Translations under genes and position numbers: made by a program
Origin: Polychytrium aggregatum
Taxonomy: Eukaryota; Chytridiomycota; Chytridiomycetes; Polychytriales
Assembly (NCBI RefSeq): GCF_025602895.1
Contig: NW_026516338.1
Location: forward strand, 46,366-110,365
DNA: 64,000 nt
Reading direction: 5' to 3'
Notes under the pieces: generated by a model
Told to the model about the DNA's origin: nothing
The model's database searches: none
Seen by the model: the letters and a program-made list of their open reading frames with translations, nothing else
Shown here: piece by piece, positions 1 to 64,000 of the stretch
Layout: every line of letters begins with the position of its first letter
Numbering within the stretch: position 1 is the stretch's first letter

Positions 1-979
1 GCCTCTTTGCAACCGTCTACTTTACCGGCACCGAGATTCCCGGATCCAAGAAGATCCACGTCCCTGTTCCGCATCCCACCATGAGGGCGGCCGGCTATGC
101 GCTCACCACCAGCTTTGGCTCGGTCTGCTACGGCTCGCTGCTGATTGCCATCATCCAGACGCTCCGATACCTTGCTCGCATGGCCGAGCGCGACGCTGCC
201 CAGGACGGCAACTGGATTCTCTGCCTTTTGATGTGCTGCATCCAGTGCATCCTGGCTTGTCTGGAGGACATCCTCAACTACTTCAACCACGTATGTGTTT
301 GCCTCTCCCTTGTAGCTGCATTCGTTTCTGATGCTGGAGCGCCAGCAACAACACGGGCATTGGCCCGTCTGCTCAGCCGTGTCCATCCTCCAGCGTTTAG
401 CAACCGCTCGCCGCTCACCTACTTTCTTGATCTTCCTCAGTACGCGTTCACCCAAGTTGCTATCTACGGAAAGAACTACTGCGAAGCTGCCAAATCCACT
501 TGGAACCTGTTTGTGGAGCGTGGCTTCGAGGCGGTGAGTGTCGCTTTGCCAGTTTTGCATCTGAATCTCCTCTCTCCCATTCCACAATATGGCTGGCTGC
601 CGCCTTGTTTGACTGCGGGTTCTTATGCGACCGGTCTTGTGTCCTCTTGCAGATCATCAACGACAACCTGGTGGACAACGTCATCAGCCTCGGCGGCCTC
701 TGTGTCGGCGTCCTGAGCGCCCTCGTTGCCTTCTTCATCGTCGACATTGACAAGACCATTCCCCAGACCACCGGCTACTACATCGCCTACTGCGTCGTTG
801 GCTTCCTCCTCGGCGCCTCGTGCTTCTACTCCATGATGAGTGTCGTCACCTCGGGTGTCTCGGCCACCTTTGTGTGCATTGCCGACGAGCCCGCGACGAT
901 GGAGAAGCTCAAGCCCGAGCTCTTTGAGAGACTGAGAGCCACCTGGCCCGACATTTCCTGGCCCATCCAGCGCGTGTGA
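1..979 (+). CDS. Choline transporter-like protein (SLC44/CTL, Pns1 family), 5' end outside window
   Basis: Polytopic plasma-membrane protein of the choline-transporter-like family; substrate unproven in fungi. Exons seen: <1-290, 441-533, 653-979 (stop TGA), with introns GTATGT..CAG and GTGAGT..CAG. The frame is already open at position 3, so earlier exons lie upstream of the window. The family block A-L-T-T-S-F-G-S-V-C-Y-G-S-L-L-I-A-I is present, followed by the short 93-bp exon YAFTQVAIYGK... and a last exon with two hydrophobic segments ending ..ELFERLRATWPDISWPIQRV. The two genes downstream have the same three 3' exons with the same phases and the same 93-bp exon, so this is the first visible copy of a tandem array. 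The C-terminal half is confident; the N-terminus cannot be judged. Confidence 0.9.
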
Positions 980-1325
980 GCGAGCCAACCGTCACCCTCG
1001 ACGCCTCCAAGTGTACCTTTTTTCTTTTCGAGTAACCCCAAAACATGTTTGAGAATATAGTTGTTTCAGAAACATAGCCGATTAGGGTTCCTTTTCTTCA
1101 GCCGGATCCGGTCGCCCCCTTGCAATCACTGTATCCGGTTCCCTCCCCCTGATCGGAGCATTTTGCCCCTTGCTGTCAACCCGCCATCGCGCCCAGTTTG
1201 GATCGCCCCCGCCCTGTCTGCCAGTCCTCGCCGGCGAGCCCATTTCCCGTCGCCCCTGCTCCTTCTTTGCTGTCATCCATCGCTTCGTGCTATTCGCTTC
1301 AGCGCGTGCGTGCGAGCCAGCCACC

Positions 1326-4300
1326 ATGTACTCCAACAACCAAAACTACCAGCCAAACAGGCCTCCGCCCAGCCAGTACCCAGATCCGTATGGTGCCGGC
1401 GGCCAGCCTCAGTATCCTCAGTCGGCTTACGCGCAGCCCGCTTATTCGTCGCATCCGCAGTACCAGCAGCAGTACCAACAGCCTCCCTATCCTGCCGGAA
1501 ACGCTCCCGTCCCTTTCCCGCAGCCTCAAGGACCCCCGCAGGCACCCTATGGCGCGCCTTACTCCCAGGCATCGCCCTCCCCGGCGACCTACTCGTACAC
1601 TACCCCCTACTCGGCTCCACCTCCCGTAGCGCAGCCCGGGTCTGAGAAGGCTGGATACCAGCAGTATGGGGGCGCAACTGGATACAACCCGTATCAAGCA
1701 CCCATGGGTGGTCCCGAGCCTCCACCTCCCATGTACCAGCCCGCAGACCTCAACCCGATGTCGAATCCAGGTGCGGTCTCGTCTCCGGCCATGGCCATCG
1801 ATTCGTCCAACGCGGCTCTCAACTCGCCCGAGCCCGTCAAGTACATCCTGCCGCCGGCCAAGCCGCCCCAGATGAACGCGACTCCGGAATATAAGGTACG
1901 CGCGCGGTCTTCATGGAGCGGATACAGAGCGGCCAGAGGGGGGGGGAAGACGAAGCAGATGCCGAGCAGGCGTTTCCTCCCCCAACACGCAACGCAGCCG
2001 AGAGGGTCCAAGATGACGAGTCGCGTCGGGTTTTGTGGTGAGGGCACCAGGGCTGCGTGAACCGAATGGCTTCCCAGCATCTTCCCCCCCTGACTCGCAG
2101 AGGTGCTCGATGGAAGCCAAGATTGGCCGCATCGTCCTCAAAAGCAGAACTGCTCACCCCCTGTTGTGCCTACGCTGCGCCATGCTGACCCGATATCCGC
2201 AGGATGTTTGGGCCACCGTCCTCTACGTCATCTGCTCTCTTGCCTACATCTACGCCATTTACAGAGGCTTTCCAGCATTCTTGTCAAACAACTCGTTTGC
2301 GCCAAGCAACTTCTACAGCAACAACTCGGGTCCGGCAACCTTGATCGCGGCCATCTATCCAATCCTCGTGTTCATTGCCTCGTCGACCCTGCTTGGGCTT
2401 TTGTGGTTCCTGTTGATGCAAAGGTACTGCGCGCAGCTTTTGTCGTCTGGGCCCTAGCATGATGTATTGGATCCTCGGATCCAAGCGTGATGTATTGGAT
2501 TCTTGGATTCAGCATGATATGTTGGGTTAGGACACGGCCTGATATGGCCGCCGACACTCGAGGAGCTCGGTACTCGCTCCGCCGCGTTCTCGCACCATTG
2601 GCTATCTGGTAGTCCACCTCGATGTCGCTGCACTTTCGCCCACCGTCGCTGACTCTTGTTCCCCACGACACTTTCTTCGCGATGCGTCCGTCCAAGTTAC
2701 CCGCGCCAAATGATCAAGCTCTCGTACTGGTCCTGGTGTGGCTTGGCGATCGTGGCCGGGGTCTTGTTCCTGATTGGCGGCTCGATTGCCCCCGGCGTTA
2801 TCTTTATCGTGTTTGGTCTCCTGTATGCCTGGGCATACGTGGCGATTCGATCCAAGATCCCGTTTGCCTCGGTCATGTACGTTTTGCACTGCGGGTCAGA
2901 GAGGGCAGGCTGCCTGCCAGGCATACTTGTTTCTTGCGCGCTGGATGGGTCGGGATTGATGGCTGCACCGAGTCTGGACGAGGTTGCCTGCATTCTTGCT
3001 TTGATTCGGTCGAGACCAGCGCACCGTCCGCTGAACGGACGGATGAGTCTGCAGCGATACTGACGTCATGGCCACTGACACTGATGCTGCTGCTGCTCCT
3101 TCCGTTGCGCCAACCCGAAGGCTGGAACTGGCCGCCAGTATCACACGACAGTTCCCAGCCATGATCTTCTCTGGCTTTGTTGGCATGATCATCAGCATCA
3201 TCTACCAAATCGTGTGGTTCATCACCCTCTATGGGCTGATCATCCTCATTCTCCAGAACTACCCTCCCATCACCCAGCCTGACGGAACCCAAGTCATGAA
3301 CCCACATGCCACAGGCTACATGATCGCTTCCTTTGTCACGCTTTGTAAGTACAGCCGCACCAACGCTCCCAAGTCGCAACAGAGATCGCTCACTCCGCCA
3401 TTCTGCTCGATTTTGTCCTCTCCCCCAAACATCGACAGTGTTTATGCTCTTCTGGACGCACGAGATCATCAAAAACACTATTCATGTCACCTGTGCTGGC
3501 CTCTACGCAACGGTGTACTTCACCGGCACTCAAGAGGGCGACTCGCTTCGCTTCATCGTTCCCGTCACCAACCCCACGGCCAAGGCTGCTCGTCGAGCCC
3601 TGACCACCAGTTTCGGATCCATTTGCTTCGGCTCGCTCCTGATTGCCATCCTGGATCTACTCCGCTATCTCGCACGATCTTCGAAGAGCGGCGCCGCACG
3701 GGACGGCAACTTTATGCTGATGCTGATCTGCTGCTGTCTTGAGTGTCTGCTCACCTGCATTCGAGACATTCTGGAGTATTTCAACCTGGTAAGTGACACG
3801 TGTATCCCCGCTCCTTGCGTGCGTGCACATGTTGTGGATAGAGGGAGTAAGGAGTGTGGCGAGTTGCAGCGATTTTTTTTGATTCGGGCTCAGTGCGCTT
3901 GCTTCGGATGCAACACGACGAAGTAGAGTGGAACTAGATTGGGCAGCATGAGCTTGGACTGGGCCGATGGAATTTGACGGCTCGACAGGGTTTTCTTCCA
4001 GCTGGCCGAGCGACTAACGATGCCATTCACAGTACGCCTTTACCCAAGTCGCCATGTATGGCAAGGACTACTGCGATGCTGGAAAGTCGACGATGGCTTT
4101 GATCAAGGACCGCGGACTCCAGGCGGTGAGTGACCAGAGCAGCGACAGAGAGTCAGTCGGTGATACTAGATTGCATTTTACCATCACCTGCATCAATTGG
4201 ACTTGGTATTGCTGCATGGTGCTGACTCTGGCGATCCTCACGGGCGATTGTATTCTCCACCCGCGGGCTCAGGTCATCAACGACAACCTGATTCACAACG

Positions 4301-4611
4301 TCATCACCATCGGCGGCGTCATCGTCGGCCTCATCGGCGCTGCCCTGGGCTTCTTGATCATCTACTTGGACGGCAACGACTTTGCCTACAACAGCTCCAC
4401 GATCGCAACGTACTGCGTCCTTGGTTTCGTCGTCAACATCAACTGCTTCTACGTGATGATGAGCGTGATCATCTCGGGTGTAGCCACCACCTTTGTGTGT
4501 ATTGCCGAGGATCCGGGCACGATGCAGCGCCTGAAGCCTGAACTGTTCGAGCGCATGGCAGAGTCGTGGCCCGGCATCAACTGGGGCATTCATCAGCCTG
4601 TTTCGATGTGA
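1326..4611 (+). CDS. Choline transporter-like protein (SLC44/CTL, Pns1 family), complete, 658 aa
   Basis: Exons 1326-1895, 2203-2423, 2697-2876, 3121-3344, 3439-3788, 4033-4125, 4273-4611; the joined frame is open through 659 codons. The start ATG has a CCACC context. Residues 1-190 are a cytosolic Pro/Tyr/Gln-rich tail, typical of fungal Pns1 proteins. The rest is a membrane domain beginning DVWATVLYVICSLAY, with the SLC44 signature ALTTSFGSICFGSLLIAI in exon 5. The expected role is a plasma-membrane transporter of choline or a related amine, by family only. It lies between two paralogues on the same strand; intergenic gaps of 346 and about 1438 bp argue for separate promoters. Intron 3 ends with a plain GAAG acceptor, chosen because it restores the phase seen in the paralogues. 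Confidence 0.9.
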
Positions 4612-6049
4612 ACGAGGGCAAGCTGGCACATTGGGACAGCAGAGTTGGCGACCAAGGGCAAGGACAAGGATAAGCTCAAGGTCAGGGCCGTGCATAGGAC
4701 CGAGGTCGAGGATACGAGCGAGATCAGGGTCCAATGAGATGTTTGCTTTGGCGGTATCCCACAGTTTGTGAGGATTTCATCGATACAATGGATAGAGGGC
4801 GAGTGGTTCATGTGTCTGCTGTGGAAGTGGCACTTGGTTTGTGGGTGTGTGTTGGGTATCTGCTGGAGTTTGTCGATCGAGCAGCAATGTGTGTTTTGTG
4901 GACTGGACTCGACTCGATTTCCAGTTTCGCTTCTCTTTCTAGTTCAACCTCTTCCTCCACCAGGCCTCTGTTTTCAGGCTATGGTGCATTCGTGTTGTTG
5001 GCATTCTTTGGTAAAGCAATACAGCGGAACAGGACAATGCTCGTTTGCGTTCCTTTGCGTGGTAGCCACTGCCTGTTGCTGATTGTGAGCACCGTCATGT
5101 GATAGAGCAGACCATTTGGACGGCTCCGTGCTTTCTCGCCAGCCAGCTATTCTGGTTGAGCGATTCACTTGCTGTGCGTTCGATCGTTGGTCGTTTATGG
5201 AGATTGATGGATGTGCATTCGGAACTAGAAAAGATGGCATGTCATTATCCGGCGTGGTCTTGAGTACTACAGAATAGCAGAATGCACCGAAATGCAAGGC
5301 ATCGGCAACCATCGCTTGAAAGCATTCTATCTTGAAGCAGAGCGCACCACCCGTAGCGCCGTTGCTTCCCTGAGTTTCATCTCTGAGAAGGCTGTAGCCT
5401 GACTCATACCCAAAGCCGACCTGCCGTCATCAGTTGCTCGCGCAGCAATCGACCGTATCTGATCCGGTCGAGACAGCACTCCGCCGGCTTCCGATGGAGC
5501 TAGTTGCAGGGTGTAGACGAAGCGAACTACTGAGTGGCCAACTGACTGAGGCCTTGGCTGACGGAGTGCAGTCATCTGGCTCCAAATCAGTTCCATGCAC
5601 ATCGGCTCTCCAAGCATGGAGACAAGACAATGAGAATGGGGCAGCAGATGCACATGTGCATCATCCAATCACTCGCTCGCCTCCAATACGATATGTCAAG
5701 CGAGTTTCTGTTGTCAAAGTGACTCGGCGAGTGCCAGCCCTTCGAGTATGCCCTCGGACACTCTGATCAAGCACAGCAAAGTAGCCGACCAGTCATAGGT
5801 CGCTGGAATGTCTAGAAAACACACATTTGCGTGTTTCGTCGGCGGCAGGATCCGACAAAAGCTGTACCTGCAATACAGAGTAACTCGGAACTGCGGCCGG
5901 CCCAGTCCCTCAAAAAGCGAGGCCGAGGTCAAGCTGGGCGGTGGACAGGAGAGCTTCATCCGCTTGGGAGTGCGCACCGGATCTTTGCTATCCAAGCCAT
6001 CGACTCGAAACGGTATCTTCATCAACCAGAGCACAACCGTCACAGACAA
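4612..6049. other. Intergenic, no gene seen
   Basis: About 1.4 kb between two tandem transporter genes. Open frames here are short, lack membrane or domain signatures and overlap on both strands. The first part is the 3' flank of the upstream gene; the promoter of the next gene must lie before 6050. I see no RNA gene or repeat array. Confidence 0.6.
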
Positions 6050-8625
6050 ATGTCGTTCCACAAGCTCAAGGACGAGTCGCCATTCGGCTATGTCGGTCAA
6101 GGCGGGCCTGGGATCGCCGGTGGTGGTGGAGGGCTACCGGACGGTACGGCAGCGGCAAGTCGAGTGCCCGTCATCAACACCAGTCCAAAGTACCAGGTGA
6201 TTCCCCATATACTTTGAATGATTTGCAGAACCGATCGCTCCCGAGATGGCCGAGTGGCTCCCACGACGGCTCAGGGGCCTGAAACGGGCGGTGAGAGAAA
6301 GAGAGAGCGAAGTGTGGGAATCGGCTGGTCCAGATGCTCCGCTAACACCGCTCGACACTCCACCCTGCAGGATGTCTGGGCGGCGGTGGTTTACGCCGTA
6401 ACCTTCGCCGGCTTTGTTGTCATGGCAGCCGTTTCTATTCCTTCCAACGTTCGCCATGCCTCCTTCAATACCACCAGCGATCCCAGCCCACCAATTGATC
6501 TGGCTGCCATCGCCATCGCCTTTGTGGTGCTGCTCGCCATCAGCATTGTCTTTACAATCTTCTGGCTCTGGCTGGTCAATAGGTGGGTTCGCTGCTCTCT
6601 TGGGCCCGTGCCCAGGAGGTTGAACTGTGAATTTGATTGTACAGCGGAGTCAAGATGGCCCGCTTGCATCGCTGCCGGTGAGTGATGTGGTGCCGGTGGC
6701 TGATCCTCTCGATGCCGTCGTCCCAGATACACCATCCAGATGATCAAGGCGGCCTTTTGGTTCCCCGTGGCGATGATGGCGCTTATGGCGCTGGCTCTGT
6801 TCCTTTCTCATCAACCCGGGCTGGGCGGCCTCGCCATTACCTTGGTGGTTCTGGACGGCATCATGGTGATCTGGGTCTTTTTCGCACTGCGGGGAAACAA
6901 AATCCCTGTCACGGCTGCCATGTAAGCCCCGGCATTGGAGTGGTACTGGTGGACGACAGGTGCCGGACAGTTGGCTGATTGTGTGTTTCCATGACTGCGT
7001 AACCCTATTATCGACGGCCGTGACTAATTTTTCCATTGCCTTGGTGTGGCTGCCATATCCAACCCTTGCGACAGTCTCAAGTCGAGCACCAGGATCGTCA
7101 AGCAGTTCCCCAGCGTGGTCGCTGTGTCAATCGTCGGCACTGCAGTGGCCTTGGCCTTTGGCGTCGTCTGGGTGCTGACCATGGCTGGATTTGTGACAAT
7201 GATCGAAGACAATGCAGCCCTCTCCGCCAGCGCTCGAAACACCTACTTTTCGCTGCTGGTGCTGCTCCTGGGTAAGATCAAGGCTGGGCGAGAGAAACGC
7301 GATGAGACTTCTTCCGGGACTTGCGCGAATGCGGACATGGCCGCCCGTTCATCCGACTTTGTGTTTGGCAATTTGCGAAAGCATCTGGGGATGCCACTGC
7401 TATTTCCACCGACGCTGTGCTTGGCTTCAGTACTTTGCACCAGGCTGCTTCGGCCGTGGCTGCTATTGCGTATGCTGCTGCTGCTGCTGCTGCTGCTGAT
7501 CTTTGCGAATTTCCACGCTCGATCTAGTGTTCATCTACTACTGGACCTCCCAGGTCATCAACAACGTGGTGCATGTAACCTGCGCCGGGCTCTTTGCCAC
7601 GGTGTATTTTATGGGCGTGGCTGCCCCCGGAGTTCCCAACATTGTCCTGGCCGTGCCCAACCCAACTTGGAAGGCCGCCAAGCGGGCCATGACCACGAGC
7701 TTTGGGTCGATCTGCTTTGGGTCGCTCTTGATTGCGCTCATGCAGTTGCTGCGATATATGATCAACAATGCCAAGGATGCGGTCAGTCGGTCGGATGCCG
7801 GGGTTGGCGCTTGGTTCATACTGTGCTGCCTGGACTGCATCCTGAAGGTCATGGAGGATCTCATGAACTACTTTAACCGCGTGAGTAGTCGCTAACTGGG
7901 ATGCCGTGGTGGGGGTCTCGCTACGGGTGAAGGGCTATGGTTCGATGGACATGTTGAGTGCATCGCACAGTCGCTCACGATACAGCAGTATGCCTTCACC
8001 GAGATCGCCATCTACGGCAAGAGCTATCTTGAAGCAGGAAAGTCAACCTGGCAGCTCTTCAAGCAGCGTGGACTCGAAGTGGTGAGTGCCAGTAGTCGAT
8101 CGGGCTTGACAACACCTCGTCCAGTTCCGGCGAGCGAGGACCCAGGAGCGAGAGGCACAGTCCCAGATGCTGACTGTGCGGGCCTGTTGCCGTATCTAAT
8201 CGCATCCGACGACATCGCACCCAACGACATCGCATTCTTCCTCTGCCACCGCCCAGCTTATCAACGACTGCTTGGTCGACATGACGATGAGCATGGGCGG
8301 CTTCTTCATGGCGCTGCTCGGAGGTGCGGCGGGATACATCATTGGCAAAGTCAGTCCCAGCCTTGCCAACACACCTGCAGCCGTTGGCCTGTGCGTGGCG
8401 CTCGGGGTCGTCACCTGCATCTACAGCTACAACTCCGTGACGATGGTCTTGAGCAGCGGATCCAGTGCCACCCTGGTCTGCATTGCCGAGGACCCGCAGA
8501 CCCTCGAGGCCATGCAGCCGGAGCTCTTTGCGACCCTGAAGCAGGTCTGGCCAGACATGGACTGGCGTGTCGACCCGACTCCCCCGCCAATGTCGATGCC
8601 GGGGACGGTTGTGATGTATGTCTGA
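6050..8625 (+). CDS. Choline transporter-like protein (SLC44/CTL, Pns1 family), complete, 521 aa
   Basis: Exons 6050-6196, 6371-6582, 6727-6921, 7075-7271, 7528-7880, 7989-8081, 8257-8625; the joined length is 522 codons with no internal stop. The N-terminal tail is short (49 aa, Gly-rich) compared with the 190-aa tail of its neighbour. Exon 5 carries AMTTSFGSICFGSLLIAL, and the 93-bp exon YAFTEIAIYGK is kept. Every intron sits at the same place and phase as in the upstream paralogue (0, 2, 2, 1, 0, 0), so the two arose by duplication after the introns were in place. Sequence divergence between them is large, so the duplication is not recent. Membrane location is from hydrophobic segments; choline or related substrate is family knowledge only. 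Confidence 0.9.
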
Positions 8626-10122
8626 GGGAGATTGCCGCTCATCGATTTACGGAAGCAGGAGCCACTGGTGTTGTCAAGACCATGTGCGTCAATGTGCTGG
8701 TTCGGACCGAGGAGGAGTGGTGGTAATCCGGCGGCGGGTGGAGCGCGGATGCAGAAGAAAGGCTTGGTTTATGTCGTGAATGCAGGAGATCGTTCAGCAG
8801 GTTGCTCGGAAGGCCCGGACTGGCTTTCTCTTTGTTGCGAGGCTTCTTCCAGCATCGAAATACATGTTACTTCAAGTTTGTAACGCGCCGTGTCCCCTGA
8901 AAGCCGAGTCTCGCGTGCGATGGCTGTGGACAGATGGGCATTTGCTTGTGGTTGTGCTTGAGCTGCTGTCCGGCACGGCCGCATATCGGCTTTGGCCCGA
9001 CCATGAATCGCCCAGCGTCTGTCACCCACGACTGCAGTGCAGGCTCATGAATAGGCAAATGCACTGCGTCCACTGCGTCCACTGCATCTGCTGCATCCAC
9101 GACACACGCTGGACCCGGCAGTCGACATTGAAAAGCTGCTCTGCGATCTCCAGATCCCAGTTTCGACTCTTGGCTGGCCTCCAGCTGGCCAGTAGCAGCC
9201 ACATTCTGGCCAGTTCCAGCCACATCGTGGCCAGGGCCGGCCGCAGTGTGGCTGTCCGCGAGTAGGCTGGTTTTTCTTGCGACGCGCAGTCACGTGGCGT
9301 TCTGTGTCAGCAGCCACACAGGGGCAGCAACAACGTACACTAAGAGAGGCCACAGCCAGCAGCCATTTGCTTTCTTCCCTCTTGACTTTTCCTGTGGCCG
9401 ACAAGCATTATTGGTTAGTGGGCGCTGCTGTGTGGACGAAACGCACCCAGAGACCGCGATACGACGACGGAACATATACGGCGCAAGACAGGCAGGATAT
9501 GACAGATGGATGGATGGATGGATGGATGGATGGATGGATGGATGGATGGATGGATGAACGAACCGATGGACGGATGGATGGATGGATGATACGGACTCGA
9601 CCGACCTCTCGGAATGGACTTGTGGCCCCCCTATCAAGAGCGAATGCCGGCACTTCTCCTCCGGGCCGTCACCGCCGAAGCCTTTGACGACACCACCGGC
9701 GGGGAATCTTTCGCGCCATTGGACATGCAGCGCCGTGGCTTGTGGCCCCATCCCCAGCGATCGAGTCGAGTCGAGTTGGTCGACAACATCCTCCGGCACA
9801 GACAGTATTCATCGCTCCATCTCGATCGGCTCTGCAGCGACCGGATTCCGTTACGATGAGCGATCCATGCTGTCCGTCACCGGAAGGCTCCACCGCAACA
9901 AATCCACATCTCGTCGGCCATCGTTCGGCTCTGTCTCGACACCCTCCGATCCGTCGTCTGCGAATCCTGCCTGTCTGCCCGAACCTGCTGGATCGAGCCT
10001 GCTTTCCTGCAACAGCGGTCGCCGCTCGAGCGACGATCGTATCACACGCAGCCGTGTTCAATGTGGCTAACGTTGGAATGCGTGTGCTCTTGCGTGCAGG
10101 CTGGAAACCCTAGTAGTTCAAA
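8626..10122. other. Intergenic with minisatellite, no gene seen
   Basis: About 1.5 kb between the transporter array and RPL9. It holds a GGAT minisatellite near 9507-9592 and loose direct repeats of a GGCCAGT/CAGCCACAT motif near 9178-9240. The open frames crossing the minisatellite translate to Trp-Met-Asp-Gly or His-Pro-Ser-Ile repeats and are not genes. The last few hundred bases should hold the RPL9 promoter. Confidence 0.6.
9507..9592. repeat. (GGAT)n minisatellite
   Basis: Tandem GGAT tetramers interrupted once by a short GAACGAACC segment. The same tetramer recurs in RACK1 intron 2 (about 40101-40153). Confidence 0.95.
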
Positions 10123-11275
10123 ATGAAGTTCATTTCTCAAGAACAGGACATCACCATCCCCGAGGGTGGTCAGTATCCGGCGTCGCTCGCTTCGACCTGT
10201 GCCGCAGCCGATTGATCCACCGACCATCGACGAAACTAACTGCCGCTTTCGACGCTCCACTCCCAACAGTTAAGCTCGACGTCAAGGCTCGCGCCGTCCG
10301 CGTTAAGGGCCCCCGCGGCGCTCTCCAGAAGGAGTTCAAGCACGTGAACATGGAGATCACCCGCCCCACCGCCAACACCATCAACGTCAAGGTCTGGCAC
10401 GGTGCCCGCAAGCACGTTGCCTGCATCCGCACTATCTGCTCTCACATCGAGAACATGATCACTGGTGTCACCAAGGTAGGATTGATACGGAGCACGGCCA
10501 GTGGCAGTCGGCCGACACTGCGAGGGAGCTAGCAAGAGTGGTTGTTGCGCTGCAGACTGCTGATGCTGACTTTGCCTCGGGTGAATGGCACAGGGCTTCG
10601 AGTACAAGATGCGCTTCGTCTATGCCCATTTCCCCATCAACGTCAACATTGCTGACAGCAGCAAGACTGTTGAGATCCGCAACTTCCTGGGCGAGAAGAT
10701 TGTCCGCCGCATCGCCATGCGTGATGGTGTTACCGTCACTCTGTCCACCGCCCAGAAGGATGAGATCGTCCTCGTCGGAAACGACATCCAGAACGTCTCC
10801 CAGTCTGGTGAGTAGCGAGCGAGGGGTCGATGGCTGGCTCGGGGCGGGTGTGATGGCTCGCAGCCAGGCTCAGTCGGGGAACCCGTTCCCAAATGATCTG
10901 GTATGTAGTTTGGTCGAGTGAATAGGGGCTTTGCTGACCACACGGATGTATCCTTTATGCTGTGCAGCCGCCGATATCCACACCTCCGTTCTCGTCAAGA
11001 ACAAGGATATCCGTAAGTTCCTGGACGGTCTCTACGTCTCTGAGAAGGTAAGGATGATGTGAGCCAAGCTGCTGGTGTTGCGGAAGCGCGACTCGATCAT
11101 GCAGGCGACTGACGCGGCGAGTGTCGACGAAGCATGGTCATCGTCTGGACGGCCATGATGTTGTGCCAGTGCACTGCTTGGTGAGAGAGGGGCATCGGTG
11201 GCGGCAAATGCATCGTTGAGCTCATCCAAACACACTCGCCACCCTCCACCGCAGGGCAACGTTGTCAAGGAGTAA
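10123..11275 (+). CDS. RPL9: 60S ribosomal protein L9 (uL6)
   Basis: Exons 10123-10168, 10270-10475, 10594-10807, 10968-11047, 11255-11275 encode 188 aa, the usual eukaryotic uL6 length (about 190). The protein begins [15 protein letters not shown], continues [17 protein letters not shown] and ends in a six-residue last exon GNVVKE. uL6 is a cytosolic large-subunit protein near the sarcin-ricin loop and GTPase centre. Four short introns, with a tiny first coding exon just after the start, are common in fungal ribosomal-protein genes. Codon use is strongly biased to C-ending codons, as expected for high expression. Splice sites are GT-AG throughout and phases close exactly. Confidence 0.97.
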
Positions 11276-13736
11276 GCTCTCGACGTCCTCGTTTTGTAGA
11301 GTGAACTTGCTGTACAAAGGGTTGAATATAGTTTCGGATTGTTGCGGGAAATCAAGTCGCACAACAGAGACGAAAGCCCCCAGATCCATTTGCTCCATAA
11401 AGATGCACCTCGCATCTCCAGCTCACGAGACCCGAGACTCGACTCGACGATCTGCTGCAGCGCTGCGGAGAGGGAGTGGCGCGATCGTGTGCAGGAGAGA
11501 GTGTGATGCGGAAGAAAGTCAAATCCCTGAGCCCAAGTTTCGGCGGGTGCCCTCGGACGCCTGGGTGAGCGCCAAGGAGCGGCGCTGGGAGACGGCAGAG
11601 CGAGGGCGCTTCAGTGCGGCCGATGGACGGCCAGGCAGTGCGGCGGCATTCCAGGCGGGAAACACAAGGCGCTCTGCCAGATGCTGCCAGGCGTCGCGGA
11701 GGAGAGTCGATGCGAACCACAACGACAGATCTGGGATCGAGGCGCGACCGTGGGGCGATGCAGGTACAGCCACAGCCACACCTGAGCTGTGGCGCTGTGC
11801 GCCGCCACCGAGCGGGCTGTGGCAGTTCACCAGCCCGGATCGACCAGCCAAAGCGAGCAGCCAAAGCGACCAGCCAAAAGGACGACCCACCACCACCGCT
11901 GCTGCTGCTGTTTTCAGGCTCCATCGTCGCTCTTGTCGCTGATCGCCACGGCCATCTCACTCCAGCCACACCGCCCCCCGCCCTGCTCGATCGATCTGTC
12001 GCCGGTCTCCGCATTCCCGCCAGCGCTTGCTTGCTTGCTGGCTTGATCGCTCGCTCGCTCTGATCCCAACTTGCACCGCACCGGCGCCATTCCCAAAATA
12101 GCAGCATCTGCTCCTCGCCGAGAACGCTCTCGCTGCCTCTGCCGCCACACTGTGCCGGCCCTCGCTACGCTCCTCGCTCCTCGGTGCGACCAAAATAGCA
12201 CGCCAGTTTCGGCCCCCACAGGCCCATCCACCCACGGGAACGCCCAAACAACAGCCGACATCACCCGACACACACTTCGGCAAGCAATCGCTCGACAAGC
12301 AGCCAAAGCAAAGCAAATCAAGCAAGCAAATCAAGCAAGCAAATCAAGCAAGCAAATCGAGCAATCACCCGGCCTGCAGGCAATCGCTCGTCCTGCAAGC
12401 AAGCGCATCTGGACAAGCTCCCAGGCCATCCCATTGCTCTCCCGTTCACGATACCCGCTCGCCTCGAGCAAAGTAAGGGCCTGTGCTCGGTCTGAAGGGC
12501 GGTCGATGGTGTTTTTTGTTTTTGCGTCTGTGCCCACCAACGGTGCACATTCCGTCGTTTCGCCGATCTCGACGGGCTCGTCTGCCAGTCCCTCGCTCGC
12601 AATCTCTCTCTCCCATCGACCACCCGGGCTGTGTGCTGCGTCGGCTGCTCTTCTTCTCCCCTCCTCTTGCCTCATCGTCTTTGCTGTTGCTGCTGTCCAG
12701 CCTCGGTCTCGGGATCAAACTTCCTCACCCTGTTGGTCTCTTCTATTTCTCTTCCCTTCCTCATCTCGTCCCCTCACTGACTCTTTGGTCTGACTATCGG
12801 TCTCGCCATCCTCTTGGTCTGGCTCTCCTCCGTCGCCGCCATCTCCCTCCCGCCTTCGTCTTCATCCTCTTGGTCCATGCAGTCGTCTTGGCCGTAGCCG
12901 CCTCCATCGTCTTCTTTCTATTCGGCTCGGCATTGCTGCATTCGCTCCTCCCCTCCGGTCCTCAACAGAAAGGCTTCATATCGTGCAAGGTGCGTTTGCT
13001 TGACCATCGTCGCTGCTCCGTTTGGCCAACCTGGCTTTGCCGGCCATTCCCGATAGCGTCGCCAGTCTGGAGAGTCTTGGTTAGACTGGCTTGTCGGTCG
13101 CCACTTGGTTCGCCACTCGGCTCGCCACCCGTCGTCTCTTTGCCATCTCATATGTCGCCTCTTCATCACTCCTGGCCACCAACCTCTGGTCTCCCTCATC
13201 GGGTCATCCGCACCGGCACCGGCACCGGCACCGGTCCGTCGCTCCTTGGCTCCTCTGGCCGATTGTCCCCCACTCGCTCACTCTGTTCGGTTGTGTCTTC
13301 CTCGTCTTTCCCCATCAGTTTCCCGCTTCTGGTACATCCAGTTGTAGATCCAACTCGGCTCTGATCAACTGCGGATCGATATTTATATCTCGGTGAGTGT
13401 CAGTTTGTCTCGCTCTTCCCGGATGGGCCGTCTCGTCCTCCTGCCATCGGTATCCTGTTGTAAAGCCACACGGCCAGACGCCTCCCACTCCAACGCTCTG
13501 CTGGGCCGACTCCTCCTCTGGCTCGTCCCTGTCCACACGTCTCCCAAAGCGACTGTCACCTCCTGTCAATTATTTCTGACTTTTCTGTTCATCCACCCTT
13601 TCCCGATCGTCCCCGATCGTTCCTGCCTCGCCCCAACCGGGTCCGACCCGATCTGAACTGATCCGAATCGTTCATACAGAATCACACGCAATCCATCCAC
13701 CCATTCATTTCATTCATCGCCGTCGCCTCCATCGAC
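11276..13736. other. Long intergenic or 5' leader region of the Zds gene
   Basis: About 2.4 kb without a credible gene. It holds AAGC/AAATC-rich direct repeats (about 12303-12365), then a C/T-rich tract from about 12500 to 13600 that keeps several long but unbiased frames open, and a (CACCGG) repeat near 13210-13235. A pyrimidine-rich tract just before the start at 13737 suggests a long promoter or 5' leader for the downstream gene. Confidence 0.5.
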
Positions 13737-16700
13737 ATGGCTGACAGAAAGTTCCTGGGCTTCAAACGGTCAAAGCGCGACTCGGATGCGAGCAGTATCG
13801 GCTCCACCGTCTCCAAACAGTCCACTTCCTCCATCCGGACCATCTCCGACAAGCTGTGGGGCCCCGAGAGCGGCCTGGCTCGAGCCTTTCGGGGACTCAA
13901 CCGGAAAACGTCCCATGTCCAAGAGCCCGTCTTCGCGGACCACTCCGACGGCTATACCCACAAAGACCCCGCCAAGCGTTCCGTCTCCGAATCGACCCTC
14001 AACAACTACATCATCGAGTCGCCGAGCGACAGCACGGACCTGCCCACGTCTCACCCTCATCAGTGGGGGTATGCCGCCCAGCACCACGACCCGTCGGCTG
14101 CTCATGCTGCTTCGTCCTCGACCCCCGCTATCGCCTCTACCAGTGCGCCGCCGTCCGCCCCGATCGACATCTCGCCCACCCATATGCACTTCAGGCCCTC
14201 GGACCGGAAGGACTTTTCCGGCGTCTACTCGGGCAGCTCCTCCGACTCGTCGCAGATGGCCTACTCGTGGGAGCCCGGAAGTGAGATGCGCATGATGGTC
14301 AGCCACGCTCCTTCGGGCGCTCACCACCCCTATCCGCCGAGCTCGCAGACCTCCTCGGTCCAAGTCCCTGGCGCCAGTCCATCGGCTTCGACCCAGACCT
14401 CAGCCTCGCCGGATGACCTGGCCCATGTCTCCGATGGCTACAAGAACGCCGACAACGCCTTCGACGAGCCCGTGCGGCGGTCCTCTCGCCTCTCCACCTC
14501 CCACAAGAAGCCTCCGTCCTCGAACGAACACTGCATCCCAAACCACCTCCCGCCTTTGACAGAATCTCTTGATCCCGCTCTGGCTGAGCCCCCGAGAATC
14601 TCGTCCAACCTCCGCCGCCTCAGCTCGTCCCCGACCTTTGCCGACTCGGACCAGCACCACCGAAACCGACCCAGCCTCGCCCCAATCCAGACCCAGCTGG
14701 GCCTGTCCTCGCTCGGCATGCACCCGTCTCGGTCTTCCGGAGATCTGAGCGTCGGCAGCGTGCTGCTTTCGCCCATCCAGGAAGCCGAGGGCGAGTCCGA
14801 AACCACTCCCACCGAGCTCGTCGATACCCCCGAGGGCAGTACAGCCCAGAGCAAGACGGCAGACGACCCCAAGCCAGAGTCATCGTCGCCCACGTCAGGA
14901 TCCGGCACATCTCTCCGCAGAGTCTCCACCCGCTCGAGGGCCAAGGCCCAGCTGTCGGCCAGCGTCGACGTTTTCCTGCCGAGTCTGATCCTGCCGCCTC
15001 CCGAGGCTGCGGGGCTGCAGAGCAAAGATGCTCCTGCGGGAGTGAGTCCGCTGCTCTCTCCCGAGACCAAGACCGTCCTCTCGCTCTCCGGATCCAGCCG
15101 CACGATCGAGGCTGATTCGTCCCTGAACGTCCTCTGGGTCCCCGGCCACCTCAACACCGAGGCCGGGGCCAGTCCCTTTGCGGGCTCCGACTCGCTGCTC
15201 GAGGACCCGGCGATCCAGTCGTGGCTCGCTAACCAGGTCGGCGAAGGCCCGCTTGTTCTGCGCAAGAGCAAGAACCGCGGCCCTGTCCGCCGAGCAAAAT
15301 CGTTTGTCGAGCGGCACATCTCGATCACCCCAGAGAACGCCCACGAGATCCCCGATACCGACGACAGGGCAAAGTCGCCCGAGTCCGATCCGGATGCCGC
15401 TGCATCTCTGGCCGCCGGCGTTCCAGAGTCCAAGTCGCCCCGGAACCCCAAGGTACATCGTGCCAAGACCGTCGAGGGCACCACCGTGTCCTCCACCAGT
15501 GCCGCCCGCCCGGCTTTCAAGGGTATGGCTCCACTTCGCCGCAGCAAGCTTTCCCAGAAGAAAAAGTCCTCTGCCAGCAAGCCGTCCGCCGAGGGCGACG
15601 GTTCCTCCGAGTCATCCGGACTGTCCCGTAGCAAGACCGGCAAACGGGTGCGCAAGTCGCTCAATCGACCCAAGCCCGCCGATGAGGTTATCAGCATCGA
15701 GGTCATCATGGAATCTTCGGACGAGGCAGCCGCCCAGGTCGCTTCCAGCCCCAAGCCTGACGAGCTCGGTGGCATCACAGCGATCTCCACCGTCCCTGCC
15801 GTTGATAGCGACAGGGCTGATGTGGCCACAACCATCGCCGTTGCCGTCGAGTCGGACAGGGTGCCCGAGTCCGACGCCTCCAGCTTTATCTCCATCAGCT
15901 CGAAATCTGAGATGCTTGCCGATAGTCCCTCCGACAGCCCCTCGTCTCCTTCCTTCGAGACTGTGTCTGTGGAGCCCGAGGAGGACTCGCTCAGCGTCAT
16001 CAACAGTCTGCTCGAGGACTCTGCCTACTACGAAGACAGTCTCTCGACTGTCGAGTCGCCGGCGGCGTCATCGTCATCGTCGTCATCATCGTCATCGTCG
16101 TCGCTCCACGGACCGGGTCCATCCGATTCGACCTCGCAAAAAGTCACCCTGCTGATGGAGGGTCGCACCCAGCCCACCAGTCCCTTGGTGGTTGCGCCGC
16201 CGCGGCTTTCGTCGGCACCCACGCCATCCCCAGAGGCCAAGCCCAAGTGGACGTGGCTGAGCGGCATCCTGGGCTCCAAGAGCAAGGACGTCAAAGAGTC
16301 CAAGGACTCCAAGGACTCCAAGGAAGGCAAGAAAACCAAGAGCCGGAAGCAGTCTGGCAAAAAGTCCAAGGCCAAGTCCAAGGCCAAGCCCGAGACTCAT
16401 GTCGCTGCCTCGGGTGCGCCAACCGACTCGGACTACAACCCATACCCGCAGGATTCGCAGTGGGTCAATGTCGAGAACATCGATCCCGAGGGCATCATCA
16501 TCGATGGCAAGCCGCGGTTCGCCCCACACGTCGAAAAGTACATTTACCGCATGTCCCACAGCAAACTAGCGCAGCTGCGTCGCCCGCTCGTCCACCAGGT
16601 CCTCATCACCAACTTCATGCTGTACATCCTGGCCGTCCATGCCGATGTCACCCTCAGCCGCGATCCCCGTGGCCCGCGCGCTCGCAAGAAGGGCAAGAAG

Positions 16701-17414
16701 ACCAGAGGGCAGCCGCGCAAGTCGTCCATGAACCCCAATAATGTCGGCGACCGAGGCGGCCCCTCTTCCTTATCGGCGCCGTCGCTGTCATCGTCGCTGT
16801 CACCGATGCACCCCGGCTCTGTGCACATCGGCGCGCCGCCGCCACCTCCTATCCAGATGCCTGCCAACTATGCCAACGAGTCGATGGTGCTGCAGTCCTC
16901 CAAGCACAGCAAATTCTCGATGGGCATGGGGCCGTTCAACCACCAGCAGCTGGCATCATCGGCATCGGCATCGCCATCATCGTTGTCGTCCCCAAACATC
17001 GGCAATGGCGCCTCCGCCGCCAACGGCGCATCGGGGGCTCCTGGCCACCGCACGCCTGGACGTAGCTCCCCGGACCACTCTGCCATGCACCAGTTCTTGT
17101 TCCAGTCGCCCTCGTCGTCATCCAGCGCCACTGAGCAGCCGCCAGTGTCACCAAGCACTGGTGCCGCTGGTGCCGTCAACATGGCCTGGCAGCACAGCGG
17201 ACGCTCAGGACCCGGATACGTCCAGCATCCCTATCCGTCCAACCGCGGAGATCCTTATTCGCCAATGGCAGTGGCGGCGCCGCCGGTGGGAAACATGCTG
17301 CCGATATCCTCGGCCAACGATGATGATGAGGACGAGGACGACGTCCCGCTAGGCGTGCTGCAGTCTCGCCGAGCCAGCATATCGAGTCTGTCGAGCCTCA
17401 AGAGCGACCACTGA
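13737..17414 (+). CDS. Zds1/Zds2-type protein with C-terminal Zds domain, 1225 aa
   Basis: Single-exon gene. Most of the protein is Ser/Pro-rich and likely disordered, with a poly-Ser run near residues 777-790 and a Lys-rich segment (KSKDVKESKDSKDSKEGKK) near 845. The recognisable part is at about residues 834-980: a W-x-W-L-x-G-I-L-G motif, then VEKYIYRMSHSKLAQLRRPL and HQVLITNFMLYILAV, matching the Zds C-terminal domain (YRLSHxKLAxPRRPLxxQVLxSNFM). In yeast, Zds1 and Zds2 bind PP2A-Cdc55 and regulate mitotic entry, Cdc14 release and polarity; a similar regulatory role is inferred. After the domain there is a further 230-aa low-complexity tail ending in an acidic run. The family assignment rests on that one domain. 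Confidence 0.85.
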   Translation: MADRKFLGFKRSKRDSDASSIGSTVSKQSTSSIRTISDKLWGPESGLARAFRGLNRKTSHVQEPVFADHSDGYTHKDPAKRSVSESTLNNYIIESPSDSTDLPTSHPHQWGYAAQHHDPSAAHAASSSTPAIASTSAPPSAPIDISPTHMHFRPSDRKDFSGVYSGSSSDSSQMAYSWEPGSEMRMMVSHAPSGAHHPYPPSSQTSSVQVPGASPSASTQTSASPDDLAHVSDGYKNADNAFDEPVRRSSRLSTSHKKPPSSNEHCIPNHLPPLTESLDPALAEPPRISSNLRRLSSSPTFADSDQHHRNRPSLAPIQTQLGLSSLGMHPSRSSGDLSVGSVLLSPIQEAEGESETTPTELVDTPEGSTAQSKTADDPKPESSSPTSGSGTSLRRVSTRSRAKAQLSASVDVFLPSLILPPPEAAGLQSKDAPAGVSPLLSPETKTVLSLSGSSRTIEADSSLNVLWVPGHLNTEAGASPFAGSDSLLEDPAIQSWLANQVGEGPLVLRKSKNRGPVRRAKSFVERHISITPENAHEIPDTDDRAKSPESDPDAAASLAAGVPESKSPRNPKVHRAKTVEGTTVSSTSAARPAFKGMAPLRRSKLSQKKKSSASKPSAEGDGSSESSGLSRSKTGKRVRKSLNRPKPADEVISIEVIMESSDEAAAQVASSPKPDELGGITAISTVPAVDSDRADVATTIAVAVESDRVPESDASSFISISSKSEMLADSPSDSPSSPSFETVSVEPEEDSLSVINSLLEDSAYYEDSLSTVESPAASSSSSSSSSSSSLHGPGPSDSTSQKVTLLMEGRTQPTSPLVVAPPRLSSAPTPSPEAKPKWTWLSGILGSKSKDVKESKDSKDSKEGKKTKSRKQSGKKSKAKSKAKPETHVAASGAPTDSDYNPYPQDSQWVNVENIDPEGIIIDGKPRFAPHVEKYIYRMSHSKLAQLRRPLVHQVLITNFMLYILAVHADVTLSRDPRGPRARKKGKKTRGQPRKSSMNPNNVGDRGGPSSLSAPSLSSSLSPMHPGSVHIGAPPPPPIQMPANYANESMVLQSSKHSKFSMGMGPFNHQQLASSASASPSSLSSPNIGNGASAANGASGAPGHRTPGRSSPDHSAMHQFLFQSPSSSSSATEQPPVSPSTGAAGAVNMAWQHSGRSGPGYVQHPYPSNRGDPYSPMAVAAPPVGNMLPISSANDDDEDEDDVPLGVLQSRRASISSLSSLKSDH

Positions 17415-18204
17415 ACGGAGCAGCGATCGTGTCGTGCACAAGCATCCAGTTTGCTCTGGCACGATCCCTGATGGCGCGCCAATGTTGCTGCTGCTGGTGG
17501 TGGTGGTGGTTTTGAGGAGGGTTCCTGTTATTGCTGCCGCTGTTTGGATGAACTTCCCGTTGGCTCTCGATGCCGGGCACCGCACTGTCGGTGCTGGCTC
17601 CTGCCACTCAATGTCATGTCGTAGATGTCCCTGTAGATGTTTGAGGCCTCCTTCTGCGAGCCCTGTTGTGAAGGCGCTTTGTTTGCTTTGCTGATGCCAA
17701 TGCTGTCGTCCCCCGCCTCTCCCCCTCATTATCCCGCCCCCCGATCATGTCCTGTGTCGGAAATCCTGCACTCGTCTTCGAGGTTTCATCTGACTGGACA
17801 AACTCCTCCCCTCCCCCTCATTCACTTTCTCCACAGCCACTCACCTTCTCACCGATGCCTTCCAACCTTTTGCTCCCCTCCCCTTTTTTTCCATTTTCAT
17901 TTCATTTCATTTTTCATGTTGTTCTTCCTCTTTCTCCCATATTTGAGATCTCACTCTTCCGTCCTTGTTCTGGTATGCGGAACAATCTTGCGATGGCCAC
18001 GGCGCAGTTTTGCACCCCTCCTGCTTTTCATCTTTCACTTGGTCGCGCACGCTCTCTTTCTCTCTTTCTCTCTTTCTCTCTTTCTCTCTTTCTCTCTTTC
18101 GCTCTTTTTCTCTTTCTCTCACCCTATCGCTCGCTTGTTCCTTTCGTTGCTGAAGGCAGAATCTCTCTTCCATCTCAAGATAATATAAAACACGCTGTGG
18201 CTCC
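17415..18204. other. Intergenic with C/T-rich microsatellite
   Basis: 3' flank of the Zds gene. It is strongly pyrimidine-rich, with a (TCTCTTTC)n tract at about 18052-18122. No gene is visible. Confidence 0.6.
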
Positions 18205-18690
18205 CTACCGGCCACCCTGTATTTGACCAAGCATGATGCAGAGCCACAAATGTGCGATATGTGATGTTGCGCATCGATGGCTGTCGAAGGCAATGAAGTA
18301 CATTCACGACTGAGACCATCTTCAGGACTGTTCTTGGAGTGGCCCTGAGTGGATACAGGCTCATGGTCCTGCTTACAAAGAGTGAACGTGTATATCTGGT
18401 CGGGATGGCGCTGCTGTCTGCAGATCCATCAATCACTTCATAAGCAGACCGAGGGGGTGTAGACTCTGCAACCCATTTGTCAGCGTGGTATGCGATGACA
18501 TGCGTCCAACTATGCCATAAGAAATAGAACAGATCACTTTGGCAACCTCCGAGTGAAGACCACCGGTCGCAGTGCAGCGATGCGAAAATCGAGGGTGCTG
18601 TGTTTGGCCATGACTGCAATGAGTGGGTGGGTGTATTCAGGTCACAGAAAAAACCCTGTCATGGCTCAAAACGGGGTGTCCCGTTTCATT
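18205..18690 (-). mobile_element. Internally deleted relic of the Fanzor-carrying transposon
   Basis: Read on the minus strand, a 25-codon frame (18611-18534) fuses MAKHSTLDFRIAALR, which matches the start of the transposase at 22406 (MTIRHTSDFRTAALR), directly to PVVFTRRLPK-stop, which matches the end of the Fanzor gene at 25787-25817. About 50 bp across and after that stop is nearly identical to the Fanzor 3' end. The joint falls on a CGA shared by both parents, so the deletion looks microhomology-mediated. The outer side (18677-18690) carries TGTCCCGTTT like the element terminus, and 18209-18236 resembles the other terminus. This is a MITE-like non-autonomous derivative. The low-coordinate boundary is approximate. 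Confidence 0.8.
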
Positions 18691-18737
18691 ATGGAAACGC
18701 TGTTAGCTTCCGGCTGGTTGAGTACACATCCTTCCTG

Positions 18738-20837
18738 CTATCTGCAGCCATTCAGATTCGCAAGTGCTTCCAGCCTCTGCCTCGCAAAGTCGTTGCCCAG
18801 GTTGGCTGATTTGCGAAGCCATTCGACGGCTGTCTCGGTGTTCCGGGCCACTCCGTTGCCGTCCGAGTAGCGATTGGCCAGATAGAGCTGCCCGTAGCTG
18901 TTGCCCTGTTCGGCAGATTTGCGGAACAGTGCCACGGCCGCCGAACTATCCTTGGGCACGCCGTAGCCGTTCAGGCAACAGAACCCAAGCATCCACTGTC
19001 CGTACGAATCTCCTTGGTCGGCCGCCAGCCGGAACCATCGGGCGGCCGTCGCGTCGTTCGCGCCGACGCCATATCCAGCGCGGAAGTACTCGCCCAGCAG
19101 GTTCTGGCTGACGCTGTGGCCGCTGCGGGCGAGCGGCTCCAAGAGCTTCGCGGCCGTGCGGTTGTCCTTGGCAGTGCCGGTGCCGCCCGAATAACAGAAC
19201 GCGACGAGATGCTTGCAGAGCCAGAAACGCTCCGATCCAAGTCGGCACTGGTTGAAGAACTCGACGGCGGCTTGGCTGCTGCACGATTCCAGCACTGGAT
19301 AGAAGCATTCGTGTTCGCCGAGCCTAAAGTCGTCGGTTCGGCTCTCGCGGATGAGCTCAAGCCCTCGCCTGGTGTCCTGGGCCACGTCAAGGCCAAGGTA
19401 GTGGAGCCAGCCCAGCATATGTGTCGCAATCGGCTTGTGGATAGGGTCGGTCGACTGGGCTCGGACCTTGCTCCAGTTGGCACTCGCATCGGCAAGGCTC
19501 TGTTGGATGCCGATGCCCGTCAGCGACAGCCACCCAAGATAATATGCCGCCTCCAGACTGCCCGCTTCGGCTGCCCACTGGAAGAACCGGGCGGCCTGAG
19601 TCCAAGCCGGGTCGGAAGCTGCCTTGCCCTCGGAAATGCACTTGGCCGCCTGTATACCCGCAGCGGCATCGCCTCTCTGGACCCGCTGAAGGATATCGTG
19701 AGGGACGTCAGGGAACAGCTCAGCGCTCAGCTCGAACGGCGGCGGCGCGGGACCGGTCTGGATCGTTGGCTCGCTGCTGCCCGTCGACGGAGGTTGTCTG
19801 TTTGACTCTGGGATGTGGTTCCTGGTGTCGTGTATGCTGCTGCGGTCGTTGCTGTTGCTGCTGGTGCTGGCTTCATAAGTGCCGCCGTTGATACCGTTTG
19901 TGTTCGCGCTGATACCAGCGGTACCATTCGGCGGCTCAGACTCCAACGGCAAGGTCCTGGCGGGGGCAGGGACGGGCACGTCCCGGTATGCCGCCAGCGA
20001 CGCAAGGATCTCTGGGAGAGTCGGTCTCTGCGCTGGGTCTTGATGCCAGCACCGCTCGATCAGAGACCAGACGTTGTCGGGAATGTCGCGCAGCCGCCTG
20101 GGTCGATTTCCACTGGTGACTTGCAGAACGATGACAATATCCCTCATCGGCTGGCCGCTCTGGGTGGTCCAGATGGGCTTGCCGCTGTTGAGGACTTCGT
20201 ACATGGTGGTACCAAAGGCATAGACGTCGGTATGCTTGCTCGAGTCGGCCGGGTTTTCGTCATCCAACATCTCGGGTGCCATGTAGTCCAGGGTGCCGCC
20301 GCTTGGCTGGCCTCGACCAGCACTCATGGAGCTGCGCCTTGTCCGAGACATGCCAAAGTCGGCAACTACGGCCTGCATGCCGTGGTCGAGGAGGATATTC
20401 TGAGGCTTGAGGTCGCCGTGGACGATGTTTTTGTCGTGGAGATATGCCATTCCGGAGGCGACTTGGAAGAGGAGTGCAAGCCTCGAGTCAAGCGAGCTGG
20501 GGGGCTGAGACGTGCTGGCGACATAGGCGTGAAGGCTTCCGTTCCTCATGAAAGGCGAGACCATGAAGGGCCGGATGGCGCCGCCTGTGGTGCCTCGGTC
20601 ACAGGCTCCGAACAGGGGTAGGATGTGCTGGTGGTTCAGGCCATACCAGATGCTGATTTCGCGCCGAAAGTCGAGGAGCTCGCTCTGGCTGAAGCTGCGA
20701 TAGAGCTGCTTGACTGCGACGGGGGAGCCAAAGTAGTCTGCCTTGAAGACCTCGCCGAAGCCGCCGGCTGAGAAAGGGCCGGCCGACCAGTTGGTGATGT
20801 TGGCTTCGGGGATGAACCAGGACGGGGTCTGGGCCAT
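18738..20837 (-). CDS. TKL-type protein kinase with C-terminal Sel1 repeats, 699 aa
   Basis: Single-exon gene starting at an ATG at 20837. Residues 20-290 form a kinase domain: Gly-rich loop GPFSAGGFGEV, VAIK lysine in PVAVKQL, catalytic loop IVHGDLKPQN, DFG in VADFGMS, APE in MAPEM. The catalytic loop has HGD instead of HRD, so it is a non-RD kinase, common in TKL/immune-type kinases. A Ser/Thr/Asn-rich linker follows. Sel1-like repeats fill about residues 385-690 (units such as YLGWLSLTGIGIQ and NLLGEYFRAGYGVGANDATA). Kinase-Sel1 fusions are expanded in several early-diverging fungi, where Sel1 repeats act as protein-binding scaffolds; the pathway here is unknown. It is divergent from the gene starting at 21216, with 378 bp between starts. 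The last unit resembles the end of the Sel1 array of the NLR at 45 kb. Confidence 0.93.
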   Translation of the reverse strand: MAQTPSWFIPEANITNWSAGPFSAGGFGEVFKADYFGSPVAVKQLYRSFSQSELLDFRREISIWYGLNHQHILPLFGACDRGTTGGAIRPFMVSPFMRNGSLHAYVASTSQPPSSLDSRLALLFQVASGMAYLHDKNIVHGDLKPQNILLDHGMQAVVADFGMSRTRRSSMSAGRGQPSGGTLDYMAPEMLDDENPADSSKHTDVYAFGTTMYEVLNSGKPIWTTQSGQPMRDIVIVLQVTSGNRPRRLRDIPDNVWSLIERCWHQDPAQRPTLPEILASLAAYRDVPVPAPARTLPLESEPPNGTAGISANTNGINGGTYEASTSSNSNDRSSIHDTRNHIPESNRQPPSTGSSEPTIQTGPAPPPFELSAELFPDVPHDILQRVQRGDAAAGIQAAKCISEGKAASDPAWTQAARFFQWAAEAGSLEAAYYLGWLSLTGIGIQQSLADASANWSKVRAQSTDPIHKPIATHMLGWLHYLGLDVAQDTRRGLELIRESRTDDFRLGEHECFYPVLESCSSQAAVEFFNQCRLGSERFWLCKHLVAFCYSGGTGTAKDNRTAAKLLEPLARSGHSVSQNLLGEYFRAGYGVGANDATAARWFRLAADQGDSYGQWMLGFCCLNGYGVPKDSSAAVALFRKSAEQGNSYGQLYLANRYSDGNGVARNTETAVEWLRKSANLGNDFARQRLEALANLNGCR

Positions 20838-21215
20838 GGTTGCGACGGAGGAGCGAGGGGAGATGGGGTCTGGGTGCGGTGCTGCTCGAGTCTGGGTTTG
20901 GCTCTGGGTTTGGCTCTGGGTGATGGCGGTCTCGCTCGGTAGCGAGAGCGCACCGAGGCCGGCCTGGAGGCGCGTCTCGCTGCCGCCTGCTCTCGCCGAG
21001 AAGCGCCCTCACCGCATTTCTCTTTTCCTTCATGGAGTCGATCGCTTTGGCCAGCGCACCATCGGTTGCACTGTCGTCTGCACTGTCGTCTGCACCGTCT
21101 GTACTGTCATCTGCCCCCCCCCCGAAGCCGTCGCTCTGGACCATCTTCGGGCCGAAAGCCGTCGTCCTGGCCAGCATCACCGCAAATCGATTGCCCTGGA
21201 CCGTCGCCTGCTGTC

Positions 21216-22067
21216 ATGAACAGCTTGCCGGCCAACCTCCCGTCGCCGCTGGCCCCAGCCGACGACCAACCACCAGAGTCGTCGGCAAACTACATTCCGC
21301 CCACAAGCATATACCAGCCGCATTTCTTCCAGCCCATCCAGCCGCTCCAGCACTCGCCCATGTCCCTCGCCATCCCGTACCCACTTCCGTTTCTGGTCTC
21401 GCCGGTCATTGCGGCCAACCCGCACCCCATCCACGTCCAACCCATCCAACCCACGTTCCAGCATCCAATGCCGTTCGTGATGCCACAGGACACCGGCTCA
21501 TGTTCTCCCGTCCAATTCTCGGACCCTCCTCCGCCAGTAATCGCCCAGCACCCGCCTGCTGAGGCCGCGCCGATAGCGGATCCAGATCTGCTCTGGCGGC
21601 AGGCACAATCGCTGCTCACTCAAGGCATTATCCCGCCAGGATATCGGATCTGCCGGTGCTTTCGGTGCTCTGAACATCCCGACGGATACATGCTGCAGCG
21701 GGAGGGGACCTACCGGAGCCACAGATGTCGATACGGATATCCCGGCAAGCCGCCGAGCGACCGGACCACCAAGCGAGCGTCGAACAAGCTCGACAAGAAG
21801 CAGAGCGAAGATGCCGAAGGGCCCACCTCTCCAACCACTCACCCCCATGCCAGTGTCGCTCCCAGCCACAGCAGAGCAAGCCCGTCGGACCATTCCGGCA
21901 GCCATGCAGATCGTCGCTCTCTCTCGCCGCGGAGACGCTCCCGGTCTGGCCACGAAATGTCGGCTCCAAACGACGAGGCCGGGACTGCCTCTTCTCCAAA
22001 GCCCAATGGCAGCGCCGATCGTCTCGCCAGTGAAGCAGCCAAAGGCACCCACTTTGCCTCTCAATGA
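21216..22067 (+). CDS. Uncharacterised Pro-rich protein with a Cys-x-Cys-x2-Cys motif, 283 aa
   Basis: Single open frame from ATG to TGA. Residues 1-125 are Pro/His/Gln-rich. A compact core at about residues 133-172 (DPDLLWRQAQSLLTQG, then ICRCFRCSEHPDG, then a TYRSHRC segment) contains Cys and His residues spaced like a small metal-binding module. The C-terminus is basic and Ser/Arg-rich with RSLSPRRRSRS, which suggests nuclear localisation. I do not recognise the family; a DNA- or RNA-binding role is only a guess. It shares a divergent promoter region with the kinase on the other strand. Codon bias supports a real gene. Confidence 0.65.
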   Translation: MNSLPANLPSPLAPADDQPPESSANYIPPTSIYQPHFFQPIQPLQHSPMSLAIPYPLPFLVSPVIAANPHPIHVQPIQPTFQHPMPFVMPQDTGSCSPVQFSDPPPPVIAQHPPAEAAPIADPDLLWRQAQSLLTQGIIPPGYRICRCFRCSEHPDGYMLQREGTYRSHRCRYGYPGKPPSDRTTKRASNKLDKKQSEDAEGPTSPTTHPHASVAPSHSRASPSDHSGSHADRRSLSPRRRSRSGHEMSAPNDEAGTASSPKPNGSADRLASEAAKGTHFASQ

Positions 22068-22335
22068 CTGCAGCCCACCGTAACTAGATGCATTTTGGAA
22101 TATAGCGGTTGTCTCATCTCGCCCATCGCCAAGCGGCTCGCAGTCTACCAGTTCGCCACAGCAGCACTTCGTGTCGGCGGTCCAACGCACAGCTCATGTT
22201 GGCCAGTCCCGCTGCCTCTCAAGCAAGCGCTGTCAATCATCTACTGGCATTCGGATGCATATAATAAGCTGGACAGGGCAACAATATAGATCTCCTTCGG
22301 GTTGAGGGAGCAATGGGGTTACAGGCAATCCAATA

Positions 22336-22348
22336 AAAAACGGGACAC
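22336..22348 (+). repeat. Left terminal inverted repeat of the Fanzor transposon
   Basis: AAAAAACGGGACA, inverted at 25890-25902. The sequence just inside, CCCGGGTTTTTGACC, recurs in diverged form at both ends of the relic near 18.2-18.7 kb. Confidence 0.85.
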
Positions 22349-22405
22349 CCGGGTTTTTGACCATTCATCGAATATTTTGTTACCCAATGTTATCGCGCGC
22401 TGGCC

Positions 22406-23259
22406 ATGACCATTCGCCACACATCCGACTTTCGCACCGCCGCATTGCGATGCTACGCCCTCATCCATAGCCTGCGTAAGGTCGCCTCCATATTCAGTGT
22501 ATCCAAGAGCACCATCCATCGATGGCACCGAGGATGCAAGCTGGATGACCCATCCCGGGTCCCAGCTCGCAGATCCACTTTCTTCGAGCAGGCATGTCCA
22601 GTCATTCGCACCCTGATTGAACAGGACCCGTTCCAGACTGGTCCTGTGTTGCGATGCAAGCTCGAGTCCATCCTCCAGAGGAAAGTATCACTCTCACTCT
22701 GCCACACTGCCATCCACCGAGCAGGTCTCTCACACAAGAGGGCAACACACCTCTACAAGTCCAAGCGACTGGATGAGCGAGTGGCACAGTTCAGGGACGA
22801 GACCCGTTCCATCGACCCACGACGACTCGTTTTTGTCGACGAGACGGGGATCAGGAAATCCATTTTTCCTCTTTACGGATACTCACCGAGGGGTGCTTCT
22901 CAGACGACTCTGTGATTGGGATGGACAATGTCAGCATGCACAAGACAATGGCTGTCCTGGACTGCATCGAGCGCCGAGGATGGTCCGTGATCTTCACCCC
23001 ACCTGCTTCACCCGACTTCAATCCCATCGAGAACTTCTTTGGGATTGTGAAGCATCAGTACAGGAAGGCAGCAGCGCTGAATGCGTCCGAGGGGTTCAGA
23101 GTCGGGATGGTGACCCTGTTTGAGTCTGCCGTTCGGAGGGTGCTTCCAGATGTCTTCCCACGGCTGATTGAGCGATGCGCTTCTGGGGTTGAGTTCCCTC
23201 CAATCAAGCCGCCATTTTCGCGTTCAAATCCCTGGCTTGAACCTCTCGGCGATTTTTGA
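22406..23259 (+). pseudogene. IS630/Tc1-mariner-type DDE transposase, frameshifted and internally deleted
   Basis: The first part (22406-22915, 169 aa) has a helix-turn-helix region (VASIFSVSKSTIHRWHRG) and the first catalytic Asp in FVDETGI, running on to YGYSPRG. The second part is in another frame (to 23259) and carries MDNVSMHK with the second Asp and PDFNPIENFFGIVK with the Glu. Exactly 34 residues separate Asp and Glu, so this is a DD34E enzyme. In this superfamily, roughly 40-50 residues normally lie between the Y-SPRG motif and the second Asp motif. Here they are almost adjacent, so there is an internal deletion as well as the frame change at about 22910. The copy cannot encode a working transposase; movement would need enzyme supplied in trans. 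Confidence 0.9.
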
Positions 23260-23309
23260 ACAGGGTCACTTCCCCAACCAGCCCGCGCAGACGGGTTCCT
23301 GCTCTCGGG

Positions 23310-23316
23310 TATAAAT
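23310..23316 (+). promoter_or_regulatory. Candidate TATA box of the Fanzor gene
   Basis: TATAAAT, 129 bp before the Fanzor start, in the gap after the transposase remnant. It suggests the Fanzor gene has its own promoter. Confidence 0.4.
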
Positions 23317-23444
23317 GCCACACCTTCGTCCTGCTGCTTTCTTCCCTCATCTCGCCTTGATCTGATCATCGCGCTATTGTACGATAAAGAGAAGTCTCTG
23401 TTCTGACCAGTACCACTGGCAGGCACCCAGCATTCTCTGCCCCC

Positions 23445-25817
23445 ATGCCTCCGAAGCGTAAGGGTACCGGTGATGGCCAGCCTCGGCCACCCAGGCCCAA
23501 GAAAGCCAAGTCACAGTCGGAGCCTGTCTCTGGTTCGTATTCTGACCCCACGCATGCTTGTTTCTCTGTTGCTCCGTCGCTCACCACCACTGCTTCTGCA
23601 GATCCAATGGATGTCGATCCCACCGAGCCTGGTCCATCTACTTCCTCGAGTACCGGCAAGCGATGTCGCCAGTGCGATGGCACCGATCACGAACGTTGCA
23701 ACACCAACAGGTGTCCCAAATACCGGCCCCTCAAGAGTTCTGTCGTCCCACTCGTGGATGGAAGGTCATCCGCCCCTCAGTTCAGCTGCTTCAAGCAGAC
23801 GATGGATGGCTGTTGTCTCAATCCCGCTCTCCGCGACAAGATCCAGGCCACCGTCGAGGCCATGACCCAGATCCAGTTCGAGGCATCCAGGCTGCTCAAC
23901 CTCCATATCCTCCGGTGCATCGAGCAGGATCTTCCCGTCCCCGTCATCTCCAAGTCCACCCCTGCTTTCGTTCGCCAATGCTTCAAGATTGTCGAGGCCG
24001 ATGCCCTCTCCCCGACCGGGGACAATGAGAAATACAACGAGCATCTGGTCGATTCCTTTCGCGACTATCAGACCACTCGGCACGCAGACCTGCCTCCGGC
24101 CCCTCGTCTGCCTGATGGTGCTCACAGTCAGCTTCTCACACTGGCTGTCAATGCCTATGCCACCAACTGCACCACCCACCTCGATCTGGCCTACTGGCGA
24201 CTCCTTCGTCGCTTCTGTGCTGCTGTCTTCCCAGCCAACAAGCACAAGCACGAAGCCATCGAGGCCTGTCTCGAGCTCTTCGAGAAACCAGGGCAGACTC
24301 CACCCAAGGCCGATCTCGAGTTCCTCTATCCAGACTTTGGCCACATCCTGGATGAGTTTCGGTACAGCAACGACCAGGACCGCTTCCGGGCCCTCCATCG
24401 CCTCTCACACCATGTGGGAATCCTCGCCCGGGACAAGATGGTCGACAATGTCCACAAGTGGATCGACTGTGACATGCCCGCCCTCCGAGTCACCGAGCTG
24501 CAGCGCCAGGCCAAGCTGGACGAGCTCACTGCCAGAGGCATTCCCTCCGACGACAAGAGGTTCACCACGGCCAAGTCTGAGCTCGGCACCACCAAGTCCA
24601 AGATCAACAAGCTGGCATCCAGACTCAAGTGGTGCCTCAAGCAGCTCGCTCTCGACACTCCTCCGGCCGTGTGCACGATAGTTCCTCTATGCACAGCCAA
24701 GGCCAAGTATGTCAAGATCGACACCGTCACTCTCTGGCAACTCCTTGACACCGAACATCGTCTTAGACTCACCAGGGACATGCTCAAGGATGAAGGCGAG
24801 GACGGCATCAACAACCAGGATCGTCTCTGGCGCAGTTGCTTCAAGCTGCGTAGTTCCCTCTTCCGTGACCGGGATATCAATCACAAACTGTTCAACTACG
24901 AGATCAGTACCGATGGAATTGGATGCACCATCGGTCTCGTCAAGTTTCTGCCTCGAACCGATCACACCGAGACCATCGAGCCTCCTCCGACTGCCGAACA
25001 GCGCATCCAGGCCCACATCGGCGACCCAGACCCCGATCGCACCACTTGGATTGGCATCGATCCTGGAGTCGGCTCCATCTTCACGGCAGTCATCCAAGCA
25101 CCGGGCCACCAAGACGAGGTGGTCTCGTTCTCCAATGGCCACTACCAGCAAATGTGTGGCCATACGTCCAACACCAAGTGGCACAATATCATGAAGTATC
25201 GACTCAGCATCGAGACCTGGATGTCGACCACTCCCTCGCCCAAGGTGTCGTCCTCGGAGGCCTTCAAGGTCCATCTCGCCCATGTCCTGCAACCGGAGCT
25301 GCGAGTGCAGCTCGACTTCCACCTTGGCAAGAAGGCCCGTCACCATCGATTCACGGGCCACAAGAGGCGCCAAGTGGCCGTCGACAGGATGTGCAAGGCC
25401 GTCCTGAAGCACGCCCCGATACGGACCGATGTGGTGATCGCCTTTGGCAATGCGTCATGGCGACAAGGCAAGGGCTATGCATCCAGCCCTCGGAGGCAGC
25501 GGTTTGCTCAGTACTTTGAGCAATTCGAGCACCACCGCCGCCGTCCCAATCACCATCATGGAAGCGTCAAGGTGGCCTCGACGAACGAGTTCAACACCTC
25601 GCAAGTGTGCTCCAAGTGACTGGAGCCAGTTCGGTTGGAAGGACTCGATGCACCCAGTGTTGCGAATTCCCACTTTGTCAGGAGCTGCAAGAATCCCAGC
25701 TGCCGGACAGTGTGGAATCGCGACGTCAATGCGGCGCGCAACATGATCACAGTATGCAGGTCGATTGTGGAGATCGGAGAGCGACCGGTGGTCTTCACTC
25801 GGAGGCTGCCAAAGTGA
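23445..25817 (+). pseudogene. Fanzor (eukaryotic TnpB-like RNA-guided nuclease) with in-frame TGA
   Basis: The frame is open from ATG for 724 codons, meets TGA at 25617-25619, then stays open in the same frame to a second stop at 25817 (790 coded residues in all). The N-terminus is basic and NLS-like (MPPKRK, RPKKAK), followed by a Cys/His cluster near residues 75-95. The C-terminal half is a RuvC-type nuclease: first Asp in IGIDPG (D539), a block VVIAFGNASWRQGKGY, a candidate Glu in NEFNTSQVC (E715), and the last Asp in WNRDVNAARN (D760). The TGA replaces the second Cys of the CxxC zinc-finger half (C-S-K-stop); the other half is C-x4-C. Truncation would remove the zinc finger and last catalytic Asp. 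Either this copy is dead or the UGA is read through. Fanzors cut DNA using a guide RNA from their own 3' end. Confidence 0.88.
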
Positions 25818-25889
25818 TCTGTTTTATTTCTTGTGGCTTTGCTTGACGCAAGCACAGCACATACTACATGTTCATGGAAACGGCTATAT
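25818..25889 (+). ncRNA. Candidate guide-RNA (omega/fRNA) region 3' of Fanzor
   Basis: In Fanzor and TnpB systems, the guide RNA comes from the 3' end of the nuclease gene and runs to the element end. Here 72 bp lie between the final stop and the terminal repeat. They contain an imperfect hairpin, GCTTG-ACG-CAAGC (25841-25853), extended by GCT/AGC and TGT/ACA pairs. The relic at 18.5 kb preserves the segment from the Fanzor stop for about 60 bp, although coding sequence was lost. Inference only; transcript data are needed. Confidence 0.45.
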
Positions 25890-25902
25890 TGTCCCGTTTT
25901 TT
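25890..25902 (-). repeat. Right terminal inverted repeat of the Fanzor transposon
   Basis: TGTCCCGTTTTTT, the exact complement of the left end. One more T follows at 25903. Confidence 0.85.
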
Positions 25903-26024
25903 TCTGAATAAAGTGTACTTGGGATCCGTCTCATACCCAAAAAGCGAGGCGCAGCTCAAAAGGCGATTCGCCTTCGCAAATCATCGGTTGGTGTACTCTC
26001 ACCCCCATCAATATCCGTGCAGAC

Positions 26025-27853
26025 ATGACTGCCCACTGCAATCCATCGTCGGTGCTGGCGGCCGACGGGCCCGAGACCAGCCAGTTGCTCCTCGGCGGCC
26101 TTCCACCCGAGCTTCTGGCCCTGATCATCGGCGGCCTCTCGCCTCGCTCGCAGTCCCGGCTCGCTCAAACATGCCAAAGGCTCTACCACCAGATCAGCCC
26201 TCGGCTCTGGCACCGCTTTGTCCCAACCTCGGTCGAACTGCTCCAGTTGCTGGTCGAGACCTATGGCGAGTCCGCAGACGACTCAACACGGCCGTCCCGC
26301 AGCGGGCCCCTGGTGCATGTCCGGTTCCTGGCCTTTGAGCGATTCAGGCCCGCAAATGAGGTGGGCGAGCAATATGCTCTATGCCGGCCTCTCCATACCA
26401 CTGCCCGCACTGCACATTGCCTGGATGGCCCCCCGGAAACTCACCCAACACCTTGAATATGGCACATTGTGCCTGCATACTTATATCGTATACTGTCCAT
26501 GGGCGAAATATCCAGGCATCCAACGCAATCATGGCGCTGCTGCAGACTGTCCCTCTGCCGAACCTGAGCACAGCCGACTTTCGACACAGTCTCATGGTGA
26601 GTCTGCCTAAACTGCACCTGCCTCCGATCTCTGACTGCTGCTTATCTGCGGCTGGTACTTACCCCGACGCATCCAAATCGCCCCAGATCACCGATGCCCA
26701 TCTGGGCCAGTTGGCTCGCTGCCCGAACTTGACTACCCTCGACCTCAGCGGCATCCCCGGACTCTCCGGCACATTCTTGCCCGGCCTTGCTCGCAGCTGT
26801 CATCGCCTGCGATCCCTTTCGCTCTATCACTGCGGCACGCTCGACAGCCAGTTTCTGGAAGACTTTGTCGAGGCGCTCTGCTGGCCGCTGGAGCAGCTGG
26901 ATCTGCGCGGGGTCCGAGCAAGCTCTGAGGAGGAGAGCCTCGCCCTGGTCCGGAGCTTCATGACAAAGTGCCGGACGACATTAAGGCTGCTGTCTCTCGA
27001 TCGAGTCAACGGCCTGCTCGACGGCGCCTTTCTTCTCGAGCCCGAGCAATCGCATAGCCATCGGGAAGACTCGAATCCGGGAAAGTCTGCCTCGTCGCTC
27101 CGCCAGTCCCAGCCGCCCAGCCCTTCGCCTGGGCCATCGCTATCGACGGGCCAGCATTGGAGCAGGCAGCCCTCTGCAATGAATCTCGAGGGTTTTGTGC
27201 TCGAGTACTGCAGCACACTCTCGGATGTGTCGCTGCGGCACTTGGTCCCTCACTTCTCGCAGCTGGCAACGCTGTCGTTCGCCGGATGCCGGATGTTCAC
27301 CGCGGCGGGATACCTGGATCTCTTTCAACACTCGGAATGCTGCGATACCCTCAGTGACCTCGATCTCTCGCAGCAAAACTGCATTGACGGCCATGTTGTC
27401 CAGATGATCGTGCAGCGGTTCAACAGCATCCGCAGGCTGATTCTGCGGGACTGCGGCCTCACAGATCCAGCACTGGCTATTTTGCATGCGCGAGGACGGC
27501 CCTATCCCACCAGCGACTCCGGCCGGGCGCTGTCCCCATGGCCGCTGAAGGAGCTCGGCCTCGATCGCAACGACATTGGACCCGACGGACTCATCCAGAT
27601 CGCCCAAGGCTTCTGCTCGACCCTGGAGACTCTAACAGCTTTTGGCTGCCGTGCTGTCATTGCGAGCTGGCTTCAGGCCCGGATCTGGGCCGTGACCGGT
27701 GCCACAGGGCCGTACTTCAGCACGAACGAGCAAGTCCGGCTGCTCGCATCTCAGACGCGGGGGACGGAAGGAGCGGATTCTAATCCAGCACCGGATTTCT
27801 CCTGGTATGAGGGCGTCTTTGACAACATCGAATGGGAGGGCGTGTGGGACTGA
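26025..27853 (+). CDS. F-box / leucine-rich-repeat protein, 527 aa
   Basis: Exons 26025-26360, 26516-26596, 26687-27853 join into one frame. Residues 22-65 form an F-box (LGGLPPELLALIIGGLSPRS, then LAQTCQRLYHQISPRLW). Cysteine-containing LRRs of the Grr1/AMN1 type follow (ITDAHLGQLARCPNLTTLDL, LRSLSLYHCGTLDSQFLEDF, LATLSFAGCRMFTAAGYLDL), interrupted by a Ser/Pro/Gln-rich insert near residues 250-290. Such proteins are substrate receptors of SCF ubiquitin ligases; the F-box binds Skp1 and the LRRs bind the target. The target is unknown. The gene starts 122 bp after the transposon end, so the element may have landed in its promoter. The first donor (GTGGGC) is weaker than the others but is the choice that keeps phase. 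Confidence 0.85.
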
Positions 27854-28166
27854 ACGGCCAGCCCCTGCACAGCCATTTGTCTCTCTGCACAATATCTATA
27901 CACTGCACCCCGATAGAGCGAGGCAGCCATCTGCGCTCTGGCGATCGCCATCTGTGCGAGCTGGATGCATCGGCCTGTCTGTGAGCCGGGCATCCCAGGC
28001 ACCCCAGGCACGACAACAGCCCCAAAACGACCCAGACCCGGTTTGCCACGCGCCCGACACGTGCTCAGCGCCCCCCTCGCTCTGCTCATCTGCCGACGCT
28101 CAAAAGCCGTCTGTCGATCAATCAATCGGCTTGCGATCGCATCCAACGGCTCTGCTCCATTCAGCC

Positions 28167-29613
28167 ATGTCGGCGCTCTCGTGGACCCAGATCTACCACA
28201 CGCCGCTCTTCCCGGCCTTCTTCGAGGCCCTGGGCCTGCCGAAGGCGTCCGAGCATGTTGCCACCTTCCTGACGACGACCGTGGTCTGCCATTTGATCTA
28301 CCTCTCGGCCTTCCCGCTCTCGTTCCACTTTTCGTCGGCGTACCGCACTCTGCGAGGATACAAGCGCAAGGACTGGTGCATCCACTGGGTGACGCTGTCG
28401 TTCTCAAGCACGATCGTGTGTCTGGCGCTCCCGATGCTCTTCGATCCTGCGCTGCAGCAAGACCGAGTGTTTGCCAACAGCTGGTATTCCGGCACCGTTC
28501 TAGCGATTGCCTGCGGGTGAGTTTGGAGGCATTGGGCGCGGCCGATCAATTGCTGCAGTCATTGATGCAGTCGTTGACGCAGCCACCAAGAGCACCCGAG
28601 CAGACAGCAAAGATCAACACTTGTCCGCGAGCATCCCCCCTTGCTCCGATTGCATTGGATTGGTTTGGCTGACCAGCGTCGCATGGCTCTGGAATTGATA
28701 TCGCAGATACTTCCTTTGGGACTCGCTGATCATCTTGGCCAACATCCAGAACGCCGGAGGAGCCATGCTTGTGCACGGCGTGGCCTGTCTGCTTGCCTAT
28801 GGAGCATCGTTCGTGAGTGTCGTTCGTGAGTGTCGTTCGTGAGTGTCAGGCGGTGATGGCTCGCTGCAATGATGGCTCGCTGCGATACAGCTCGGTCGAC
28901 GTCTCATTCAGCAATCCGAGGCAACGCTTGTCGACTGCTCTGCCGCTGCGGCCCAGTGCTGATCCCGGTGTGCTTGCCCCACGCAGAGACCTGTCCTCAA
29001 CTTTTACGGCGGCGTATTCTTGATGTTTGAGCTGAGGTACGTTCTGGGCACATATGCACAACGGCGATATCGACGACCACGACACTGACAACCTGCGCTC
29101 TTCCTTGTGGTGTGTCGATGGGTTGGCCGTGTCGGTGGGTTGGCCGTGTCGATGGCCTGGCCAACAGCACCCCGTTCCTGAACGTCCACTGGTTCTGCGA
29201 CAAGGTTGGCCTCACGGGCAGCCGGCTCCAGTGGATCAACGGCATCGTCCTGCTTGCGGTGTTTTTCTTTGCCCGGATCGTCTTTGGCCTGTCCATGTCG
29301 TATCTGTTCTGGGGTAAGCATTCTGCCTTGGCCTGCCTGTGCCGGGCTCGGCTCAGTGCGGCTCGGCTGTGCTGGATAGACCGAATGGTGCTTCGTTGGA
29401 TCGACCGAATGTCCCTGCAGATCGCCGTGCTCAACCCGTTTTCTCGGCCCTCGTCCACCGCCAGGCGACATCATCGTCCACTGGAGCCAGGTTCCGATCT
29501 TCATCGCCGGGCTCTACTGTATCGCCAACGTGGTTCTCAACTCGCTGAACCTGTTCTGGTTCTACAAGATGATCTCGTCGGTGCGAAAGCGCTTCAACAA
29601 GAAGGAGGAGTAG
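28167..29613 (+). CDS. TLC-domain multipass membrane protein (TLCD/TMEM56-like), 266 aa
   Basis: Exons 28167-28516, 28707-28812, 28987-29036, 29168-29313, 29465-29613; 267 codons, no internal stop. The protein has six or more hydrophobic segments and TLC hallmarks: a first membrane span after SEHVATFLTTTVVCHLIY, then W-Y-S-G...G-Y-F-L-W-D-S-L-I-I, a conserved H-G-V-A-C-L-L-A-Y, and a basic C-terminus KRFNKKEE with the look of an ER-retrieval tail. The TLC family includes ceramide synthases and lipid-sensing TLCD proteins; the ceramide-synthase double-His motif is not present, so I place it with the TLCD/TMEM56 group. The second intron begins with three tandem copies of a 13-bp unit that contains the donor GTGAGT. 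Confidence 0.85.
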
Positions 29614-30195
29614 AGCCGTTGCGCTTGTCGTTGCGCTTGTCGCTGTGCTTGTCGTTGCGCTTGTCTCTGTGCTTGGCGGTGCTTCCCTGTTGCCGAATCT
29701 CGGACATGTTGTATGTCGCTCCCCATCCGGGGCATGTATCCGTGCATCGGGTATCCCTTTCCTGCCCTGCAATGCACTAGGATGCACTGCATCGGATACA
29801 TATTCTCTTGATGCTATCCTGTCGTGTCGAATAAAGCGTTATCCGTTCGTGCCGAGCAAGCCAAGGTCCATACACCCCATTGCTCGTGCTGCCCACTGCA
29901 CGGCCACCCTCTTGGCAAGCCCAAGCGCATGCCTCTCGGTCTTGATCTTCCACCGCCTTGATCATCCATCGTCTCGATTGCCCATCGCCTTGATCGCCCA
30001 TCGTCCGACGAGACGACCTCGCTCCCAGCACACCGCCAGCGCCGCGCTCTGCCTCTTGGTGGATTGCATCTCTGGCATCAGGCCGTCCGCCCATCCTCGC
30101 ATCGCCCAAAGCCCGCTGTCGCCGATTCTGTGCCGACCCATCAGCCAACCCATCAACCAACCCAATCCACACCAGTTCACACAGCATCCTGACCC
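29614..30195. other. Intergenic with short direct repeats
   Basis: Right after the TLC stop, a TTGCGCTTGTCG-type unit repeats several times (about 29619-29672). The rest is C-rich leader for the next gene, with no other gene visible. Confidence 0.6.
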
Positions 30196-30861
30196 ATGAA
30201 CAACCAGCTGCCGCCCAGTTACGATGAGGTTTTGATGGTCGCAACTCCGTCCCTGCAGGACGCCGATCAAGACCTGGCCACCCGTGAGCAGTACTCAGCG
30301 CTGTTGCCAAAGTCTTGTGCCTACTGCGACAGCCCCAACGACCACACCCTGGACCAGCTGCGGTGGGGTGTTTGTCCGCACCGCCTCAAATCCAAAATAA
30401 CCGGCTCGGACGATCAGACCATCGCCTCGGTTCTATCCGAGTCCCGGTCTGAGTTTGTGTCAGGATTCGAGGCTCCAGCGACCTCCAGCCGCCTCGAGCT
30501 GGCGCTCAAGTACATTGTCCTGCCCGTCTTCCTGTTGACCTCGATCAGCATCGGCGTCTACCTGTCGGCGGTGCCGGCCCCAAGCTTCCAGTTTGCAGCC
30601 CAGATGGCCGATTTTGCCGTCTTTTCACAGTTTTCGCGGGTATCTGTTGTGGGCCAGTTTAGCTACTTTTCGCTTGTCTCGCAGGGCTCCATCTGCTCCA
30701 TCTACTCGATGTTCTCCATCTGCTCGTTTGCATCCGTTTTCTCCATCTTTTCGTTCTTTTCCATCTTTTCGTGTGTTTCGTTCTACTCGGCATACTATAC
30801 CTTTTGGATCGTTGTGCCGCCCAAGCCTGCAAGCCCTGACTATGCTGACGACCCGAGTTAA
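30196..30861 (+). CDS. PPxY-motif membrane protein with Phe/Ser-periodic C-terminus, 221 aa
   Basis: Single exon. PPSYDEVL at residues 6-13 is a PPxY motif of the kind bound by WW domains of Nedd4/Rsp5 ubiquitin ligases. A CAYCDS segment and CPH occur near residues 41-61. One hydrophobic span (YIVLPVFLLTSISIGVYLSA) lies near 110-130. After it comes a 65-residue region in which Ser recurs every two to four residues beside Phe, Val or Ile (VFSQFSRVSVVGQFSYFS and so on), ending in VVPPKP. Such serine ladders resemble beta-solenoid-like repeats seen in some membrane proteins of fungi, oomycetes and bacteria. No family name is secure. A membrane adaptor or a ubiquitin-ligase client is an inference. 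Confidence 0.7.
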   Translation: MNNQLPPSYDEVLMVATPSLQDADQDLATREQYSALLPKSCAYCDSPNDHTLDQLRWGVCPHRLKSKITGSDDQTIASVLSESRSEFVSGFEAPATSSRLELALKYIVLPVFLLTSISIGVYLSAVPAPSFQFAAQMADFAVFSQFSRVSVVGQFSYFSLVSQGSICSIYSMFSICSFASVFSIFSFFSIFSCVSFYSAYYTFWIVVPPKPASPDYADDPS

Positions 30862-31439
30862 ACAAGCGCCTTTCCCGTCCTTCCCTTCAGCAGCGGGACG
30901 ACCGATCGACGATGACGGCAGGCTTTGGACTCGGCTGGCTTGCTTTCTGGCGTTGCCTTCCATCCTGCTGCTCCTGGCTTCTATTGCTCGCTGACCCCGG
31001 CATCAATGTCTGTGTTTCTGTTTCTGTACCATGCGATAGGGTGGAGCAAGTCATCATGATTACTCGCTTCCGGTCCAGACCATTGTGCTCTTCCAAGCAG
31101 TCGTATTTTGCCTCTGCCTCCACCTGTATCTCTTGCATGTTTGTGAAAGCTGTAGGCGCACCGACACCTTCACTCGAATCCAATACGACCCATGCGACCC
31201 TTCACTCGAACAGGAAAGGGTGTGCGGTCATCTGGGTGAGTTGTGCTGAGCCAGTTTCGGGTGAGCCCTCTGCTCGGCCACGACCGGGATATCGTCGAAG
31301 ATTCGGTCGACAGGGGGACCAGCTGCGACAGCCTCCAGGAGTGCTCCGGCTGGTTGCGGGCTTCCAGATGCCGTCCTCGCCTCTTTCCGTCTTGACTGCC
31401 ATATATTCAGGGCTGGATGTCCGCCACCCAAGCACGGCA
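30862..31439. other. Intergenic, no gene seen
   Basis: About 580 bp between two convergent genes, so it holds two 3' ends. No repeats or RNA genes stand out. Confidence 0.6.
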
Positions 31440-34400
31440 TTACAGGTTCAGCTGCCGCCGGATGCTCTCGGCCGATTGCATGTCGTTCAAGTGTTCCTGC
31501 TCGAGAGCCTCAAGACTCTTGGGGCTGGGCCGACTGTCGCTGCGAGAGGTGTCGTTCGCCACCAGCGTTGCGGTTGAGGAGTTGATCGACATGGCAGGCT
31601 TCTTGATGGTTGACGCATACTGAAGCATCTGTCGATCGCGCGACGATCAGTAGCAGCCAGAGATTGCATCAAAGGACGGACAGAGATTGCATCAAAGGAT
31701 GGACAGAGATTGTATCAAAGTATTGTCGACAGGCCTGTCATCCAGACAGCGCAGACACATGAGAGCGGGGTGGTCCGGGCACGACATCCACATCCACATC
31801 CACATCCACATCCACATCCACATGCATCATGCCGATGACCTCGGCCTCAGATACAACGACACCGAGCACCCACCTTCTCTCGCCGTTGTGCGGCGCCTTC
31901 GATTTCGTCCACCGACGGGTGCTTGCCGACATACATCGGGTGCGGCTTCTTTGGTGTGGCACTCCCAATCGCCGGCTTGGGACCCACACCCGGCCCTGGC
32001 TCTCCAGCCTCATCAAGGGCCTCTGCGACAGACTGGTTTCCTTGGGTGACAAGCTCGATGCTGCCGTTCGGAGATCCGTGGGCCGGGTGTGTTTGCTCGA
32101 TCATGGTGGGATGGAAGGGCTGGTGCTGCTTGATCATGTTCTTGCGCAGCTGAGACATTGCCAGGGCTCTCACCGAGGCGGCATACTGCTTCTGCCGATT
32201 CCATTTTTCGAGCTGTGCGTTGGGCCAGGGGAGCGGAAAGCGAGATTCAGAGAGAGATTCGATGTGGGTATCATCAAACTGGGTAGCGAAGCACATTCTC
32301 TCCTGCCCAGCGATTCAAGTAAAGCGGTGTCCCTTGGACCACATGCCCAGGCTTTCTTGCGCCGGCACTCACCTTGGCCACATACTCGTCGCTCTCACGG
32401 TCCGGCCCGAGTCCGCCCAGCTTGACCTCGAGGTTCAGAATCTTCTTTGACGCAGCCAGATGACTGTATCCTGGCGAGTCGTCCAGAGGCGAGTCCGAGG
32501 CGGACCATCCTTGGGCCGCCGTACTGCCTGGGATCGATGGCGGCGAAGCCTGTCGATGGGGCGACTGTGCTGATAGTTCGATTGGCGGTAAGAGCCGGCG
32601 GTGGTCGCCATCGTGAGTCCTCATCGGTCCAGAATGCGATGGGGAATCGCCGCCACTCCCTAGACCCAGCGACGGGGCCGAGATGGTATAGGTCGCCATC
32701 CGAGGCTTGGAGCGGCGATGGAGGGACTCGGCGTGTGGCATCCTCGACAGCTCGGGGCTACTAAAGTGCTGCTGGAGCTGCTGAAGGTCTTGGTAGAGCG
32801 GCGCACCATCTCGACGATGGGCGCTTGACGGAGTCTCGTGCTGGAGTTGTAGTCCCCGGAGCTGGATGCGAGTATCCTGCTGTTGCTTGCGGCGCTGGAT
32901 CTCCTGCCGCTGCATCTCAACCACGTACTTTTCCTCCAGATTCTCAATCTCGTTCGAGATGCTTGTGTTCTGGGGCTGGTCCAGTGCCGGCCCGGTCAGT
33001 CCTATGGATGCATAGATCTTGCTGAGCTGCTGGGCGTCTTGCATTTGCGATGCGCCTTCCCGGGCCTTCTGGAGCTGCTGCATCTTCTGGAGCTGCTTGA
33101 GCTGCTGGAGCTGGAACCGGTAGAGCTGGAGCTTCCGAAGAGTCTCTTCTTCGCTGTGGCGCTGCTGCTCGCATCGCAGTTTTTGTATCCCGAGGGCGAT
33201 CGATGCCTTGGAGGCGGGTATGGATGGAGGCAGGTTTCGCATGTACGGGTAGTGCATCGACGACGGAGGCACGAGCGGCCCGAATGGCGGCTTCCAGTTC
33301 TCGCCGCTTCTGAGGATACTTGCTTGTGCGGCTGCAGCGCCGCCCAGATGCGGAGAGTATGGGCCAAAGTAACTGGGCTTGGCGCTGCTGTGGGACCGGG
33401 GGAGCGATCCCAAGCCGGGACCTTGGGGCTCCTGGGTGGTCTGCAGTAGCTTGGCGGCCGCAGCGGCGAGCGTCTGGTTGGTTCTTTCGCAGCTGGACTG
33501 ATCCAAGGATCGGTGAGTGAGAGCCGGGAGACGAACGCTGAAGCAGTCGGTCGTGACGAGATCGTACTCGCTGAGCTGAAACGGGGCGACCGGTGCTGGG
33601 CCGGACTGGTCGAGGATGTCCGCCCAGCTGTAATGGGCAGCCATCCTGCTGGAGCTGGCATCCTCCAGGTGCTTTGGTGGGGCGACCACAGGGGTACTTT
33701 TCCTGGTGCCCGAGGCGGAGGTGCGGTCTAGTAGAATGGTAGAGACGGTATCGGCAATCCCACGCATGATCAGCGCGTCCCAGGTCTTGATGACCTGAAT
33801 CTGCTGCACCAAGCTGATTTCCTTGAGTGTGGGCTGAATAAAACCTCGCTTCTTGTTGAAGCGGTCACTGACTTGTGTCGTGGTCAATATTGGGGACGAG
33901 CTGACTGACGGGAGACCTGCCGAGACTTCGTCTCGCTTCTTGTTTGAGAGTAGTTGCTTGATCTTGACAGGATTCGCAGATGCACTTTGGACAGCAACCA
34001 AGCCCTCGCCCGGCCCGTCGCCGCGAGCCAAAGTATCGAGGTCGACCGGAAGATCCGATGCCGGTTGCTTATCCTCCTGCATCCTGCGTTCCTCGGCTTG
34101 CCCCGTACGGCTTTCATCTGGGGATGGCTTCAGCAGGTCGTCGCTCGATCCGTTGACAAGTGTCTCCATCGAGGCTACGTCCAACGTGCCAATGAGCCTT
34201 GTGCTTGCATCGGAGTGGTCGCTGTCTCCGTTATTGTCTTGGCTTGCGCTGGCGTCTGTTCTCGTCTTGGATCCGGTGTAAAGGCCATTGGTGTCGGCGG
34301 ATGATGCTCCAAGTGACATGTCCTCGCGGTCGCCGCTGTCTACAGCGTCAAGAGCTGATCCGGAAACATCTGCATCGTGTGCTGAGCTGTCGGGCTGCAG

Positions 34401-35742
34401 ATCAAGGTCCAGCAACCTCTCCGATACAGGGTCGGCTGCCAGGATGACAGGATGCGAGCTGACCCGGGAGCCAAGCCCAGCTTCCGGGCTGGAGTCGCGG
34501 TAAGGCGAGCCCATCTCAAACGAGTCGTCCAGATCCGGATCCCCGTCACCAAAGCCTGCCTCCAGCTCCGGATCGAGTTGCTGCATCGTGATAAGACTGC
34601 CGGTCTCGCTAGTCGATTGGGCGGCAAGATCGCAGGCGTCGGATCCGTTGAGCGCCTCGGTTGATCCATTTGGCGCTGGGCTGGGCTTGCCGTGCTGCTT
34701 GGTCTTCTTTGGCTGGACGTCGAGCACGCCTGAAGTACCCTGTACAGCCAAGTCCGTGCCCTTGCGTCCAACACCGCCCTGGGACGGCTGCTGGGCATCT
34801 TTGTTGAGCCGACTCACTCCGGGGTCGCTATCCACCAGATCGACGACATGGCCAGTCTCAAGCACACATACTTCGACGCCGTCGCCATTCTTGGCATCTT
34901 CATTTGGACTGAAGTCGACCACGGCGTCGACTGCAAGCGTCCCCATCGAGTTTGCCTTTTTGTAACGCGCACGCTTGCGACTGAGGGGCTTGATTTTCTG
35001 GAGGACCAAGTACCGAGGGCTGATGTATGGCCGCCCGGGCTTGCTCTGCAGCACAGGCGCATTTGTCGGAGCACGGGTGCGATCATCTGCAACATGCCGA
35101 GTGCTCTTCCTGGACGCGGAGGCGAGGTTCCCAGAGGGATCCGCTTCTGCAACTGCGCCCGGGTTGGATTCGATCAGTGGCATGCTGTTGGACTGCGGCA
35201 GCCGATGCTTCAGCTTTATGGTGGGAGGGAGAGAGGCCACGGTGGCCAGCGGAATGACGCTGCCGTCCCTGGTTACCGTTCCAACCTTGGCGGCGAGCTG
35301 AGGCGGGCAGCGGGTGAGTCCGTGGGGGGTGGGTGCGAGTACATGCAATGGAGACGACGCGATTGGGATCGGTGATTTGAGGGTTTCGTCGATTTGGATG
35401 GTGTCGATTTGTAGTACAATATGAGCATTAGTTCAGCATGGACGAGCAATGTGAATATGTGAGATGCGATGCGATGCGATGTGGGTGGGATGCAGTGTGG
35501 GTGGGATGCGATGTGTGTGCGTGGTGCGCTCAGATGTGAAAGGACAATCGAGCTGCAGTTAATGAGCGATGTGGCTCGGGCGAGGATGTCCAGGGGTATT
35601 GTGGATGGCCTCGCTCACCGCAATGGCTCTCGTCGGACCGTGGGAATGCTGCTGGACCCACCTTTTCGAGGAACGCATCGTGGTGCGAAGAAACCTGTGC
35701 GATCAGCTTGGAAGTCTTGATCTTCTCTGACTCGGAGCGCAT
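31440..35742 (-). CDS. Large low-complexity/coiled-coil protein, unknown function, about 1196 aa
   Basis: Exons on minus: 35742-35662, 35297-32373, 32278-31874, 31619-31440, all joined at phase 0 by GT-AG introns. Most of the chain is Ser/Asp/Pro-rich. A conserved-looking patch lies before the middle of the second half (RGFIQPTLKEISLVQQIQVI, KTWDALIMRGIAD), followed by a Gln/Leu-rich coiled coil (LQLYRFQLQQLKQLQKMQQL) and a second helix EIENLEEKYVVEMQRQEIQR. A basic block SRKRARYKK suggests nuclear location. I recognise no domain. The start is uncertain: the same frame is open back to about 36180 without an ATG, so an upstream exon may add residues. The last intron contains a (CATCCA)n repeat. 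Confidence 0.6.
31784..31824. repeat. (CATCCA)n microsatellite
   Basis: Six to seven tandem hexamers inside the last intron of the coiled-coil gene. Confidence 0.9.
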
Positions 35743-36748
35743 GGTATCCCGAGCGCCGAGATCCCGCCGAGTGCCCTGGTTCGACAGCTTGGACAGGAAC
35801 GATTGTGTTTGCAGATGTGTCGATGTGGTCGCGAGCGCTGCTGCCGATAACAACGGCAGTGGTGACGGCGATGGCGACGGAGGCGAGATAGGCGGTTGGT
35901 CGGTCGTTGGCTTCCAGACGCGAGGACCTGCAATGGCGAGAGAGCAGTTGGTGCTCACGTCGCGAGGGAACTTGGAGGTGAACGACAGGGGCCCTTCCTT
36001 CACCGACGCTACCGACGAGAGTGTTGGGAGTGAGTAGGACCGGGCCTTTTGGCTGTTCTTCTGCTTGGGTCTCCGGAGAGAGTGCGGCGGCGGCGGCTGA
36101 GATGGTGGCACTATTTCGGTGGTCTTGCTGGGGATGGCGGTGTTCTGACATCGACGGTCGATGAGGCGACAGACAGCGATTTAGTGCCGGTGAGCACCAG
36201 GAGCGATGCACGGTGGGAGCTGAATCGGCCAGTGCGCCCCAGATGGACAGCCACACAATACCACCCGCTCGCAGCAATGGACGAGCCGGGCCAAGGTGAG
36301 CACCGGCGATACAGTACATCGGTCAGAGGGCAGCCAGGGTGCATGGATATGCGCGAGACGGCATCGGCGATAAGTCGGTTTGCGTCGGATGCAGGAAGAG
36401 AGGCCTCTGTTGGAGCCAGAACTCCATCGGCCGGGACATTTGCCGACCGGGGTTGTGATTCGGAGGTCTGCACGCCGTCGGCGAATGTGCCGGCGGCGAG
36501 CCACCGAGGCCGATCGACCAGATGACCGAGGACACAACTTGCTCGACAGAAGCCTCACCAGAACGGCCTGCTTTGGCCGATATAGCGTCGCTTGGACCCA
36601 CAACCTTTCTCGCCATGGCCGATATGCACTCCCTTGGAAGCAACTTGACCAAGACGACAGGGGCATCATTGCAGACGGGTGTTTGGATGACCAGGCCTCC
36701 TGGAGACGGTCGGGCGTCGGGCGAGGCGACAGTGCATCATTAAATACT
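35743..36748. other. Region between the coiled-coil gene and mL41
   Basis: A minus-strand frame, open from about 36180 to 35662 and continuous with the first exon below, is Ser/Pro-rich with plausible coding texture (for example SYSLPTLSSVASVKEG). It may be an extra N-terminal exon of that gene. The rest shows nothing definite. Confidence 0.4.
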
Positions 36749-37699
36749 TTATTCAGAATGCGACTCGGGCGATCGCTTGGCCTTGTACAGGTCCATCCGG
36801 GCAACGGTTTGTCGGCATCGCTCGAGAACCTCCGGGTCGATGCCTTCGGGAGCCAGATCAGGGTCAAAGTAGTCCTTGACGCGCAGGGTGCGTCGCTGGG
36901 GATATCGGTCTACCGAGGGGGCGACATAGGGCTTGAGCTACAGCAGCGAGGCAAGGGGACTGGTGAGAATCGCACATTGATGGTGACGGCCGATGGAAAG
37001 GCTGGGCTTCTGGCATATGCCGATGAGGATCCGATCGATCCTATCCCATGCGCGATCCTACCTCGCTGGTTGCCAGACCCTCGGGGACAGCGAACGTGCG
37101 GCGCTTCCACGACTCGACAATGAATCCACCTGGTAGATGTGTTTCCAGAGAAACAGAGACGCAGGCTGGTGAGCGGCGGTATTCGGCGGCGAGACTGGGT
37201 CTGTGCCAGCCGGAGTTGGGCAGCATTGCGGCTCAATCGTCAACTGGAATGGCCAAAAGCGGGCAGTGTTGCTCCACGGCGGATCCTGCGACGGATCCTG
37301 CAATACATTCTAAGATGGATCCTGCCATAGACCCTGCCATAGATCCTGCAATGGATCCTGCGACCGATCCTGCGACGGAGGAGGCGTCGGCACCCTCACA
37401 GTCGTCGAGGAAGCCAGCCGACCATGGACAACCGGCTTGAGGTTTGGCTCTGCATCGAGCAGTTCGTCTGGGTGCACCGGCGATTATCCCTCTCTCTCTC
37501 TCTCTCTCTCTCCCGAGGCCTCCTCCCGCCAGGCCTGCGAGCCGCTGTTGTTGGCGGCAGGTCTACCTTGGGTGGTGTGTCGGCCCATGTTGCCGGAGCC
37601 GCTTCCTTTGTAGTAGTTCTTGTTGCCCTCCTTGCTCGTCAGGGGCTTCCTTCGGTTGCCTCGCAGCAGGCCGCGGATCACTGATGACGTGGCGCTCAT
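36749..37699 (-). CDS. MRPL27: Mitochondrial large-subunit ribosomal protein mL41 (MRPL27)
   Basis: Exons on minus: 37699-37567, 37129-37062, 36937-36749; 129 aa, no internal stop. The first exon, MSATSSVIRGLLRGNRRKP then LTSKEGNKNYYKGSGSGNMG, carries the mL41 signature (LTSKxGNKNYYKGxxxGxMGRHT). The second reads GGFIVESWKRRTFAVPEGL. The third has LKPYVAPSVDRYP, a DYFDPDLAPEGIDPEVL segment and a short basic C-terminus. mL41 is a structural protein of the mitochondrial 54S/39S subunit. A Gly/Arg-rich start fits mitochondrial import. The stop codon overlaps an AATAAA signal (GAATAAAGT). The third exon has no start codon of its own and is easy to miss. Intron 1 holds a (CT)n tract at about 37488-37513. 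Confidence 0.93.
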
Positions 37700-38107
37700 G
37701 GTGGTGGATCGGCTATGCGGTGGAGTCGGCGGCGATGGTGTCGGCAAGCGGTCTCGCTCGATGGGTGTTGTGGGCGCCGTGGCGATCTGAGCGACGGAGG
37801 CAATCCGAATGTTGGATGCAGAAAATTTTCTCTCCAGAGACATGTGGTGTGTGTGTGTGGCTCGGCTGGATCCGGTGGCTGGATCCAGGCGGCTGGTTGC
37901 AGCCACGCTCTATTGTGTGTGCGCAGCTGCCGGATCGGCCCGGCCAGCCACAGTGCGGCCAGCGATACAGAGTCTGCTTGGATCGAAGCACCCCCATGCA
38001 AATTGACAATGCCGTCGATCGATCGCCTGGCTGAAGGGAGGAATCGATCGGAGCTCGCATGGCTGTGACGGGCACGGCCGATACGATATCAACCCACGGA
38101 AACGGTT

Positions 38108-39150
38108 TCAACCCGTCGTTCCTGGCCGGGCAGGTGATGATGATGAATGCTCCAACATGCCGGACATCCGGCCAGAGTGCGTCTGCCCCGGCACTTTTCT
38201 TGCATGGCCATCTCGCTGGGTATCGACAAAGCCAACACATATGATGCGCTGGCCGTGGGTGACCTCGTTGCCAGAATGCAGGATCTTGGAGTCGTGTAGG
38301 AGACAGTCGCCGCGCCGGATGTGGATCGTTTGTGGCTGCGGGACTGCATCCGATGTCGAGGCGGTGCTTGGGAAGACTGTCGTGCCGCCTCCTTCGAACT
38401 CATTCGGCGAGTTGAGCAGAACGTTGAAAGAGAGCAGACAGCCATCGGTGTGCGGGGACAGCATTCTCTGGCCGCTGGCTTCGTAGCGGACTGGCAGGAT
38501 GGAGGATGCCGCGGCAGTCATAATGTTAGTTCAGGAACATGCCCACCGTTGCAGATCGTTACAGATCGTTACAGAACGTTGCGGATTGTTGCGGCCACGA
38601 CCAATATGATTCTTGGTGATTTTCACCATCGCGTCCTCGGAGTCGCTCTCGGAGTCGCTCTCAGCATCGCTCTCGGCACCAGCCCGACTCAATACCGTCA
38701 TTCCCACTGTTGGCCAGACTCACCGAAAAACAAGTCGACAAAGGCCAAGTCGCCGTGCTCAAACCCCAGGGTCGATCCGCTGGTATGTAGCACACGTTCG
38801 GTCAGGGAAGACCGCACAAACTCCTGGAGCGCTTCTGGGAATCTCGTGAGCGGCAGGTCCGTCGTCGGGAAGGCCGAGTGCCGGTCGCTCTCCCAGCCTT
38901 CGCGGTCGGCAATGTCCTGGATGGCTTCGAGGATGTGGTCGCACTCTGCACTGGACCAGACAGCCGGGAGCACTGTCCAGTTGGTCTTGCGGCCCTCCCA
39001 ATTGACATAGCGGCGCCGACGTTCCTCGGCGGATCGAATGGGCTTGGCGAGGATTGCCTGGCGAGCCTGGCCAAGGGACTGACTCCTCGATGCCAGCAGG
39101 GCCTGGTCGTCGGGCGAGGCGTCGCCAAAAAGGTCAAACGAATCGGCCAT
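38108..39150 (-). CDS. 2-oxoglutarate/Fe(II)-dependent dioxygenase (prolyl-4-hydroxylase-like), 269 aa
   Basis: Exons 39150-38724 and 38490-38108 (GTGAGT..CCAG, phase 1). The metal-binding triad is visible as H156-x-D158 in LSPHTDGCLLSF and H214 in ILHSGNEV. R224 of HGQRIICVGF is the likely 2-oxoglutarate carboxylate anchor. The strand EFEGGGTTVF before IHIRRGDCLLHDSK follows the P4Hc fold (F-x-GG-x-T...P-x-x-G). The substrate is unknown; relatives hydroxylate protein prolyl or lysyl residues. There is no signal peptide, so it is probably cytosolic or nuclear. Its start is 569 bp from that of RACK1 on the other strand, a divergent pair. Confidence 0.88.
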
Positions 39151-39719
39151 GGCTATGACTCTATACTGCGATGCACTGGGGATGGCGTGCAGACACTATC
39201 CAAGATTCGATTCCAGACCAGGACGGCTGGCGGAGGGAGACAAACGGGAAGAACGGGGTTACTGGGATGGCAGGTCGAGTATGCAGGGGTCCATCATGCA
39301 GACGGCAGACCGACAGACTCGGGAGGATGCATGGCTGCGATACCGACGCTGATCTGGTTTGGCCCAGCAGCAAGAGCAGAGGCGGGATGCTGGCGTTGCC
39401 ATGAACGCCAAAGAGATCCAGTGCCGGGGCGGATGTGCTTCCGTGGCAGCTGCATCTGCACAGAACCGAGCTTCTCGCTGCGGCCGCTCTCGCAGACTCG
39501 CCCGCGCGTCCTCGCAGGCTCTCGCGCGCACACCCGCTCTCGCCGGCTCTCGCTGCTGGCGTGCCACAGCCACACGTGACCCATCTGTGTCCTGCCAGGC
39601 GAGCACCAGGACGAAAACTGCAGGAGAGCGGCATTTCTTTTTCCTCCTTCCTTCCTCCCTTTTGAAGAGCACTTGATATCTCTTTGGGATCTGCTCCGAT
39701 TCGCAGAAGCTAGAACACA

Positions 39720-40118
39720 ATGGCTGACACTCTCATTCACCGTGGAACTCTCGTCGGTTAGGCCACCGTTCCGCATGTCTGCACCGCACGATCTGGCCGA
39801 GGGCGAAGGCATCGTGCGTGTGGGTGCATCAGACACGATGGGCGGGATTATTGTACGCCTTGGCGATCGTTGGATATCGGAGCAGCGATTGTTACTGACG
39901 CTCTTGCAACGGGTCTCTACGTTCGACACTGCAACCGATACGCAACAGGACACAGCGGCTGGGTCACTGCCATCGCCACCACCCCCGAGGCCCCCGATAT
40001 GCTCCTGTCCGCCTCCCGCGGTAAGTGCCTTGGGTGATTCCGAAAGCTTGTCATCCGCGCACCACAACCACTCGACCCCAGCCCCGGCGCTGGCACACAG
40101 ATGGATGGATGGATGGAC

Positions 40119-40149
<31 letters not shown>

Positions 40150-41698
40150 CGGATGAATCTGGTGTCGACTATGGACGGGACACATCTGGACGATTCGGAG
40201 CGCCGACATCCACGTCGCCCGACGAGCACGCTTGCGTTCGACACAGCAACGTCTATCAGCGACGACCAAAGTGCGCCCGCACACCTGCGATCCGACCACC
40301 CGATGCTGTTCAATCTACGACATCGCACGACGCCGCCCATCTACCCGATCCAACACCGCATCACGGCCGTATATCGATGCCGCCACTCCCTCCGTCCATC
40401 CCACATCTGGCGGATCCAGGTTCATCGCAGCGGCCGTGCAGGGAGCTGATGCGACCGTAATTCTCTCCCCCCCGCAGACAAGACCATCATCGTCTGGCAC
40501 CTGACCCGTGATGAGACCCAGTTCGGTGTCCCCCGCAAGGCCCTCACTGGCCACAACCACTTCGTCCAGGACGTTGTCATCTCCTCTGATGGCCAGTTCG
40601 CCCTCTCTGCCTCCTGGGGTAGGTATTCGCTCGAGATGTCCTCCTGGTGTACAGCGAGCCGAGATTGCTGGCGTGCCAACAACCAAGCCACAACAAGACA
40701 TCTGATGCAGAGATCAATTGCCGTTCCCTGACACCGCCTGTGCACAGACAAGACCCTCCGTCTCTGGGACCTGAACAGCGGCAAGACCACCCGCCGCTTC
40801 GTCGGCCACGAGAACGATGTCCTCTCCGTCTCGTTCTCCCCTGACAACCGCCAGATCGTCTCTGGCTCCCGCGACAAGACCATCAAGCTCTGGAACACCC
40901 TCGGTGAATGCAAGCTCAACCTTAGCCCCACCGAAGGCCACTCTGAGTGGGTCTCTTGCGTCCGCTTCTCTCCCAACCCCGCCAACCCCGTCATCGTTTC
41001 CGCTGGCTGGGACAAGCTCGTCAAGGTAATGGCCGAGATACGGCGACCGCAGCGACGGTCACGCAATCGCGCGGGCATTCAAATGATGCTTCATTAATAT
41101 TTGCTACTTCAGAGTACATACGTGCTATGAGACAAACAATCACCAAACCACTGATGCAATCGCCCGCGCGCCGCCCAAATGTCGGGAGCTGTGTCCGCAT
41201 CGACTGCCACTAGGACGGCTGCTAACGGATGATATGTGCTTCTCCCTTTCCGAATGCGCATATGCGCGAACGCAGGTCTGGGATCTCCAGAAGTGCCAGG
41301 TCAAGACCAACCACTACGGCCACACCGGCTACATCAGCCAGATCACCATCTCCCCCGATGGCTCCCTCTGCGCCTCCGGTGGCCGCGACGGTGTTACCAT
41401 GCTCTGGGATCTCAACGAGGGCAAGCACCTCTACTCCCTCGATGCCGGAGACACCATCAACGCCCTTGTCTTCTCGCCCAACCGCTACTGGCTCTGCGCT
41501 GCTACCGCCTCTGGCATCAAGATCTGGGACCTCGAGAACAAGTCCGTTGTCTGCGACCTCCAGCCCGAGTTCACCACCACCTCCAAGAAGGCCTCCATCC
41601 CCCAGTGTGTCTCCCTTGCTTGGTCTGCTGATGGCCAGACTCTCTTCTCTGGCTACACTGACAACCTTATCCGTGTCTGGCAAGTCGTTCGTGCTTAA
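39720..41698 (+). CDS. RACK1: RACK1 / guanine nucleotide-binding protein beta-like (Asc1, Cpc2), 316 aa
   Basis: Exons 39720-39756, 39949-40020, 40478-40618, 40748-41025, 41276-41698 give 317 codons with closing phases. Seven WD40 repeats; landmarks are [51 protein letters not shown] and the end [13 protein letters not shown]1 sits on the head of the 40S ribosomal subunit near the mRNA exit and also scaffolds kinase signalling. The first coding exon is only 37 bp, as in other fungal orthologues. Strong C-ending codon bias fits high expression. Intron 2 contains a GGAT minisatellite. Confidence 0.97.
40101..40153. repeat. (GGAT)n minisatellite in RACK1 intron 2
   Basis: GGAT tetramers with occasional GGAC variants. 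The same unit occurs at 9507-9592. Confidence 0.95.
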
Positions 41699-42247
41699 GC
41701 CGACTCTTTTCCTTTGTATTTAATGCATGGAACACGGCGGAACCAAAGAAAGGGATGTTGTCTTGAGACGAGAGGATTATTGTATCAGAGCCGCATCCAC
41801 ATCCTGCCAGAGAGGGGCGCCGCGCAGTGTCTTACGGGGCTGTGTTGCGACACCATCCAGGCGTTTCGGCACATGCCCGGCGCGGTGGGTGGCCCTTGTT
41901 TGAATCGCAAGCGGGTGTCGTCGATGGAATGGGATGATATGTTTGCGATCTCATGACCCCGGTGTGCTGCCCATGCGGTGGATTCCTGTCCATGTTGGTT
42001 GCTGGCGTCCGCGCTGCCCCGCCAGCGCACCACAGGCGCATCCTCCATTGCTCCCGGCGATCTGCCCGCCGTCCTCGCACGATATTCTTGTTTCGGCAAA
42101 CCACCCGTATCACGCGGCCGAGGGACCAGCCCGACGTGCCTCCTTCCATCACCGCGCGGCCCAGGCTTCTCCTCGCCGGGTTTCCATCGGCCGCTGCCGA
42201 CTCTCTCTCTCTCGCCCGTCCGCCCGCTTTCCCCTCCCAGCTTCGCC
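41699..42247. other. Intergenic between RACK1 and sphingosine kinase
   Basis: About 550 bp between two plus-strand genes. No gene seen; the last 150 bp are C/T-rich, as expected for a leader. Confidence 0.6.
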
Positions 42248-44721
42248 ATGTCTGCCACTTTCTCCCTCCAAGTCGCCGGCTCGCTAGTCCCGGATGTCCG
42301 TGTGTCCGTTTCTCACAACAACACCCAGCTCAGGCTGCAAACGCCGGTTCTGGCCAAGCCGCTCTATGCCGTTCCGTCGTTCCTGTATGCCCAGGACATT
42401 CACCCCGACGAGCTGAGCGCTGTCTACAAGGGCGGCGACGAAGAGTCGGCTGCTGGTATGCATCCCGCATCTCCGCATCTCCGGTCGGCCGGCTGCCTGG
42501 CTCCTTGCGTGCCCGGGGATCGTGCACCGTGTCGGCATATCGATTCGTTTGTCCTGTGCCGTTGGATACGGGGCCTCTCATCCAGCATCGCCGTGCTGCG
42601 TCTCGAGCCGTGCCTCACTGAACCTTCCAGCGTTGTCCGGCAACTCGGGCTGGCATTCTCCCTTTTTCAGTATCGCCCTTGGCCTTGACTCTCGGATCGT
42701 GTTGGTCACGCTAACTAACATGCTCCTGTGTCTGCCATTCCATCCATGCTTCTCCTTCTGACCTCTCGAACGGTCTGGATCTCTCGCTCTCTCTCCGGGT
42801 CGTAACCGTACTGGCATCTCGAACTTTGCCATCCGCAACTCGCAGCCCTGGCCGTGACCTATCTGCCGCTCAACTGCTCCCTCGGCATCACCTACGACCA
42901 GGCCCCGCCTGTCCACAACCCGACCATCGCCCAGAGCCTCCAGAACATCGCCACAGAGCCCACCGACTCGTTCTCGATCCATTTTCTGTTCCCGCATGGG
43001 CAGAAGCGCAGCGACTCGTTTTCCTATGTGGCTCTGTCGATGAAGAGCTCCGACAAGGCGCACACCCAGGAAACCTTCCAGACCCTCAAGCGCCTCATCG
43101 TCGACGAAAGGATCCTTCGAGGTACGAAAGCAGCCCGCGCGGCTCCTCGACACCCACGCCGCCTCTACTTCTCGCAAACGGGACAGCGTTGAGATGCCCT
43201 CGCTGCAGCCCTTGGTCGCTCCGTGATGTCTTCTAACCCGGTTCTGCACAGACCCCAGACCCATCTTTGTTCTGATCAACCCGTTCGGAGGAACAAAGAG
43301 TGCTCTTACTGTTTGGAATGCTCGCTGCCAGCCCATCTTTCAGCTCGCCGGCGTGCCTTACGAAGTCCAAAGTAAGTCCATTCGCGTACCAGACCTGTTC
43401 ATGTTTCGCTGCTTGATTCAAACTCTCCGACGGCCGCATCTATCGAGCAGGATGTGTGCCTCTGCCAGTGTGCCCGGCTTGATCACCAGCACCCTACTTT
43501 GTCGGTTTGTTCCCTGTATCCCTTCACTCACCAAGCTCTTCGCTTGCTCCCCTCTGCTCGACGGTCTCTGTGCTTCTCCAGCGACCACGGCCAAGGGAAG
43601 CGCCACCACCAGCGCCCGAACGATCGACTATACAAAGTACCGCGCCATGGTGACTGTGAGCGGCGATGGCCTCTTCCATGAGGTCGTGGAGGGCCTATTT
43701 GATCGCCCCGACTGGCAGGAGGTTGCCACCAAGCTGCCCCTGGGCTACATTGGAGCCGGTGAGTGTCATACCCATAGCCGATGAGGCCTTGCAGTTTACC
43801 CGAACCGTTCTACACCATCAATCACCGGATGAGGGACGGGGACACCAATTCCAGCCCGGTTGCAGAGCTGTGCCTCGCTTCTTGCCAGATTGCCGTCTCA
43901 TCGACTCATCTCCTGTTGGACATCTAGGCACCTCTAATGGGATGAGCTCCAACATCGGTGCCCACAGCCCCGAGATCCAGTCCCTCAATATCATCCAGAA
44001 CAGCATCCGAAGCCTCGACATCATCTCGTACACCCAAAACAACAAAACCCGCTACAGTCATCTGGAGCTGCTCTTTGGTCTACTTGCAGACCTGGATATT
44101 GAGTCGGAGCAGTATCGCTGGATGGGCATCCTCCGCAACTATGTCGGCGCCATCGTGCGACTGCTGTACCTCCGCAGCACCGGATGCAAGCTCTGGCTGC
44201 TGTCCCCCGACGGCGACAAGAGGACCTCCAACATCCCGCCTGTTCCATCCTCGGTGCTCTCGGATCACAGCCAGCACGGGCCCCGGGTCACGATTGAAGC
44301 CACGACCGTCTGGACAGAGTACATTGACGAAGACATCACCAACGTCTCCGCCGTCAACTATCCCTTCATTGCCTGCGACTTCATGGCCGGTCCGCGTGCC
44401 AAGCTCAGCGACGGACTTTTGGATGTCAATATCTGCCACAGCCGCAACAAGAGCGCCTATCTCTCGGCCCTGCTCGAGGGCGAGAGCGGCAAGTATCTCC
44501 ATCAGAAGGAGTTTATCTCGCGCAAATGCAGCGCAATTGTGCTGGAGCCTGGGGAACGCCGCCGATGGAAGTCAAACGATGGTCGCAGGGGTATCGTCGA
44601 TGTCAGCGGCGAAGAAGTCGACCTGGCGCCAATCCTGATCCAGGTGCACCAGGGCCTTGCTCGTCTCTGCGTCCCAGCTTGGTACGACGAGAGCATGATC
44701 GAACAGGCCTGGAAGAACTGA
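42248..44721 (+). CDS. Sphingosine kinase (long-chain-base kinase), 524 aa
   Basis: Exons 42248-42455, 42846-43121, 43252-43371, 43582-43758, 43928-44721, all joined at phase 1. The DAGK-type catalytic core begins with RPIFVLINPFGGTKSA, the nucleotide-binding NPxGG motif. It continues with VSGDGLFHEVVEGL (the SGDGL motif), PLGYIGAGTSNGM and, near the end, a C4-type block RKCSAIVLEPGERRRWKSND. It phosphorylates sphingoid bases with ATP to give long-chain-base 1-phosphates, a step in sphingolipid turnover and stress signalling. The N-terminal 90 residues are a poorly conserved regulatory part. No membrane span is seen, so it is a cytosolic enzyme that probably visits membranes. Length is in the usual range for fungal enzymes of this class. 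Confidence 0.93.
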
Positions 44722-45378
44722 GTGCCAGAAGGGGCTGGTATCCTGTTTTGTTCCTGGGTTGTAGCCAGCGTCGGCTGGACTGATACTTTAGCCGCATCAG
44801 CGACCATCGAATTTCAGTTGCGCTCATTGCTTGTAACGCTTCTTGGTATTGCGATTCAAGATACCTGTTGTGACACCGCCAACGCTGCCGTTTCACAACG
44901 TGAGCAGAATAAATCGATGCCTGCTCTGAAGCATGGATTACCTCCTGCCTTGCATGATAGCCAGCTGTCCATTTGTTCACGGATTCTATAATCAATTGTA
45001 TCGAGTCAGCAGTGCAAATGATGATGCTGGTGCATGTCGTTCTGGAGTCACTACTCCATGATAGATTCATGCAAGAACGAAGAACGCACGAGGAAAGCAC
45101 TACCGTCTCAAGACTAGACGACTATCAACCACCACCACTCACAACGACGATCCGAGTCAATCGAATCTCTTGATGAGTCTGGATTGGCCAAAGTGTAACA
45201 CGGCAGAGCGACCAGCACCCATCATATTATCATTACTGGTCAGCAGAGAACGCAAAATAGAGCCGTGATCCAGTGAGTTACTAGTATGAGAACGTGAATA
45301 TCGATATGCAGCGCAACCTATTCGAGGACAACAGGGTTCAAGGCGATGAAGGGTTTTGAAGCTGGGTACGGGACGATA
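44722..45378. other. Intergenic between convergent genes
   Basis: About 650 bp of AT-richer sequence holding the 3' ends of sphingosine kinase (+) and the NLR gene (-). No gene seen. Confidence 0.6.
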
Positions 45379-48300
45379 CTATCTGAGGAGCACTTCCAGC
45401 CGACCCTGAGCAATTTGATATCCCTGCTCAGCAGCTTTGCGGTACCATTCAATGGCTTTGTCAATGTCCCTGGTGACACCCAAAGAATTTTCGTAGCATT
45501 GTCCCAAAAATGTCTGTCCGTATCTATTGCCTTGATCGGCCGATCTCTGGAACCATGATATGGCTGCAGCGGGGTCACTTCGGACTCCATATCCCCATAA
45601 AGAGCATCGACCCATCATCCACTGTCCATATGAGTTGTTTTGATCGGCTGACTTCGAGAACCACTCGAAAGCCTTTGGGTCATTTTTGGGAACACCATAG
45701 CCATAATAATAACACGCTCCAATCCAAACCTGGCTGTCACTGTGACCATCTTTGGCGAGTTGCTCGAAGATACTTGCTGCCATTGAAACATCCTTGGCGA
45801 TTCCGAAGCCTTGGGCAAGGGAGACGGCAAACAGATGATTGCAGAGCCAATCGTGTGTGGATCCAAGTTGGCATAACTCGGCAAACTTCCGCACAGCAGG
45901 AGAGTAAGGTGTTGTGAATGAAGCACGTCGTACCGCGAGACCATTGTTCTCTCCAAGTGGGAAGATATTCGACTGATTGTCGCGAATGAGTTGGATTCCC
46001 TTCCGCTGATCTCGTTCGGTACCTCGGCCAAGATAGAACATCCAGCCAAGCATGTGGGTGGCGATGGGTTTGTGGATTGGATCACTGGAGTGGTCGTGGA
46101 TATCTTGCCAGGAGTTGAAAGCATCGGAGTCACTCTGTGGTAAACCAAGACCAAGGAAGCAAGCCCAGGCGTGAAGGAATGTTTGGCTGAGGCTGGATTC
46201 ATCGTGTCCCTGGTCAGCAGCCCACTTGTAGTAAGTCATGGCTCGAGCAGTATCAATCGATGTTCCGATTCCATATTCATGACATCGACCGAGGTGGAAC
46301 TGGGCTTCACGATCCCCTTTGTTTGATTGCAGTTGCGATAATTCGAAATAGTTCTTCCCTGCACTTGCATGGCCTTGATCAGCAGACTTCTGATACCAAC
46401 CCAGTGCTCGAGTAGTATCAACCGATGTTCCGATTCCATGTTCATGACATCGACCAAGATGGAATTGAGCACCAGGATGACCATGATCAGCAGACTTCTG
46501 GTACCAACTCAGTGCTTGAGTAGTATCAACCGATGTTCCGATTCCATGTTCATGACAACGACCAAGGTGGAGCTGTGCATCGACATTTCCAGCATTAGAT
46601 TGTCGCTGTGATAATTCGAAATAACTCGTTGCGGCGTTGGCATGACCTCGATCGGCAGCCTTCTGATACCAAGTCAAAGCTTGCACAGGATCAATTGGTG
46701 TTCCGATTGCATATTCAAAACACCGACCAAGGTGATACTGAGCATCGACATTTCTCTCGTCAGATTGTCGCTGTAATAATTCGAAATAGTTCTTTGCTGC
46801 ACTTGCATGGCCTTGATCAACAGCCTTCTGGTACCAACCCAGTGCTTGAGAAGTATCAACTGATGTTCCGATTCCATGTTCAAAACATCGACCAAGGTGA
46901 TACTGAGCACCAGGATGACCATGATCAGCAGACTTCTGATACCAACTCAGTGCTTGAGTAGTATCAACCGATGTTCCGATTCCATGTTCAAAACATCGAC
47001 CAAGGTGGAGCTGGGCTTCACGATCCCATTTGTTGGATTGCAGTTGCGATAATTCGAAATAGTTCTTTGAGGCGCTTGCGTGGCCTTGATCAACAGACTT
47101 CTGGTACCAACTCAGTGCTTGAGTAGTATCAACTGATGTTCCGATTCCATGTTCAAAACATCGACCAAGGTGATACTGAGCACCAGGATGACCATGATCA
47201 GCAGACTTCTGATACCAACTCAGTGCTTGAGTAGTATCAACCGATGTTCCGATTCCATGTTCAAAACATCGACCAAGGTGGAGCTGGGCTTCACGATCCC
47301 ATTTGTTGGATTGCAGTTGCGATAATTCGAAATAGTTCTTTGAGGCGCTTGCGTGGCCTTGATCAACAGACTTCTGGTACCAACTCAGTGCTTGAGTAGT
47401 ATCAACTGATGTTCCGATTCCATGTTCAAAACATCGACCAAGGTGATACTGAGCACCAGGATGACCATGATCAGCAGACTTCTGATACCAACTCAGTGCT
47501 TGAGTAGTATCAACCGATGTTCCGATTCCATGTTCAAAACATCGACCAAGGTGGAGCTGGGCTTCACGATCCCATTTGTTGGATTGCAGTTGCGATAATT
47601 CGAAATAGTTCTTTGAGGCGCTTGCGTGGCCTTGATCAACAGACTTCTGGTACCAACTCAGTGCTTGAGTAGTATCAACTGATGTTCCGATTCCATGTTC
47701 ATGACATCGACCAAGGTGATACTGAGCACCAGGATGACCATGATCAGCAGACTTCTGATACCAACTCAGTGCTTGAGTAGTATCAACTGATGTTCCGATT
47801 CCATGTTCATAACATCGACCAAGGTGGAACTGGGCTTCACGATCCCATTTGTTGGATTGCAGTTGCGATAATTCGAAATAGTTCTTTGAGGCGCTTGCGT
47901 GGCCTTGATCAACAGACTTCTGATACCAACCCAGTGCTTGAGAAGTATCAACTGATGTTCCGATTCCATGTTCAAAACATCGACCAAGGTGGAGCTGGGC
48001 TTCACGATCCCATTTGTTGGATTGCAGTTGCGATAATTCGAAATAGTTCTTTGAGGCGCTTGCGTGGCCTTGATCAACAGCCTTCTGGTACCAACCCAGT
48101 GCTTGAGAAGTATCAACTGATGTTCCGATTCCATGTTCAAAACATCGACCAAGGTGATACTGAGCACCAGGATGACCATGATCAGCAGACTTCTGATACC
48201 AACTCAGTGCTTGAGTAGTATCAACCGATGTTCCGATTCCATGTTCAAAACATCGACCAAGGTGGAGCTGGGCTTCACGATCCCATTTGTTGGATTGCAG

Positions 48301-51300
48301 TTGCGATAATTCGAAATAGTTCTTTGAGGCGCTTGCGTGGCCTTGATCAACAGACTTCTGATACCAACCCAGTGCTTGAGAAGTATCAACTGATGTTCCG
48401 ATTCCATGTTCATAACATCGACCAAGGTGGAACTGGGCTTCACGATCCCATTTGTTGGATTGCAGTTGCGATAATTCGAAATAGTTCTTTGAGGCGCTTG
48501 CATGGCCTTGATCAACAGACTTCTGGTACCAACTCAGTGCTTGAGTAGTATCAACCGATGTTCCGATTCCATGTTCATGACATCGACCAAGGTGATACTG
48601 AGCATCGACATTTCCAGCATTAGATTGTCGCTGTGATAATTCGAAATAGCTCGTTGCAGCGATTGCATGACCTTGATCAACAGCCTTCTGATACCAAGTG
48701 ACGGCTCCACTGAGATCAATCGATCCACCGATCCCATTCTCCAAGCAGCGTCCGAGATGGAATTGTCCGTCGGGATGCCCCTTCTGTGCTGCTCGGTTGA
48801 ACCAATGTCTTGCTGCAACTTGATCGCTGTCGACCCCACGACCTTGTTCAAACCACAATCCAACCCGCATCTGTGCCTCCGATTCACCCCAATCTGCAGA
48901 GATCCTGAAACACTCAAGCGCCTTGCTCAGGTCTCCGTCGTTTCCCCGAGCCTCAAGGAAGCAGCCATGACTGAGGCGTGTCTGTGTGCAGAGTCGACCC
49001 GATCAGTTTGCCATCAAGGTGATCAATCGAGGGCGATCCAAAGCCATGACTCACCCGAATCACCAGTGGTCGTCGATTCATCATGATCAGTGTCCCGTAT
49101 TTGTTGACTTGGTGACAACTCCACTCGTACATTCCATGTGGAACCTTGCACATCTGATCTCCTTGCCGTATCCACTGCGGGATGTCAACCTTCTCCCACA
49201 CACTCGAGAGTGTCAGTGGATCTGTGGAGACTTTCAGGAGTTCCTCGCTCGAGACTTCCGACTGGACAAAGCATCCGTTGTGTCTGATCCACAGTGTGCG
49301 GTTGTCTTGCCAGTCAGTGGACTCGAGCAAGTCACCGTCCAAGGACAGGTTGATCGACTTGACACCGGTGTCACAACCTTCGAGAGTGTGGATCAACTGG
49401 CCTCTGTGTCCGTCCCAGATCTTGATGGTCTTGTCGCTGGACCCTGATGCGATCAACTGGCCGTCACCAGAAACCGCCACAGCACTCACATCGGCAGTGT
49501 GCTCGGTGGTGGTTTGGCTGGTGGTTGAGTTGGTGGTTTGGCTGGTGGCTTTGTTTGGCAGAATGCCGCTTGTGTCGACATCCCACAGCTTGATCGACTC
49601 GTCGCTGGAGGCCGACACAACCATTGCGCCATCCACCGATATCGCCACACAGTTCACCCAGTTGCTGTGGCCCTCGAGAGTCTGCTTCAGCCGGCCCGAT
49701 TCTGCGTCCCAGATCTTGATGGTGTTGTCCCACGAGCCAGAGACAATGGTCCTGCCATCGGATGAGATCTGAACAGAGGTCACATCTCTGCTGTGTCCAT
49801 CGAGTGTGATTCGCTCGCCTGTGGATGACTTCCGGATCTCGATCGAGCCATCGCCAAAGCCAGACACAATCACTTGACCATTGGCCGACACAGCAACACT
49901 GTTGACCACGTTGCCGCCGTCATCATCAAAATCATCGTCATCGTCCTCATAATCAAAATCATCGTCATCGTCAAAATCATCGTCGTGGTCACTGCCTCTC
50001 TCAATGGTCTGCTTCAACCGACCCGTGGTGGCATCCCAGACCATGATGCGTTTGTCGCTCGAACCAGACACAATCGTGGACCCGTCCGCTGAAACAGCCA
50101 CAGAGTGAACTTCATCGCTGTGCTTGTCCATCGACAGACACAGTCGGCCAGTGGAAACGTCCCAAACACGGACTGACTTGTCGTTGGATCCAGACACAAT
50201 CGAAGCACTGTCAGGAAAGAACGAGATCGATCGCACAGCGTCGCTGTATCCTTTGATCGTCCGCTTCAGCTCGCCAGTGGTGGCATCCCAGATCTTGATC
50301 ATGTTGTCCCACGAGCCAGAGGCAATCAGCTTGCCGTCGGACGAGAGTGCAACACACGCAACCTCGTCGTTGTGGCCATCGATGGTGAGGACTGCTTGGC
50401 CTGTGATGGCATCCCACACCTTGATGGTCTTGTCGTTCGAGCCTGATATGAACCACTTGCCATTGGGTGAGATCGCCACAGAGTTCACTTGGCTCGAGTG
50501 ACCAGTGAGTGTCATCTCACACGGATCCCAGGTGGGTGCTGGACCAGCCGTGACCAGGAACGGGATCTTGTCCTCGAGCTGGTCGGCATATGTCTTGTAG
50601 ATCGCCGTCTCCTTTGGTGTGAATGCATACCCCGAGTTGTACACCTGTGGCGCACTCGCAATGATCGGATCGGCAAACTCGCGGATGAATCGATACGTGT
50701 CCTTGACCAGTTCCTTCGTGGTGTCGTCGACGATGGTGCTGGGTGCCTTGGCGATCACTCCTCGCAGCACAGCCAGTTGCTCGATGATCGGCTTGACCAC
50801 ATGTGTGAGCGACCCACACTCGAGCCAGAAGAACACATGAGTTTTGACGAACCGAGTGAGCACCACAGCCACATCGACCATCTCGACCGACTGCCACACC
50901 GGACTCGACTCGGCCACTCCTTCCACACACCACACAAAGTGTGTGATCCAGTGGGCGACGCTGTATCGCTGCGACGGTGTGATCTTGGCTGCGACCTTGT
51001 CCTCGAGGTCGGCGATATTGTCGTGAAAGTCGAAGATCTCGCAAATATTGATCACTGGCTTGTGCGAGAGGATCACACCGAGACATCCCTTGGCAAACAC
51101 CGTGTGGAACGAGGTCGACACATGCCACGGATGGCCAGTCGATGCATCGCCGAGGAGATAGTCCGCCACCGACTTGTGGTTGAACTTGACTTCGGTGTTG
51201 GTGGACTGGCTGTCTCGGGGACCCAGTCCATTGGCGCCAGGATCGAGGACCAGAGTGAGGCTCTTGAGACACTCGCGAACGACGCCGATCTCGAGTCCAA

Positions 51301-53773
51301 ACACATCGGCGATGATCTGCGGGGTCAGGATCGACTGGGCCGTGGCGATCGCCGACACCACCGTGACCAGCTCGGCCGGGTGGCTCGATTGCGAGTGGAT
51401 CTTGGCGAATGTCTTGTTGTACAACTGCCCGACATCGGCGGCGCTGTCGTTGATGTCCTTGATCGTGGCGAGTATCACTGGGCCGTCCTTGGCTGCTGAA
51501 TCGACGGTGTTGAGGATCAGGTTGATCCACACGAATGTCTTGGACTGGTCCAGCAGGATGGCGACTGCCTTGGTGCGGTCCGAGTCACTGAGAGTGTCGT
51601 GCACTCGCAGTCGGTGGCGGATGAACACCTCGAGGTCACGGACGTTCTCCTCGCTCGAGGGCTCGATCGTCTTGGTCGGGACTCCATCGAATGCTGCCTT
51701 GATATCGTCCTCGGGACGGGATGTCAGCAGCAGCTTGAGCCACGGACGGGTCCTGTTCAGTTCGACGAAGCGCACGGCAAGCAGACTGAGCAGCTGATCG
51801 CGCGGAGAACACTCGTCGAGTGCATCCACCAGGATCATCACCGATCCCTTGGGTCTGTAGTCGCCGATGGCTTCGAGTGGATCGGCAATCACAGACTTGA
51901 ACAGATCAGGGATGCTCATCTTGTCGAGGTCGTCCTTGGTGTGGCCAGCATCGAGGAGCTTGCGGCCGATCGGCGAGTGCCACTTGCACAGACCGTATGC
52001 GATGGTGTTCAACACCACTCGTGGATCGCTCTTGCGGATGTCATTGTATTTGAGGAACAGCGCCGACACCAGCTGGTTGGTGGCTGTGAGGATGTTGGCA
52101 ATCTGGGCAGCAGCGACAGATTTGCCCACTCCAGCAACGGCATTGACCCACAGGACAGTGTCGGTGGTGTCTTGGTTGACCCAGTCGGTGGTTTGGTCAA
52201 ACAGCCACTGGCGAGTACCCTCGACATACAAATCCTCGAGTGCACGTCTGTCCAGGGTCGAGTCGACGGGATCGAGGAGGGATCGCAGGAGCGAGTCCTG
52301 TTCTTTGGTGAGTTGGATGGGACTATCCTTGTGGTATGTTGCTCCTTGGACTGCTGCCGTCTTGGTCTTGGTGATCAGGTTTCGGATATTGGGGACAAGC
52401 CTGAGTTTGGTGGATGGGTGAATGAGTGAGTGGATGAGTGAGTGAGTGAGTGAGTGAGTGAGTGAGTGAGTGAGTGAGTGAGTGAGTGAGTGAGTGAGCG
52501 TTCAGGTTGTTCAGGTTTGGATATGATGATCAGTCGGCATGACGAATGACTGTTACCTCTTGAGAGCATTTTCATCAACGGCATCGAGAGCCTGGAGCTT
52601 CATCAAGTCGCTGAATGTCTGCTGGATGGTCATCGGAAGTCCGTCGACCAGTGGGCTCTTGTTGTGGATCGGAAGATAACGAGGAAAGGCGCTCGTGTTG
52701 GGAAGGTATTTCATGAATAGATCGTTGCCATCAACATGTCGCTTCGACCACATGAAGATTGGCTGGATGACAACATGCTGGCCGGTGGTGTCCTCATCCT
52801 TCATTCTCTTGAGAGCGTGCTGGATCTGTGGAGGGAGTGAGGGCGAGAGTGAGTGAGATTGGACTGGCCCACCCTCCAGCGTCGATGCTGTCGGCTCGCT
52901 CGTTACCTCGAGCAACTGGTTGTCTGGCTTGAGGTGGGCCTCGAAGGTGCGTTTCAGACCCTCCTCCGACAGCAACAAGACAATCACATTCGATCGATAC
53001 AGCCCGTTGATGAAACCCTGCTCCCAGTCAGCGCCGTCACAAAGGCAGAGGCTGTCGAGATATATATGGGCTGCTGTCTCGCCCCGACTGTTGGCCGACA
53101 GGGCTCCATGCAGGGCCATGGCATTAACGGTGTCACTGCTGACTCGATAGCTGCGACGGGTGTAAGGAGTCAGTTGGTGGCGAGTGGGTCCGATGAGATA
53201 TGCGATGGCTCGCCCACCTGATGAACACATCGTGAATGTCATATTCCAACTGGCACTTCCACTCTGCAGTCGGAGTCGCTGGAGTGTAGTCTCGAGGCTG
53301 CATGATGATGGTCGGTGGTGTATTTGCTGCTGCAAGGTGAGGGTCAGGCTGGATGGCAACAGTCGGCGGGTTGGAGGCATGTGCCGCTTGGGCCCTTTGC
53401 AGCTTCTTGATAGCCCCTGGCTTCATTCCGATCTCCTTCATGTCATCCACACTGAGGGCGAGAAGCTGGAACACATGGCCGATTGTCAGGAGCAGTTGGC
53501 TGATCGGCAGGGGCGCAGAGCGACATCCATGTTGCCTCTGCTCACCAGCTCGACCGTGTCGTATTCGTTCTCCAGGATGACATTCTTGTATCGAACAAGG
53601 TCGCTTTGCTGGAGGAACTCGTCGAAGGCGCCCCCTGGATCCATGTCAATAACGCCTCGCGGGGTGGGTGTATGAGCGAGATCGGCCTGGTATCGTGGAC
53701 GAGGATGCTGTCCTGTCGCTTGGGGCGATGGAGGCTGAGGAGATTTGGAGGGAAAGAGGAGGACAGAGGCCAT
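45379..53773 (-). CDS. NLR-type protein SAM-TIR-NACHT-WD40-Sel1, about 2645 aa
   Basis: Six exons on minus: 53773-53546, 53465-53218, 53150-52907, 52825-52557, 52400-49055, 48981-45379; every joint restores phase and a domain. SAM (about 48-102) is split by intron 1. TIR (about 150-275): DVFISYRVSSD is recreated across intron 2, then GADWEQGFINGL, SNVIVLLLSEEG and DNQLLE, whose E240 is the candidate NADase glutamate, at intron 3. NACHT: P-loop AGVGKS (420-424) and Walker B VMILVDALDE (517-526). WD40: nine repeats at about 958-1370, with an Asp-rich insert near 1133-1156. Sel1: 1446-2645, mostly near-identical units. The 73-bp last intron (GTGAGT..ACACAG) joins WD40 to Sel1, so this is one gene. 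TIR and NACHT proteins act in immune or cell-death signalling; ligand and output are unknown. It is head to head with the NLR at 54692. The first ATG in frame was chosen; the N-terminus is less certain. Confidence 0.87.
46225..48780 (-). repeat. Higher-order tandem repeat inside the Sel1 array
   Basis: About 18 Sel1 units of two sizes, 55 aa (165 bp) and 36 aa (108 bp), alternate to make a 273-bp composite unit. Recurring landmark TGAGGCGCTT occurs at 47068, 47341, 47614, 47887, 48052, 48325 and 48490, spaced 273, 273, 273, 165, 273 and 165 bp. The units read QxHLGRCxEHGIGTSVDT, then QALxWYQKS, and differ by few bases, including silent sites. The frame stays open throughout. The outer units at each end are more diverged. 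Confidence 0.93.
52428..52500. repeat. (GAGT)n microsatellite in an NLR intron
   Basis: Tandem GAGT tetramers (TCAC on the coding strand) in the 156-bp intron between the TIR-side exons and the NACHT exon, next to its acceptor. Confidence 0.9.
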
Positions 53774-54691
53774 TTCATCTCTCGCCCGAACGCCACCCAT
53801 TCCGTCGACTCACTCGCCATCCACTTGTCGTCAACACTGTGCACACAATCAACCAGCAACCTGGTGTGCTTCTGGCTGCGACTCTCTGATGGCAACATAC
53901 AGCTCTCATCTGTGATGGCCATCCTTTGAGATCCACCGGCTCCAAGTGCACAGCGTCAACGGACGATCAACGAAGCTCCACTCCACACTCAAGGTTCCAG
54001 AGCGGTCAGCAAACGACGCCTTGCCTGCGAGATATCCACGGACGGTGCTGGATGCTCGCTCTGACCGATCACATTCACCCATCAACCACCCACAGCGGCA
54101 GCCATGGATGCAGCAGCCGAGCCATCTCCGTCTCCGGTCCTGGATCGCGAAGCATGCTCCAGGAGTGGATGGGCAGCAGATCATGGGATACACCACCAGC
54201 ACTAGCTGTCTGGGGTTCCTCAAGCCCATCAATAATCGCTTTTGTCGATGAATTCCTCACAAACGGTGAACTTTCATGGAAACAGGGTGTCCCAATCCTC
54301 ATATCTTGGCTGCCGCTAGTATCCGCTATGCTCCAAACCATGACCAAGTGATCCGCAACCCACGGGCGGCGGGAGTCTGTGGATCGCATTGTCATCGTGA
54401 TATCCCAAACTTGAACCTTCGTTCAAACCACCCATCCCCAGACCCGCCGGCACACAGCGGACTGCATCCGCCTGCATCATCCCCGATGCACCCCAGCGCA
54501 ATGCACCGCCAGCGCGGGTTGTGTCATGCGCGCCTTCACTCCGACTGGGCGGAGCTCCAAGCGCTCTGGCCTCGTCCTCCTCTGTCGAGACATTATATCA
54601 AGATTCAGATCGCTTTCCCTTCGATCTCGGGTCTCTCTCATTGATCGATCCTTGCTCAACCAGTGTTTTGTTGCTGCTGCGGCTGCCACCG
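53774..54691. promoter_or_regulatory. Shared intergenic region of two head-to-head NLR genes
   Basis: 918 bp separate the two start codons, with no credible gene between them. Both promoters must lie here. A short segment at 54273-54293 (TTCATGGAAACAGGGTGTCCC) resembles ends of the Fanzor transposon family (TTCATGGAAAC near 25871 and GGGTGTCCC near 18674), so a transposon scar may sit in this control region. Confidence 0.55.
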
Positions 54692-57600
54692 ATGCTCTCC
54701 ACCGCACCCAGCCAGCCTCATTCCTGTCATATCCACGGTACGGACCACGACCTGTTCCTCTCATACCAAGCCCAGACTGATGCCGACACTGTCCAGGCTC
54801 TGAAGGAGGTGCTCACCTCAGTCGCCCTTCGTCGATATGGCAAACCCCTTTCCGTCTTCCACGATATCGACTGTACCAACAATCCCAGCAACCCTCACAC
54901 CAGCTCAATTAGTGCCCTCCCCACCAGCAAGGCCGTCTTCCTGCTCCTCAGCAAAGCCTCGATGGACCTGATGAAGGACAAGGTCCTCTCAAGCCAAGAG
55001 GACAGCGCCGTCCTCGAAATCAAGACCGCCCTCGATCTCAAGGATGCCAATCCCGCTCTGCCTGTCCTTCCCCTCGGAATCGCCACCAAGGAAACCAAGG
55101 ATGGTGTCGATGGCTTCACTCCCTTCTTGCCGAACATGGTGTCCCTCCCCGACGACCCTGCCTTTGCCTCGGTCAAGGAAACCCTCGGCAGAATGAACCA
55201 GATCCAGATGTTTGGCATTCGTCCCGACCAGATGCACAAACGAGTTTACCATCTCCTCAATCTCGTCCATCCGGTTCAAGTGGATGATAGCACCAGCCGG
55301 GTCCTCGACACTGTCTTCTGCGACTCCAACTTCCGAGTCGATCCCACTCACTTGGACACCTTGCTCAAGCAGCTCACCCTGACTGGCCGCGCCGTCATCT
55401 CCGGCATGGGTGGTATGGGCAAGTCCGTCCTGGCCAGCCAGATCGTTCATTTCATGATGGGTACTCTCAATGTGAGCAACAAGGACGACCTTCTCGCCAT
55501 CCAAGCCGAGACCATCGGCACCAAACCGCAGTACAGCCAAGTCTTCTGGATCAACTGTGCCAGCGAATCTACGGCCATCGACAGCCTCATGGGTATCTTC
55601 CCAGACATGCAATCTAGCGACATCAAAGAACACGCCTCGAGGTTCCTCGCCAGCAACCGCAACTATCTTCTCATCATCGACAATGTCGATGACATCAGCG
55701 TGGCCGATTCTGTGTTTGAGCACTCCAAGTCGGTCGGGTTCGGCGGCGATGTGATCGTGACGACTCGGCTTCCGCTTCTTCCCGACGGCGCCTTGCTCAA
55801 TGCCATGAGTGCAAACCTCCCCGAGTTCCAGCAGGATCCGCTCAGGCTTTCGTCATGGCCCAGCCATGTGGCTCTCGAGTACCTGGTCTCGACCACACCC
55901 ACGCTTGCTGCAAAGCTCGACTCTGACGAAGCCAAAACAAAGCTGCAGAGTCTCATCGCCAAAGTCGATGGCTATCCCCTGGTCATTCAAGCGCTCCGCA
56001 GCTATGCCGAGTGTGGCGGCAGTCTGCTCGACGACATTGAGACGAACTTTGAAGACATTCTCCGGGACAAGAATGGTGAAGACAGCAACCGATCTTCCCT
56101 CGGCGCTGTCGTCCATCTTGCAATTGAGGCTCTGATGAGGCGAGGAGAAGATGGCGCCGAGGCGTGCAAGATGTTTGGGGCCGTCACTCTGCTGGGTCCG
56201 GATGCCATTTCCTCTGAGCTTCTCAAATCCATTGCCGAGGAAATGAAGCTCTCTACAGCCCGTAAGTGTGGAAGCGTTCCTTGCTGCGAGATGTACTTGC
56301 CTATCGACAACCCGTCTAACTGCAGCCTTTCCTCCCAGCGTCAACCCTGACGCACGTCCTTTGCGAGAGCGGCTTCCTTCGAGGTGGTGCCAACGATATG
56401 TTCCACACCCACGCCTTGATCCAGAAGGTTGCTCATGATTTGATCAAGCATCGCAGTGATTTCAATATTGACGATATCGAAGAAGCCACCGGCAAATCCC
56501 TCTTGGCGCTCACGGAGTCGCTGGACCTGCAGTCCCTCCCGCTCTCGGATCACTTGGAGCAGTATGCCTGCATGGCGATTCCGGAAGTGCATACAAAGGA
56601 GCTGCACGGCTCCATCAAACTTCAGATAGCCCTCCTGGCACAAAAGCGTGCCCTGTACTCCAAGGCCATGCGAACCCACCAGCAAAACCTGGAGCGGTCC
56701 ATACAATACTATGGGACTAGAGATCACCTCTTTGTCGCCCATATTCTTGGCGGCATTGGTAAGACCGCAGCGAGCCAGGGCCGCTACGAGGAGGCAATCC
56801 AGTACCATCAAGAGGCTTTGGATATCCAGGTCAGGCTCTGCGGCACACGAGAAGATCTCGGTGTTGCAGCCACAATCGTCGAGCTTGCCAATCTCGAGAG
56901 CGCCCAGAGTCGATACGATGCCGCCAACGCGCTGCTTCAAGAAGCATTAGACATCACTATCAAAGTCCATGGAACCCGCGAGCACTCTGACGTTTCGGAA
57001 ATATTATTGGAGAAGGCAACCCTCGATGAAATGGAATTCCGTTTCGATGCCGCCATACAGCATTACGAAGAAGCCATCGAAATCGAAACCAAGGTTCGCA
57101 AGACTCGGCAGACCCAGGTTGTAGCCGACATCATCTATCACATCGGTTCGACCCTCAGCACCCAAAATCGCTTTGACGAGGCCTTCCGCCGCTACCAAGA
57201 GGCACTTGGAATAGTCCGAAACGACCACGCAGCCCACGCTTCCCCTCTTACTGCCATGATCCTCCAAAACATGGGCTTTGCAGCCGCCAAGCTGGGTCAA
57301 TACGAAGATGCCCGCCGGTACTACCAGGGGTCGCTCGACATCAACACCAAGATATATGGCACGCGCGACCACCCCAGCGTCTCCGAGATCCTCTATTGGA
57401 TGGGCATCCTGGCCAAAGACCAGGGGCGCTACGACGAGGCCGTGGCTCTCTACGAAGAAGCCGTAGCCGTCAAAACCAGAATCTTTGGAACGCGAGACCA
57501 TCCGCAGATCGCGACCGTGCTATTTTCTCTCGGCTTTGTCTCGTATCGCCAGGGTCGCCTGGACGATTCTCTTCGATACTACCAGGAGGCACTCCGAATC

Positions 57601-58977
57601 AACATCCAAACCTTTGGCACCAGAATGCACTCGGATGTGGCCCATGTGCTCTACAGCCTCGGCGAAACCAAGAGAGCCCAGCGACAGCTGGACGATGCCA
57701 GAGCCTACTACCAGGAGGCATATGACATCTTCATGTCCATCTATGGCACCCGTGAGCATCCAAATGTCGCTGTCGCCCTCATGGGCTTGGGCAACGTCGC
57801 CAAGAGCCAGGGCCGGATCGACGAGGCCTACGGTCACATCCACGCGCAGCTTGATATCTACACCAAGCTCTACGGAACGCACGAGCAGCCCGATGTTGCG
57901 CTCTCGATGGTGGGGCTCGGCAACCTACTGAGTATACAGCGGCGCTTTGACGAGGCATCAAAGTACTATGCCGATGCTCTCCGGATCCAGATCAAGCTCT
58001 TTGGCACCCGCCAGCACCTCCAAGTGGCCAGGACCCTCATGGCTATGGGCAACAACGCCGAGCGCCAAGATCATCACGACGACGCACTCCAATACTTCCA
58101 GGAGGAAGTCGACATATTTCGCAAAGTCTCTGGCTCCGACAAGCTCCCTGAGGTGTCCACGACCTTGGTGAAGATGGGGAAGATTGCCAAGCGACAAGGC
58201 CGCGACAACGCCGCCCATGGCTATTTCCAGCAGGCACTCGATGTGGCCCTGAAGCTCTACGAAACTCCCGACCATCCGACGGTTGCATCGATCCGTATCG
58301 AGCTCAGCAAGCTTGGTCGCGACCAAAGCGTGGACGGGCACTCGCTCGAGCAGCTGCAGGAGGAACTGGATCTGAAAGCCAAGGCGCTCGGAACTCGGGT
58401 TCACGTCGATGTTGCCCGTCTGCTTGCCACCATGGGCCACAAAGCCAGGAACCAAGAGCAGTTTGCTGACGCACATAGATTCTTCAGCGAGGAGCTTGCG
58501 ATCCACACCGAGCTCAACGGCACGGTCGAGCATCTGTCCGTTGCCAAAGCGCATGTGTCGCTCGGACTCGTTTCCAAGTCACAAGGTGACCTTGATGTCG
58601 CTCTGGAGCACTTCCGAGTGGCCGTTGGCATATTTGAGACCATCCATGAAACCCGCGACCACCTCGACATTGCAAAATCGCTTGCCAGCATCGGAACTGT
58701 GCTGTGGAAGCAGGGCTTCCTGGACGACGCCCTGGACTGCTTACAGGAGTGTCTCGACATCTTTGTCAGAGTCTATGACACTTGGGAGCACTACGAGGTC
58801 GCTCGGACGGTCGAAACTATCGCTGTCTTGAACGACAGGCGCGGCAACCATAACGAGGCCCTTCGCAACTTCCGGGAGGCGTATTCGATCTACAAGCGCC
58901 TGTATCATAACGACTTGCATCCGGCTGTTCAAAAGGTCCAGAGGGAGATTTCTCGGCTCACGAGGCGACGGTGGTAG
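54692..58977 (+). CDS. NLR-type protein TIR-NB-ARC-TPR, about 1402 aa
   Basis: Exons 54692-56261 and 56339-58977 (GTAAGT..CCCAG, phase 1). TIR-like domain (about 18-135): HDLFLSYQAQTDADTVQAL, AVFLLLSKAS and DSAVLEIKTAL, whose E109 matches the NADase-glutamate position of the neighbouring TIR (DNQLLEIQHAL). NB-ARC: P-loop SGMGGMGKS (237-245), Walker B YLLIIDNVDD (325-334), RNBS-B-like GGDVIVTTRL (351-360) and GYPLVIQAL in the GLPL position. TPR array: about 17 repeats of 42-44 residues from about residue 600 to the end, with GTRDHP linkers of the kinesin-light-chain/FxNPase type. NB-ARC proteins oligomerise on ligand sensing; here TPRs would sense and TIR would signal. The TPRs are well diverged, unlike the Sel1 units next door. 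It is divergent from the NLR starting at 53773. Confidence 0.92.
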
Positions 58978-59428
58978 AGGGATGAGAGCCGCCTGATCGT
59001 GGGTGCTCTCCGTGCGTATGGGAGAATGACTGGGTGCAGCATGTCGGCGAGCGTATGAGATCGGGCGAGGGAGTTTGTTCGGCCCTTGGCGGTGCTGGCA
59101 TTCGTATTCGTGACTTTGAGATCAAGACGTGCTTACAGCGTTCCAAGAACAAGATGAGATGCTGCGCAATTATCATCGAACATGCAAGATAGTGTGGGTC
59201 CGATAAACCCGGCTGCAGCAAATGCTGATCACCTCGACAGCCTCCGAAGTGAAGGCTGCGGGGTCGTGTATCAAAGGCCATGGTGATCCAATGGCAGTTT
59301 ACAACAGTATCCGGTGGAAATAACCGAGGAGGGAGGGTCAAAGCAATGGATATTTATAAGATACAATAATTAAGGTAAATCAAACCCTCCGCCCATGAGG
59401 TGCATCGTGTCATTTTTGGGAGAGAGAT
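58978..59428. other. Intergenic between convergent genes
   Basis: About 450 bp holding two 3' ends. It becomes AT-rich toward 59340-59400 (ATATTTATAAGATACAATAA), which fits a polyadenylation region. Confidence 0.6.
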
Positions 59429-61797
59429 CTACAGCCAACTGGTGGAGATTCGGGGAAGAATCCTGGAGACTGCAGTCGACGAATCCGCATAGCACACGAT
59501 CGTCGTTGAGACGGCAGAGAGCATGAAGGTCATCATGGAGAAGAAGCAGTAGGCGCCGAGGGCAAAGCCGATTGAGCAGTAGGTGATGTAGTGGACGTTG
59601 GTCTGGGGAATGGACTTGTCGCTCTCGATGCTAGCAATCGCGGCCAGGCCCGTGATGAGGCCGACGGTCACTCCACCGAGAACGACGACAGAGTCAACCA
59701 GGTTATCGACGATGACCTGGCAGTGAAATGTTGTTTGGTATTTCAGAAAGGATGGAAGAGAAGGAGCAGGAACGTGAAGCGTCAGTGGGAAAGTGCAGAC
59801 CTGGAGGGAAGGTCGCTGTAGCCGAAGCGACGGATGGTTGCATCATCGCTGGCAGTGGCTGCGACTACATTGGCTCTGGTGCGCCGAGCGTTCGCAGAGC
59901 AAGACTCACCGGTCCAAGTCCCTCGCTCTCGAGGAGACGCCATGTTGACTTGGCAGCCTGACAGAAGCTGTCTCCGTAGACGGCCACATGGGCAAAGGCA
60001 AACTTTGCAACGAGTGCAGCAGGGGAGGAAGCGAAAGCGTCAGTCGACTTGCTGTTTTTTGTGGCGGTTCGGACATGCTCAAAGCTTGACGAGCTCGCCC
60101 GACAGTTGGATGCACGGCTGCCTCCAATGCCGATGGACATGCTGAGACAGAGAGTCGTTCGTGCGGAGCTACTCACGTGGTTGAAGTAGTAGAGGATATC
60201 CTGCAGAATCACCAGAATACATATCAGGCAACACCGGATCAGGGCCAGGATGAAGTTGTCGCCGTTATCGTCACCCATGTTTTGTGCAATGTTTGCCAGA
60301 TAGCGGAGGGTCTGGATGATTGAGATCAGGAGAGAGCCAAAGCAGATCGAGCCAAAGCTGCTGGTTAGGGCTCGGCCGGCGGCTCTGAGGGTGGGGAGTT
60401 GTGTCGGGATGTGGATTTTCCCAGAGGCATCGAGGGTTCCCTGGTAGAAAACGAGAGCCAGGAGCCCCGAGCAAGTCACATAGACAACGTTCTGGATCAC
60501 TTGGAGGGTCCAGAAGAGTATCAGGGCTGTTCGTGAGCGGGGGAGGCATGGGGATGGCGTGGATTGTCCAGTGTTGATTCGGTTGTGTGATGGATGGGTA
60601 CGCCGCATGTTAGTGTCTGCAGGTCTGTACCCCTTCCATTTGCACAAATCAGTATGTCGCAGCCTTACCAAGGCCAACCAGCACGGAGATCAGCATGGTG
60701 TTGTTGGACTGCACGATTTGGCCAGAGCTTGGGTCGACGGTGAAGTATTTGTTCAGAACAATGTTCGTGATGCCGTACGATGTGGCCAGCCATGTCACAA
60801 TGAAGAACAGGGAGATGATCATGCCGAGGAAGGAAGCAAAGATCGTGGCCGGGAACTGTCGAGTGATATACGATGAGGCCTTGTAGCTGCGATGATGGGC
60901 AAGACCAAAGCGGGATGAGATGGTCGGCACAAGCCATGGCTGGAGGCAGAGCACAGCGTACCAGACCCAAGCAGCTGAATACCCGCTCGCTGGGCTTTGG
61001 AGGTCCATGCATCAATCAGCCGGGGTTGGATGTACTCACAAGTTGGCGACACCTTCGCTAGTTTCATAGAAGCTCAAGGAACCCCAAACGTACAGCCCCG
61101 CAAGGATGATCACCACGCAGCCGGAAACTATGTTCCTGACGCCGCCGTAAGAGATCACATAGGCACCAATCAGGATAATAAAGACGCAGAAGACGCCATA
61201 GAAGAGGTTCATCATGAACCGGGGGATCCTGGATTGTAGTAGCGGACCGGTGTTTGTGAGCCAGTCATCCACACAAGAACCGAGCACCGACCAGAGCGCC
61301 AGGGCGAATGCATACGGCCAAGGGAACATTGGGATACATACGCCTGAATCAGACCGACCGCAAGAAGCGTCGCGCCAAGGGCAGTCGCCAGCATGGTGAT
61401 CATGGGATGAATAACCTGCCAGAAGCTGACCCCTGCAGTGAACACCGTATTTGTCGGGCTGCCTGGGTTCTGGAGCGAAGCGATGGTGTTTGGAATGCCC
61501 AGGTAGGCCGCATAGACGAAGGCACCCAAGCCTGCAAGGAACAGAGCGGCGGCCCAGAGATCCTGGATCGGTCGTTGGCCGGATAGACGAGGAAGGCGTT
61601 AGATGGCTGGCTTCGGACCGGCTGGACAGGTCGCTGCAACGGCTGCAGAACAGAGCGACGGCAGCAACACCAACCCTCCATGGACGTCGCTCGACGATCT
61701 TGGAAGACTGTTGCGGGTTTGACCCGGAGGCGCTGTTCTGCAAGGGATTCTCGCCCGATTGCAGCTCGGCTTTCGTTTGGTTCTTTTTTCCGAACAT
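59429..61797 (-). CDS. Choline transporter-like protein (SLC44/CTL, Pns1 family), fourth paralogue, 493 aa
   Basis: Exons on minus: 61797-61675, 61562-61342, 61228-61040, 60886-60669, 60526-60177, 60002-59910, 59716-59429; 494 codons, no internal stop. Exons 2, 5 and 6 have exactly the lengths of the gene at 1326-4611 (221, 350 and 93 bp) and every intron has the same phase. Markers: DLWAAALFLAGLGAFVYAAY, ITRQFPATIFASFLGMIIS and ALTSSFGSICFGSLLISI. The short polar N-terminus (41 aa, MFGKKNQTKAELQ) differs from the Pro-rich tail of the second copy. The C-terminus is truncated relative to the others: it ends SRILPRISTSWL and lacks the ELF-x-x-L-x-x-x-W-P tail. The first donor (GTTGGT) is non-standard but fits phase and the family boundary before DLWA. 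Transport of choline or related substrates is by family only. Confidence 0.9.
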
Positions 61798-63476
61798 GGG
61801 GGTAACACTAGCGGCAAGCGAGAATCAGGCAGCCGGAGCTGGAGGGAAGGTCGAGAGTGGTGGAGTGGTTGGAGACCGCTGGGGGGGGGGAGGGCACACC
61901 CTGGCATTTATCTGCAATCCCCGGCGCGATGATACCCGGTATCATCGCAGCAGAACCTGGTGGTGCACCAACGCGCGGACCCAACATATTCTCCAGCACC
62001 GCCTCCACCGCGATTGGGATGGCCGGTATCAATGTGGCGGTGAGTGCCTTGTTGCCGCGCCCGGGCCAGCTGCCGTGCCACAAACTGCCATTCTGGGCAG
62101 CGAGCCGGCCTGGCCCTGGTCGCAGCGATCCCGTGCACCAGCCCGCAGAATCAAGAAGCATCGCTGGGAGTGTCCGAAGCGGGGCTGCCAGGAAGAACCA
62201 TCTCCGAGGCGCTAGCTGGCGATCGCCTGGTGGCTTCTGCTGTTTCGGTGATCTGCCTCTGTGAAGGACCGCACAACTCGACACCCAGCGCCGACACGTC
62301 CGGTTTCCTGTGGAGACCAGACTCCAAGAATGTGTGTTTCGGCAGCTTGCCCGAGGAGCCTTGCGATATGTGGAGCGGATAGCGCACCTCGGTTTGGTTG
62401 GATGTCCCAAACATCCATCGTCGTGTCGCTGTATCTATGGAATGCCATGTGCGTGATGCAAAGCGCTGTTTTGTTCAACCGGCTGTGTATCTCGGCGATT
62501 TGCCACTGGTATCACGTCAAGTCGCCCACCAAGGAAAGGGAGAGGCAGGGAAATAGTAGTATCGCATGCTAGGCCATGCGACACGGGAGTCAACTCGACC
62601 GATGCGCTGTGTTCGCCATCGCAGCCGACAAGAGATCATTGCCAGACTACCAGAGGAGACGCAGACATGACCATGTCCCTGCCTTGGAGTGCATGCCGGG
62701 CAGCGGCGGCACAGAGAGCGCCAGCGAACGGCGTGCTTGCGAGGGGCTGCCCGAGATCGATACAACATTGCAGTGTCAAGCAGCCTCGGCGGGGGTTACG
62801 CCACGCGCATTGCGCAATATTCGCCTCTGGCCCGTTGGGCTGCCCACGGCTGAGCAAGGCCCATGAGCGAGCAAGGCCCCTGGCAGCAACGACAGCGAAG
62901 ACTTGCGCATCGTGTCCACGGATGCTGTGTCGACATTTGCTTCTGGGAAAGCGATGGAATGGTTGCTTGGATCCCGGCGTTTCATCCAACAAGCGTCGCG
63001 CTGTCCCAACAAGGGCTGCTTGTCGCTGCCTTGACGGCTGTGGATCCATGTCGCTTGCGCTGCGACCAAGGGCCGTCCACAAGCAGCCATCGCACCGTCG
63101 TCGCACCGCCATCGGGTGCCTGCCGAAAAAGTATATCCCCCCGGGCGCCACCCGTCCAAGCGACGGCACAACCACGCAGCCCAGCCAGAGGCGGCTTTCG
63201 CGGCAGAGTACTCGTCTCCGAATATTTAAACCTGGGCTCCTCCCCGGTTCCTCGGCTGCTTAGATCTCCTGTCGCATTCCTCCTTCTCAGCTGGGGTTCC
63301 ACTGCTACGGTCAAGTTGAATCAGTATGTCAAACTTGGCTGCATCACGTCCTTGGCTGCATCACATCCTTGGCGCTATCAGCCCAACCGCCGGTCCATGC
63401 CTGTGCTGACCCGTCACTGCTGCCGCTGTTCTTTGCCCGCTTCCCACAGGCTCTCTGTCTCGATAACCTCCCAAAC
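61798..63476. other. Long intergenic region, no gene seen
   Basis: About 1.7 kb upstream of two divergent genes. It contains a run of ten G at about 61881-61890, a direct repeat (CTTGGCTGCATCAC) near 63339-63370, and a TATTTAAA box at 63223-63230. The open frames here have no domain or codon signal. Confidence 0.55.
63223..63230 (+). promoter_or_regulatory. Candidate TATA box
   Basis: TATTTAAA, 247 bp before the start of the secreted-protein gene, the only such element in the preceding kilobase. Confidence 0.35.
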
Positions 63477-64000
63477 ATGCGCTTGCTCAACACCTTCACC
63501 GTCTTGGCCATGGCCCTGGTCGCTACCAACGCCGCTCCCCAGCCCGTCCACCTGAAGCGCGGACTGGTCGTCGAGGCGCACAGCGCCTTTACCTCTCCTA
63601 CCCCGACCCCCACCGCCACCTGGGGTAAGTAATCGTGCGCACATCGCGTGCTGCTGGAGCATTCCTAACTCTGTCCTAATCGACGACATAGATGCCACTC
63701 AGTCCGGCGGCGGTGACTCCCATGCCACCCTTACCGCACCGCCACCGCCATCTCCGGAACCGCAACCGCCCTCTCTGGCTCTGGTGCGGTCGGAACCGGT
63801 GTCTCGGGCGGTGTCTCGGGCGGTGTCATCGGTGGTGCTTCCGGAACTGGCGCCCCTAATGCCACAGCCACGGGTTCGTCCGGCACTATCCTGAACGCCA
63901 ATCCCGCCCCCAATGTCTGGGCCCCCCTCGTCGGAACCAGCGCTTTCTTGGCAGCGATCGCTCTGCTCGCTTTTGGTGTCCGCCACTTCAACAAGGATAA
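63477..64000 (+). CDS. Secreted/cell-surface Ser-Gly-Thr-rich protein, 3' end outside window, probable frameshift
   Basis: Exon 1 (63477-63624) encodes a classical signal peptide, MRLLNTFTVLAMALVATNAA with a cleavage site near A-A-P, then a Thr/Pro stretch. The intron is GTAAGT..ATAG; exon 2 starts at 63692 (DATQSGGGDSHATLTA). In that frame the downstream sequence becomes unlike the rest, while the next frame reads smoothly: SGTATALSGSGAVGTGVSGG, then N-A-T and T-G-S-S-G, and a hydrophobic segment VWAPLVGTSAFLAAIALLAF near the window end. One missing base near 63731-63740, in a CCGCACCGCCACC tract, would join them. The layout (signal peptide, Ser/Thr/Gly linker, C-terminal hydrophobic tail) fits a GPI-anchored or single-span wall protein. 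Confidence 0.7.

Follow-up and report, generated by a model that had tools for sequence, protein, structure and literature searches.

Two predicted receptor genes of the NLR type, each with a TIR domain at its N-terminus, lie head to head in the genome of Polychytrium aggregatum, at 45379-58977 of the window, by which we mean the whole 64,000-nucleotide stretch of DNA that was analysed (Table 1). Both gene models are predictions from sequence. When rebuilt from the letters they fell at the coordinates first given and both genes were intact: the spliced frames stay open without a single internal stop, through five introns in the gene on the minus strand and one intron in the gene on the plus strand. 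The two are divergent neighbours, as the members of a sensor/helper pair would be, and the spacing of 918 bp that had been given for their starts is exact for the minus ATG at 53773 and the plus ATG at 54692; the gap is 891 bp from the in-frame minus ATG at 53800 and 1047 bp from that at 53644. The preliminary description had placed nothing between them, and indeed we found no supported gene there and no promoter element common to both genes. The intergenic region has one inverted repeat of 13 nt, its arms 809 nt apart, which is likely to be a chance occurrence. A tblastn search of the window for a third TIR detected none, the next match having an E-value of 2.1. The codon score is +0.147 for the plus gene as against -0.10 to -0.33 for the intergenic frames. 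For the minus gene it is only +0.027 overall and -0.115 in the Sel1 exon, and exon 1 scores +0.084 when read from the ATG at 53773 but -0.195 when read from about 53645, so that the score is a weak guide.

Table 1. Features of the divergent receptor gene pair and of the other window genes that share homology with it (window coordinates).
Feature	Coordinates	Strand	Remarks
Protein kinase-Sel1 gene	18741..21008	-	ORF, stop to stop; possible donor or guardee; 24 kb from minus gene
RACK1-like WD40 gene	about 40477-41686		tblastn match
Minus exon 6	45379..48981	-	Sel1 array (18 LGRC-type units, partly near-identical), then tail common to kinase gene
Minus intron 5	48982..49054	-	WD40-Sel1 junction; GTGAGT, CTGAT branch, CACAG
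Minus exon 5	49055..52400	-	NACHT/NPHP3_N about 52219-51716; WD40 about 50521-49346
Minus intron 4	52401..52556	-	Holds GTGA tetranucleotide array, 52418-52498
Minus exon 4	52557..52825	-	TIR end and linker
Minus intron 3	52826..52906	-	81 nt
Minus exon 3	52907..53150	-	TIR core (YR...GADW...LLLSEEGL...LLE); candidate catalytic Glu249, numbered from ATG 53800
Minus intron 2	53217-53151	-	GT-AG
Minus exon 2	53218..53465	-	SAM second half, linker, TIR start (HDVFIS)
Minus intron 1	53545-53466	-	GT-AG
Minus exon 1	53546..53800	-	In-frame ATG 53800, 53773 or 53644; SAM first half
Divergent intergenic region	53801..54691	.	No supported gene, no TATA-like match
Plus exon 1	54692..56261	+	TIR about 54746-55150 (candidate catalytic Glu109); NB-ARC about 55388-56110
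Plus intron	56262..56338	+	GTAAGT, CTAAC branch, CCCAG
Plus exon 2	56339..58977	+	NB module end (FHTHALIQ), then TPR array

The minus gene runs from its ATG to a stop codon ending at 45379 and would encode, in six exons, a protein of 2654 amino acids when read from 53800. All five of its introns have GT-AG borders. Among the six introns of the two genes together, four carry CTRAY branch sites at 19-21 nt from their acceptors, and the sole CTRAY match of intron 4 is 129 nt from its acceptor. Intron 3, the least certain of them, could be translated in frame with no stop and has no CTRAY branch site. It was retained in the model because the TIR of the plus protein crosses that point without an insert in the alignment of the LEI motif, and reading through the intron, which the lack of a stop would allow, was set aside on the same ground. 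The plus gene, at 54692-58977, is simpler, with two exons and 1402 amino acids.

The domain order SAM-TIR-NACHT-WD40-Sel1 that had been proposed for the minus gene is supported by Pfam, with two refinements. SAM_1 (9.1e-8), WD40 (2.9e-83) and Sel1 (3.1e-251, in 22 stretches) are all found. The TIR appears as a match to TIR_2 that is significant but sub-threshold (E 2.3e-4 for the TIR alone and 7.8e-4 in a long construct; 22.1 bits, where the curated cut-off is 28), and NCBIfam, PADLOC and PHROGs gave no TIR match for it. The nucleotide-binding module is recognised as NPHP3_N (2.1e-27), which we take to be a NACHT-like P-loop domain; PF05729 NACHT is not among the matches listed, which cover 25 of 56 families, with NPHP3_N, WD40, Sel1 and TPR_12 among them. 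The SAM-TIR stretch matched eight PDB chains by sequence, all of them SAM domains to judge by the names of the molecules and the part of the query that was covered, and neither TIR alone had a match in the PDB by sequence. In the plus gene the proposed order TIR-NB-ARC-TPR also stands: NB-ARC (3.9e-9) and TPR_12 (4.4e-102) are Pfam matches, and the nucleotide-binding part resembles the NCBIfam model FxSxx_TPR below its cut-off (6.2e-11; 41.5 of 300 bits). The N-terminal part has no family match in Pfam, NCBIfam, PADLOC or PHROGs, its fold was predicted from the single sequence by AlphaFold2 with low confidence (pLDDT 36), and it is identified as a TIR through its homology to the TIR of the minus protein. 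The motifs of the nucleotide-binding modules are AVAGVGKS and LVDALDEC in the minus protein and GMGGMGKS, IIDNVDD, GYPL and FHTHALIQ in the plus protein, the last of these being presumably MHD-like. Both proteins thus have the tripartite plan of STAND proteins and fungal NLRs, namely an N-terminal effector domain, a NACHT or NB-ARC module and C-terminal repeats, the effector domain of the plus protein being counted as a TIR by homology only.

We found that the two TIRs are related to one another. They are 27% identical over 146 positions (49 bits), and they reach a Smith-Waterman score of 111, where 2000 shuffles average 31 and never exceed 62. Alignment quality was poor when single exons of the minus TIR were used in an alignment of three rows. 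The nucleotide-binding domains show no clear pairwise similarity, with a score of 51 that lies within the range of 1000 shuffles (mean 38, maximum 63); one is NPHP3_N/NACHT-like and the other NB-ARC, and the repeats are of three different kinds (WD40, Sel1 and TPR by Pfam), in agreement with the preliminary description on both points. Its further statement that the genes are not simple duplicates applies to the nucleotide-binding domains and the repeats, which are not detectably homologous, and needs qualifying for the TIRs, which are homologous to each other. The outcome is that two unlike chassis carry related TIRs, perhaps because the proteins meet through those TIRs, or perhaps for no other reason than that a single TIR family serves the genome. 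Glu249 of the minus protein and Glu109 of the plus protein align within a common LEI..AL motif, at the place where the catalytic residue of a TIR NADase would be expected. The G..W part of box 2 is present in the minus TIR and absent from the plus TIR, and the latter may be weak or inactive because it lacks that part.

The repeats of the pair differ in how alike their units are. The 18 LGRC units of the Sel1 array have a mean DNA identity of 88% and a median of 92%, and within size classes the identity is higher: 94.1% among eight of the 11 units of the 55-amino-acid class and 99.3% among five of the six units of the 36-amino-acid class. These class values cover only the units within residues 1550-2190, and the final unit of the array falls in neither class. 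The WD40 units have a mean DNA identity of 60% (n=7) and the TPR units one of 49% (n=13), in both cases among units picked by motif, with some repeats uncounted. Near-identical copies, the mark of concerted evolution, are therefore a property of the Sel1 repeats and not of the WD40 or TPR repeats, and to judge from the DNA it is the Sel1 array alone that is recently homogenised. Among those same units of residues 1550-2190, pN/pS is 0.41 in the 55-amino-acid class and 0.30 in the 36-amino-acid class, where there are very few changes; amino acid changes are rarer per site than silent ones and so there is no sign of diversifying selection among the units chosen.

The array is followed by a tail that has a counterpart elsewhere in the window. 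Residues 2342-2652 of the minus protein are 43% identical (135/313 aligned; 250 bits) to the tail of the product of the protein kinase-Sel1 gene. The match includes a stretch that is not repeat-like in appearance (PIHKPIATHMLGW), and the remaining stretches of the Sel1 array have 22.8-24.3% identity to the kinase tail. The two tails probably derive from one ancestral module, a descent that fits domain shuffling and permits the minus protein to be read as a receptor with an integrated decoy. The tail is an extra domain homologous to another host protein, as an integrated decoy is expected to be, and is possibly one itself; Sel1 proteins may be numerous in the source genome. When both receptor proteins were compared with the window by tblastn (E up to 1e-3, excluding matches that start inside 45300-59000), the 15 further matches all fell in the kinase-Sel1 gene and the RACK1-like WD40 gene. 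A 121-residue piece of the latter has 7olc, 7r81 and 9axv as its best RACK1 chains, which we take to be from Chaetomium, Neurospora and fission yeast, among the best 60 of 341 PDB matches, and the top of that list also includes designed and bacterial WD40 proteins. Sixteen non-NLR open reading frames of the window were chosen by codon score and 14 of them (all except 31850-32314 and 42806-43189) were run against Pfam; one window frame has a Zds_C domain (1e-13), a domain of fungal distribution. This domain and the RACK1 matches make a fungal source plausible.

Relatives were sought in collections that are prokaryotic, viral or plasmid, so the negative results say little about fungi. In prokaryotic genome contigs the TIR-NB-ARC region of the plus protein gave 12 pattern matches and the alignment of the two TIRs 74, none of which was confirmed. 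None was confirmed either among the viral contigs, where the two-TIR alignment gave 82 pattern matches and the Sel1 exon two, and a tblastn search of plasmids with the minus TIR gave no match.

Plants have TIR-NLR pairs of the RPS4/RRS1 type, which are divergent neighbours. Like the genes described here, RPS4 and RRS1 both carry TIRs and have different C-termini, and one member has an extra C-terminal part that resembles another host protein. They differ in combining NB-ARC with LRR twice, whereas the fungal pair joins NACHT-WD40-Sel1 with NB-ARC-TPR, has nucleotide-binding domains with no detectable similarity and is known from sequence alone. SARM1, like the minus gene, unites SAM and TIR in one protein; in SARM1-type proteins SAM and/or Arm repeats go with a C-terminal TIR (PMC7075850), whereas in the minus gene SAM-TIR forms the N-terminus of an NLR. 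Among fungi, TIR NLRs form a small group (PMC10197012) and have been reported from Chytridiomycota (PMC9815663), and these too place an N-terminal TIR on a nucleotide-binding receptor; one study reports no PF01582 TIR among its fungal proteins (PMC2939053). The suggestion in the preliminary description that paired fungal NLRs had not been described is wrong, because 13 head-to-head pairs, in 11 genomes, have already been reported among 225 two-gene clusters of NLRs in Sordariales (PMC12258605). Those pairs resemble the present one in consisting of two divergent NLRs, most of them complete tripartite receptors, and the same paper describes putative decoy domains in other NLRs and singles out nine NLR kinase domains as good integrated-decoy candidates; the difference is that 'TIR' does not occur as a whole word in its main text (PMC12258605). 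HNWD (HET-NACHT-WD40) of Podospora (PMC12881547) shares with the minus gene a TIR-related N-terminal domain, a NACHT domain, WD40 repeats and concerted repeat evolution, but here the WD40 repeats have diverged and the Sel1 array is homogenised instead. Neither a fungal TIR/TIR pair nor a SAM-TIR-NACHT-WD40-Sel1 architecture was among the literature matches listed in a search of published articles apart from their supplements.

In STAND receptors, binding by the repeats drives oligomerisation of the nucleotide-binding domains. If the two proteins work in this way, their repeats would bind a ligand or a modified host protein, the nucleotide-binding domains would oligomerise and the TIRs would be brought together, and the gathered TIRs could then degrade NAD+ or produce a nucleotide signal that triggers cell death. 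Turnover of NAD+ is common among TIRs (PMC10197012). Of the two, the minus protein would more probably be the sensor, on account of a Sel1 array that is being homogenised and a tail common to a host kinase-Sel1 protein, and the plus protein, whose TPR array is old and stable, the partner. Contact between them could be made by the related TIRs. We propose tentatively, at rather less than an even chance, that the genes encode two STAND/NLR receptors with N-terminal TIRs that act as a co-regulated and unequal pair. A bolder version would make them an independently arisen fungal counterpart of RPS4/RRS1, a divergent TIR-NLR pair with unlike nucleotide-binding chassis that assembles through sister TIRs and whose sensor has as its integrated decoy a Sel1 tail copied from a kinase-Sel1 protein and since expanded through fast turnover of its repeats; in that full form we regard it as unlikely.

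The proposal of an unequal pair has its main competitor in two independent TIR-NLR receptors, each sensing and signalling alone, which are adjacent because fungal NLRs cluster and have similar TIRs because the genome holds one TIR family. Each protein is a complete tripartite receptor, the lack of clear similarity between the nucleotide-binding domains suits separate action, and divergence is one of the few orientations that neighbours can take. In Sordariales 602 of 2349 NLRs (26%) are clustered, two-gene clusters are head to head in just 13 of 225 cases and paralogous copies occur in just 16 of 272 clusters (PMC12258605). Divergent order within 1 kb and TIRs of one subfamily are nevertheless what would be expected of a co-operating pair, without amounting to proof. 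Independent action, too, seems to us quite possible while falling somewhat short of even, and we give it and co-operation about equal odds because nothing in the data separates them.

Two further explanations concern the nature of the proteins. The TIRs might be non-enzymatic adaptors and the genes might serve allorecognition or development and not defence. The plus TIR, lacking the G..W box of the minus TIR, would suit such a role, but both TIRs keep the candidate catalytic glutamate, and we consider the explanation improbable. It draws some support from the control of incompatibility by some fungal NLRs (PMC10197012, PMC12881547). The minus gene model might, alternatively, be an artefact that joins a SAM-TIR-NACHT-WD40 gene to a separate downstream gene for the Sel1 array, as the different frames of the Sel1 and WD40 exons and the low codon score of the former would allow. 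Against this, the open frame of the Sel1 exon has no in-frame ATG ahead of the first Sel1 repeat, its first methionine being residue 45, and intron 5 has a donor, an acceptor, the right phase and a CTGAT branch site whose distance to the acceptor is 21 nt, a combination seen in 0.45% of the 2000 Markov sequences generated for the region (chance 0.0045) under a pattern that was written after the intron had been seen. The Sel1 exon therefore probably belongs to the same gene as the WD40 exon, and we think a separate gene very unlikely.

Our findings describe a pair that, as far as its sequence can tell, is real and unusual and resembles the receptor pairs of plants. If its members do co-operate, then paired sensor/helper immunity based on TIRs would have evolved outside plants too, with related TIRs linking a NACHT receptor to an NB-ARC receptor, and the Sel1 tail would be a concrete fungal example of an integrated decoy. 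Even if the two receptors are independent, the minus gene offers an architecture, SAM-TIR-NACHT-WD40-Sel1, that is absent among the literature matches listed and in which it is the Sel1 repeats, not the WD40 repeats, that appear to have been recently homogenised.

The Sel1 tail of the minus-strand receptor gene, which is predicted to encode a SAM-TIR-NACHT/NPHP3_N-WD40-Sel1 protein, is 43% identical to the tail of a second gene in the window (see the table). The sequence of that second gene, a kinase-Sel1 gene, contains the kinase motifs VAVK, HGDLKPQN and DFG. Within the Sel1 array of the receptor gene the G+C content falls to 0.47 (at 46001-48000); it is 0.51-0.52 in the 2-kb stretches on either side and 0.54-0.65 elsewhere in the window.

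The receptor protein also carries a strongly acidic, Asp-rich insert between its WD40 blades, and a tandem repeat consisting of two copies of a 27-bp unit (49920-49972) lies in the stretch that encodes it. Intron 4 of the same gene holds an array of about 20 copies of the tetranucleotide GTGA (52418-52498).

Other predicted genes and reading frames in the window; the cut-off is the Pfam curated bit-score threshold
Feature	Coordinates	Strand	Basis
Reading frame, choline-transporter-like	3047-4608	+	Pfam; close to one window end
Reading frame of 1250 residues, Zds_C domain	13662-17411	+	Pfam
Protein kinase with Sel1 repeats	18741-21008	-	Pfam
Predicted protein, LRR matches	26360-27850	+	Pfam; weak, below cut-off
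Reading frame, YegS_C match	43660-44718	+	Pfam; weak, below cut-off
Reading frame, choline-transporter-like	59868-60689	-	Pfam; close to other window end

The Zds_C domain of the 1250-residue frame served as an indication that the DNA is fungal. The match is weak in the 3047-3739 piece of the plus-strand transporter-like frame. For the predicted protein with leucine-rich-repeat matches, the top one, to an F-box LRR family, is itself weak and below the cut-off. The frame with the YegS_C match is convergent with the minus-strand receptor gene and perhaps encodes a lipid kinase.
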